Source: Haliclystus octoradiatus
Lineage: Eukaryota > Cnidaria > Staurozoa > Stauromedusae > Haliclystidae
Direction: 5' to 3'
Assembly (NCBI GenBank): GCA_916610825.1
Contig: OU744446.1
Span: forward strand, 17,825,131-17,889,130
Length of the DNA: 64,000 nt
Numbering within the stretch: the stretch's first letter is position 1; every line of letters starts with the position of its first letter. Positions 1 through 64,000 of the stretch are shown piece by piece. The notes below the pieces were generated by a model, which searched no databases, had not been told where the DNA came from, and saw nothing but the letters and a program-made list of their open reading frames with translations. A program made the position numbers and the translations under genes.

Positions 1-1
1 G

Positions 2-619
2 ACATTTGTCAACTTGGTCAGAAAAGCATTGGACGCCATGGCAGATTGCTATAACAACACTTTAAAGCCTGATGAATGGATGACTGCTCTTGCTGAAGTA
101 GCTTATCTTATAAATTCAAGACCACTTTGGCCAAACTCAAGTGCGGATCCTATTGATATGAACGAAATTATAACACCAAATTCCTTGCTGTATGGACATC
201 ATCTGACTCTTCCACAGCCACAAGATGAAAATAAAATACATCCAAAAGATCGTATGGCATCAATTCAGAAGCGTATTCAAATTTTCTGGAATTATTGGTC
301 ATCGAATATGCCAAATCGTCTATTATGTCGAAATAAGTGGTTTTCACAAAGAAGAAACCTGGAAGTTGGAGATATTGTTTTGGAAAAAAAGAACAACTTA
401 AATGGAATTACCCCGAGAGCAATATGGCCAGTCGCTATGGTAACTGAAACGTTCCCTGGTACAGATGGACTTGTCAGGAAGGTGAAGATTCAAAACAAAG
501 CTGGAAGTTATGATAGACCTATTGCAAAGCTTATTCTATTGGCAACAAAAGAAGAAATAGATGCAAAAGCCATCAACGGTACAGAAGAAATCCTGGCTGG
601 TATAAAAAGAATAAGATAA
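2..619 (+). CDS. pol: BEL/Pao pol, C-terminal fragment (end of integrase and DUF5641-like domain)
   Basis: The open frame runs from base 2 to a TAA at 617-619. It begins just after the integrase catalytic glutamate seen in the fuller copy at 34670-41304 and covers the end of the integrase plus the C-terminal domain typical of BEL/Pao pol (DUF5641-like; note WFSQRRNLEVGDIVL and the later YDRPIAKL). In the intact protein this region follows the DDE core and probably contributes to DNA or chromatin binding. The fragment has no start codon of its own, because the rest of gag-pol lies to the left of the window. No stop or frameshift is visible. It is nearly identical to the same region of the 34670-41304 copy, so this insertion is young. 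Confidence 0.93.
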   Translation, partial: TFVNLVRKALDAMADCYNNTLKPDEWMTALAEVAYLINSRPLWPNSSADPIDMNEIITPNSLLYGHHLTLPQPQDENKIHPKDRMASIQKRIQIFWNYWSSNMPNRLLCRNKWFSQRRNLEVGDIVLEKKNNLNGITPRAIWPVAMVTETFPGTDGLVRKVKIQNKAGSYDRPIAKLILLATKEEIDAKAINGTEEILAGIKRIR

Positions 620-680
620 TTATATGAATAAAGATTGATCTCATCTATCGTTCAAAATTTGTTAAATTAAACTTCTCACT

Positions 681-689
681 AAGGGGGAG
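681..689 (+). other. Polypurine tract of element 1
   Basis: The run aagggggag lies immediately 5' of the LTR that starts TGATCG at 690. This is the expected position of the plus-strand primer in an LTR retrotransposon. The same nine bases precede the 3' LTR in both other copies (35035-35043 on the minus strand, and 52384-52392). Confidence 0.85.
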
Positions 690-1055
690 TGATCGATTAA
701 TCTTATATCCGCCATTTTTTTAATATAAACGTCATGTTATTTGTGTTGATTTACGTCATTATGTTATTTTTATAGCTTGCGAAATATTTTAAAATAATTT
801 TGATTATGTAAGCAAAATATACCTTTAGAAAAGCCTAGACTAATTCAGAAACTTCAGTATGAGAAGCTACATTCGAAACGAAATCATACAACATTTTAGA
901 AATTATATATATTGAAACATGAGATGATTACGAAATAAATTGTTATGAACTTATGAATCGTCCGTGTGTTTGTATTCGACCCCGTATTCGAACCCTCATA
1001 CTCAAATAAGAAGTCAATTAATATGTGAATAAGGATTTTCAAAATTGGCAAAACA
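690..1055 (+). repeat. 3' LTR of element 1 (366 bp)
   Basis: The LTR starts TG and ends CA and is one base longer than the 365-bp LTRs of the other two copies. The extra base is a T in the aaatatttt run near 790. The boundary with the satellite is sharp at 1055/1056, inside a monomer. Confidence 0.95.
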
Positions 1056-4000
1056 TCTTACGTGCCATGCTATTTTGTCAAATGTCGATATTTCAGATAA
1101 AAATTACTCCAAGTGATAAATACATCTTTAATAAACAATTGAATTCAATTTCAGCGAAAGTTTTGATCAAAAACTTCATTTAATCTTCAAAAAGTTTTTG
1201 TACACAAATGGCATATTTCCAAAAATTGTACACATCTTACGTACCATGCGATTTTGTCAAATGTCGATATTTCAGATAAAAATTACTCCATGTGATATAT
1301 AGATCTTTAATAAAATGTGAAAATCAATTTCAGTGAAAGTTTTGATCAAAAACTTCATTTAATCTTCAAAAAGTTTTTGTACACAAATGGCATATTTTCA
1401 AAAATTGTACACATCTTACGTGCCATGCTATTTTGTCAAATGTCGATATTTCAGATAAAAATTGCTCCAAGTGATAAATACATCTTTAATAAACAATTGA
1501 ATTCAATTTCAGCGAAAGTTTTGATCAAAAACTTCATTTAATCTTCAAAAAGTTTTTGTACACAAATGGCATATTTCCAAAAATTGTACACATCTTATGT
1601 ACCATGCGATTTTGTCAAATGTCGATATTTCAGATAAAAATTACTCCGTGTGATAAATAGATCTTTAATAAACTATGGAATTCAATTTCAGCGAAAGTGT
1701 TGATCAAAAACTTCATTTAATCTTCAAAAAGTTTTTGTACACAAATGGCATATTTCTAAAAATTGTACACATCTTACGTACCATGCGATTTTGTCAAATG
1801 TCGATATTTCAGATAAAAATTACTCCATGTGATAAATACATCTTTAATAAACTATGAAAATCAATTTCAGTGAAAGTTTTGATCAAAAACTTCATTTAAT
1901 CTTCAAAAAGTTTTTGTACACAAATGGCATATTTTCAAAAATTGTACACATCTTACGTACCATGCGATTTTGTCAAATGTCGATATTTCAGATAAAAATT
2001 ACTCCATGTGATAAATACATCTTTAATAAACAATGGAATTCAATTTCAGCGAAAGTTTTGATCAAAAACTTCATTTAATCTTCAAAAAGTTTTTGTACAC
2101 AAATGGCATATTTCCAAAAATTGTACACATCTTACGTACCATGCGATTTTGTCAAATGTCGATATTTCAGATAAAAATTACTCCATGTGATATATAGATC
2201 TTTAATAAAATATGAAAATCAATTTCAGTGAAAGTTTTGATCAAAAACTTCATTTAATCTTCAAAAAGTTTTTGTACACAAATGGCATATTTTCAAAAAT
2301 TGTACACATCTTACGTGCCATGCTATTTTGTCAAATGTCGATATTTCAGATAAAAATTACTCCAAGTGATAAATACATCTTTAGTAAACAATTGAATTCA
2401 ATTTCAGCGAAAGTTTTGATCAAAAACTTCATTTAATCTTCAAAAAGTTTTTGTACACAAATGGCATATTTCCAAAAAGTGTACACATCTTATGTACCAT
2501 GCGATTTTGTCAAATGTCGATATTTCAGATAAAAATTACTCCATGTAATAAATAGATCTTTAATAAACTATGGAATTCAATTTCAGCGAAAGTGTTGATC
2601 AAAAACTTCATTTAATCTTCAAAAAGTTTTTGTACACAAATGGCATATTTCCAAAAATTGTACACATCTTACGTACCATGTGATTTTGTCAAATGTCGAT
2701 ATTTCAGATAAAAATTACTCCATGTAATAAATACATCTTTAATAAACCATGGAAGTCAATTTCAGCGAAAGTTTTGATCAAAAACTTCATTTAATCTTCA
2801 AAAAGTTTTTGTACACAAATGGCATATTTCCAAAAATTGTACACATCTTATGTACCATGCAATTTTGTCAAATGTCGATATTTCAGATAAAAATTACTCC
2901 ATGTGATAAATACATCTTTAATAAACTATGAAAATCAATTTCAGTGAAAGTTTTGATCAAAAACTTCATTTAATCTTCAAAAAGTTTTTGTACACAAATG
3001 GCATATTTTCAAAAATTGTACACATCTTACGTACCATGCGATTTTGTCAAATGTCGATACTTCAGATAAAAATTACTCCATGTGATAAATACATCTTTAA
3101 TAAACAATGGAATTCAATTTCAGCGAAAGTTTTGATCAAAAACTTCATTTAATCTTCAAAAAGTTTTTGTACACAAATGGCATATTTCCAAAAATTGTAC
3201 ACATCTTACGTACCATGCGATTTTGTCAAATGTCGATATTTCAGATAAAAATTACTCCATGTGATATATAGATCTTTAATAAAATATGAAAATCAATTTC
3301 AGTGAAAGTTTTGATCAAAAACTTCATTTAATCTTCAAAAAGTTTTTGTACACAAATGGCATATTTTCAAAAATTGTACACATCTTACGTGCCATGCTAT
3401 TTTGTCAAATGTCGATATTTCAGATAAAAATTACTCCAAGTGATAAATACATCTTTAATAAACAATTGAATTCAATTTCAGCGAAAGTTTTGATCAAAAA
3501 CTTCATTTAATCTTCAAAAAGTTTTTGTACACAAATGGCATATTTCCAAAAAGTGTACACATCTTATGTACCATGCGATTTTGTCAAATGTCGATATTTC
3601 AGATAAAAATTACTCCATGTAATAAATACATCTTTAATAAACTATGGAATTCAATTTCAGCAAAAGTTTTGATCAAAAACTTCATTTAATCTTCAAAAAG
3701 TTTTTGTACACAAATGGCATATTTCCAAAAAGTGTACACATCTTATGTACCATGCGATTTTGTCAAATGTCGATATTTCAGATAAAAATTACTCCATGTA
3801 ATAAATAGATCTTTAATAAACTATGGAATTCAATTTCAGCGAAAGTGTTGATCAAAAACTTCGTTTAATCTTCAAAAAGTTTTTGTACACAAATGGCATA
3901 TTTCCAAAAATTGTACACATCTTACGTACCATGCGATTTTGTCAAATGTCGATATTTCAGATAAAAATTACTCCATGTAATAAATACATCTTTAATAAAC

Positions 4001-7000
4001 CATGGAATTCAATTTCAGCGAAAGTTTTGATCAAAAACTTCATTTAATCTTCAAAAAGTTTTTGTACACAAATGGCATATTTCCAAAAATTGTACACATC
4101 TTATGTACCATGCAATTTTGTCAAATGTCGATATTTCAGATAAAAATTACTCCATGTGATAAATACATCTTTAATAAACTATGAAAATCAATTTCAGTGA
4201 AAGTTTTGATCAAAAACTTCATTTAATCTTCAAAAAGTTTTTGTACACAAATGGCATATTTTCAAAAATTGTACACATCTTACGTACCATGCGATTTTGT
4301 CAAATGTCGATATTTCAGATAAAAATTACTCCATGTGATAAATACATCTTTAATAAAATATGAAAATCAATTTCAGTGAAAGTTTTGATCAAAAACTTCA
4401 TTTAATCTTCAAAAAGTTTTTGTACACAAATGGCATATTTTCAAAAATTGTACACATCTTACGTGCCATGCTATTTTGTCAAATGTCGATATTTCAGATA
4501 AAAATTACTCCAAGTGATAAATACATCTTTAATAAACAATTGAATTCAATTTCAGCGAAAGTTTTGATCAAAAACTTCATTTAATCTTCAAAAAGTTTTT
4601 GTACACAAATGGCATATTTCCAAAAATTGTACACATCTTATGTACCATGCGATTTTGTCAAATGTCGATATTTCAGATAAAAATTACTCCATGTGGTATA
4701 TACATCTTTAATAAACTATGAAAATCAATTTCAGTGAAAGTTTTGATCAAAAACTTCATTTAATCTTCAAAAAGTTTTTGTACACAAATGGCATATTATC
4801 AAAATTTGTACACATCTTACGTACCATGCGATTTTGTCAAATGTCGATATTTCAGATAAAAATTACTCCATGTGGTATATACATCTTTAATAAACTATGA
4901 AAATCAATTTCAGTGAAAGTTTTGATCAAAAACTTCATTTAATCTTCAAAAAGTTTTTGTACACAAATGGCATATTTCCAAAAAGTGTACACATCTTATG
5001 TACCATGCGATTTTGTCAAATGTCGATATTTCAGATAAAAATTACTCCATGTAATAAATACATCTTTAATAAACTATGGAATTCAATTTCAGCAAAAGTT
5101 TTGATCAAAAACTTCATTTAATCTTCAAAAAGTTTTTGTACACAAATGGCATATTTCCAAAAAGTGTACACATCTTATGTACCATGCGATTTTGTCAAAT
5201 GTCGATATTTCAGATAAAAATTACTCCATGTAATAAATAGATCTTTAATAAACTATGGAATTCAATTTCAGCGAAAGTGTTGATCAAAAACTTCATTTAA
5301 TCTTCAAAAAGTTTTTGTACACAAATGGCATATTTCCAAAAATTGTACACATCTTACGTACCATCCGATTTTGTCAAATGTCGATATTTCAGATAAAAAT
5401 TACTCCATGTGATAAATACATCTTTAATAAACTATGAAAATCAATTTCAGTGAAAGTTTTGATCAAAAACTTCATTTAATCTTCAAAAAGTTTTTGTACA
5501 CAAATGGCATATTTTCAAAAATTGTACACATCTTACGTACCATGCGATTTTGTCAAATGTCGATATTTCAGATAAAAATTACTCCATGTGATAAATACAT
5601 CTTTAATAAACAATGGAATTCAATTTCAGCGAAAGTTTTGATCAAAAACTTCATTTAATCTTCAAAAAGTTTTTGTACACAAATGGCATATTTCCAAATA
5701 TTGTACACATCTTACGTACCATGCGATTTTGTCAAATGTCGATATTTCAGATAAAAATTACTCCATGTGATATATAGATCTTTAATAAAATGTGAAAATC
5801 AATTTCAGTGAAAGTTTTGATCAAAAACTTCATTTAATCTTCAAAACGTTTTTGTACACAAATGGCATATTTTCAAAAATTGTACACATCTTACGTGCCA
5901 TGCTATTTTGTCAAATGTCGATATTTCAGATAAAAATTACTCCAAGTGATAAATACATCTTTAATAAACAATTGAATTCAATTTCAGCGAAAGTTTTGAT
6001 CAAAAACTTCATTTAATCTTCAAAAAGTTTTTGTACACAAATGGCATATTTCCAAAAATTGTACACATCTTATGTACCATGCGATTTTGTCAAATGTCGA
6101 TATTTCAGATAAAAATTACTCCATGTGATAAATAGATCTTTAATAAACTATGGAATTCAATTTCAGCGAAAGTGTTGATCAAAAACTTCATTTAATCTTC
6201 AAAAAGTTTTTGTACACAAATGGCATATTTCCAAAAATTGTACATATCTTATGTACCATGCGATTTTGTCAAATGTCGATATTTCAGATAAAAATTACTC
6301 CATGTGATAAATAGATCTTTAATAAACTATGGAATTCAATTTCAGCGAAAGTGTTGATCAAAAACTTCATTTAATCTTCAAAAAGTTTTTGTACACAAAT
6401 GGCATATTTCCAAAAATTGTACAAATCTTACGTACCATGCGATTTTGTCAAATGTCGATATTTCAGATAAAAATTACTCCATGTGATAAATACATCTTTA
6501 ATAAACTATGAAAATCAATTTCAGTGAAAGTTTTGATCAAAAACTTCATTTAATCTTCAAAAAGTTTTTGTACACAAATGGCATATTTTCAAAAATTGTA
6601 CACATCTTACGTACCATGCGATTTTGTCAAATGTCGATATTTCAGATAAAAATTAATCCATGTGATAAATACATCTTTAATAAACAATGGAATTCAATTT
6701 CAGCGAAAGTTTTGATCAAAAACTTCATTTAATCTTCAAAAAGTTTTTGTACACAAATGGCATATTTCCAAAAATTGTACACATCTTACGTACCATGCGA
6801 TTTTGTCAAATGTCGATATTTCAGATAAAAATTACTCCATGTGATATATAGATCTTTAATAAAATATGAAAATCAATTTCAGTGAAAGTTTTGATCAAAA
6901 ACTTCATTTAATCTTCAAAAAGTTTTTGTACACAAATGGCATATTTTCAAAAATTGTACACATCTTACGTACCATGCGATTTTGTCAAATGTCGATATTT

Positions 7001-8118
7001 CAGATAAAAATTAATCCATGTGATAAATACATCTTTAATAAACAATGGAATTCAATTTCAGCGAAAGTTTTGATCAAAAACTTCATTTAATCTTCAAAAA
7101 GTTTTTGTACACAAATGGCATATTTCCAAAAATTGTACACATCTTACGTACCATGCGATTTTGTCAAATGTCGATATTTCAGATAAAAATTACTCCATGT
7201 GATATATAGATCTTTAATAAAATATGAAAATCAATTTCAGTGAAAGTTTTGATCAAAAACTTCATTTAATCTTCAAAAAGTTTTTGTACACAAATGGCAT
7301 ATTTTCAAAAATTGTACACATCTTACGTGCCATGCTATTTTGTCAAATGTCGATATTTCAGATAAAAATTACTCCAAGTGATAAATACATCTTTAATAAA
7401 CAATTGAATTCAATTTCAGCGAAAGTTTTGATCAAAAACTTCATTTAATCTTCAAAAAGTTTTTGTACACAAATGGCATATTTTCAAAAATTGTACACAT
7501 CTTACGTGCCATGCTATTTTGTCAAATGTCGATATTTCAGATAAAAATTACTCCAAGTGATAAATACATCTTTAATAAACAATTGAATTCAATTTCAGCG
7601 AAAGTTTTGATCAAAAACTTCATTTAATCTTCAAAAAGTTTTTGTACACAAATGGCATATTTCCAAAAATTGTACACATCTTACGTACCATGCGATTTTG
7701 TCAAATGTCGATATTTCAGATAAAAATTACTCCATGTGATAAATACATCTTTAATAAACTATGAAAATCAATTTCAGTGAAAGTTTTGATCAAAAACTTC
7801 ATTTAATCTTCAAAAAGTTTTTGTACACAAATGGCATATTTTCAAAAATTGTACACATCTTACGTGCCATGCTATTTTGTCAAATGTCGATATTTCAGAT
7901 AAAAATTACTCCAAGTGATAAATACATCTTTAATAAACAATTGAATTCAATTTCAGCGAAAGTTTTGATCAAAAACTTCATTTAATCTTCAAAAAGTTTT
8001 TGTACACAAATGGCATATTTCCAAAAATTGTACACATCTTATGTACCATGCGATTTTGTCAAATGTCGATATTTCAGATAAAAATTACTTCATGTGATAT
8101 ATAGATCTTTAATAAAAT

Positions 8119-11100
8119 ATGAAAATCAATTTCAGTGAAAGTTTTGATCAAAAACTTCATTTAATCTTCAAAAAGTTTTTGTACACAAATGGCATATTTC
8201 CAAAAATTGTACACATCTTATGTGCCATGCTATTTTGTCAAATGTCGATATTTCAGATAAAAATTACTCCAAGTGATAAATACATCTTTAATAAACAATT
8301 GAATTCAATTTCAGCGAAAGTTTTGATCAAAAACTTCATTTAATCTTCAAAAAGTTTTTGTACACAAATGGCATATTTCCAAAAATTGTACACATCTTAT
8401 GTACCATGCGATTTTGTCAAATGTCGATATTTCAGATAAAAATTACTCCATGTGATAAATAGATCTTTAATAAACTATGGAATTCAATTTCAGCGAAAGT
8501 GTTGATCAAAAACTTCATTTAATCTTCAAAAAGTTTTTGTACACAAATGGCATATTTCCAAAAATTGTACACATCTTACGTACCATGCGATTTTGTCAAA
8601 TGTCGATATTTCAGATAAAAATTACTCCATGTGATAAATACATCTTTAATAAACTATGAAAATCAATTTCAGTGAAAGTTTTGATCAAAAACTTCATTTA
8701 ATCTTCAAAAAGTTTTTGTACACAAATGGCATAATTTCAAAAATTGTACACATCTTACGTACCATGCGATTTTGTCAAATGTCGATATTTCAGATAAAAA
8801 TTAATCCATGTGATAAATACATCTTTAATAAACAATGGAATTCAATTTCAGCGAAAGTTTTGATCAAAAACTTCATTTAATCTTCAAAAAGTTTTTGTAC
8901 ACAAATGGCATATTTTCAAAAATTGTACACATCTTACGTGCCATGCTATTTTGTCAAATGTCGATATTTCAGATAAAAATTACTCCAAGTGATAAATACA
9001 TCTTTAATAAACAATTGAATTCAATTTCAGCGAAAGTTTTGATCAAAAACTTCATTTAATCTTCAAAAAGTTTTTGTACACAAATGGCATATTTCCAAAA
9101 ATTGTACACATCTTATGTACCATGCGATTTTGTCAAATGTCGATATTTCAGATAAAAATTACTCCATGTGATATATAGATCTTTAATAAAATATGAAAAT
9201 CAATTTCAGTGAAAGTTTTGATCAAAAACTTCATTTAATCTTCAAAAAGTTTTTGTACACAAATGGCATATTTCCAAAAATTGTACACATCTTATGTGCC
9301 ATGCTATTTTGTCAAATGTCGATATTTCAGATAAAAATTACTCCAAGTGATAAATACATCTTTAATAAACAATTGAATTCAATTTCAGCGAAAGTTTTGA
9401 TCAAAAACTTCATTTAATCTTCAAAAAGTTTTTGTACACAAATGGCATATTTCCAAAAATTGTACACATCTTATGTACCATGCGATTTTGTCAAATGTCG
9501 ATATTTCAGATAAAAATTACTCCATGTGATAAATAGATCTTTAATAAACTATGGAATTCAATTTCAGCGAAAGTGTTGATCAAAAACTTCATTTAATCTT
9601 CAAAAAGTTTTTGTACACAAATGGCATATTTCCAAAAATTGTACACATCTTACGTACCATGCGATTTTGTCAAATGTCGATATTTCAGATAAAAATTACT
9701 CCATGTGATAAATACATCTTTAATAAACTATGAAAATCAATTTCAGTGAAAGTTTTGATCAAAAACTTCATTTAATCTTCAAAAAGTTTTTGTACACAAA
9801 TGGCATATTTTCAAAAATTGTACACATCTTACGTACCATGCGATTTTGTCAAATGTCGATATTTCAGATAAAAATTACTCCAAGTGATAAATACATCTTT
9901 AATAAACAATTGAATTAAATTTCAGCGAAAGTTTTGATCAAAAACTTCATTTAATCTTCAAAAAGTTTTTGTACACAAATGGCATATTTCCAAAAATTGT
10001 ACACATCTTATGTACCATGCGATTTTGTCAAATGTCGATATTTCAGATAAAAATTACTCCATGTGATAAATAGATCTTTAATAAACTATGGAATTCAATT
10101 TCAGCGAAAGTGTTGATCAAAAACTTCATTTAATCTTCAAAAAGTTTTTGTACACAAATGGCATATTTCCAAAAATTGTACACATCTTACGTACCATGCG
10201 ATTTTGTCAAATGTCGATATTTCAGATAAAAATTACTCCATGTGATAAATACATCTTTAATAAACTATGAAAATCAATTTCAGTGAAAGTTTTGATCAAA
10301 AACTTCATTTAATCTTCAAAAAGTTTTTGTACACAAATGGCATAATTTCAAAAATTGTACACATCTTACGTACCATGCGATTTTGTCAAATGTCGATATT
10401 TCAGATAAAAATTAATCCATGTGATAAATACATCTTTAATAAACAATGGAATTCAATTTCAGCGAAAGTTTTGATCAAAAACTTCATTTAATCTTCAAAA
10501 AGTTTTTGTACACAAATGGCATATTTCCAAAAATTGTACACATCTTACGTACCATGCGATTTTGTCAAATGTCGATATTTCAGATAAAAATTACTCCATG
10601 TGATAAATACATCTTTAATAAACTATGAAAATCAATTTCAGTGAAAGTTTTGATCAAAAACTTAATTTAATCTTCAAAAAGTTTTTGTACACAAATGGCA
10701 TATTTTCAAAAATTGTACACATCTTACGTGCCATGCTATTTTGTCAAATGTCGATATTTCAGATAAAAATTACTCCAAGTGATAAATACATCTTTAATAA
10801 ACAATTGAATTCAATTTCAGCGAAAGTTTTGATCAAAAACTTCATTTAATCTTCAAAAAGTTTTTGTACACAAATGGCATATTTCCAAAAATTGTACACA
10901 TCTTATGTACCATGCGATTTTGTCAAATGTCGATATTTCAGATAAAAATTACTTCATGTGATATATAGATCTTTAATAAAATATGAAAATCAATTTCAGT
11001 GAAAGTTTTGATCAAAAACTTCATTTAATCTTCAAAAAGTTTTTGTACACAAATGGCATATTTCCAAAAATTGTACACATCTTATGTGCCATGCTATTTT

Positions 11101-13846
11101 GTCAAATGTCGATATTTCAGATAAAAATTACTCCAAGTGATAAATACATCTTTAATAAACAATTGAATTCAATTTCAGCGAAAGTTTTGATCAAAAACTT
11201 CATTTAATCTTCAAAAAGTTTTTGTACACAAATGGCATATTTCCAAAAATTGTACACATCTTATGTACCATGCGATTTTGTCAAATGTCGATATTTCAGA
11301 TAAAAATTACTCCATGTGATAAATAGATCTTTAATAAACTATGGAATTCAATTTCAGCGAAAGTGTTGATCAAAAACTTCATTTAATCTTCAAAAAGTTT
11401 TTGTACACAAATGGCATATTTCCAAAAATTGTACACATCTTACGTACCATGCGATTTTGTCAAATGTTGATATTTCAGATAAAAATTACTCCATGTGATA
11501 AATACATCTTTAATAAACTATGAAAATCAATTTCAGTGAAAGTTTTGATCAAAAACTTCATTTAATCTTCAAAAAGTTTTTGTACACAAATGGCATAATT
11601 TCAAAAATTGTACACATCTTACGTACCATGCGATTTTGTCAAATGTCGATATTTCAGATAAAAATTAATCCATGTGATAAATACATCTTTAATAAACAAT
11701 GGAATTCAATTTCAGCGAAAGTTTTGATCAAAAACTTCATTTAATCTTCAAAAAGTTTTTGTACACAAATGGCATATTTTCAAAAATTGTACACATCTTA
11801 CGTGCCATGCTATTTTGTCAAATGTCGATATTTCAGATAAAAATTACTCCAAGTGATAAATACATCTTTAATAAACAATTGAATTCAATTTCAGCGAAAG
11901 TTTTGATCAAAAACTTCATTTAATCTTCAAAAAGTTTTTGTACACAAATGGCATATTTCCAAAAATTGTACACATCTTATGTACCATGCGATTTTGTCAA
12001 ATGTCGATATTTCAGATAAAAATTACTCCATGTGATATATAGATCTTTAATAAAATATGAAAATCAATTTCAGTGAAAGTTTTGATCAAAAACTTCATTT
12101 AATCTTCAAAAAGTTTTTGTACACAAATGGCATATTTCCAAAAATTGTACACATCTTATGTGCCATGCTATTTTGTCAAATGTCGATATTTCAGATAAAA
12201 ATTACTCCAAGTGATAAATACATCTTTAATAAACAATTGAATTCAATTTCAGCGAAAGTTTTGATCAAAAACTTCATTTAATCTTCAAAAAGTTTTTGTA
12301 CACAAATGGCATATTTCCAAAAATTGTACACATCTTATGTACCATGCGATTTTGTCAAATGTTGATATTTCAGATAAAAATTACTCCATGTGATAAATAG
12401 ATCTTTAATAAACTATGGAATTCAATTTCAGCGAAAGTGTTGATCAAAAACTTCATTTAATCTTCAAAAAGTTTTTGTACACAAATGGCATATTTCCAAA
12501 AATTGTACACATCTTACGTACCATGCGATTTTGTCAAATGTCGATATTTCAGATAAAAATTACTCCATGTGATAAATACATCTTTAATAAACTATGAAAA
12601 TCAATTTCAGTGAAAGTTTTGATCAAAAACTTCATTTAATCTTCAAAAAGTTTTTGTACACAAATGGCATATTTTCAAAAATTGTACACATCTTACGTAC
12701 CATGCGATTTTGTCAAATGTCGATATTTCAGATAAAAATTACTCCAAGTGATAAATACATCTTTAATAAACAATTGAATTAAATTTCAGCGAAAGTTTTG
12801 ATCAAAAACTTCATTTAATCTTCAAAAAGTTTTTGTACACAAATGGCATATTTCCAAAAATTGTACACATCTTATGTACCATGCGATTTTGTCAAATGTC
12901 GATATTTCAGATAAAAATTACTCCATGTGATAAATACATCTTTAATAAACTATGAAAATCAATTTCAGTGAAAGTTTTGATCAAAAACTTCATTTAATCT
13001 TCAAAAAGTTTTTGTACACAAATGGCATATTTCCAAAAATTGTACACATCTTATGTACCATGCGATTTTGTCAAATGTCGATATTTCAGATAAAAATTAC
13101 TTCATGTGATATATAGATCTTTAATAAAATATGAAAATCAATTTCAGTGAAAGTTTTGATCAAAAACTTCATTTAATCTTCAAAAAGTTTTTGTACACAA
13201 ATGGCATATTTCCAAAAATTGTACACATCTTATGTGCCATGCTATTTTGTCAAATGTCGATATTTCAGATAAAAATTACTCCAAGTGATAAATACATCTT
13301 TAATAAACAATTGAATTCAATTTCAGCGAAAGTTTTGATCAAAAACTTCATTTAATCTTCAAAAAGTTTTTGTACACAAATGGCATATTTCCAAAAATTG
13401 TACACATCTTATGTACCATGCGATTTTGTCAAATGTCGATATTTCAGATAAAAATTACTCCATGTGATAAATAGATCTTTAATAAACTATGGAATTCAAT
13501 TTCAGCGAAAGTGTTGATCAAAAACTTCATTTAATCTTCAAAAAGTTTTTGTACACAAATGGCATATTTCCAAAAATTGTACACATCTTACGTACCATGC
13601 GATTTTGTCAAATGTCGATATTTCAGATAAAAATTACTCCATGTGATAAATACATCTTTAATAAACTATGAAAATCAATTTCAGTGAAAGTTTTGATCAA
13701 AAACTTCATTTAATCTTCAAAAAGTTTTTGTACACAAATGGCATAATTTCAAAAATTGTACACATCTTACGTACCATGCGATTTTGTCAAATGTCGATAT
13801 TTCAGATAAAAATTAATCCATGTGATAAATACATCTTTAATAAACA
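8119..13846 (+). repeat. Higher-order repeat in array 1: two 16-monomer units of 2,864 bp
   Basis: Diagnostic variants recur at 2,864 bp (16 x 179). The change gaattaaattt is at about 9914 and 12778. The change acttcatgtg is at about 8088 and 10952. The cataatttc variant and the order of monomer types also repeat (8119/10983, 8477/11341, 8656/11520, 8835/11699, 9193/12057, 9730/12594). Single substitutions distinguish the units. This is the pattern left by unequal exchange over blocks of monomers. Confidence 0.8.
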
Positions 13847-14310
13847 ATGGAATTCAATTTCAGCGAAAGTTTTGATCAAAAACTTCATTTAATCTTCAAA
13901 AAGTTTTTGTACACAAATGGCATATTTCCAAAAATTGTACACATCTTACGTACCATGCGATTTTGTCAAATGTCGATATTTCAGATAAAAATTACTCCAT
14001 GTGATATATAGATCTTTAATAAAATATGAAAATCAATTTCAGTGAAAGTTTTGATCAAAAACTTCATTTAATCTTCAAAAAGTTTTTGTACACAAATGGC
14101 ATATTTTCAAAAATTGTACACATCTTACGTGCCATGCTATTTTGTCAAATGTCGATATTTCAGATAAAAATTACTCCAAGTGATAAATACATCTTTAATA
14201 AACAATTGAATTCAATTTCAGCGAAAGTTTTGATCAAAAACTTCATTTAATCTTCAAAAAGTTTTTGTACACAAATGGCATATTTCCAAAAATTGTACAC
14301 ATCTTATGTA

Positions 14311-14312
14311 CC
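14311..14312 (+). other. Two-base insertion: the only length variant found in about 249 monomers
   Basis: This monomer reads ccatatgcga where all others read ccatgcga, or close variants without the extra AT. The monomer phase is 64 modulo 179 before it and 66 after it. No other change of register was found within any of the four arrays. Confidence 0.85.
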
Positions 14313-16201
14313 ATATGCGATTTTGTCAAATGTCGATATTTCAGATAAAAATTACTCCATGTGATATATAGATCTTTAATAAAATATGAAAATCAATTTC
14401 AGTGAAAGTTTTGATCAAAAAATTCATTTAATCTTCAAAAAGTTTTTGTACACAAATGGCATATTTCCAAAAATTGTACACATCTTATGTACCATGCGAT
14501 TTTGTCAAATGTCGATATTTCAGATAAAAATTACTCCATGTGATAAATACATCTTTAATAAACTATGAAAATCAATTTCAGTGAAAGTTTTGATCAAAAA
14601 CTTCATTTAATCTTCAAAAAGTTTTTGTACACAAATGGCATATTTCCAAAAAGTGTACACATCTTATGTACCATGCGATTTTGTCAAATGTCGATATTTC
14701 AGATAAAAATTACTCCATGTGGTATATACATCTTTAATAAACTATGAAAATCAATTTCAGTGAAAGTTTTGATCAAAAACTTCATTTAATCTTCAAAAAG
14801 TTTTTGTACACAAATGGCATAATTTCAAAAATTGTACACATCTTACGTACCATGCAATTTTGTCAAATGTCGATATTTCAGATAAAAATTACTCCATGTG
14901 GTATATACATCTTTAATAAACTATGAAAATCAATTTCAGTGAAAGTTTTGATCAAAAACTTCATTTAATCTTCAAAAAGTTTTTGTACACAAATGGCATA
15001 TTTCCAAAAAGTGTACACATCTTATGTACCATGCGATTTTGTCAAATGTCGATATTTCAGATAAAAATTACTCCATGTAATAAATACATCTTTAATAAAC
15101 TATGGAATTCAATTTCAGCAAAAGTTTTGATCAAAAACTTCATTTAATCTTCAAAAAGTTTTTGTACACAAATGGCATATTTCCAAAAAGTGTACACATC
15201 TTATGTACCATGCGATTTTGTCAAATGTCGATATTTCAGATAAAAATTACTCCATGTAATAAATAGATCTTTAATAAACTATGGAATTCAATTTCAGCGA
15301 AAGTGTTGATCAAAAACTTCATTTAATCTTCAAAAAGTTTTTGTACACAAATGGCATATTTCCAAAAATTGTACACATCTTACGTACCATGCGATTTTGT
15401 CAAATGTCGATATTTCAGATAAAAATTACTCCATGTAATAAATACATCTTTAATAAACCATGGAATTCAATTTCAGCGAAAGTTTTGATCAAAAACTTCA
15501 TTTAATCTTCAAAAAGTTTTTGTACACAAATGGCATATTTCCAAAAATTGTACACATCTTATGTACCATGCAATTTTGTCAAATGTCGATATTTCAGATA
15601 AAAATTACTCCATGTGATAAATACATCTTTAATAAACTATGAAAATCAATTTCAGTGAAAGTTTTGATCAAAAACTTCATTTAATCTTCAAAAAGTTTTT
15701 GTACACAAATGGCATATTTTCAAAAATTGTACACATCTTACGTACCATGCGATTTTGTCAAATGTCGATATTTCAGATAAGAATTACTCCATGTGATAAA
15801 TACATCTTTAATAAACAATGGAATTCAATTTCAGCGAAAGTTTTAATAAAAAACTTCATTTAATCTTCAAAAAGTTTTTGTACACAAATGGCATATTTCC
15901 AAAAATTGTACACATCTTACGTACCATGCGATTTTGTCAAATGTCGATATTTCAGATAAAAATTACTCCATGTGATATATAGATCTTTAATAAAATATGA
16001 AAATCAATTTCAGTGAAAGTTTTGATCAAAAACTTCATTTAATCTTCAAAAAGTTTTTGTACACAAATGGCATATTTCCAAAAATTGTACACATCTTACG
16101 TACCATGCGATTTTGTCAAATGTCGATATTTCAGATAAAAGTTACTCCATGTGATATATAGATCTTTAATAAAATGTGAAAATCAATTTCAGTGAAAGTT
16201 T

Positions 16202-16219
16202 CGTAGCGCGATGATTGCG
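16202..16219 (+). repeat. Left candidate terminal inverted repeat of the island
   Basis: The sequence begins CGTAGCGCG at the exact satellite junction. Compared with the reverse complement of 22529-22546 it matches at 13 of 18 positions, including the first seven. Confidence 0.55.
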
Positions 16220-17326
16220 ACAAAGGCCTTATTCACGGTTGCGTGAAGAGCAAATTTGGGCAAAAAACACGCACATTTTGGCATAAATTGTCCATTTATT
16301 AAAAATATTTATAGCGAAAACAATCAATACGGTTGGAAATCATATCAGAGAATGAAAATATAACATTGAAAACAAGTCATACCTTTCAATTCATTACGGC
16401 GAATATATTATTTACTATATTATGTTCATAACTTTTGAATTTCTTACATTGTTAATGGCGATTTAATACAGCAGAAGTTAGTGGCAGCAAAATTATCGAT
16501 ATCTGATAAGCGACGAGGGCTATAAACACAGTACGGTTGGAATATTACAGAACATGTTCTGATCTAAATTAAGCTGTTAAAATAAGTTTCCAAATCGTTG
16601 TAAATCATATATCGTTGCCAATGGAAAACATAGCATTATTCATGTTTCAAACATGAAATGGAGCTTGTAAATAACGGCATCCTAAGCAATCTATGATCTC
16701 AAACTTCACCCAAAACGTGTATAGGTCCTTCGAGAAAGACGTTCATGTGCTTTGGCAATGACTGGCCTTTTTATCTAGCCTCCATCTATAAGTATTTCTG
16801 TCATGAAAGTGAAGCGATTTTATGTTTAGTTTCCGCCCCTTTATTGGGGGCAACACTCCCCGTTTTACCGATGATCTTCTGTACAATGCAGATAGCGCCG
16901 CTACAGGAATAAGTTTTTGCGTAGAATGAAATGATAGGTCTACAGCTACATTAACTGTGTGATTATAACTAAAGTGATACCTTACCAAGGAAATAATTTT
17001 AAATCCACCTCCTTAAAATCGCAAATCGAATTCAAAAGGTTTATAGTATTTTATGAGGTACAGCAAGCCTAGGGGGATACACATTACACTGTTTTTGAAT
17101 GTCTAAGAAACATTACCAAAATGTGTAGTATTTGATTTATTTTATTTATATTTACAGCTATGTCAGCTGACATCAAGCGCTGTTTTACTGCTATTAGATA
17201 ATTATATCTAGTGTTTATTATAAGTGCACAAGTAGCACAGCGGCTAAGTGCCCGGAGAGACCTTCATGCGATTCTTTGTCGGTTAATATGTTATTTGCAA
17301 TTGCCTATAAATGGTTATATCTCCTC
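16220..17326. other. Left flank of the island, no supported gene
   Basis: I see no gene I can support. An 81-codon minus-strand frame at 16743-16988 has no recognisable motif and no splice or transcription context. This stretch is downstream of the minus-strand transposase-like gene, so it may be 3' non-coding sequence of the element. GCG-containing words near the left end may be subterminal sites. Confidence 0.5.
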
Positions 17327-17553
17327 CAAAAGAACAGAAGCAATATCATGCAGAAATAATAATATCAGAAGGCAGGAACATATTTTTACAGTAAAGCGAA
17401 AACAATGAAGCAATCATTTTTCCATATTTCAGGAATTATCAAAAGAACAGAAGCAATATAATGCAGAAATAGTAATATCAGAAGGCAGGAACATATTTTT
17501 ACAGTAAAATCAAAAACAATGAAGCAATAATTTTTCCATATTTCAGGAATTAT
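17327..17553 (+). repeat. Tandem duplication, two copies of about 113 bp
   Basis: Copy one (17327-17439) and copy two (17440-17553) both begin caaaagaacag and end tttcaggaattat. They differ by a few substitutions and small indels, for example atcatg versus ataatg and gtaaagcg versus gtaaaatc. The unit has no coding potential. Confidence 0.85.
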
Positions 17554-17609
17554 AGATTATAATAACATTATACAGTGCTTAGAAGTGACGCTATACAAAT
17601 ATAGTTTTC

Positions 17610-17641
<32 letters not shown>

Positions 17642-17764
17642 ATTATTATCATTATCATTATTATTATTATTATTGCTATATTATTACTATTACTATTACC
17701 ATAACCATTACTATTGCTATTATTATTATAACTATTATTATTACTATTATTATTATTATTATTA
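17610..17764 (+). repeat. TTA/ATT microsatellite with interruptions
   Basis: About 155 bp of ATT-type trinucleotide repeat, interrupted by TATC, ACT and ACC variants. It lies between the end of the transposase-like gene (17960) and the 113-bp duplication. The minus-strand ORF across it, rich in Asn and Ile, is an artefact of the repeat. Confidence 0.93.
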
Positions 17765-17959
17765 AGCATTGATTTTGAGTATATTAAATTATAATATAAT
17801 TGGATATATAATTGAGTATATTGAAGTACATTATAAATTTGCGTGGGTATAAAACTGCAACCTACCATAACACATGATTTGAAGAAGAAAATTTTTTGCA
17901 ATGAAATTCATCAGTTCCAAGGGAAGGGAATTATCAGACATGCAAATGACTAAGGTTGG

Positions 17960-18927
17960 TCAGGCATCATAAAAAAAACCTCGAGTGTGGCAATTAACTG
18001 CTTGAGCAGCAGCATTCCTTGGAGTAGTCACTCTATTTATGGCACGATTCATTCTGTGATTTAAATATTCCACCGACTGCTGTTGGAAGCAATGGATATT
18101 ACCAAAATTTTCATATAGCCACGGTATATGTAGTAATAAGTGGATATATGTTGAGAAGCTAGAAGGACAGAATGCTCTTCTAAAGTTTGCCAGAAAGTCA
18201 ACTATATTATTTTTAAGAGCAGCATATGTTTCATTGTCATTTGCAGTTCTGATAGATTCCCATACACTATGCCAAGCAGAAAAGGCTTTTTCAATCTCTT
18301 CTATTTTTTGTAATGACAGCTCAAAACAGAATGAAGGTAATTTTTCTCCACAGAAAACATTAGAAAACATTTTTTTTCTCATAGACATGGTCAATTTTGA
18401 AAATTTAGTTCCTTCGCTGTCATTACCTTTCATAGAAAAGCCTGTGATGCCTTCTGATTGACATAATGCATTGAACTTTTCCCTTCCCCTGTCACTGATA
18501 AGATCAAGGCAGCGTTGAAAGAGCTGATCACTGACTCTAAGATAACAATGCATAGTATCAATGAACACAAAGTTGAATTTGCTTGAATCTACAAGAGGTT
18601 TGTTGCCGTCATTGTTATACCCAGGGTCAGTATCAAGCAGCGTGGGAAGGACAAACTTTTCCTCGATCAGCTGATAGCGGGGTACGCAAATATGATTGAA
18701 TTTGTTGTTAGGAATGCAACAATAGTCCCAATCCACTTTACTGCACTTACAATAAATACATGTGTTATGGCCAGTAGCAGCTTTATACCCCAGTATTGTC
18801 AGCATTGTTTTGTAATCAACGCACAAGTTGTGCTCCAACTGCACATCAGAATCAAATTCTTGAGACATGAATGATGGTAACTTCTGCCAGAAGCCACTAG
18901 CTTTATGAAGATCATAAGTCTCTGCAC
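17960..18927 (-). CDS. Transposase-like gene, last exon (second catalytic D and catalytic E)
   Basis: This exon supplies residues 279-600 of a predicted 600-residue protein counted from the ATG at 20768. The acceptor is ctcttccag ending at 18928, and the exon enters in phase 1, matching the donor of the preceding exon. Visible features are a Cys cluster CIYCKCSK (Cys335, 338 and 340) after LTILGYKAATG, the motif FIDTMHCYLR with Asp402, and near the C-terminus HIPWLYENFG followed by QQSVEYLNHR with Glu565. Gene order and motif order fit an RNase H-fold DDE transposase. From memory, this arrangement matches a large uncharacterised family found in many copies in cnidarians and other invertebrates. 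The IDTMHC context also resembles the I-D-A-L-H-C around the second catalytic Asp of RAG1. Both comparisons need a profile search. The exon is open to a TGA at 17960-17962. No clear AATAAA follows closely on the minus strand. Confidence 0.75.
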
Positions 18928-19535
18928 CTGGAAGAGAATCGACACAGAATGTGTTAGATAATTATGAAAAATAAGCTCCATCTTTACATGTTTTCATGTA
19001 GGTCAGTAGGATATAAATTATCAGACTAACAAGATTGATTTTGTTGTTGAAATCTATTGGTCTCAAATAAAAAGTTAAATCTCAATCCAAAACCCTAAAT
19101 TTATATCACAAATATACGACAAATAGAAGTAAGGAGTAAATTTGTATTGAAGTCAAGCACCTGAAACGTTTTTTTCAATATATGATACATAGGGTGATTC
19201 TGCTAGCAGGATTTTGAACGCCATAGTATATCGTCTACATTGCAACTAATTTAATGTGTATATGACAGACAGCTATGAAATTATGGCAACTGCTGCTATG
19301 AGCAGGTGGCCTTTTTATACAGGGTTGATTCGATATAAATATTATTTCAAGTGTGACCATCATAAATAGTGGTCAATGTATAGAGTGACTGTTAAAACAG
19401 GTCTGGCAGTATCAACAGATGAGGTGGTAGAAATCTAAGGACTTTGTTTTCAATACAGCATATGTAATTATTGTAACTTGATAGAACTATTTGAAGGTAA
19501 GCTTACACTAATAACATAATTAATAGATGGTTTAC
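18928..19535 (-). other. Intron (608 bp) of the transposase-like gene
   Basis: On the minus strand the donor is ccag|gtaaacc at 19536/19535 and the acceptor is cttccag|gtgc at 18928/18927. Phase 1 on both sides keeps the frame open, joining HSVPG to AETYD. No other gene was seen inside it. Confidence 0.75.
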
Positions 19536-19790
19536 CTGGAACTGAATGAAGAGGTATGATGTTATCAGCATTTTGACTTCCATCTACATGAGTTACAGAA
19601 AAGGTACAATTTGCTCGAAATTTGGTGGTGTTGTGACCATCAGCAGAGTATTTGAGTCTTATCACTTTGTCAGAAGAGGATGCCATCCTCGTTTCTATGA
19701 ATTTTCTGAACACGCTAATGATATTAGAAGCTTTCCTATCAGCGTCCTGTCGTGCCTTGCGGACTTTGAGTAACGATGGTTGATTATTTT
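19536..19790 (-). CDS. Transposase-like gene, exon with the first candidate catalytic D
   Basis: This 255-bp exon has an excellent acceptor (attcattttcag at 19791) and a donor gtaaacc at 19535, both in phase 1. It encodes about residues 194-278. It begins ENNQPSLLKVRKA and contains IRLKYSADGHNTTKF, with Asp244 as candidate first acidic residue. An S-x-D-G context on a beta strand is common for the first Asp of RNase H-fold transposases. Spacing to the second Asp is 158 residues and from there to Glu 163. The RAG1 spacings, as I recall them, are clearly different, so this would be at best a distant relative. Confidence 0.72.
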
Positions 19791-20188
19791 CTGAAAATGA
19801 ATGAATATATAAGCATGTGAGGAATGATAGTTGAAACATTTTAAGCTACATTTGAAGTTATGGATGTAAAACAGTTGACCAGAATCAAGATTCGTGTCTA
19901 TACAGTCAAACATATTATATCGGTTACCTCTATACAGCGGCAAAATTGTATTCTATTAAACAAACCCTGTTTATTAAGGTCACCTGTCTATAATGGTAGA
20001 TTTATCTATCCTCATATAGCTGGCTGTTATATAGAGGTTTCACTGTATATATGGTCAATTAAGCTTTATAGGAAATCAACTATTAAATTTTCAACAACTA
20101 AAATGGAAGGCTATTATGTATGTTTATTTAGATCTTTAAACTGTGGGCTGTAGGCTACACAGGTATTACCATCAACTGAAATCCTTAC
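19791..20188 (-). other. Intron (398 bp) of the transposase-like gene
   Basis: The minus-strand donor is aagg|gtaaggatt at 20189/20188 and the acceptor is ttttcag|aaaataat at 19791/19790, phase 1 on both sides. Splicing replaces a stop 12 bp into the intron with an open frame (M-K-E-N-N-Q). No gene was seen on the other strand. Confidence 0.75.
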
Positions 20189-20768
20189 CCTTCATAGCTA
20201 AGAAGCCTCTTTGTGAAGTTTTGGTGTCATCTAGCCGTTTACTCATTTTTCTTGGTGACACAACTTTTGTTAGGGCATGCTTCTCTCCTGTCAGTTTCTC
20301 AACTTCTTCTCTGATGACTTTAAGTTTTCGTTGAATTGTTCGTTTTGACTTTCCTCTTGTTCCAGGTGTTGACTTCCTTGCAAGGGATCTTCGTAATGCA
20401 GCAACAGTTTCGTCTTTACTGCAAAGTTCATTTTGTAAAGATGCAATCTTTTCATGCAAGCAATTAATTGCAGATCTTGAGTACACAGCAACAACAGGAA
20501 AAGACCCAAAATGGCCATTACTGAGCTTTTTTTCAAATGCTGCAAACTTAGATGAATTCGATTGCAATTTTAAATATCTTCCTTTCAGACGAAATATTTT
20601 TGTGCGGACATTTGGCTCCAATGACTCAATGCTTTCTGCTGATAAAACATCTTTTATTGATTCAATGATGGAGATTTGGCTGAGTTCAGCATATTTTTTT
20701 AATAAAGATTTTTTTTTCAAGTCTTGGATAACATCCCAATATGTCACAGATTGTCTACATTTTTCCAT
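20189..20768 (-). CDS. Transposase-like gene, N-terminal exon (coiled-coil region)
   Basis: Open from an ATG at 20768 (MEKCRQSVTYWD) to the phase-1 donor at 20188: 193 codons plus one base. With the two downstream exons this gives 1,803 nt, 600 residues. The exon is Lys/Glu rich with two likely helical or coiled-coil stretches (HEKIASLQNEL and RKLKVIREEVEKL), separated by a basic Ser/Thr-rich linker. No DNA-binding domain is recognisable. The frame is open for a few codons upstream of the ATG (EGFTGI) before a stop. The ATG overlaps the stop of the upstream frame as TAATG, so this may be the start of the protein or the continuation of exon 20768-21080 after a frameshift or a short intron. Confidence 0.68.
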
Positions 20769-21080
20769 TATTCCAGTAAAACCCTCTCAAAAGTAACTTT
20801 GACAGATAATGAGTACAGCTGCACTTTTGGTACCTTCCGTATAGTTGATTTCACATTTGTCACAGACGTCTTGATATCACGCCTTGTAACAGTCAGCAAT
20901 TTTATTTTTGTTTCAAAACTAGGAATAAGACGTCTGAAAATTTGAGAACAGCCTGGTGAGACGGTATACTGTATCTTGAAAGAGCTACGCCTGCAATTAA
21001 GTAATCGATGCTCAATTTTTTTAGATAAAACTTCCCAAGCACCACGGCACTCGTAGCTTGAACCTCTTTGCATGTTATAA
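20768..21080 (-). CDS. Possible upstream exon of the transposase-like gene, frame broken near 20785
   Basis: The minus strand has a good acceptor (cttttgtttgtag at 21081) followed by an open frame through MQRGSSYECRGAWEVLS (ATG at 21073) to a TAA overlapping the next ATG. It is basic and has two Cys but no named domain. It abuts the next exon in a different frame, with no ordinary intron between. Either a one-base difference broke a single exon, or a very short intron of about 50 nt (gtaccaaaag to tttgagag) joins them in frame. If real, the protein would gain about 100 residues. It is also possible that this is 5' untranslated sequence. Confidence 0.42.
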
Positions 21081-22528
21081 CTACAAACAAAAGTAATTGA
21101 AATAAATTAAAAATATACCAATATGAGTCATCATCCATCTACTCATGTCTCTATGTAGTGGATATGAAGTATGGTAAAATAAACTTAAACATTCATAATC
21201 AACTAGGAAGGCAGTCCATTCAAAAAGCACAATTTTAATTCAGTGTTACATAATATAGCATTGAAATTCTTTCTGGAAGATGTTACATTGTGATTTTAGA
21301 ATGATATGAGACCATATTCAGTTTTATATAATACAGTAATATAAATTCTTGAATTAAATGTATTGCCAATGTATTTATAGATTGCATTCAGGTAAATATA
21401 ATCATTGTCTATGTATATGATAATGAATGAATGATAGAATAATGTAACAAAAAAGTTGTGAGTCTCAGTCCCAATTCTGAGATAGCTTTTACACAGCTTA
21501 ACATAGTTTTAACATATTTTTAAGATGGTTACATAGTTAAAATCTCTTCAATAACAAAACTATAGTGTTGTCTTACCTTGCATTTACTGTTCCTCTCTTT
21601 CACCTTGACTCTGACTGCCAAACTTACCCTGAGTACTTACCTTTTATAGAGAAATTTAGCAAACATATTGTGCCTGGAGTCACGCACAGCGTAGTAAAAA
21701 TTGCCTCCAGTGCATCATCAAAATAGAATCAATTAGTCTCCTCACCCAGCATGGCCAAGAACAAAGCATACAACAGAAATAAGTAGACGAAATGAAATGA
21801 ATGACCAAAGGGCAAAACACTATGAACTGACTGTGTTTTAAACAAGGCATTATACGTCTATCATTTCTCAGTACTGTTGTTACCTGACATAGTTAGACAC
21901 AAAGACAGACATATGTCTATCGTTTGAAATGACTAGACATTGGCAGAAAAACAACGTTGACTAGTCAATTTCGTCGGCGTTGTTGGCTTGGCAGGCTTAG
22001 TTGATGTTGATGTAATGAGAAGGCCAATATTGAACAGAAAAACGCAAGGCAAGGCGACAGTCTTCCATAAACTATGGCATCTGATCAGATAATATTGCAC
22101 GTCAATAACAACTAAATAATCCAATCCCCTATGAAATAATATATAATATCTTGAACTTTCAGCTTTTAGGCCAAGTCTTGCTATAATTACTTTGCGCCGC
22201 TAGACACGCTGATGATCGCTGTTGTTTTGAAATGTTGGCTAGGCTAGGCCTATAGCATGATTTCCAATATGTTCGAGAACTATTGAATAAAAGCGATTAC
22301 AGTCGATACATAAAGCCAAAAAAAATGAAATACAATAAAAGTTAATATTTGGTTATAATATAATAAAATTCTGGATGATGTGCCGTACTTTAAAAAGAAA
22401 CACGACAAAAAATACTGAATTTAACTGAACAGAGAGCCGCCATCATTAAAATGATCAAATTGCGCCTTTTCTCTCAAAGTAGATGGGGTTTCTCCCCTAC
22501 ATCTTTGGACATGCGCATCTTGAAATAG
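21081..22528 (-). other. 5' region of the island gene, no supported ORF except a candidate 26-bp exon
   Basis: Upstream of the minus-strand gene and bounded by the right terminal repeat, this is the likely promoter and 5' leader of the element. It contains candidate donors on the minus strand (gtaagt at 21640 and gtaaga near 21570) and a GCCGCCAT word near 22436-22443. The 63- to 78-codon frames in it look like chance. Confidence 0.45.
21641..21666 (-). CDS. Candidate first coding exon of the transposase-like gene
   Basis: A strong minus-strand donor (aaaag|gtaagt at 21641/21640) follows a short open frame starting MFAKFLYK (ATG at 21666). It ends in phase 2, which is the phase required by the acceptor at 21081. 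This is an inference from splice signals and phase only; the frame stays open a little further upstream. Confidence 0.25.
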
Positions 22529-22546
22529 CGCTTTTAGCACGCTACG
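22529..22546 (-). repeat. Right candidate terminal inverted repeat of the island
   Basis: Read on the minus strand it begins CGTAGCGTG at the exact satellite junction and matches 16202-16219 at 13 of 18 positions. The satellite resumes at 22547 as ttgatcaaaaac. Confidence 0.55.
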
Positions 22547-25500
22547 TTGATCAAAAACTTCATTTAATCTTCAAAAAGTTTTTGTACACAAATGGCATAT
22601 TTTCAAAAATTGTACACATCTTACGTGCCATGCTATTTTGTCAAATGTCGATATTTCAGATAAAAATTACTCCAAGTGATAAATACATCTTTAATAAACA
22701 ATTGAATTCAATTTCAGCGAAAGTTTTGATCAAAAACTTCATTTAATCTTCAAAAAGTTTTTGTACACAAATGGCATATTTCCAAAAATTGTACACATCT
22801 TATGTACCATGCGATTTTGTCAAATGTCGATATTTCAGATAAAAATTACTCCATGTGATAAATAGATCTTTAATAAACTATGGAATTCAATTTCAGCGAA
22901 AGTGTTGATCAAAAACTTCATTTAATCTTCAAAAAGTTTTTGTACACAAATGGCATATTTCCAAAAATTGTACACATCTTACGTACCATGCGATTTTGTC
23001 AAATGTCGATATTTCAGATAAAAATTACTCCATGTGATAAATACATCTTTAATAAACTATGAAAATCAATTTCAGTGAAAGTTTTGATCAAAAACTTCAT
23101 TTAATCTTCAAAAAGTTTTTGTACACAAATGGCATATTTTCAAAAATTGTACACATCTTACGTACCATGCGATTTTGTCAAATGTCGATATTTCAGATAA
23201 AAATTACTCCATGTGATAAATACATCTTTAATAAACAATGGAATTCAATTTCAGCGAAAGTTTTGATCAAAAACTTCATTTAATCTTCAAAAAGTTTTTG
23301 TACACAAATGGCATATTTCCAAAAATTGTACACATCTTACGTACCATGCGATTTTGTCAAATGTCGATATTTCAGATAAAAATTACTCCATGTGATATAT
23401 AGATCTTTAATAAAATATGAAAATCAATTTCAGTGAAAGTTTTGATCAAAAACTTCATTTAATCTTCAAAAAGTTTTTGTACACAAATGGCATATTTTCA
23501 AAAATTGTACACATCTTACGTGCCATGCTATTTTGTCAAATGTCGATATTTCAGATAAAAATTACTCCAAGTGATAAATACATCTTTAATAAACAATTGA
23601 ATTCAATTTCAGCGAAAGTTTTGATCAAAAACTTCATTTAATCTTCAAAAAGTTTTTGTACACAAATGGCATATTTCCAAAAATTGTACACATCTTATGT
23701 ACCATGCGATTTTGTCAAATGTCGATATTTCAGATAAAAATTACTCCATGTGATATATAGATCTTTAATAAAATATGAAAATCAATTTCAGTGAAAGTTT
23801 TGATCAAAAACTTCATTTAATCTTCAAAAAGTTTTTGTACACAAATGGCATATTTCCAAAAATTGTACACATCTTATGTGCCATGCTATTTTGTCAAATG
23901 TCGATATTTCAGATAAAAATTACTCCAAGTGATAAATACATCTTTAATAAACAATTGAATTCAATTTCAGCGAAAGTTTTGATCAAAAACTTCATTTAAT
24001 CTTCAAAAAGTTTTTGTACACAAATGGCATATTTCCAAAAATTGTACACATCTTATGTACCATGCGATTTTGTCAAATGTCGATATTTCAGATAAAAATT
24101 ACTCCATGTGATAAATAGATCTTTAATAAACTATGGAATTCAATTTCAGCGAAAGTGTTGATCAAAAACTTCATTTAATCTTCAAAAAGTTTTTGTACAC
24201 AAATGGCATATTTCCAAAAATTGTACACATCTTACGTACCATGCGATTTTGTCAAATGTCGATATTTCAGATAAAAATTACTCCATGTGATAAATACATC
24301 TTTAATAAACTATGAAAATCAATTTCAGTGAAAGTTTTGATCAAAAACTTCATTTAATCTTCAAAACGTTTTTGTACACAAATGGCATATTTTCAAAAAT
24401 TGTACACATCTTACGTACCATGCGATTTTGTCAAATGTCGATATTTCAGATAAAAATTAATCCATGTGATAAATACATCTTTAATAAACAATGGAATTCA
24501 ATTTCAGCGAAAGTTTTGATCAAAAACTTCATTTAATCTTCAAAAAGTTTTTGTACACAAATGGCATATTTCCAAAAATTGTACACATCTTACGTACCAT
24601 GCGATTTTGTCAAATGTCGATATTTCAGATAAAAATTACTCCATGTGATATATAGATCTTTAATAAAATATGAAAATCAATTTCAGTGAAAGTTTTGATC
24701 AAAAACTTCATTTAATCTTCAAAAAGTTTTTGTACACAAATGGCATATTTTCAAAAATTGTACACATCTTACGTGCCATGCTATTTTGTCAAATGTCGAT
24801 ATTTCAGATAAAAATTACTCCAAGTGATAAATACATCTTTAATAAACAATTGAATTCAATTTCAGCGAAAGTTTTGATCAAAAACTTCATTTAATCTTCA
24901 AAAAGTTTTTGTACACAAATGGCATATTTCCAAAAATTGTACACATCTTATGTACCATGCAATTTTGTCAAATGTCGATATTTCAGATAAAAATTACTCC
25001 ATGTGATATATAGATCTTTAATAAAATATGAAAATCAATTTCAGTGAAAGTTTTGATCAAAAACTTCATTTAATCTTCAAAAAGTTTTTGTACACAAATG
25101 GCATATTTCCAAAAATTGTACACATCTTATGTACCATGCGATTTTGTCAAATGTCGATATTTCAGATAAAAATTACTCCATGTGATAAATACATCTTTAA
25201 TAAACTATGAAAATCAATTTCAGTGAAAGTTTTGATCAAAAACTTCATTTAATCTTCAAAAAGTTTTTGTACACAAATGGCATATTTCCAAAAAGTGTAC
25301 ACATCTTATGTACCATGCGATTTTGTCAAATGTCGATATTTCAGATAAAAATTACTCCATGTGGTATATACATCTTTAATAAACTATGAAAATCAATTTC
25401 AGTGAAAGTTTTGATCAAAAACTTCATTTAATCTTCAAAAAGTTTTTGTACACAAATGGCATATTTTCAAAAATTGTACACATCTTACGTGCCATGCTAT

Positions 25501-25922
25501 TTTGTCAAATGTCGATATTTCAGATAAAAATTACTCCAAGTGATAAATACATCTTTAATAAACAATTGAATTCAATTTCAGCGAAAGTTTTGATCAAAAA
25601 CTTCATTTAATCTTCAAAAAGTTTTTGTACACAAATGGCATATTTTCAAAAATTGTACACATCTTACGTGCCATGCTATTTTGTCAAATGTCGATATTTC
25701 AGATAAAAATTACTCCAAGTGATAAATACATCTTTAATAAACAATTGAATTCAATTTCAGCGAAAGTTTTGATCAAAAACTTCATTTAATCTTCAAAAAG
25801 TTTTTGTACACAAATGGCATATTTCCAAAAATTGTACACATCTTATGTACCATGCAATTTTGTCAAATGTCGATATTTCAGATAAAAATTACTCCATGTG
25901 ATATATATATCTTTAATAAAAT

Positions 25923-28900
25923 ATGAAAATCAATTTCAGTGAAAGTTTTGATCAAAAACTTCATTTAATCTTCAAAAAGTTTTTGTACACAAATGGCATA
26001 TTTCCAAAAATTGTACACATCTTATGTACCATGCGATTTTGTCAAATGTCGATATTTCAGATAAAAATTACTCCATGTGATAAATACATCTTTAATAAAC
26101 TATGAAAATCAATTTCAGTGAAAGTTTTGATCAAAAACTTCATTTAATCTTCAAAAAGTTTTTGTACACAAATGGCATATTTCCAAAAAGTGTACACATC
26201 TTATGTACCATGCGATTTTGTCAAATGTCGATATTTCAGATAAAAATTACTCCATGTGGTATATACATCTTTAATAAACTATGAAAATCAATTTCAGTGA
26301 AAGTTTTGATCAAAAACTTCATTTAATCTTCAAAAAGTTTTTGTACACAAATGGCATATTATCAAAAATTGTACTCATCTTACGTACCATGCGATTTTGT
26401 CAAATGTCGATATTTCAGATAAAAATTACTCCATGTGGTATATACATCTTTAATAAACTATGAAAATCAATTTCAGTGAAAGTTTTGATCAAAAACTTCA
26501 TTTAATCTTCAAAAAGTTTTTGTACACAAATGGCATATTTCCAAAAAGTGTACACATCTTATGTACCATGCGATTTTGTCAAATGTCGATATTTCAGATA
26601 AAAATTACTCCATGTAATAAATACATCTTTAATAAACTATGGAATTCAATTTCAGCGAAAGTTTTGATCAAAAACTTCATTTAATCTTCAAAAAGTTTTT
26701 TTACACAAATGGCATATTTCCAAAAATTGTACACATCTTATGTACCATGCGATTTTGTCAAATGTCGATATTTCAGATAAAAATTACTCCATGTGATATA
26801 TAGATCTTTAATAAAATATGAAAATCAATTTCAGTGAAAGTTTTGATCAAAAACTTCATTTAATCTTCAAAAAGTTTTTGTACACAAATGGCATATTTCC
26901 AAAAATTGTACACATCTTATGTGCCATGCTATTTTGTCAAATGTCGATATTTCAGATAAAAATTACTCCAAGTGATAAATACATCTTTAATAAACAATTG
27001 AATTCAATTTCAGCGAAAGTTTTGATCAAAAACTTCATTTAATCTTCAAAAAGTTTTTGTACACAAATGGCATATTTCCAAAAATTGTACACATCTTATG
27101 TACCATGCGATTTTGTCAAATGTCGATATTTCAGATAAAAATTACTCCATGTGATAAATAGATCTTTAATAAACTATGGAATTCAATTTCAGCGAAAGTG
27201 TTGATCAAAAACTTCATTTAATCTTCAAAAAGTTTTTGTACACAAATGGCATATTTCCAAAAATTGTACACATCTTACGTACCATGCGATTTTGTCAAAT
27301 GTCGATATTTCAGATAAAAATTACTCCATGTGATAAATACATCTTTAATAAACTATGAAAATCAATTTCAGTGAAAGTTTTGATCAAAAACTTCATTTAA
27401 TCTTCAAAAAGTTTTTGTACACAAATGGCATATTTTCAAAAATTGTACACATCTTACGTACCATGCGATTTTGTCAAATGTCGATATTTCAGATAAAAAT
27501 TAATCCATGTGATAAATACATCTTTAATAAACAATGGAATTCAATTTCAGCGAAAGTTTTGATCAAAAACTTCATTTAATCTTCAAAAAGTTTTTGTACA
27601 CAAATGGCATATTTCCAAAAATTGTACACATCTTACGTACCATGCGATTTTGTCAAATGTCGATATTTCAGATAAAAATTACTCCATGTGATATATAGAT
27701 CTTTAATAAAATATGAAAATCAATTTCAGTGAAAGTTTTGATCAAAAACTTCATTTAATCTTCAAAAAGTTTTTGTACACAAATGGCATATTTTCAAAAA
27801 TTGTACACATCTTACGTGCCATGCTATTTTGTCAAATGTCGATATTTCAGATAAAAATTACTCCAAGTGATAAATACATCTTTAATAAACAATTGAATTC
27901 AATTTCAGCGAAAGTTTTGATCAAAAACTTCATTTAATCTTCAAAAAGTTTTTGTACACAAATGGCATATTTCCAAAAATTGTACACATCTTATGTACCA
28001 TGCGATTTTGTCAAATGTCGATATTTCAGATAAAAATTACTCCATGTGATATATAGATCTTTAATAAAATATGAAAATCAATTTCAGTGAAAGTTTTGAT
28101 CAAAAACTTCATTTAATCTTCAAAAAGTTTTTGTACACAAATGGCATATTTTCAAAAATTGTACACATCTTACGTGCCATGCTATTTTGTCAAATGTCGA
28201 TATTTCAGATAAAAATTACTCCAAGTGATAAATACATCTTTAATAAACAATTGAATTCAATTTCAGCGAAAGTTTTGATCAAAAACTTCATTTAATCTTC
28301 AAAAAGTTTTTGTACACAAATGGCATATTTCCAAAAATTGTACACATCTTATGTACCATGCGATTTTGTCAAATGTCGATATTTCAGATAAAAATTACTC
28401 CATGTGATAAATAGATCTTTAATAAACTATGGAATTCAATTTCAGCGAAAGTGTTGATCAAAAACTTCATTTAATCTTCAAAAAGTTTTTGTACACAAAT
28501 GGCATATTTCCAAAAATTGTACACATCTTACGTACCATGCAATTTTGTCAAATGTCGATATTTCAGATAAAAATTACTCCATGTGATAAATACATCTTTA
28601 ATAAACTATGAAAATCAATTTCAGTGAAAGTTTTGATCAAAAACTTCATTTAATCTTCAAAAAGTTTTTGTACACAAATGGCATATTTTCAAAAATTGTA
28701 CACATCTTACGTACCATGCGATTTTGTCAAATGTCGATATTTCAGATAAAAATTAATCCATGTGATAAATACATCTTTAATAAACAATGGAATTCAATTT
28801 CAGCGAAAGTTTTGATCAAAAACTTCATTTAATCTTCAAAAAGTTTTTGTACACAAATGGCATATTTCCAAAAATTGTACACATCTTACGTACCATGCGA

Positions 28901-31900
28901 TTTTGTCAAATGTCGATATTTCAGATAAAAATTACTCCATGTGATATATAGATCTTTAATAAAATATGAAAATCAATTTCAGTGAAAGTTTTGATCAAAA
29001 ACTTCATTTAATCTTCAAAAAGTTTTTGTACACAAATGGCATATTTTCAAAAATTGTACACATCTTACGTGCCATGCTATTTTGTCAAATGTCGATATTT
29101 CAGATAAAAATTACTCCAAGTGATAAATACATCTTTAATAAACAATTGAATTCAATTTCAGCGAAAGTTTTGATCAAAAACTTCATTTAATCTTCAAAAA
29201 GTTTTTGTACACAAATGGCATATTTCCAAAAATTGTACACATCTTATGTACCATGCAATTTTGTCAAATGTCGATATTTCAGATAAAAATTACTCCATGT
29301 GATATATAGATCTTTAATAAAATATGAAAATCAATTTCAGTGAAAGTTTTGATCAAAAACTTCATTTAATCTTCAAAAAGTTTTTGTACACAAATGGCAT
29401 ATTTCCAAAAATTGTACACATCTTATGTACCATGCGATTTTGTCAAATGTCGATATTTCAGATAAAAATTACTCCATGTGATAAATACATCTTTAATAAA
29501 CTATGAAAATCAATTTCAGTGAAAGTTTTGATCAAAAACTTCATTTAATCTTCAAAAAGTTTTTGTACACAAATGGCATATTTCCAAAAAGTGTACACAT
29601 CTTATGTACCATGCGATTTTGTCAAATGTCGATATTTCAGATAAAAATTACTCCATGTGGTATATACATCTTTAATAAACTATGAAAATCAATTTCAGTG
29701 AAAGTTTTGATCAAAAACTTCATTTAATCTTCAAAAAGTTTTTGTACACAAATGGCATATTTTCAAAAATTGTACACATCTTACGTGCCATGCTATTTTG
29801 TCAAATGTCGATATTTCAGATAAAAATTACTCCAAGTGATAAATACATCTTTAATAAACAATTGAATTCAATTTCAGCGAAAGTTTTGATCAAAAACTTC
29901 ATTTAATCTTCAAAAAGTTTTTGTACACAAATGGCATATTTCCAAAAATTGTACACATCTTATGTACCATGCAATTTTGTCAAATGTCGATATTTCAGAT
30001 AAAAATTACTCCATGTGATATATAGATCTTTAATAAAATATGAAAATCAATTTCAGTGAAAGTTTTGATCAAAAACTTCATTTAATCTTCAAAAAGTTTT
30101 TGTACACAAATGGCATATTTCCAAAAATTGTACACATCTTATGTACCATGCGATTTTGTCAAATGTCGATATTTCAGATAAAAATTACTCCATGTGATAA
30201 ATACATCTTTAATAAACTATGAAAATCAATTTCAGTGAAAGTTTTGATCAAAAACTTCATTTAATCTTCAAAAAGTTTTTGTACACAAATGGCATATTTC
30301 CAAAAAGTGTACACATCTTATGTACCATGCGATTTTGTCAAATGTCGATATTTCAGATAAAAATTACTCCATGTGGTATATACATCTTTAATAAACTATG
30401 AAAATCAATTTCAGTGAAAGTTTTGATCAAAAACTTCATTTAATCTTCAAAAAGTTTTTGTACACAAATGGCATATTATCAAAAATTGTACTCATCTTAC
30501 GTACCATGCGATTTTGTCAAATGTCGATATTTCAGATAAAAATTACTCCATGTGGTATATACATCTTTAATAAACTATGAAAATCAATTTCAGTGAAAGT
30601 TTTGATCAAAAACTTCATTTAATCTTCAAAAAGTTTTTGTACACAAATGGCATATTTCCAAAAAGTGTACACATCTTATGTACCATGCGATTTTGTCAAA
30701 TGTCGATATTTCAGATAAAAATTACTCCATGTAATAAATACATCTTTAATAAACTATGGAATTCAATTTCAGCGAAAGTTTTGATCAAAAACTTCATTTA
30801 ATCTTCAAAAAGTTTTTGTACACAAATGGCATATTTCCAAAAATTGTACACATCTTATGTACCATGCGATTTTGTCAAATGTCGATATTTCAGATAAAAA
30901 TTACTCCATGTGATATATAGATCTTTAATAAAATATGAAAATCAATTTCAGTGAAAGTTTTGATCAAAAACTTCATTTAATCTTCAAAAAGTTTTTGTAC
31001 ACAAATGGCATATTTCCAAAAATTGTACACATCTTATGTGCCATGCTATTTTGTCAAATGTCGATATTTCAGATAAAAATTACTCCAAGTGATAAATACA
31101 TCTTTAATAAACAATTGAATTCAATTTCAGCGAAAGTTTTGATCAAAAACTTCATTTAATCTTCAAAAAGTTTTTGTACACAAATGGCATATTTCCAAAA
31201 ATTGTACACATCTTATGTACCATGCGATTTTGTCAAATGTCGATATTTCAGATAAAAATTACTCCATGTGATAAATAGATCTTTAATAAACTATGGAATT
31301 CAATTTCAGCGAAAGTGTTGATCAAAAACTTCATTTAATCTTCAAAAAGTTTTTGTACACAAATGGCATATTTCCAAAAATTGTACACATCTTACGTACC
31401 ATGCGATTTTGTCAAATGTCGATATTTCAGATAAAAATTACTCCATGTGATAAATACATCTTTAATAAACTATGAAAATCAATTTCAGTGAAAGTTTTGA
31501 TCAAAAACTTCATTTAATCTTCAAAAAGTTTTTGTACACAAATGGCATATTTTCAAAAATTGTACACATCTTACGTACCATGCGATTTTGTCAAATGTCG
31601 ATATTTCAGATAAAAATTAATCCATGTGATAAATACATCTTTAATAAACAATGGAATTCAATTTCAGCGAAAGTTTTGATCAAAAACTTCATTTAATCTT
31701 CAAAAAGTTTTTGTACACAAATGGCATATTTCCAAAAATTGTACACATCTTACGTACCATGCGATTTTGTCAAATGTCGATATTTCAGATAAAAATTACT
31801 CCATGTGATATATAGATCTTTAATAAAATATGAAAATCAATTTCAGTGAAAGTTTTGATCAAAAACTTCATTTAATCTTCAAAAAGTTTTTGTACACAAA

Positions 31901-33798
31901 TGGCATATTTTCAAAAATTGTACACATCTTACGTGCCATGCTATTTTGTCAAATGTCGATATTTCAGATAAAAATTACTCCAAGTGATAAATACATCTTT
32001 AATAAACAATTGAATTCAATTTCAGCGAAAGTTTTGATCAAAAACTTCATTTAATCTTCAAAAAGTTTTTGTACACAAATGGCATATTTCCAAAAATTGT
32101 ACACATCTTATGTACCATGCGATTTTGTCAAATGTCGATATTTCAGATAAAAATTACTCCATGTGATATATAGATCTTTAATAAAATATGAAAATCAATT
32201 TCAGTGAAAGTTTTGATCAAAAACTTCATTTAATCTTCAAAAAGTTTTTGTACACAAATGGCATATTTTCAAAAATTGTACACATCTTACGTGCCATGCT
32301 ATTTTGTCAAATGTCGATATTTCAGATAAAAATTACTCCAAGTGATAAATACATCTTTAATAAACAATTGAATTCAATTTCAGCGAAAGTTTTGATCAAA
32401 AACTTCATTTAATCTTCAAAAAGTTTTTGTACACAAATGGCATATTTCCAAAAATTGTACACATCTTATGTACCATGCGATTTTGTCAAATGTCGATATT
32501 TCAGATAAAAATTACTCCATGTGATAAATAGATCTTTAATAAACTATGGAATTCAATTTCAGCGAAAGTGTTGATCAAAAACTTCATTTAATCTTCAAAA
32601 AGTTTTTGTACACAAATGGCATATTTCCAAAAATTGTACACATCTTACGTACCATGCGATTTTGTCAAATGTCGATATTTCAGATAAAAATTACTCCATG
32701 TGATAAATACATCTTTAATAAACTATGAAAATCAATTTCAGTGAAAGTTTTGATCAAAAACTTCATTTAATCTTCAAAAAGTTTTTGTACACAAATGGCA
32801 TATTTTCAAAAATTGTACACATCTTACGTACCATGCGATTTTGTCAAATGTCGATATTTCAGATAAAAATTAATCCATGTGATAAATACATCTTTAATAA
32901 ACAATGGAATTCAATTTCAGCGAAAGTTTTGATCAAAAACTTCATTTAATCTTCAAAAAGTTTTTGTACACAAATGGCATATTTCCAAAAATTGTACACA
33001 TCTTACGTACCATGCGATTTTGTCAAATGTCGATATTTCAGATAAAAATTACTCCATGTGATATATAGATCTTTAATAAAATATGAAAATCAATTTCAGT
33101 GAAAGTTTTGATCAAAAACTTCATTTAATCTTCAAAAAGTTTTTGTACACAAATGGCATATTTTCAAAAATTGTACACATCTTACGTGCCATGCTATTTT
33201 GTCAAATGTCGATATTTCAGATAAAAATTACTCCAAGTGATAAATACATCTTTAATAAACAATTGAATTCAATTTCAGCGAAAGTTTTGATCAAAAACTT
33301 CATTTAATCTTCAAAAAGTTTTTGTACACAAATGGCATATTTCCAAAAATTTTACACATCTTATGTACCATGCAATTTTGTCAAATGTCGATATTTCAGA
33401 TAAAAATTACTCCATGTGATATATAGATCTTTAATAAAATATGAAAATCAATTTCAGTGAAAGTTTTGATCAAAAACTTCATTTAATCTTCAAAAAGTTT
33501 TTGTACACAAATGGCATATTTCCAAAAATTGTACACATCTTATGTACCATGCGATTTTGTCAAATGTCGATATTTCAGATAAAAATTACTCCATGTGATA
33601 AATACATCTTTAATAAACTATGAAAATCAATTTCAGTGAAAGTTTTGATCAAAAACTTCATTTAATCTTCAAAAAGTTTTTGAACACAAATGGCATATTT
33701 CCAAAAAGTGTACACATCTTATGTACCATGCGATTTTGTCAAATGTCGATATTTCAGATAAAAATTACTCCATGTGGTATATACATCTTTAATAAACT
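25923..33798 (+). repeat. Higher-order repeat in array 2: 23-monomer unit of 4,117 bp, second unit shortened by four monomers
   Basis: The series of monomer types from 25923 recurs from 30040, a shift of 4,117 bp (23 x 179). Diagnostic monomers include the tgtactc variant (26281 and 30398), followed by matching types at 26460/30577, 26818/30935, 27176/31293 and onward to 29503/33620. The next tgtactc monomer comes at 33799, only 19 monomers later, so a four-monomer block present at 29682-30397 is missing from the second unit. Confidence 0.75.
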
Positions 33799-34664
33799 AT
33801 GAAAATCAATTTCAGTGAAAGTTTTGATCAAAAACTTCATTTAATCTTCAAAAAGTTTTTGTACACAAATGGCATATTATCAAAAATTGTACTCATCTTA
33901 CGTACCATGCGATTTTGTCAAATGTCGATATTTCAGATAAAAATTACTCCATGTGGTATATACATCTTTAATAAACTATGAAAATCAATTTCAGTGAAAG
34001 TTTTGATCAAAAACTTCATTTAATCTTCAAAAGGTTTTTGTACACAAATGGCATATTTCCAAAAAGTGTACACATCTTATGTACCATGCGATTTTGTCAA
34101 ATGTCGATATTTCAGATAAAAATTACTCCATGTAATAAATACATCTTTAATAAACTATGGAATTCAATTTCAGCAAAAGTTTTGATCAAAAACTTCATTT
34201 AATCTTCAAAAAGTTTTTGTACACAAATGGCATATTTCCAAAAAGTGTACACATCTTATGTACCATGCGATTTTGTCAAATGTCGATATTTCAGATAAAA
34301 ATTACTCCATGTAATAAATAGATCTTTAATAAACTATGGAATTCAATTTCAGCGAAAGTGTTGATCAAAAACTTCATTTAATCTTCAAAAAGTTTTTGTA
34401 CACAAATGGCATATTTCCAAAAATTGTACACATCTTACGTACCATGCGATTTTGTCAAATGTCGATATTTCAGATAAAAATTACTCCATGTAATAAATAC
34501 ATCTTTAATAAACCATGGAATTCAATTTCAGCGAAAGTTTTGATCAAAAACTTCATTTAATCTTCAAAAAGTTTTTGTACACAAATGGCATATTTCCAAA
34601 AATTGTACACATCTTATGTACCATGCAATTTTGTCAAATGTCGATATTTCAGATAAAAATTACT

Positions 34665-34669
34665 CCATG
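34665..34669 (+). other. Left target-site duplication of element 2 (ccatg)
   Basis: The bases ccatg end the left flank and are repeated directly after the other LTR at 41305-41309. Removing the element and one copy rebuilds an intact monomer, tactccatgtgataaa. Confidence 0.97.
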
Positions 34670-35034
34670 TGTTTTGCCAATTTTGAAAATCCTTATTCAC
34701 ATATTAATTGACTTCTTATTTGAGTATGAGGGTTCGAATACGGGGTCGAATACAAACACACGGACGATTCATAAGTTCATAACAATTTATTTCGTAATCA
34801 TCTCATGTTTCAATATATATAATTTCTAAAATGTTGTATGATTTCGTTTCGAATGTAGCTTCTCATACTGAAGTTTCTGAATTAGTCTAGGCTTTTCTAA
34901 AGGTATATTTTGCTTACATAATCAAAATTATTTAAAATATTTCGCAAGCTATAAAAATAACATAATGACGTAAATCAACACAAATAACATGACGTTTATA
35001 TTAAAAAAATGGCGGATATAAGATTAATCGATCA
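34670..35034 (-). repeat. 3' LTR of element 2 (365 bp)
   Basis: On the element strand it begins TGATCG and ends AAAACA. It is identical by eye to 40940-41304. Confidence 0.97.
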
Positions 35035-35043
35035 CTCCCCCTT
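35035..35043 (-). other. Polypurine tract of element 2
   Basis: On the minus strand aagggggag directly precedes the 3' LTR, as in the other two copies. Confidence 0.85.
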
Positions 35044-35104
35044 AGTGAGAAGTTTAATTTAACAAATTTTGAACGATAGATGAGATCAATCTTTATTCAT
35101 ATAA

Positions 35105-38100
35105 TTATCTTATTCTTTTTATACCAGCCAGGATTTCTTCTGTACCGTTGATGGCTTTTGCATCTATTTCTTCTTTTGTTGCCAATAGAATAAGCTTTGC
35201 AATAGGTCTATCATAACTTCCAGCTTTGTTTTGAATCTTCACCTTCCTGACAAGTCCGTCTGTACCAGGGAACGTTTCAGTTACCATAGCGACTGGCCAT
35301 ATTGCTCTCGGGGTAATTCCATTTAAGTTGTTCTTTTTTTCCAAAACAATATCTCCAACTTCCAGGTTTCTTCTTTGTGAAAACCACTTATTTCGACATA
35401 ATAGACGATTTGGCATATTCGATGACCAATAATTCCAGAAAATTTGAATACGCTTCTGAATTGATGCCATACGATCTTTTGGATGTATTTTATTTTCATC
35501 TTGTGGCTGTGGAAGAGTCAGATGATGTCCATACAGCAAGGAATTTGGTGTTATAATCTCGTTCATATCAATAGGATCCGCACTTGAGTTTGGCCAAAGT
35601 GGTCTTGAATTTATAAGATAAGCTACTTCAGCAAGAGCAGTCATCCATTCATCAGGCTTTAAAGTGTTGTTATAGCAATCTGCCATGGCGTCCAATGCTT
35701 TTCTGACCAAGTTGACAAATGTCTCAACAACTCCATTGTGATGGGACGCAGTAGGACAATTCCATAACCATTGGAAACCATTTCCTTTAATTCCGTTTTC
35801 TAGCACTTTTATATCCCATTCTTTTACTAACTTTTCTACTTTTGGAGATGCTCCAATTAAATTTGGTCCATTATCGCTGTACAGTTGTACAGGCTGAATT
35901 CCTTTCAAGCTGACGAATCTCCTAAGAGCCATTAGAAATTTTTCAGTTGAAAGACCTTCCCCACCTTCCTGGTCGTAACAGAACTCAAGGTGTATTGCCC
36001 TTGTGACGGTGCATACAAATAAGGCTACATGAGCATCTTTCACAGTTCCACGGTATAGCTTCGTTTTAAGTGGACCAAAGAAGTCGACAGCAGATGACCA
36101 GAAGGCAGGTTTGTCACAGTCCAGTCGAAAACTTGGGAGTTGACCCATCTTTTGTTCCAACAGAGGACGTTTCCTTCTTCTGCAGTATAGACAGTTCTTT
36201 CCAATTGTTTTCAATATTCTGTTGACTCCAATTATCCAGAGTCCTGATTGTTCAATCGCAGATCGTGTTCGGTTGACTCCGCAGTGTCCTGTTTGTTCAT
36301 GAAATTCTTTCGTAACCATGTTGATGACTTTTTTGTGATTAGTATAATGGTCATTTTCTTTGTTCCTTTTACATTTCGGAATGATTATTGGTGCTGCTAA
36401 GTCGGGCTTGAAATCTTTAAGGTGTTCTAATCTTCCACCTAATCTGTAAATTTTGTCTTCGTCATCAATGAAAGGACAGAGTTTCTTGAAATTCTTATCG
36501 TCAAAGTTAGTATTTCTTTGCAGAGCTTGATATATCTTCATTTTACCTCCTTTGTGATCAGTCTTGTTTGATTTTTCTGAAATTTTGTTAATTGCTTCTT
36601 CCATTGAGTTGCTATCTGCTGCAATTTGTAGTATTTGTTTACATTCTTCATCACTCATCTTTGTAATTGTGTTTGCAACCGAGAAGTAAGCATTCACCTT
36701 CTTTGCTATACAGGTCTTCTTTTTGCGCTTTTTTCTTTCAGGTTTTATTTCAGTCAAATCTTTTCTTAGCTCAATTTCTTTAGTGATATTTGCTGTTTCA
36801 AATTCTGGAATAATCTTTTCTTGTAAGAATTTCGGTCCTTGGTGCCATTGCTCTAAGTCTACATTGTTCGGTTTTGTCAGTGCATCTGCAGCATTCTCTT
36901 TAGAAGGAACATAATGGAAATCTTCAATCTTGGTTGTTTCTTGAATCTCGTTAATTCTCGCTTCAACAAATGCCTTCATCTGAGGAGTTCTTGATCTAAT
37001 CCAATGCAATACCACTTTAGAATCAACCCAGTATGAAATTGTGCTTGGTTTGATCATTAATGCTGAGACAATGTTCTTTACTAGTCGAGACATTACTAGT
37101 GTAGCAACTAATTCCGTTCGAGGTATTGTCCAACCTTTGACTGGTGTTACAAAAGATTTGGCTGCTACAAAGTGTACATTAAATGTGCCATCTTCTCTTT
37201 TCTGTCGTAGGTAAACGCATGTGCCAAAAGCTTTATCTCCGCCGTCGGAAAATGCATGCAGCTCAGGCAATTCGGTGTTGTTTTCTTCAGTGATGCAGCG
37301 CTCAATTTTGGTTGACAGCTTTCCTTCTAATTGTTTGAATCTATCCACCCAGTCATCAGCATCTTCTCCCACTATGGCTGTGTCCCAATCATATTTTTTT
37401 CTCCACAGTTGTTGTAAAGGAATTCTCAAGTTTACCAATGCTGGTGACAGAATTCCGAGAGGGTCCCAAACTTTGGCTATCATGCTTAAAATGATTCTTT
37501 TTGACAGTTTATGTTCTAGGGTCTTTGAAGATGCATCAATTTCAATCTTTGGTAGTTTTTTCAATTTCAGTGAGATTGTATCTATGTCTTTCTCCCAGTA
37601 GTGACCCAAAATGGTTGTATCACGATTTTCTGATAGGTTATTACTGTCTTCAATCTTCTTGTTCATTTTTTCTTCTAATTCAATGGAATTGGAATGCCAT
37701 TTCTTTATTTCAAACTTTGCTTTTGATAACAGTTGAGTTGTTTCTTTGATGACTTGTTCTGCTTCTCTAGGTTGATTTCTGGAGCTGGCAACATCGTCCA
37801 TATAGATGTGATTCTTTACGATGCTTGATCCAATTGGATAGTCCTTTCCAAATTTTGTTGCCAAATAGTGAAGACTTTCCTGTGACAAATCAGGACTTGG
37901 AGGGTCACCAAAAACAAGTCTTTGCCATTCATAAGCAGTTGGGTTTTCATTTCCTTCTTCAATCCATAGGAATCGATGATACTTTCGATCTTCTTCAGAA
38001 ATGCTGATCATATTGAACATTTTTCTTATGTCTCCTGTGAATCCAATCTGTTGCTCTCTGAAACCAATGAAGACCTTGAACAATGAGTTTAGTAAATCTG

Positions 38101-38917
38101 GCCCCTTTTCCAATGCTTTAGCTACTGATTGTCCACGGTAGATCTTTGCAGAGTTCCAAACTACTCTTTTGGGAGTTGATGCACTATCATCTCTTTCAAC
38201 TAGATGGTGTTCTAAGTAATGGGCCATTTCTCCTTCTTTGAGTTCTACCTTTTTCACAAATCCAGATTCTATTACTTCTTGAATTGCTCTTTGGTAGTCC
38301 TCCAATTTGTTTGTTTCTTGCAGTCGTTTTACTTTCCTCTTAAGATTGGTTGAAACTTCTTTGTAATTATTTGGTAGTCCTTCTGGATAGCCAGGTTTCC
38401 AAGGTAATCTGACTTCTATTCTCCCATCTTCATTGATTGTCGTGTTTTCTTTTGCTATCTTTATAAATCTAGCTTCTTCGATTTCCTTATCTGTACAAAC
38501 ACAGCGTTGCGTTGTGTTAACACCAACCAAATCTGACATCATTAGTGTGCTCATATTTTCAGTAGATGATATGTCTGTTTCTTCTGCTAGTGTGACTGAT
38601 GTGACTTTTCTTGTTGCTCCTGACTTCTTACTGACATGAGTTGTTCCACCAACGATTGTCCATCCTAATGGAAACTCGATTCCAATTGGGGCTGATTTGC
38701 TGCTCTCTTTCGTCATTCTTTGTAATTCTGTGTGTAACTCTTGAGCATCTCTCCCAATGATAACATCAATCTCACCACCATCTGTGTCTACAACTTCCTT
38801 GATTTGATTCAAATGTTCATTTTTTGCAAAGAATTCTTTGTGAAGTGATGCTGCTGCGCCACATGGTCTTTTCATTGCATAAGCTGTAATTCTTCCTTTC
38901 TCTGCCATGGGCTCCAA
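35105..38917 (-). CDS. pol: BEL/Pao pol: reverse transcriptase, RNase H, integrase
   Basis: The frame has 1,270 codons and is open from the gag-pol junction; it extends upstream to about 38977. Numbering from 38917, reverse transcriptase spans about 170-450, with Asp296 in FTGDIRKMF and the YMDD box at 372-375. RNase H has Asp557 (FSDGG), Glu602, Asp632 and Asp678. The integrase zinc module has His873, His878, Cys909 and Cys912. The DDE core has Asp944 (VDFFGPL), Asp1015 (SDNGPN) and Glu1065 (VVETF). A DUF5641-like tail follows. Together these would copy element RNA into DNA and insert it. There is no start codon at the 5' end of this frame; it would be made as a gag-pol fusion. In this copy a one-base difference near 38978 separates it from the gag-protease frame. 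All visible catalytic residues are present. Confidence 0.95.
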   Translation of the reverse strand: MEPMAEKGRITAYAMKRPCGAAASLHKEFFAKNEHLNQIKEVVDTDGGEIDVIIGRDAQELHTELQRMTKESSKSAPIGIEFPLGWTIVGGTTHVSKKSGATRKVTSVTLAEETDISSTENMSTLMMSDLVGVNTTQRCVCTDKEIEEARFIKIAKENTTINEDGRIEVRLPWKPGYPEGLPNNYKEVSTNLKRKVKRLQETNKLEDYQRAIQEVIESGFVKKVELKEGEMAHYLEHHLVERDDSASTPKRVVWNSAKIYRGQSVAKALEKGPDLLNSLFKVFIGFREQQIGFTGDIRKMFNMISISEEDRKYHRFLWIEEGNENPTAYEWQRLVFGDPPSPDLSQESLHYLATKFGKDYPIGSSIVKNHIYMDDVASSRNQPREAEQVIKETTQLLSKAKFEIKKWHSNSIELEEKMNKKIEDSNNLSENRDTTILGHYWEKDIDTISLKLKKLPKIEIDASSKTLEHKLSKRIILSMIAKVWDPLGILSPALVNLRIPLQQLWRKKYDWDTAIVGEDADDWVDRFKQLEGKLSTKIERCITEENNTELPELHAFSDGGDKAFGTCVYLRQKREDGTFNVHFVAAKSFVTPVKGWTIPRTELVATLVMSRLVKNIVSALMIKPSTISYWVDSKVVLHWIRSRTPQMKAFVEARINEIQETTKIEDFHYVPSKENAADALTKPNNVDLEQWHQGPKFLQEKIIPEFETANITKEIELRKDLTEIKPERKKRKKKTCIAKKVNAYFSVANTITKMSDEECKQILQIAADSNSMEEAINKISEKSNKTDHKGGKMKIYQALQRNTNFDDKNFKKLCPFIDDEDKIYRLGGRLEHLKDFKPDLAAPIIIPKCKRNKENDHYTNHKKVINMVTKEFHEQTGHCGVNRTRSAIEQSGLWIIGVNRILKTIGKNCLYCRRRKRPLLEQKMGQLPSFRLDCDKPAFWSSAVDFFGPLKTKLYRGTVKDAHVALFVCTVTRAIHLEFCYDQEGGEGLSTEKFLMALRRFVSLKGIQPVQLYSDNGPNLIGASPKVEKLVKEWDIKVLENGIKGNGFQWLWNCPTASHHNGVVETFVNLVRKALDAMADCYNNTLKPDEWMTALAEVAYLINSRPLWPNSSADPIDMNEIITPNSLLYGHHLTLPQPQDENKIHPKDRMASIQKRIQIFWNYWSSNMPNRLLCRNKWFSQRRNLEVGDIVLEKKNNLNGITPRAIWPVAMVTETFPGTDGLVRKVKIQNKAGSYDRPIAKLILLATKEEIDAKAINGTEEILAGIKRIR

Positions 38918-38922
38918 ACGTC

Positions 38923-40872
38923 CTACAGTGAGTTCATACTTCTGTGTGACTTCTTTATGATGGCTTCCTCCAACGACTCATAATGAATAGTAGTGTCTTC
39001 ACCTTGAAGGCCTAATGATTCTACAAAGTTTCTTCGAACCAGAGTTGTATCAGCACCTCCATCCATCAAACATGTTGCAGCTCTAATTTGTGTTGTACCA
39101 TCAGCATTTTTATAACCAGTTTTTATCCAGATCTTTAGTACAGGTAGTCTTGTTGCTGTAGATTCTTGTGAACTGTTGAGACGTTTCGTTGTTGTGTTAG
39201 TTGATGCTGTCCTCTGTGTGATATTGGCTGTTGAGGCTTCTTGATTTGAATATGTACTTCTGTGCAGTAAACTGTGATGTTTCTTTCTACAATGTTGACA
39301 TGTTACTTCTGATTTGCATTGTGGTCTAATGTGACCCTTTCCAAGACATCCAAAGCAATGGCCTTTGCTTTTACAGTATTCAGATCTCTCTGCTACTTCA
39401 AATTCTTTGAACTTGTTACAATCTTCTAATCCATGTTTTCCATTGTTACACAGTTGACAATTGAGGTCATTGGTTGTTTGCAAGACGTTGACTTTTGCTT
39501 CTTTGAAGTTCCTTGACTCTTTCTTTGATAATGTTTGCTGTTTCTTTTCTGTTCTGTAAGAATTTGATGATAACAGTCTTCTTTCCAAGAATTCTAAAAT
39601 ATAGTCGGCTGAGAGTTCTTCTTCTTTCATGTTCATTTTTCTTGCGATTCTGTTTTCTTGTGCCAACTGGTCTTCAATTTGATCTTCGAATTCCGCTCCT
39701 GTCTTTCTCTTCAAATCTTTGATGAATTCCTCATCTTCTGTACGGTTTCCTTTCCCAAAATCTTTTAGGTACATCATATGCGTACGTATTGTTGTGACAA
39801 ATGTTTGGATTACGTTTTGGTCTTTATCTTGTATAGGTTTTAATTTTCGGAAATTCCACATCAGTTCATCAGATATTTTTTTGTCAGTTACAACTAACTT
39901 TAACGCTTTCCATGCTTCGACTAATGTTGAGCGTCCTTCAATAGTTGTATGGTAAGCCTGTGGTATTGATTTTTCAAGCCATTGTAGCTTGACATCATCA
40001 TCCAAAACTCCGGCATTGTTCATTGCTGAAGTAAATCGCTTTTGGAAGGTTGGAAATCCTTTAAATTCTCCATTCCATGAATTGGGGGTGAATCCAGCTA
40101 AACGAATAGATGTTTTGTTTGAGTGTGTTGCCTTGCCCTCTATGTTAATTGCTCTGATGGCTGCAACTGCAGCAGCTTCAGCTGCTGTTTTTGATAAATC
40201 TTTGAGTAATTCTATTGTGATTATGTTGTCATCTCTTTTGGTTGCATTTCCACTTTCGTTTTCTTTGCTTTGTTGCCCCTCTTCATGGGTGAGTTCATCC
40301 TGATGTCTTTGATTTCCTGCTGTGATTTCTTTTTCTTTGTTATTTTCTGTTGGCCTTTCTCTTTCTACAACAGAGTCTGCGTCGTCTCCGTCGTTGTTTA
40401 CATCGGTGACGTCATTTTGATCATTTTGTTCGAAAGAGGCTGATTCATGATGGCTGCTTTCACCTCCTGCGTTTTCTTCATTAATGTTTACTTGATTATT
40501 TTGCGTTGCGGCGGCGATCTCTAACGCGCGTTTGTGAGTTTTTTCTGCTTCATTTTCTTCAAGTTCATGGATCATCTTCGTAGTTTCTGCTCTGATTTCA
40601 AAGTGAAGTTTTCTGCATTCATCAACTCTGTGATCTATTTCCAATTCTAATTGGCCATTTAAAGCGTTATTTTCATCGAGCACGTCTAGGTAAGTCGACG
40701 CTGTTTCTTCTACTTGTTTTCTAGCTTCAGTTACCTTGAATAGTATTGACTTCCAAGTGCCTATTGCTACAAATTCTTGTTCTTTTATCGTTGTAAATTC
40801 TTCTATTTCTCTATTATAAGCCTTTGATCTCCTCTTAAATCTCCTCCGAATCGCTTCAGCGTCGTCGGCCAT
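38923..40872 (-). CDS. gag: BEL/Pao gag with start of protease, frame ends early through a one-base shift
   Basis: A frame of 649 codons starts at ATG 40872, 67 bp after the 5' LTR. Residues 15-120 are charged and probably coiled coil, followed by an acidic, Asn-rich linker (120-215). A gag-type domain lies around 250-440 (RLAGFTPNSWNGEFKGF), and two CCHC zinc knuckles follow (Cys472-Cys485 and Cys506-Cys519). A further Cys/His cluster is at 525-537. The protease Asp604 is in LMDGGADTT. The usual D-S/T-G reads D-G-G here; BEL/Pao proteases vary at this position. The frame leaves the ancestral one near 38978, where element 3 has one more base, and stops 18 codons later. The product would contain gag and only the first part of the protease. 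Element 3 differs here by only a few residues. Confidence 0.93.
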   Translation of the reverse strand: MADDAEAIRRRFKRRSKAYNREIEEFTTIKEQEFVAIGTWKSILFKVTEARKQVEETASTYLDVLDENNALNGQLELEIDHRVDECRKLHFEIRAETTKMIHELEENEAEKTHKRALEIAAATQNNQVNINEENAGGESSHHESASFEQNDQNDVTDVNNDGDDADSVVERERPTENNKEKEITAGNQRHQDELTHEEGQQSKENESGNATKRDDNIITIELLKDLSKTAAEAAAVAAIRAINIEGKATHSNKTSIRLAGFTPNSWNGEFKGFPTFQKRFTSAMNNAGVLDDDVKLQWLEKSIPQAYHTTIEGRSTLVEAWKALKLVVTDKKISDELMWNFRKLKPIQDKDQNVIQTFVTTIRTHMMYLKDFGKGNRTEDEEFIKDLKRKTGAEFEDQIEDQLAQENRIARKMNMKEEELSADYILEFLERRLLSSNSYRTEKKQQTLSKKESRNFKEAKVNVLQTTNDLNCQLCNNGKHGLEDCNKFKEFEVAERSEYCKSKGHCFGCLGKGHIRPQCKSEVTCQHCRKKHHSLLHRSTYSNQEASTANITQRTASTNTTTKRLNSSQESTATRLPVLKIWIKTGYKNADGTTQIRAATCLMDGGADTTLVRRNFVESLGLQGEDTTIHYESLEEAIIKKSHRSMNSL

Positions 40873-40939
40873 TCTTGATTAATTTCTTTTTATTTCTAAT
40901 TTCTTTATCGAGACTTTAATTCGAACTATGATTCGAAAC
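40873..40939 (-). other. 67-bp leader between 5' LTR and gag of element 2
   Basis: The leader is identical in length to that of element 3 (47786-47852). It begins gtttcgaatcatag rather than with TGG, so a standard primer-binding site for the 3' end of a tRNA is not evident at the expected place. Confidence 0.7.
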
Positions 40940-41304
40940 TGTTTTGCCAATTTTGAAAATCCTTATTCACATATTAATTGACTTCTTATTTGAGTATGAG
41001 GGTTCGAATACGGGGTCGAATACAAACACACGGACGATTCATAAGTTCATAACAATTTATTTCGTAATCATCTCATGTTTCAATATATATAATTTCTAAA
41101 ATGTTGTATGATTTCGTTTCGAATGTAGCTTCTCATACTGAAGTTTCTGAATTAGTCTAGGCTTTTCTAAAGGTATATTTTGCTTACATAATCAAAATTA
41201 TTTAAAATATTTCGCAAGCTATAAAAATAACATAATGACGTAAATCAACACAAATAACATGACGTTTATATTAAAAAAATGGCGGATATAAGATTAATCG
41301 ATCA
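40940..41304 (-). repeat. 5' LTR of element 2 (365 bp)
   Basis: TG...CA termini on the minus strand. It is identical by eye to the 3' LTR at 34670-35034 and to both LTRs of element 3. Confidence 0.97.
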
Positions 41305-41309
41305 CCATG
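41305..41309 (+). other. Right target-site duplication of element 2 (ccatg)
   Basis: This repeats 34665-34669. The paralogous uninterrupted site in the duplicated satellite is ccatg at 55239-55243. Confidence 0.97.
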
Positions 41310-44300
41310 TGATAAATACATCTTTAATAAACTATGAAAATCAATTTCAGTGAAAGTTTTGATCAAAAACTTCATTTAATCTTCAAAAAGTATTTGTACA
41401 CAAATGGCATATTTCCAAAAATTGTACACATCTTACGTACCATGCGATTTTGTCAAATGTCGATATTTCAGATAAAAATTACTCCATGTGATAAGTACAT
41501 CTTTAATAAACAATGGAATTCAATTTCAGCGAAAGTTTTGATCAAAAACTTCATTTAATCTTCAAAAAGTTTTTGTACACAAATGGCATATTTTCAAAAA
41601 TTGTACACATCTTATGTACCATGCGATTTTGTCAAATGTCGATATTTCAGATAAAAATTACTCCATGTGATAAATACATCTTTAATAAACTATGAAAATC
41701 AATTTCAGTGAAAGTTTTGATCAAAAACTTCATTTAATCTTCAAAAAGTTTTTGTACACAAATGGCATATTTCCAAAAAGTGTACACATCTTATGTACCA
41801 TGCGATTTAGTCAAATGTCGATATTTCAGATAAAAATTACTCCATGTGGTATATACATCTTTAATAAACTATGAAAATCAATTTCAGTGAAAGTTTTGAT
41901 CAAAAACTTCATTTAATCTTCAAAAAGTTTTTGTACACAAATGGCATATTTCCAAAAAGTGTACACATCTTATGTACCATGCGATTTTGTCAAATGTCTA
42001 TATTTCAGATAAAAATTACTCCATGTGGTATATACATCTTTAATAAACTATGAAAATCAATTTCAGTGAAAGTTTTGATCAAAAACTTCATTTAATCTTC
42101 AAAAAGTTTTTGTACACAAATGGCATATTTCCAAAAAGTGTACACATCTTATGTACCATGCGATTTTGTCAAATGTCGATATTTCAGATAAAAATTACTC
42201 CATGTAATAAATACATCTTTAATAAACTATGGAATTCAATTTCAGCAAAAGTTTTGATCAAAAACTTCATTTAATCTTCAAAAAGTTTTTGTACACAAAT
42301 GGCATATTTCCAAAAAGTGTACACATCTTATGTACCATGCGATTTTGTCAAATGTCGATATTTCAGATAAAAATTACTCCATGTAATAAATAGATCTTTA
42401 ATAAACTATGGAATTCAATTTCAGCGAAAGTGTTGATCAAAAACTTCATTTAATCTTCAAAAAGTTTTTGTACACAAATGGCATATTTCCAAAAATTGTA
42501 CACATCTTACGTACCATGCGATTTTGTCAAATGTCGATATTTCAGATAAAAATTACTCCATGTAATAAATACATCTTTAATAAACCATGGAATTCAATTT
42601 CAGCGAAAGTTTTGATCAAAAACTTCATTTAATCTTCAAAAAGTTTTTGTACACAAATGGCATATTTCCAAAAATTGTACACATCTTATGTACCATGCAA
42701 TTTTGTCAAATGTCGATATTTCAGATAAAAATTACTCCATGTGATAAATAGATCTTTAATAAACTATGGAATTCAATTTCAGTGAAAGTTTTGATCAAAA
42801 ACTTCATTTAATCTTCAAAAAGTTTTTGTACACAAATGGCATATTTCCAAAAATTGTACACATCTTACGTACCATGCGATTTTGTCAAATGTCGATATTT
42901 CAGATAAAAATTACTCCATGTGATAAATACATCTTTAATAAACTATGAAAATCAATTTCAGTGAAAGTTTTGATCAAAAACTTCATTTAATCTTCAAAAA
43001 GTTTTTGTACACAAATGGCATATTTTCAAAAATTGTACACATCTTACGTACCATGCGATTTTGTCAAATGTCGATATTTCAGATAAAAATTACTCCATGT
43101 GATAAATACATCTTTAATAAACAATGGAATTCAATTTCAGCGAAAGTTTTGATCAAAAACTTCATTTAATCTTCAAAAAGTTTTTGTACACAAATGGCAT
43201 ATTTCCAAAAATTGTACACATCTTACGTACCATGCGATTTTGTCAAATGTCGATATTTCAGATAAAAATTACTCCATGTGATATATAGATCTTTAATAAA
43301 ATATGAAAATCAATTTCAGTGAAAGTTTTGATCAAAAACTTCATTTAATCTTCAAAAAGTTTTTGTACACAAATGGCATATTTTCAAAAATTGTACACAT
43401 CTTACGTGCCATGCTATTTTGTCAAATGTCGATATTTCAGATAAAAATTACTCCAAGTGATAAATACATCTTTAATAAACAATTGAATTCAATTTCAGCG
43501 AAAGTTTTGATCACAAACTTCATTTAATCTTCAAAAAGTTTTTGTACACAAATGGCATATTTCCAAAAATTGTACACATCTTATGTACCATGCGATTTTG
43601 TCAAATGTCGATATTTCAGATAAAAATTACTCCATGTGATATATAGATCTTTAATAAAATATGAAAATCAATTTCAGTGAAAGTTTTGATCAAAAACTTC
43701 ATTTAATCATCAAAAAGTTTTTGTACACAAATGGCATATTTCCAAAAATTGTACACATCTTATGTGCCATGCTATTTTGTCAAATGTCGATATTTCAGAT
43801 AAAAATTACTCCAAGTGATAAATACATCTTTAATAAACAATTGAATTCAATTTCAGCGAAAGTTTTGATCAAAAACTTCATTTAATCTTCAAAAAGTTTT
43901 TGTATACAAATGGCATATTTCCAAAAATTGTACACATCTTATGTACCATGCGATTTTGTCAAATGTCGATATTTCAGATAAAAATTACTCCATGTGATAA
44001 ATAGATCTTTAATAAACTATGGAATTCAATTTCAGCGAAAGTGTTGATCAAAAACTTCATTTAATCTTCAAAAAGTTTTTGTACACAAATGGCATATTTC
44101 CAAAAATTGTACACATCTTACGTACCATGCGATTTTGTCAAATGTCGATATTTCAGATAAAAATTACTCCATGTGATAAATACATCTTTAATAAACTATG
44201 AAAATCAATTTCAGTGAAAGTTTTGATCAAAAACTTCATTTAATCTTCAAAAAGTTTTTGTACACAAATGGCATATTTTCAAAAATTGTACACATCTTAC

Positions 44301-47300
44301 GTACCATGCAATTTTGTCAAATGTCGATATTTCAGATAAAAATTAATCCATGTGATAAATACATCTTTAATAAACAATGGAATTCAATTTCAGCGAAAGT
44401 TTTGATCAAAAACTTCATTTAATCTTCAAAAAGTTTTTGTACACAAATGGCATATTTCCAAAAATTGTACACATCTTACGTACCATGCGATTTTGTCAAA
44501 TGTCGATATTTCAGATAAAAATTACTCCATGTGATATATAGATCTTTAATAAAATATGAAAATCAATTTCAGTGAAAGTTTTGATCAAAAACTTCATTTA
44601 ATCTTCAAAAAGTTTTTGTACACAAATGGCATATTTTCAAAAATTGTACACATCTTACGTGCCATGCTATTTTGTCAAATGTCGATATTTCAGATAAAAA
44701 TTACTCCAAGTGATAAATACATCTTTAATAAACAATCGAATTCAATTTCAGCGAAAGTTTTGATCAAAAACTTCATTTAATCTTCAAAAAGTTTTTGTAC
44801 ACAAATGGCATATTTCCAAAAATTGTACACATCTTATGTACCATGCAATTTTGTCAAATGTCGATATTTCAGATAAAAATTACTCCATGTGATATATAGA
44901 TCTTTAATAAAATATGAAAATCAATTTCAGTGAAAGTTTTGATCAAAAACTTCATTTAATCTTCAAAAAGTTTTTGTACACAAATGGCATATTTCCAAAA
45001 ATTGTACACATCTTATGTACCATGCGATTTTGTCAAATGTCGATATTTCAGATAAAAATTACTCCATGTGATAAATACATCTTTAATAAACTATGAAAAT
45101 CAATTTCAGTGAAAGTTTTGATCAAAAACTTCATTTAATCTTCAAAAAGTTTTTGTACACAAATGGCATATTTCCAAAAAGTGTACACATCTTATGTACC
45201 ATGCGATTTTGTCAAATGTCGATATTTCAGATAAAAATTACTCCATGTGGTATATACATCTTTAATAAACTATGAAAATCAATTTCAGTGAAAGTTTTGA
45301 TCAAAAACTTCATTTAATCTTCAAAAAGTTTTTGTACACAAATGGCATATTATCAAAAATTGTACTCATCTTACGTACCATGTGATTTTGTCAAATGTCG
45401 ATATTTCAGATAAAAATTACTCCATGTGATAAATACATCTTTAATAAACTATGAAAATCAATTTCAGTGAAAGTTTTGATCAAAAACTTCATTTAATCTT
45501 CAAAAAGTTTTTGTACACAAATGGCATATTTCCAAAAAGTGTACACATCTTATGTACCATGCGATTTTGTCAAATGTCGATATTTCAGATAAAAATTACT
45601 CCATGTGGTATATACATCTTTAATAAACTATGAAAATCAATTTCAGTGAAAGTTTTGATCAAAAACTTCATTTAATCTTCAAAAAGTTTTTGTACACAAA
45701 TGGCATATTATCAAAAATTGTACTCATCTTACGTACCATGTGATTTTGTCAAATGTCGATATTTCAGATAAAAATTACTCCATGTGGTATATACATCTTT
45801 AATAAACTATGAAAATCAATTTCAGTGAAAGTTTTGATCAAAAACTTCATTTAATCTTCAAAAAGTTTTTGTACACAAATGGCATATTTCCAAAAAGTGT
45901 ACACATCTTATGTACCATGCGATTTTGTCAAATGTCGATATTTCAGATAAAAATTACTCCATGTAATAAATACATCTTTAATAAACTATGGAATTCAATT
46001 TCAGCGAAAGTTTTGATCAAAAACTTCATTTAATCTTCAAAAAGTTTTAGTACACAAATGGCATATTTCCAAAAATTGTACACATCTTATGTACCATGCG
46101 ATTTTGTCAAATGTCGATATTTCAGATAAAAATTACTCCATGTGATATATAGATCTTTAATAAAATATGAAAATCAATTTCAGTGAAAGTTTTGATCAAA
46201 AACTTCATTTAATCTTCAAAAAGTTTTTGTACACAAATGGCATATTTCCAAAAATTGTACACATCTTATGTGCCATGCTATTTTGTCAAATGTCGATATT
46301 TCAGATAAAAATTACTCCAAGTGATAAATACATCTTTAATAAACAATTGAATTCAATTTCAGCGAAAGTTTTGATCAAAAACTTCATTTAATCTTCAAAA
46401 AGTTTTTGTACACAAATGGCATATTTCCAAAAATTGTACACATCTTATGTACCATGCGATTTTGTCAAATGTCGATATTTCAGATAAAAATTACTCCATG
46501 TGATAAATAGATCTTTAATAAACTATGGAATTCAATTTCAGCGAAAGTGTTGATCAAAAACTTCATTTAATCTTCAAAAAGTTTTTGTACACAAATGGCA
46601 TATTTCCAAAAATTGTACACATCTTACGTACCATGCGATTTTGTCAAATGTCGATATTTCAGATAAAAATTACTCCATGTGATAAATACATCTTTAATAA
46701 ACTATGAAAATCAATTTCAGTGAAAGTTTTGATCAAAAACTTCATTTAATCTTCAAAAAGTTTTTGTACACAAATGGCATATTTTCAAAAATTGTACACA
46801 TCTTACGTACCATGCGATTTTGTCAAATGTCGATATTTCAGATAAAAATTAATCCATGTGATAAATACATCTTTAATAAACTATGAAAATCAATTTCAGT
46901 GAAAGTTTTGATCAAAAACTTCATTTAATCTTCAAAACGTTTTTGTACACAAATGGCATATTTTCAAAAATTGTACACATCTTACGTACCATGCAATTTT
47001 GTCAAATGTCGATATTTCAGATAAAAATTACTCCATGTGATAAATAGATCTTTAATAAACTATGGAATTCAATTTCAGCGAAAGTGTTGATCAAAAACTT
47101 CATTTAATCTTCAAAAAGTTTTTGTACACAAATGGCATATTTCCAAAAATTGTACACATCTTACGTACCATGCGATTTTGTCAAATGTCGATATTTCAGA
47201 TAAAAATTACTCCATGTGATAAATACATCTTTAATAAACTATGAAAATCAATTTCAGTGAAAGTTTTGATCAAAAACTTCATTTAATCTTCAAAAAGTTT

Positions 47301-47415
47301 TTGTACACAAATGGCATATTTTCAAAAATTGTACACATCTTACGTACCATGCAATTTTGTCAAATGTCGATATTTCAGATAAAAATTAATCCATGTGATA
47401 AATACATCTTTAATA

Positions 47416-47420
47416 AACAA
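47416..47420 (+). other. Left target-site duplication of element 3 (aacaa)
   Basis: aacaa is repeated at 52758-52762 after the 3' LTR. Removing the element and one copy restores taataaacaatggaattc of a normal monomer. Confidence 0.97.
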
Positions 47421-47439
47421 TGATCGATTAATCTTATAT

Positions 47440-47489
47440 CCGCCATTTTTTTAATATAAACGTCATGTTATTTGTGTTGATTTACGTCA
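47440..47489 (+). promoter_or_regulatory. U3 motif cluster: YY1-like and CRE-like words
   Basis: ccgccatttt (47440-47449) matches the core of the YY1 consensus. acgtca (47460-47465) and ttacgtca (47482-47489) resemble ATF/CREB sites, the second at 7 of 8 bases. All lie near the 5' end of the LTR, where enhancers of LTR promoters usually lie. They occur in all LTR copies here. This is motif matching only. Confidence 0.3.
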
Positions 47490-47633
47490 TTATGTTATTT
47501 TTATAGCTTGCGAAATATTTAAAATAATTTTGATTATGTAAGCAAAATATACCTTTAGAAAAGCCTAGACTAATTCAGAAACTTCAGTATGAGAAGCTAC
47601 ATTCGAAACGAAATCATACAACATTTTAGAAAT

Positions 47634-47641
47634 TATATATA
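47634..47641 (+). promoter_or_regulatory. Candidate TATA box of the LTR promoter
   Basis: tatatata lies in the middle of the LTR, about 25-30 bp upstream of a possible transcription start near 47665. The word is present in every LTR copy. The LTR is A+T rich, so the assignment is tentative. Confidence 0.4.
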
Positions 47642-47663
47642 TTGAAACATGAGATGATTACGA

Positions 47664-47669
47664 AATAAA
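47664..47669 (+). terminator. Candidate polyadenylation signal AATAAA in the LTR
   Basis: AATAAA occurs 23 bp downstream of the candidate TATA box, and the 3' LTR has the same word. It would fit an R region beginning near this point, but A+T-rich sequence produces this word by chance. Confidence 0.35.
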
Positions 47670-47785
47670 TTGTTATGAACTTATGAATCGTCCGTGTGTT
47701 TGTATTCGACCCCGTATTCGAACCCTCATACTCAAATAAGAAGTCAATTAATATGTGAATAAGGATTTTCAAAATTGGCAAAACA

Positions 47786-47852
47786 GTTTCGAATCATAGT
47801 TCGAATTAAAGTCTCGATAAAGAAATTAGAAATAAAAAGAAATTAATCAAGA
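47786..47852 (+). other. 67-bp leader between 5' LTR and gag of element 3
   Basis: It begins gtttcgaatcatagttcg. No TGG primer-binding motif is adjacent to the LTR end fixed by the target duplication. The words ttcgaatc and gttcgaat resemble the T-loop of tRNAs, so an internal tRNA region might prime, but this is speculation. Confidence 0.5.
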
Positions 47853-50800
47853 ATGGCCGACGACGCTGAAGCGATTCGGAGGAGATTTGAGAGGAGATCA
47901 AAGGCTTATAATAGAGAAATAGAAGAATTTACAACGATAAAAGAACAAGAATTTGTAGCAATAGGCACTTGGAAGTCAATACTATTCAAGGTAACTGAAG
48001 CTAGAAAACAAGTAGAAGAAACAGCGTCGACTTACCTAGACGTGCTCGATGAAAATAACGCTTTAAATGGCCAATTAGAATTGGAAATAGATCACAGAGT
48101 TGATGAATGCAGAAAACTTCACTTTGAAATCAGAGCAGAAACTACGAAGATGATCCATGAACTTGAAGAAAATGAAGCAGAAAAAACTCACAAACGCGCG
48201 TTAGAGATCGCCGCCGCAACGCAAAATAATCAAGTAAACATTAATGAAGAAAACGCAGGAGGTGAAAGCAGCCATCATGAATCAGCCTCTTTCGAACAAA
48301 ATGATCAAAATGACGTCACCGATGTAAACAACGACGGAGACGACGCAGACTCTGTTGTAGAAAGAGAAAGACCAACAGAAAATAACAAAGAAAAAGAAAT
48401 CACAGCAGGAAATCAAAGACATCAGGATGAACTCACCCATGAAGAGGGGCAACAAAGCAAAGAAAACGAAAGTGGAAATGCAACCAAAAGAGATGACAAC
48501 ATAATCACAATAGAATTACTCAAAGATTTATCAAAAACAGCAGCTGAAGCTGCTGCAGTTGCAGCCATCAGAGCAATTAACATAGAGGGCAAGGCAACAC
48601 ACTCAAACAAAACATCTATTCGTTTAGCTGGATTCACCCCCAATTCATGGAATGGAGAATTTAAAGGATTTCCAACCTTCCAAAAGCGATTTACTTCAGC
48701 AATGAACAATGCCGGAGTTTTGGATGATGATGTCAAGCTACAATGGCTTGAAAAATCAATACCACAGTCTTACCATACAACTATTGAAGGACGCTCAACA
48801 TTAGTCGAAGCATGGAAAGCGTTAAAGTTAGTTGTAACTGACAAAAAAATATCTGATGAACTGATGTGGAATTTCCGAAAATTAAAACCTATACAAGATA
48901 AAGACCAAAACGTAATCCAAACATTTGTCACAACAATACGTACGCATATGATGTACCTAAAAGATTTTGGGAAAGGAAACCGTACAGAAGATGAGGAATT
49001 CATCAAAGATTTGAAGAGAAAGACAGGAGCGGAATTCGAAGATCAAATTGAAGACCAGTTGACACAAGAAAACAGAATCGCAAGAAAAATGAACATGAAA
49101 GAAGAAGAACTCTCAGCCGACTATATTTTAGAATTCTTGGAAAGAAGACTGTTATCATCAAATTCTTACAGAACAGAAAAGAAACAGCAAACATTATCAA
49201 AGAAAGAGTCAAGGAACTTCAAAGAAGCAAAAGTCAACGTCTTGCAAACAACCAATGACCTCAATTGTCAACTGTGTAACAATGGAAAACATGGATTAGA
49301 AGATTGTAACAAGTTCAAAGAATTTGAAGTAGCAGAGAGATCTGAATACTGTAAAAGCAAAGGCCATTGCTTTGGATGTCTTGGAAAGGGTCACATTAGA
49401 CCACAATGCAAATCAGAAGTAACATGTCAACATTGTAGAAAGAAACATCACAGTTTACTGCACAGAAGTACATATTCAAATCAAGAAGCCTCAACAGCCA
49501 ATATCACACAGAGGACAGCATCAACTAACACAACAACGAAACGTCTCAACAGTTCACAAGAATCTACAGCAACAAGACTACCTGTACTAAAGATCTGGAT
49601 AAAAACTGGTTATAAAAATGCTGATGGTACAACACAAATTAGAGCTGCAACATGTTTGATGGATGGAGGTGCTGATACAACTCTGGTTCGAAGAAACTTT
49701 GTAGAATCATTAGGCCTTCAAGGTGAAGACACTACTATTCATTATGAAGTCGTTGGAGGAAGCCATCATAAAGAAGTCACACAGAAGTATGAACTCACTG
49801 TAGGACGTTTGGAGCCCATGGCAGAGAAAGGAAGAATTACAGCTTATGCAATGAAAAGACCATGTGGCGCAGCAGCATCACTTCACAAAGAATTCTTTGC
49901 AAAAAATGAACATTTGAATCAAATCAAGGAAGTTGTAGACACAGATGGTGGTGAGATTGATGTTATCATTGGGAGAGATGCTCAAGAGTTACACACAGAA
50001 TTACAAAGAATGACGAAAGAGAGCAGCAAATCAGCCCCAATTGGAATCGAGTTTCCATTAGGATGGACAATCGTTGGTGGAACAACTCATGTCAGTAAGA
50101 AGTCAGGAGCAACAAGAAAAGTCACATCAGTCACACTAGCAGAAGAAACAGACATATCATCTACTGAAAATATGAGCACACTAATGATGTCAGATTTGGT
50201 TGGTGTTAACACAACGCAACGCTGTGTTTGTACAGATAAGGAAATCGAAGAAGCTAGATTTATAAAGATAGCAAAAGAAAACACGACAATCAATGAAGAT
50301 GGGAGAATAGAAGTCAGATTACCTTGGAAACCTGGCTATCCAGAAGGACTACCAAATAATTACAAAGAAGTTTCAACCAATCTTAAGAGGAAAGTAAAAC
50401 GACTGCAAGAAACAAACAAATTGGAGGACTACCAAAGAGCAATTCAAGAAGTAATAGAATCTGGATTTGTGAAAAAGGTAGAACTCAAAGAAGGAGAAAT
50501 GGCCCATTACTTAGAACACCATCTAGTTGAAAGAGATGATAGTGCATCAACTCCCAAAAGAGTAGTTTGGAACTCTGCAAAGATCTACCGTGGACAATCA
50601 GTAGCTAAAGCATTGGAAAAGGGGCCAGATTTACTAAACTCATTGTTCAAGGTCTTCATTGGTTTCAGAGAGCAACAGATTGGATTCACAGGAGACATAA
50701 GAAAAATGTTCAATATGATCAGCATTTCTGAAGAAGATCGAAAGTATCATCGATTCCTATGGATTGAAGAAGGAAATGAAAACCCAACTGCTTATGAATG

Positions 50801-52322
50801 GCAAAGACTTGTTTTTGGTGACCCTCCAAGTCCTGATTTGTCACAGGAAAGTCTTCACTATTTGGCAACAAAATTTGGAAAGGACTATCCAATTGGATCA
50901 AGCATCGTAAAGAATCACATCTATATGGACGATGTTGCCAGCTCCAGAAATCAACCTAGAGAAGCAGAACAAGTCATCAAAGAAACAACTCAACTGTTAT
51001 CAAAAGCAAAGTTTGAAATAAAGAAATGGCATTCCAATTCCATTGAATTAGAAGAAAAAATGAACAAGAAGATTGAAGACAGTAATAACCTATCAGAAAA
51101 TCGTGATACAACCATTTTGGGTCACTACTGGGAGAAAGACATAGATACAATCTCACTGAAATTGAAAAAACTACCAAAGATTGAAATTGATGCATCTTCA
51201 AAGACCCTAGAACATAAACTGTCAAAAAGAATCATTTTAAGCATGATAGCCAAAGTTTGGGACCCTCTCGGAATTCTGTCACCAGCATTGGTAAACTTGA
51301 GAATTCCTTTACAACAACTGTGGAGAAAAAAATATGATTGGGACACAGCCATAGTGGGAGAAGATGCTGATGACTGGGTGGATAGATTCAAACAATTAGA
51401 AGGAAAGCTGTCAACCAAAATTGAGCGCTGCATCACTGAAGAAAACAACACCGAATTGCCTGAGCTGCATGCATTTTCCGACGGCGGAGATAAAGCTTTT
51501 GGCACATGCGTTTACCTACGACAGAAAAGAGAAGATGGCACATTTAATGTACACTTTGTAGCAGCCAAATCTTTTGTAACACCAGTCAAAGGTTGGACAA
51601 TACCTCGAACGGAATTAGTTGCTACACTAGTAATGTCTCGACTAGTAAAGAACATTGTCTCAGCATTAATGATCAAACCAAGCACAATTTCATACTGGGT
51701 TGATTCTAAAGTGGTATTGCATTGGATTAGATCAAGAACTCCTCAGATGAAGGCATTTGTTGAAGCGAGAATTAACGAGATTCAAGAAACAACCAAGATT
51801 GAAGATTTCCATTATGTTCCTTCTAAAGAGAATGCTGCAGATGCACTGACAAAACCGAACAATGTAGACTTAGAGCAATGGCACCAAGGACCGAAATTCT
51901 TACAAGAAAAGATTATTCCAGAATTTGAAACAGCAAATATCACTAAAGAAATTGAGCTAAGAAAAGATTTGACTGAAATAAAACCTGAAAGAAAAAAGCG
52001 CAAAAAGAAGACCTGTATAGCAAAGAAGGTGAATGCTTACTTCTCGGTTGCAAACACAATTACAAAGATGAGTGATGAAGAATGTAAACAAATACTACAA
52101 ATTGCAGCAGATAGCAACTCAATGGAAGAAGCAATTAACAAAATTTCAGAAAAATCAAACAAGACTGATCACAAAGGAGGTAAAATGAAGATTCAAAACA
52201 AAGCTGGAAGTTATGATAGACCTATTGCAAAGCTTATTCTATTGGCAACAAAAGAAGAAATAGATGCAAAAGCCATCAACGGTACAGAAGAAATCCTGGC
52301 TGGTATAAAAAGAATAAGATAA
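47853..52322 (+). CDS. gag-pol: BEL/Pao gag-pol polyprotein, continuous frame, integrase deleted
   Basis: One frame of 1,489 codons starts ATGGCCGAC at 47853. In order it has an N-terminal charged, coiled-coil-like region, a gag domain, and CCHC knuckles at 472-485 and 506-519. The protease Asp is 604. Reverse transcriptase follows, with Asp948 and YMDD at 1024-1027, then RNase H with Asp1209, Glu1254, Asp1284 and Asp1330. It then passes directly from residue 1448 into the last 41 residues of the DUF5641-like tail. The integrase zinc module, all three DDE residues and most of the tail are absent because of the in-frame 1,299-bp deletion (433 codons). Capsid formation and reverse transcription could in principle still be encoded, but integration could not. 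Gag differs from element 2 at three positions I noticed (Glu13, Ser306 and Thr404 here). Confidence 0.96.
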   Translation: MADDAEAIRRRFERRSKAYNREIEEFTTIKEQEFVAIGTWKSILFKVTEARKQVEETASTYLDVLDENNALNGQLELEIDHRVDECRKLHFEIRAETTKMIHELEENEAEKTHKRALEIAAATQNNQVNINEENAGGESSHHESASFEQNDQNDVTDVNNDGDDADSVVERERPTENNKEKEITAGNQRHQDELTHEEGQQSKENESGNATKRDDNIITIELLKDLSKTAAEAAAVAAIRAINIEGKATHSNKTSIRLAGFTPNSWNGEFKGFPTFQKRFTSAMNNAGVLDDDVKLQWLEKSIPQSYHTTIEGRSTLVEAWKALKLVVTDKKISDELMWNFRKLKPIQDKDQNVIQTFVTTIRTHMMYLKDFGKGNRTEDEEFIKDLKRKTGAEFEDQIEDQLTQENRIARKMNMKEEELSADYILEFLERRLLSSNSYRTEKKQQTLSKKESRNFKEAKVNVLQTTNDLNCQLCNNGKHGLEDCNKFKEFEVAERSEYCKSKGHCFGCLGKGHIRPQCKSEVTCQHCRKKHHSLLHRSTYSNQEASTANITQRTASTNTTTKRLNSSQESTATRLPVLKIWIKTGYKNADGTTQIRAATCLMDGGADTTLVRRNFVESLGLQGEDTTIHYEVVGGSHHKEVTQKYELTVGRLEPMAEKGRITAYAMKRPCGAAASLHKEFFAKNEHLNQIKEVVDTDGGEIDVIIGRDAQELHTELQRMTKESSKSAPIGIEFPLGWTIVGGTTHVSKKSGATRKVTSVTLAEETDISSTENMSTLMMSDLVGVNTTQRCVCTDKEIEEARFIKIAKENTTINEDGRIEVRLPWKPGYPEGLPNNYKEVSTNLKRKVKRLQETNKLEDYQRAIQEVIESGFVKKVELKEGEMAHYLEHHLVERDDSASTPKRVVWNSAKIYRGQSVAKALEKGPDLLNSLFKVFIGFREQQIGFTGDIRKMFNMISISEEDRKYHRFLWIEEGNENPTAYEWQRLVFGDPPSPDLSQESLHYLATKFGKDYPIGSSIVKNHIYMDDVASSRNQPREAEQVIKETTQLLSKAKFEIKKWHSNSIELEEKMNKKIEDSNNLSENRDTTILGHYWEKDIDTISLKLKKLPKIEIDASSKTLEHKLSKRIILSMIAKVWDPLGILSPALVNLRIPLQQLWRKKYDWDTAIVGEDADDWVDRFKQLEGKLSTKIERCITEENNTELPELHAFSDGGDKAFGTCVYLRQKREDGTFNVHFVAAKSFVTPVKGWTIPRTELVATLVMSRLVKNIVSALMIKPSTISYWVDSKVVLHWIRSRTPQMKAFVEARINEIQETTKIEDFHYVPSKENAADALTKPNNVDLEQWHQGPKFLQEKIIPEFETANITKEIELRKDLTEIKPERKKRKKKTCIAKKVNAYFSVANTITKMSDEECKQILQIAADSNSMEEAINKISEKSNKTDHKGGKMKIQNKAGSYDRPIAKLILLATKEEIDAKAINGTEEILAGIKRIR

Positions 52323-52383
52323 TTATATGAATAAAGATTGATCTCATCTATCGTTCAAAATTTGTTAAATTAAACTTCTCACT

Positions 52384-52392
52384 AAGGGGGAG
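52384..52392 (+). other. Polypurine tract of element 3
   Basis: aagggggag immediately precedes the 3' LTR. An AATAAA word also lies just after the gag-pol stop at 52330-52335. Confidence 0.85.
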
Positions 52393-52757
52393 TGATCGAT
52401 TAATCTTATATCCGCCATTTTTTTAATATAAACGTCATGTTATTTGTGTTGATTTACGTCATTATGTTATTTTTATAGCTTGCGAAATATTTAAAATAAT
52501 TTTGATTATGTAAGCAAAATATACCTTTAGAAAAGCCTAGACTAATTCAGAAACTTCAGTATGAGAAGCTACATTCGAAACGAAATCATACAACATTTTA
52601 GAAATTATATATATTGAAACATGAGATGATTACGAAATAAATTGTTATGAACTTATGAATCGTCCGTGTGTTTGTATTCGACCCCGTATTCGAACCCTCA
52701 TACTCAAATAAGAAGTCAATTAATATGTGAATAAGGATTTTCAAAATTGGCAAAACA
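52393..52757 (+). repeat. 3' LTR of element 3 (365 bp)
   Basis: TG...CA termini, identical by eye to the 5' LTR, followed by the aacaa duplication at 52758-52762. Confidence 0.97.
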
Positions 52758-55700
52758 AACAATGGAATTCAATTTCAGCGAAAGTTTTGATCAAAAACTT
52801 CATTTAATCTTCAAAAAGTTTTTGTACACAAATGGCATATTTCCAAAAATTGTACACATCTTACGTACCATGCGATTTTGTCAAATGTCGATATTTCAGA
52901 TAAAAATTACTCCATGTGATATATAGATCTTTAATAAAATATGAAAATCAATTTCAGTGAAAGTTTTGATCAAAAACTTCATTTAATCTTCAAAAAGTTT
53001 TTGTACACAAATGGCATATTTTCAAAAATTGTACACATCTTACGTGCCATGCTATTTTGTCAAATGTCGATATTTCAGATAAAAATTACTCCAAGTGATA
53101 AATACATCTTTAATAAACAATTGAATTCAATTTCAGCGAAAGTTTTGATCAAAAACTTCATTTAATCTTCAAAAAGTTTTTGTACACAAATGGCATATTT
53201 CCAAAAATTGTACACATCTTATGTACCATGCAATTTTGTCAAATGTCGATATTTCAGATAAAAATTACTCCATGTGATATATAGATCTTTAATAAAATAT
53301 GAAAATCAATTTCAGTGAAAGTTTTGATCAAAAACTTCATTTAATCTTCAAAAAGTTTTTGTACACAAATGGCATATTTCCAAAAATTGTACACATCTTA
53401 TGTACCATGCGATTTTGTCAAATGTCGATATTTCAGATAAAAATTACTCCATGTGATAAATACATCTTTAATAAACTATGAAAATCAATTTCAGTGAAAG
53501 TTTTGATCAAAAACTTCATTTAATCTTCAAAAAGTTTTTGTACACAAATGGCATATTTCCAAAAAGTGTACACATCTTATGTACCATGCGATTTTGTCAA
53601 ATGTCGATATTTCAGATAAAAATTACTCCATGTGGTATATACATCTTTAATAAACTATGAAAATCAATTTCAGTGAAAGTTTTGATCAAAAACTTCATTT
53701 AATCTTCAAAAAGTTTTTGTACACAAATGGCATATTATCAAAAATTGTACTCATCTTACGTACCATGTGATTTTGTCAAATGTCGATATTTCAGATAAAA
53801 ATTACTCCATGTGGTATATACATCTTTAATAAACTATGAAAATCAATTTCAGTGAAAGTTTTGATCAAAAACTTCATTTAATCTTCAAAAAGTTTTTGTA
53901 CACAAATGGCATATTTCCAAAAAGTGTACACATCTTATGTACCATGCGATTTTGTCAAATGTCGATATTTCAGATAAAAATTACTCCATGTAATAAATAC
54001 ATCTTTAATAAACTATGGAATTCAATTTCAGCGAAAGTTTTGATCAAAAACTTCATTTAATCTTCAAAAAGTTTTTGTACACAAATGGCATATTTCCAAA
54101 AATTGTACACATCTTATGTACCATGCGATTTTGTCAAATGTCGATATTTCAGATAAAAATTACTCCATGTGATATATAGATCTTTAATAAAATATGAAAA
54201 TCAATTTCAGTGAAAGTTTTGATCAAAAACTTCATTTAATCTTCAAAAAGTTTTTGTACACAAATGGCATATTTCCAAAAATTGTACACATCTTATGTGC
54301 CATGCTATTTTGTCAAATGTCGATATTTCAGATAAAAATTACTCCAAGTGATAAATACATCTTTAATAAACAATTGAATTCAATTTCAGCGAAAGTTTTG
54401 ATCAAAAACTTCATTTAATCTTCAAAAAGTTTTTGTACACAAATGGCATATTTCCAAAAATTGTACACATCTTATGTACCATGCGATTTTGTCAAATGTC
54501 GATATTTCAGATAAAAATTACTCCATGTGATAAATAGATCTTTAATAAACTATGGAATTCAATTTCAGCGAAAGTGTTGATCAAAAACTTCATTTAATCT
54601 TCAAAAAGTTTTTGTACACAAATGGCATATTTCCAAAAATTGTACACATCTTACGTACCATGCGATTTTGTCAAATGTCGATATTTCAGATAAAAATTAC
54701 TCCATGTGATAAATACATCTTTAATAAACTATGAAAATCAATTTCAGTGAAAGTTTTGATCAAAAACTTCATTTAATCTTCAAAAAGTTTTTGTACACAA
54801 ATGGCATATTTCCAAAAAGTGTACACATCTTATGTACCATGCGATTTTGTCAAATGTCGATATTTCAGATAAAAATTACTCCATGTAATAAATAGATCTT
54901 TAATAAACTATGGAATTCAATTTCAGCGAAAGTGTTGATCAAAAACTTCATTTAATCTTCAAAAAGTTTTTGTACACAAATGGCATATTTCCAAAAATTG
55001 TACACATCTTACGTACCATGCGATTTTGTCAAATGTCGATATTTCAGATAAAAATTACTCCATGTAATAAATACATCTTTAATAAACCATGGAATTCAAT
55101 TTCAGCGAAAGTTTTGATCAAAAACTTCATTTAATCTTCAAAAAGTTTTTGTACACAAATGGCATATTTCCAAAAATTGTACACATCTTATGTACCATGC
55201 AATTTTGTCAAATGTCGATATTTCAGATAAAAATTACTCCATGTGATAAATACATCTTTAATAAACTATGAAAATCAATTTCAGTGAAAGTTTTGATCAA
55301 AAACTTCATTTAATCTTCAAAAAGTATTTGTACACAAATGGCATATTTCCAAAAATTGTACACATCTTACGTACCATGCGATTTTGTCAAATGTCGATAT
55401 TTCAGATAAAAATTACTCCATGTGATAAGTACATCTTTAATAAACAATGGAATTCAATTTCAGCGAAAGTTTTGATCAAAAACTTCATTTAATCTTCAAA
55501 AAGTTTTTGTACACAAATGGCATATTTTCAAAAATTGTACACATCTTATGTACCATGCGATTTTGTCAAATGTCGATATTTCAGATAAAAATTACTCCAT
55601 GTGATAAATACATCTTTAATAAACTATGAAAATCAATTTCAGTGAAAGTTTTGATCAAAAACTTCATTTAATCTTCAAAAAGTTTTTGTACACAAATGGC

Positions 55701-58700
55701 ATATTTCCAAAAAGTGTACACATCTTATGTACCATGCGATTTAGTCAAATGTCGATATTTCAGATAAAAATTACTCCATGTGGTATATACATCTTTAATA
55801 AACTATGAAAATCAATTTCAGTGAAAGTTTTGATCAAAAACTTCATTTAATCTTCAAAAAGTTTTTGTACACAAATGGCATATTTCCAAAAAGTGTACAC
55901 ATCTTATGTACCATGCGATTTTGTCAAATGTCGATATTTCAGATAAAAATTACTCCATGTGGTATATACATCTTTAATAAACTATGAAAATCAATTTCAG
56001 TGAAAGTTTTGATCAAAAACTTCATTTAATCTTCAAAAAGTTTTTGTACACAAATGGCATATTTCCAAAAAGTGTACACATCTTATGTACCATGCGATTT
56101 TGTCAAATGTCGATATTTCAGATAAAAATTACTCCATGTAATAAATACATCTTTAATAAACTATGGAATTCAATTTCAGCAAAAGTTTTGATCAAAAACT
56201 TCATTTAATCTTCAAAAAGTTTTTGTACACAAATGGCATATTTCCAAAAAGTGTACACATCTTATGTACCATGCGATTTTGTCAAATGTCGATATTTCAG
56301 ATAAAAATTACTCCATGTAATAAATAGATCTTTAATAAACTATGGAATTCAATTTCAGCGAAAGTGTTGATCAAAAACTTCATTTAATCTTCAAAAAGTT
56401 TTTGTACACAAATGGCATATTTCCAAAAATTGTACACATCTTACGTACCATGCGATTTTGTCAAATGTCGATATTTCAGATAAAAATTACTCCATGTAAT
56501 AAATACATCTTTAATAAACCATGGAATTCAATTTCAGCGAAAGTTTTGATCAAAAACTTCATTTAATCTTCAAAAAGTTTTTGTACACAAATGGCATATT
56601 TCCAAAAATTGTACACATCTTATGTACCATGCAATTTTGTCAAATGTCGATATTTCAGATAAAAATTACTCCATGTGATAAATAGATCTTTAATAAACTA
56701 TGGAATTCAATTTCAGTGAAAGTTTTGATCAAAAACTTCATTTAATCTTCAAAAAGTTTTTGTACACAAATGGCATATTTCCAAAAATTGTACACATCTT
56801 ACGTACCATGCGATTTTGTCAAATGTCGATATTTCAGATAAAAATTACTCCATGTGATAAATACATCTTTAATAAACTATGAAAATCAATTTCAGTGAAA
56901 GTTTTGATCAAAAACTTCATTTAATCTTCAAAAAGTTTTTGTACACAAATGGCATATTTTCAAAAATTGTACACATCTTACGTACCATGCGATTTTGTCA
57001 AATGTCGATATTTCAGATAAAAATTACTCCATGTGATAAATACATCTTTAATAAACAATGGAATTCAATTTCAGCGAAAGTTTTGATCAAAAACTTCATT
57101 TAATCTTCAAAAAGTTTTTGTACACAAATGGCATATTTCCAAAAATTGTACACATCTTACGTACCATGCGATTTTGTCAAATGTCGATATTTCAGATAAA
57201 AATTACTCCATGTGATATATAGATCTTTAATAAAATATGAAAATCAATTTCAGTGAAAGTTTTGATCAAAAACTTCATTTAATCTTCAAAAAGTTTTTGT
57301 ACACAAATGGCATATTTTCAAAAATTGTACACATCTTACGTGCCATGCTATTTTGTCAAATGTCGATATTTCAGATAAAAATTACTCCAAGTGATAAATA
57401 CATCTTTAATAAACAATTGAATTCAATTTCAGCGAAAGTTTTGATCACAAACTTCATTTAATCTTCAAAAAGTTTTTGTACACAAATGGCATATTTCCAA
57501 AAATTGTACACATCTTATGTACCATGCGATTTTGTCAAATGTCGATATTTCAGATAAAAATTACTCCATGTGATATATAGATCTTTAATAAAATATGAAA
57601 ATCAATTTCAGTGAAAGTTTTGATCAAAAACTTCATTTAATCATCAAAAAGTTTTTGTACACAAATGGCATATTTCCAAAAATTGTACACATCTTATGTG
57701 CCATGCTATTTTGTCAAATGTCGATATTTCAGATAAAAATTACTCCAAGTGATAAATACATCTTTAATAAACAATTGAATTCAATTTCAGCGAAAGTTTT
57801 GATCAAAAACTTCATTTAATCTTCAAAAAGTTTTTGTATACAAATGGCATATTTCCAAAAATTGTACACATCTTATGTACCATGCGATTTTGTCAAATGT
57901 CGATATTTCAGATAAAAATTACTCCATGTGATAAATAGATCTTTAATAAACTATGGAATTCAATTTCAGCGAAAGTGTTGATCAAAAACTTCATTTAATC
58001 TTCAAAAAGTTTTTGTACACAAATGGCATATTTCCAAAAATTGTACACATCTTACGTACCATGCGATTTTGTCAAATGTCGATATTTCAGATAAAAATTA
58101 CTCCATGTGATAAATACATCTTTAATAAACTATGAAAATCAATTTCAGTGAAAGTTTTGATCAAAAACTTCATTTAATCTTCAAAAAGTTTTTGTACACA
58201 AATGGCATATTTTCAAAAATTGTACACATCTTACGTACCATGCAATTTTGTCAAATGTCGATATTTCAGATAAAAATTAATCCATGTGATAAATACATCT
58301 TTAATAAACAATGGAATTCAATTTCAGCGAAAGTTTTGATCAAAAACTTCATTTAATCTTCAAAAAGTTTTTGTACACAAATGGCATATTTCCAAAAATT
58401 GTACACATCTTACGTACCATGCGATTTTGTCAAATGTCGATATTTCAGATAAAAATTACTCCATGTGATATATAGATCTTTAATAAAATATGAAAATCAA
58501 TTTCAGTGAAAGTTTTGATCAAAAACTTCATTTAATCTTCAAAAAGTTTTTGTACACAAATGGCATATTTTCAAAAATTGTACACATCTTACGTGCCATG
58601 CTATTTTGTCAAATGTCGATATTTCAGATAAAAATTACTCCAAGTGATAAATACATCTTTAATAAACAATTGAATTCAATTTCAGCGAAAGTTTTGATCA

Positions 58701-61700
58701 AAAACTTCATTTAATCTTCAAAAAGTTTTTGTACACAAATGGCATATTTCCAAAAATTGTACACATCTTATGTACCATGCAATTTTGTCAAATGTCGATA
58801 TTTCAGATAAAAATTACTCCATGTGATATATAGATCTTTAATAAAATATGAAAATCAATTTCAGTGAAAGTTTTGATCAAAAACTTCATTTAATCTTCAA
58901 AAAGTTTTTGTACACAAATGGCATATTTCCAAAAATTGTACACATCTTATGTACCATGCGATTTTGTCAAATGTCGATATTTCAGATAAAAATTACTCCA
59001 TGTGATAAATACATCTTTAATAAACTATGAAAATCAATTTCAGTGAAAGTTTTGATCAAAAACTTCATTTAATCTTCAAAAAGTTTTTGTACACAAATGG
59101 CATATTTCCAAAAAGTGTACACATCTTATGTACCATGCGATTTTGTCAAATGTCGATATTTCAGATAAAAATTACTCCATGTGGTATATACATCTTTAAT
59201 AAACTATGAAAATCAATTTCAGTGAAAGTTTTGATCAAAAACTTCATTTAATCTTCAAAAAGTTTTTGTACACAAATGGCATATTATCAAAAATTGTACT
59301 CATCTTACGTACCATGTGATTTTGTCAAATGTCGATATTTCAGATAAAAATTACTCCATGTGGTATATACATCTTTAATAAACTATGAAAATCAATTTCA
59401 GTGAAAGTTTTGATCAAAAACTTCATTTAATCTTCAAAAAGTTTTTGTACACAAATGGCATATTTCCAAAAAGTGTACACATCTTATGTACCATGCGATT
59501 TTGTCAAATGTCGATATTTCAGATAAAAATTACTCCATGTAATAAATACATCTTTAATAAACTATGGAATTCAATTTCAGCGAAAGTTTTGATCAAAAAC
59601 TTCATTTAATCTTCAAAAAGTTTTTGTACACAAATGGCATATTTCCAAAAATTGTACACATCTTATGTACCATGCGATTTTGTCAAATGTCGATATTTCA
59701 GATAAAAATTACTCCATGTGATATATAGATCTTTAATAAAATATGAAAATCAATTTCAGTGAAAGTTTTGATCAAAAACTTCATTTAATCTTCAAAAAGT
59801 TTTTGTACACAAATGGCATATTTCCAAAAATTGTACACATCTTATGTGCCATGCTATTTTGTCAAATGTCGATATTTCAGATAAAAATTACTCCAAGTGA
59901 TAAATACATCTTTAATAAACAATTGAATTCAATTTCAGCGAAAGTTTTGATCAAAAACTTCATTTAATCTTCAAAAAGTTTTTGTACACAAATGGCATAT
60001 TTCCAAAAATTGTACACATCTTATGTACCATGCGATTTTGTCAAATGTCGATATTTCAGATAAAAATTACTCCATGTGATAAATAGATCTTTAATAAACT
60101 ATGGAATTCAATTTCAGCGAAAGTGTTGATCAAAAACTTCATTTAATCTTCAAAAAGTTTTTGTACACAAATGGCATATTTCCAAAAATTGTACACATCT
60201 TACGTACCATGCGATTTTGTCAAATGTCGATATTTCAGATAAAAATTACTCCATGTGATAAATACATCTTTAATAAACTATGAAAATCAATTTCAGTGAA
60301 AGTTTTGATCAAAAACTTCATTTAATCTTCAAAAAGTTTTTGTACACAAATGGCATATTTTCAAAAATTGTACACATCTTACGTACCATGCGATTTTGTC
60401 AAATGTCGATATTTCAGATAAAAATTAATCCATGTGATAAATACATCTTTAATAAACTATGAAAATCAATTTCAGTGAAAGTTTTGATCAAAAACTTCAT
60501 TTAATCTTCAAAAAGTTTTTGTACACAAATGGCATATTTTCAAAAATTGTACACATCTTACGTACCATGCAATTTTGTCAAATGTCGATATTTCAGATAA
60601 AAATTACTCCATGTGATAAATAGATCTTTAATAAACTATGGAATTCAATTTCAGCGAAAGTGTTGATCAAAAACTTCATTTAATCTTCAAAAAGTTTTTG
60701 TACACAAATGGCATATTTCCAAAAATTGTACACATCTTACGTACCATGCGATTTTGTCAAATGTCGATATTTCAGATAAAAATTACTCCATGTGATAAAT
60801 ACATCTTTAATAAACTATGAAAATCAATTTCAGTGAAAGTTTTGATCAAAAACTTCATTTAATCTTCAAAAAGTTTTTGTACACAAATGGCATATTTTCA
60901 AAAATTGTACACATCTTACGTACCATGCAATTTTGTCAAATGTCGATATTTCAGATAAAAATTAATCCATGTGATAAATACATCTTTAATAAACAATGGA
61001 ATTCAATTTCAGCGAAAGTTTTGATCAAAAACTTCATCTAATCTTCAAAAAGTTTTTGTACACAAATGGCATATTTCCAAAAATTGTACACATCTTACGT
61101 ACCATGCGATTTTGTCAAATGTCGATATTTCAGATAAAAATTACTCCATGTGATATATAGATCTTTAATAAAATATGAAAATCAATTTCAGTGAAAGTTT
61201 TGATCAAAAACTTCATTTAATCTTCAAAAAGTTTTTGTACACAAATGGCATATTTTCAAAAATTGTACACATCTTACGTGCCATGCTATTTTGTCAAATG
61301 TCGATATTTCAGATAAAAATTACTCCAAGTGATAAATACATCTTTAATAAACAATTGAATTCAATTTCAGCGAAAGTTTTGATCAAAAACTTCATTTAAT
61401 CTTCAAAAAGTTTTTGTACACAAATGGCATATTTCCAAAAATTGTACACATCTTATGTACCATGCAATTTTGTCAAATGTCGATATTTCAGATAAAAATT
61501 ACTCCATGTGATATATAGATCTTTAATAAAATATGAAAATCAATTTCAGTGAAAGTTTTGATCAAAAACTTCATTTAATCTTCAAAAAGTTTTTGTACAC
61601 AAATGGCATATTTCCAAAAATTGTACACATCTTATGTACCATGCGATTTTGTCAAATGTCGATATTTCAGATAAAAATTACTCCATGTGATAAATACATC

Positions 61701-64000
61701 TTTAATAAACTATGAAAATCAATTTCAGTGAAAGTTTTGATCAAAAACTTCATTTAATCTTCAAAAAGTTTTTGTACACAAATGGCATATTTCCAAAAAG
61801 TGTACACATCTTATGTACCATGCGATTTTGTCAAATGTCGATATTTCAGATAAAAATTACTCCATGTGGTATATACATCTTTAATAAACTATGAAAATCA
61901 ATTTCAGTGAAAGTTTTGATCAAAAACTTCATTTAATCTTCAAAAAGTTTTTGTACACAAATGGCATATTATCAAAAATTGTACTCATCTTACGTACCAT
62001 GTGATTTTGTCAAATGTCGATATTTTAGATAAAAATTACTCCATGTGGTATATACATCTTTAATAAACTATGAAAATCAATTTCAGTGAAAGTTTTGATC
62101 AAAAACTTCATTTAATCTTCAAAAAGTTTTTGTACACAAATGGCATATTTCCAAAAAGTGTACACATCTTATGTACCATGCGATTTTGTCAAATGTCGAT
62201 ATTTCAGATAAAAATTACTCCATGTAATAAATACATCTTTAATAAACTATGGAATTCAATTTCAGTGAAAGTTTTGATCAAAAACTTCATTTAATCTTCA
62301 AAAAGTATTTGTACACAAATGGCATATTTCCAAAAATTGTACACATCTTATGTACCATGCGATTTTGTCAAATGTCGATATTTCAGATAAAAATTACTCC
62401 ATGTGATATATAGATCTTTAATAAAATATGAAAATCAATTTCAGTGAAAGTTTTGATCAAAAACTTCATTTAATCTTCAAAAAGTTTTTGTACACAAATG
62501 GCATATTTCCAAAAATTGTACACATCTTATGTGCCATGCTATTTTGTCAAATGTCGATATTTCAGATAAAAATTACTCCAAGTGATAAATACATCTTTAA
62601 TAAACAATTGAATTCAATTTCAGCGAAAGTTTTGATCAAAAACTTCATTTAATCTTCAAAAAGTTTTTGTACACAAATGGCATATTTCCAAAAATTGTAC
62701 ACATCTTATGTACCATGCGATTTTGTCAAATGTCGATATTTCAGATAAAAATTACTCCATGTGATAAATAGATCTTTAATAAACTATGGAATTCAATTTC
62801 AGCGAAAGTGTTGATCAAAAACTTCATTTAATCTTCAAAAAGTTTTTGTACACAAATGGCATATTTCCAAAAATTGTACACATCTTACGTACCATGCGAT
62901 TTTGTCAAATGTCGATATTTCAGATAAAAATTACTCCATGTGATAAATACATCTTTAATAAACTATGAAAATCAATTTCAGTGAAAGTTTTGATCAAAAA
63001 CTTCATTTAATCTTCAAAAAGTTTTTGTACACAAATGGCATATTTTCAAAAATTGTACACATCTTACGTACCATGCGATTTTGTCAAATGTCGATATTTC
63101 AGATAAAAATTAATCCATGTGATAAATACATCTTTAATAAACAATGGAATTCAATTTCAGCGAAAGTTTTGATCAAAAACTTCATTTAATCTTCAAAAAG
63201 TTTTTGTACACAAATGGCATATTTCCAAAAATTGTACACATCTTACGTACCATGCGATTTTGTCAAATGTCGATATTTCAGATAAAAATTACTCCATGTG
63301 ATATATAGATCTTTAATAAAATATGAAAATCAATTTCAGTGAAAGTTTTGATCAAAAACTTCATTTAATCTTCAAAAAGTTTTTGTACACAAATGGCATA
63401 TTTTCAAAAATTGTACACATCTTACGTGCCATGCTATTTTGTCAAATGTCGATATTTCAGATAAAAATTACTCCAAGTGATAAATACATCTTTAATAAAC
63501 AATTGAATTCAATTTCAGCGAAAGTTTTGATCAAAAACTTCATTTAATCTTCAAAAAGTTTTTGTACACAAATGGCATATTTCCAAAAATTGTACACATC
63601 TTATGTACCATGCAATTTTGTCAAATGTCGATATTTCAGATAAAAATTACTCCATGTGATATATAGATCTTTAATAAAATATGAAAATCAATTTCAGTGA
63701 AAGTTTTGATCAAAAACTTCATTTAATCTTCAAAAAGTTTTTGTACACAAATGGCATATTTCCAAAAATTGTACACATCTTATGTACCATGCGATTTTGT
63801 CAAATGTCGATATTTCAGATAAAAATTACTCCATGTGATAAATACATCTTTAATAAACTATGAAAATCAATTTCAGTGAAAGTTTTGATCAAAAACTTCA
63901 TTTAATCTTCAAAAAGTTTTTGTACACAAATGGCATATTTCCAAAAAGTGTACACATCTTATGTACCATGCAATTTTGTCAAATGTCGATATTTCAGATA
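52758..64000 (+). repeat. Satellite array 4: 179-bp monomer, about 63 copies, running off the window
   Basis: Same monomer and orientation, phase 136 modulo 179 throughout, no length variant. The first part (to about 54780) is the end of duplication copy 1 and the following 46 monomers are copy 2. The array continues past 64000. Confidence 0.98.
58490..63189 (+). repeat. Higher-order repeat in array 4: 15-monomer unit of 2,685 bp
   Basis: The order of monomer types from 58490 recurs from 61175 (2,685 bp = 15 x 179). Matched pairs include 58848/61533, 59027/61712, 59385/62070, 59743/62428, 60101/62786 and 60280/62965. After that the order differs (60638 versus 63323). The same series also occurs at 52941-54734. 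Confidence 0.7.

Follow-up and report, generated by a model that had tools for sequence, protein, structure and literature searches.

A DNA transposon of Haliclystus octoradiatus with a RAG1-like order of conserved residues and a 1-bp target-site duplication, best read as a new lineage beside CMC, Transib and RAG1

The CMCT clade of DNA transposons comprises CACTA-Mirage-Chapaev-Transib and includes Plavaka, ESTA and Lanisha; its members make target-site duplications of 2 to 5 bp and in most cases end in 5'-CA..TG-3' (PMC12730594). The signature quoted for CMC elements combines C(2)C with an H(3)H pair, located after the second Asp and before the Glu (PMC4592977), and their duplications are given as 2-4 bp (PMC4482050). 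Transib and RAG1-like (RAGL) transposons duplicate 5 bp (PMC7204232, PMC9435367, PMC8355894), and the catalytic residues listed for RAG1 are D600, D708 and E962 (PMC4914335). Duplications of 5-8 bp are described for hAT and of 8 bp for Zisupton (PMC12730594, PMC4482050), and a single review sentence assigns to PHIS elements ‘no TSDs or 1 bp to 4 bp’ (PMC10045372).

The window analyzed, 64,000 nucleotides of H. octoradiatus contig OU744446.1 (positions 17,825,131 to 17,889,130), contains a complete DNA transposon of a family termed F1, which sits inside a 179-bp satellite array and splits it (Table 1). Exact ends (CGTAGCG...CGCTACG) are common to the window copy and all six fetched copies. Seven F1 copies with both ends are present in the same genome; they are 98.2-99.97% identical over aligned pieces, with identical termini and unrelated flanks, and two of them lack about 240 bp upstream of the gene. 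The element looks recently mobile. Termini of the form CGTAGCG or CGTAGTG (CGTAGYG) are found in F1, F2, F5 and, at the left end only, F3. In 4/4 5' ends read the best match to the subterminal block GCGCATGCG begins at position 30-32 and carries 0-2 mismatches; in 3/3 3' ends read it carries three. The block was picked after being seen, which makes its 0/300 optimistic.

Table 1. Features of the F1 element, in window coordinates.
Feature	Position	Strand	Basis or remark
Complete DNA transposon, family F1, 6,345 bp	16202..22546	genes on minus strand	exact ends in window copy and 6/6 fetched copies; satellite interrupted
1-bp target-site duplication, left copy (T)	16201..16201	.	flank comparison
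1-bp target-site duplication, right copy (T)	22547..22547	.	flank comparison
3' terminal inverted repeat CGTAGCG	16202..16208	+	end comparison of copies
5' terminal inverted repeat CGTAGCG, as read on minus strand	22540..22546	-	end comparison of copies
Subterminal block GCGCATGTC (F1); GCGCATGCG in F2 and F5; GGGCATGCG in F3	22508..22516	-	23 bp inside 5' heptamer
ORF1, 101 residues and stop	20768..21073	-	TAA overlaps ORF2 start (TAATG)
ORF2 (putative transposase) exon 1, residues 1-193	20189..20768	-	Pfam: weak coiled-coil-type matches only, all below cut-off
ORF2 exon 2, with Asp244 (SADG)	19536..19790	-	splice joins; alignment of families
ORF2 exon 3, with Asp316, C335/C338, Asp402/His405, H541/H545, Glu565 and stop	17960..18927	-	
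Codon of Asp244, candidate first catalytic Asp	19639..19641	-	invariant F1-F4
Codon of Asp316, candidate second catalytic Asp (RAG1 D708)	18815..18817	-	invariant 5/5; D-x-K-x6-G-x9-C-x2-C as RAG1 708-730
Codon of Asp402, D-x-x-H motif (RAG1 D792/H795)	18557..18559	-	family alignment; RAG1 match
Codon of Glu565, candidate catalytic Glu (RAG1 E962)	18068..18070	-	invariant 5/5; 20 residues past H545, as E962 past H942

The three-exon gene for a 600-residue protein, with two phase-1 introns, predicted in the initial annotation is real, and the observation is confirmed to exceed chance. The minus-strand exons rejoin to 1,803 nt (600 residues and a stop), and both GT-AG introns recur at the identical place, again with GT-AG, in the paralogous families F2 and F3; in F4 the check covered intron 2 and the intron-1 acceptor. 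All seven F1 copies read keep the frame. Each carries from 0 to 3 residue changes, one of which (D392Y, in copy L010) falls at a position otherwise invariant across five families. The Cys cluster noted ahead of Asp402 (CIYC) and the HIP motif noted ahead of Glu565 are present, starting at residues 335 and 545, respectively; SADG starts at 242, IDTMHC at 401 and QSVEYLN at 562.

Alignments took in five families (F1-F5), the rest of the 76 genomic matches being set aside as decayed, incomplete or near-copies. Protein identity to F1 is 44% for F2, 43% for F3 and 48% for F4, with a range of 43-52% across the families. D316, D402, E565, C335, C338, H405, H541 and H545 are invariant in all five, and D244 in the four with exon 2 read (F1-F4); the three acids originally named (Asp244, Asp402 and Glu565) are among these residues. 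The proposed D-D-E layout is supported, but its second Asp has to be moved to Asp316: Asp402 aligns with RAG1 Asp792, which is absent from the catalytic carboxylates listed in PMC4914335. Likewise, the noted resemblance of IDTMHC to RAG1 IDALHC (mouse residues 791-796) survives as an alignment, but to Asp792/His795 and not to the catalytic Asp708. The spacing discrepancy reported against RAG1 (158 and 163 residues) arose because the second Asp was misassigned; with Asp316 it is gone, the distance from second Asp to Glu being 249 residues as against 254 in RAG1. Asp244, Asp316 and Glu565 would then be the catalytic acids.

How far does the likeness to RAG1 extend? The four top 24-residue ungapped segments between the family profile and mouse RAG1 are colinear (offsets 388-397), although the third-best 15-residue segment and the fourth-best 36-residue segment fall off the offset band. 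They span RAG1 707-970, about 260 residues, and place E565 on E962, D316 on D708, CxxC on CxxC and IDTMHC on IDALHC. The chain score, a statistic of our own with mouse RAG1 as its sole comparator, is 70.3. Shuffles average 24.3 (SD 5.3) and reach at most 44.9 (0/400 attain the observed score), block shuffles reach at most 52.8 (0/400), 19 decoy windows from one unrelated protein reach at most 34.8, and reversed RAG1 scores 17.5. The order and spacing of the second Asp, C(2)C, D-x-x-H, H..H and Glu are like those of RAG1 (mouse), RAGL and Transib; C(2)C and two spacings equal those of RAG1, namely 19 residues from second Asp to Cys (Asp316-C335; D708-C727) and 20 from His to Glu (H545-E565; H942-E962). 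The histidines are spaced as H(3)H here (H541-x3-H545), whereas in RAG1 it is H(4)H (H937/H942). The link of the IDTMHC protein to RAG1 is supported, the initial interpretation as a whole in part.

Catalytic-domain homology to a CMCT member is carried by this chain score, the HMMER, Pfam, Smith-Waterman and hhalign comparisons being non-significant. The Smith-Waterman score against RAG1 was reached by 111/500 shuffles for the whole protein and 52/500 for exon 3, and hhalign against RAG1 gave an E of 0.048 (probability 1.1%). In Pfam the F1-F5 proteins matched nothing above cut-off and no transposase model (best E 0.005, F1, coiled-coil-type), and the RAG1 model PF12940, which does match RAG1 itself as a control, did not match them. 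PDB sequence searches returned nothing relevant with the F1 protein, whose best E was 0.12, and with the family profile no match at E <=10. No match to RAG2, kelch or PHD was found for ORF1, ORF2 or 10 other element ORFs of at least 80 residues. A search of mouse RAG1 against the element's own genome gave no match, an empty answer that carries no weight. With the family alignment, none of the 109 pattern matches from viral collections or the 39 from prokaryote collections was a relative. One viral-contig match (L008) was rejected as a relative: it covers 31 residues at E 9e-5 versus that contig alone, and beyond those residues the protein matches nothing meaningful there. Single-sequence AlphaFold2 modeling of exon 3 gave a mean pLDDT of 39.8, too low to bear on the fold. 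The weak Pfam matches of an ORF at 17557-17907 cover a TTA repeat.

Among 20 left-end and 18 right-end F1 matches, 17 copies have both ends. Places with a left end only (C11:12.09M, C4:22.28M, C7:20.93M) or a right end only (C4:4.83M) were unused for duplications, and two families were excluded, F3 for want of a right end and F5 because its left and right ends were taken from separate copies. The hand-copied flanks gave a 1-bp duplication in 18/21 insertions (14/17 F1, 4/4 F2; P 4.9e-8) and no 1-bp duplication in three. A 2-bp flank match occurs in 2/21, about chance, and a 3-, 4- or 5-bp duplication in none. The duplication seems to be shorter than that reported for the nearest known relatives. 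The window supplies one of the two 2-bp matches, and there the satellite sequence favors 1 bp.

Where does such an element belong? On these comparisons the best reading is a new lineage beside CMC, Transib and RAG1, which would not be a Transib. Its C(2)C...H(3)H pattern fits the CMCT clade, but its 1-bp duplication and CG ends fall outside the clade as published. That it forms a separate superfamily-level lineage by RAG1/Transib and CMC, with a 1-nt strand spacing, asymmetric ends (5' heptamer, 23 bp, nonamer-like block) and an ORF1 joined by stop/start coupling, is a tentative proposal to which we give slightly less than even credence.

An ordinary CMC member (EnSpm/CACTA, Mirage or Chapaev), with the same mechanism and a duplication that happens to be 1 bp, is unlikely. 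The residue set described for CMCT in PMC12730594 is present (D244, D316, C335-x2-C338, H541-x3-H545, E565), the candidate second Asp and Glu enclose C(2)C and H(3-4)H as in the DDE enzymes of CMC/CMCT, and C(2)C with H541-x3-H545 is the very CMC signature quoted from PMC4592977; moreover, CMCT duplications already range from 2 to 5 bp (PMC12730594), and 1 bp is therefore a small step. Against this, the duplication is 1 bp in 18/21, not the 2-4 bp of CMC or 2-5 bp of CMCT, the ends are CG..CG (CGTAGYG) instead of CAC/CA or the mostly CA..TG termini of CMCT, and F1-F5 match no Pfam transposase model.

A divergent Transib or RAGL transposon with the same mechanism, as initially suggested, would account for the colinearity with RAG1 707-970 and the two equal spacings, and the 5' end, with its heptamer, 22-24 bp and nonamer-like block, recalls the layout of a recombination signal. 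This reading is nevertheless improbable, as the 5-bp duplications given in PMC7204232, PMC9435367 and PMC8355894 have no counterpart here (0/21), the ends are CGTAGYG and not a CAC-type heptamer, the histidines are H(3)H and not H(4)H, and neither a significant HMMER match (PF12940 included) nor a RAG2-like gene, as in RAGL, was found among the proteins searched.

It is very unlikely that the duplication is merely apparent, with no stagger at insertion and the shared base contributed by the element or by repair. No signal could be weaker than a single base, and Spy transposons are reported to make no duplication, yet left equals right in 18/21 insertions while the base varies freely (T7 A5 C3 G3), and the uninterrupted satellite, known for the window site alone, has the sequence AAAGTTTTGATC, with one T less than the pair of window flanks. 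PHIS elements (Spy, Harbinger, ISL2EU, Pangu, Nuwa) are similar in their very short or absent target duplications. PHIS transposases are not known to carry a C(2)C/H(3)H insertion. The duplications of Pangu and Nuwa are sequence-specific, e.g., ANT and CWG (PMC4482050), whereas here any base is used. Convergence on RAG1 from another RNase H-core superfamily with a C/DxxH motif (hAT, KDZ, Kolobok, P, Dada) is scarcely credible, given that the protein agrees with RAG1/CMCT in where C(2)C and H(3)H lie and in about 260 colinear residues, and that the duplications of hAT and Zisupton measure 5-8 bp and 8 bp, respectively.

The F1 element is very probably a young autonomous DNA transposon whose ORF2 encodes a DDE transposase with an RNase H-type core, a zinc-site insertion and a 1-bp stagger. 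Asp244, Asp316 and Glu565 would build the core, and a large insertion would gather C335/C338 and H541/H545 on zinc, an arrangement shared with RAG1 and the CMCT clade. The enzyme would bind the CGTAGYG ends, excise the element by cut and paste, and join its 3' ends to the target strands at a 1-nt offset, which would produce the 1-bp duplication. If so, a natural RAG1/CMC relative with a 1-bp stagger would bear on how near one active-site architecture brings two strand-transfer sites, and would supply an outgroup in tracing where RAG1 came from. With seven copies in which the gene looks intact, excision, binding to the ends, what ORF1 does and the stagger are all open to direct testing.

ORF1 lies directly upstream of ORF2, has about 101 residues that are 37-42% identical between F1, F2 and F3, and has 51 genomic matches; its stop overlaps the transposase start in two of the three families read, and a single-sequence structure model has a pLDDT of 53.3. 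It probably encodes an accessory protein on the same transcript as ORF2, which would be translated by re-initiation at the overlapping stop/start; for a cut-and-paste element it would be unusual to have a small ORF run into the start of the transposase frame. Eight copies of about 2.6 kb carry F1 ends; the single one read (L074) lacks ORF2, and such short copies may be mobilized in trans.

The putative transposase gene (ORF2) proved to be built as the initial annotation had described it, with three exons, matching splice sites, phase-1 introns and a 600-residue product. Both introns are GT-AG and their positions are common to F1, the family of the element in the window, and its paralogs F2 and F3; F4 fits this pattern in the parts compared, intron 2 and the acceptor of intron 1. 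A 27-mer from the 3′ side of the element found seven places in the genome (262 Mb, 33 contigs), the window included. The six further F1 copies, compared with 100 bp of flank per side, align to window 16202-22546, with similarity ending there within 2 bp. Their identity to the window copy is 98.2-99.97% over aligned pieces, and two of them (L009 and L014) lack ~240 bp near 21435-21677, upstream of ORF1 and ORF2. A 113-bp direct duplication (window 17327-17553; two copies, 94% matches) lies inside the element, downstream of the gene, in 6/6 aligned copies. All seven copies start with CGTAGCG and end with CGCTACG between differing flanks. None has lost the 600-residue frame, and their proteins deviate from that of the window copy at 0 to 3 residues, one such change being D392Y of copy L010, at a position invariant across the five families. 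Near-identical copies, common ends, differing flanks and intact frames show that the F1 element is mobile and recent.

End patterns allowing up to 3 mismatches gave 20 left and 18 right ends, and reversed control patterns gave none. Pairing by position yielded 17 F1-end insertions (seven full copies, eight of ~2.6 kb, one of 7.4 kb and one of 13.6 kb), and the left flank base equals the right in 14 (7/7 full copies, 7/10 others). F2, which is 44% identical to F1 over 580 aligned residues and has the ends CGTAGTGCCAA, shows a 1-bp duplication in 4/4 insertions. Combined, 18/21 insertions carry it, where chance would give 0.277 per site (P = 4.9e-8). The duplicated base is free (T7, A5, C3, G3), two-base flank matches (2/21) are at about chance level, and three-, four- or five-base matches occur in none of the 21. 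Insertions without the duplication are those at C4:8.06M, where the flanks agree over two bases (tc), and at C4:10.15M (the 13.6-kb span) and C11:5.7M, where the element's first base is altered. Satellite without an insertion in the window reads AAAGTTTTGATC, one T fewer than both flanks joined.

What kind of transposase is this? The F1-F5 alignment (43-52% pairwise identity over aligned residues; exon 1 from F1-F3, exon 2 from F1-F4, the F5 row being two exon 3 pieces joined) holds 121 invariant positions where at least four rows are present. D244, D316, C335, C338, D402, H405, H541, H545 and E565 are among them. The family profile was scanned against RAG1 620-1007 in ungapped 24-residue segments, with no motif supplied. 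Family 542-565 on RAG1 939-962 ranked first, 316-339 on 708-731 second, 456-479 on 844-867 third and 393-416 on 783-806 fourth, all on offsets 388-397, with ranks five and six outside this band; on-band ranks were 1, 2 and 4 with 15-residue segments and 1 to 3 with 36-residue segments. Out of 300 shuffles, 17 equalled the best single segment at 15 residues, 9 at 24 and 16 at 36, and each such segment by itself is only suggestive of a RAG1 match. A banded chain score, summed over colinear segments, reached 70.3, whereas 400 shuffles averaged 24.3 and peaked at 44.9; 24-residue block shuffles (n = 400) reached at most 52.8, reversed RAG1 17.5, the family's first 190 positions 8.3 and a single unrelated protein, taken in 19 overlapping windows, at most 34.8. 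Pfam and PDB phmmer/hmmsearch gave no significant match to the transposase, nor did comparison with RAG1 reach significance by Smith-Waterman (111/500 shuffles scored as high; with exon 3, 52/500) or by hhalign (1.1% probability). Structure prediction of exon 3 alone was too poor for use. From these comparisons, homology of the ORF2 transposase to RAG1 appears likely, not proven.

The motif-free placement of 393-416 bears out the likeness of IDTMHC to RAG1 IDALHC, which begins at 791 in the mouse protein. The RAG1-like reading of the initial annotation stands, and its choice of Asp402 as second catalytic Asp does not: D316 matches D708, and D402 matches D792, outside the catalytic D600, D708 and E962 (zinc ligands C727, C730, H937 and H942; excerpt of PMC4914335). 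D316 to C335 in F1 and D708 to C727 in RAG1 are both 19 residues, C335-x2-C338 is like C727-x2-C730, and H545 to E565 and H942 to E962 are both 20, with Asn at +3 from the Glu in each; C335 to D402 is 67 against 65 for C727 to D792, and D402 to H545 is 143 against 150. D244 (SADG), which only by its position we take to be the counterpart of D600, is without a sequence-based anchor because the RAG1 stretch compared starts at residue 620.

In the excerpted account of the CMCT clade (CMC plus Transib; Kojima, 2025, PMC12730594), the transposases carry C(2)C and H(3-4)H between the second Asp and the Glu, target-site duplications are 2-5 bp, and the ends are mostly 5′-CA..TG-3′. The F1-F5 family agrees with this in its protein and departs from it in both DNA features. 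The H541-x3-H545 of F1 is the H(3)H form quoted for CMC (excerpt of PMC4592977), whereas the 1-bp duplication of F1 and F2 differs from the 5 bp given always or almost always for RAG1-like transposons (RAGL) and Transib (excerpts of PMC7204232, PMC9435367, PMC8355894). One sentence in PMC10045372 permits 1 bp within PHIS, and full-text searches of the open-access literature for 1-bp duplications returned no DNA transposon, the match being on LINE-1. Together these features point to a mechanism as in RAG1/CMC transposases, in an element that would be filed neither as Transib nor firmly as CMC. The CMC and Transib/RAGL alternatives are questions of filing, since the mechanism is the same, and overlap with the label that fits best: a recently mobile new lineage, within the CMCT clade or next to it, whose target-site duplication is 1 bp. 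Repbase or nr may already list the family.

Positions of features in the window and at related loci of the same genome (G000)
Feature	Location	Strand	Remarks
ORF1	window 21073-20768	-	101 residues, directly upstream of ORF2; stop overlaps ORF2 start (TAATG)
F2, complete copy	L046:1307-7898		6,592 bp
L074, non-autonomous copy	G000:C6:8180970-8183597		F1 ends without mismatch
GCGCATGCG-like block	window 22508-22516; also 5′ ends in L046, L047, L077		22-24 bp inside heptamer
LTR retrotransposon, copy 1	window 34672-41304	-	within satellite
LTR retrotransposon, copy 2	window 47423-52756	+	within satellite

ORF1 has the same layout in F2 (ATGA overlap), and in F3 ~26 nt separate its stop from the ORF2 start. 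Its identity between F1, F2 and F3 is 37-42%, and in 3/3 pairs the differences are fewest at codon position 2, more frequent at 1 and most frequent at 3, as in coding sequence. A genome search gave 51 matches, including one next to each of 7 F1 and 4 F2 copies, and Pfam nothing significant. ORF1 would be a small accessory protein; because stop and start overlap, our guess is coupled re-initiation.

A GCGCATGCG-like block (0-2 mismatches), tested only after having been noticed, begins at position 30-32 in the 5′ ends of F1, F2, F3 and F5 (4/4) and was not found in the three 3′ ends read. It looks like part of a heptamer-spacer-nonamer signal, i.e., a transposase site. It may also be a promoter motif resembling an NRF1 site: all four blocks are on the promoter side, and GCGCATGCGC is close to the binding motif of this transcription factor.

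The ~2.6-kb class occupies eight genomic places. L074, the single copy read, is 74-85% identical to F1 over aligned interior pieces; the transposase exons are absent from it and its ORF1 is broken, and the ORF1 search found short remnants at several other ~2.6-kb places. Such a copy would be expected if an F1-type transposase mobilized L074 in trans. A decayed relative at G000:C1:14546146-14550602 (L039, L041, L043, L044), ~80% identical to F1, frameshifted and partly duplicated, appears to be an older wave of the F1 lineage.

Most of the window is a 179-bp tandem satellite (1053-34671 and 41305-64000), possibly centromeric because of its monomer size; TRF gave 186.4 copies with 82% matches over a stretch that takes in the F1 element. 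The array is broken by three young insertions, at 16202-22546, ~34.7-41.3 kb and ~47.4-52.8 kb. A single LTR retrotransposon, presumably BEL/Pao, accounts for the latter two; its copies lie in opposite orientation and are 99.8-99.9% identical over aligned pieces. Copy 1 has two identical 365-bp LTRs, copy 2 lacks ~1.3 kb, and both are bordered by 5-bp duplications (CCATG, AACAA), judged by eye.
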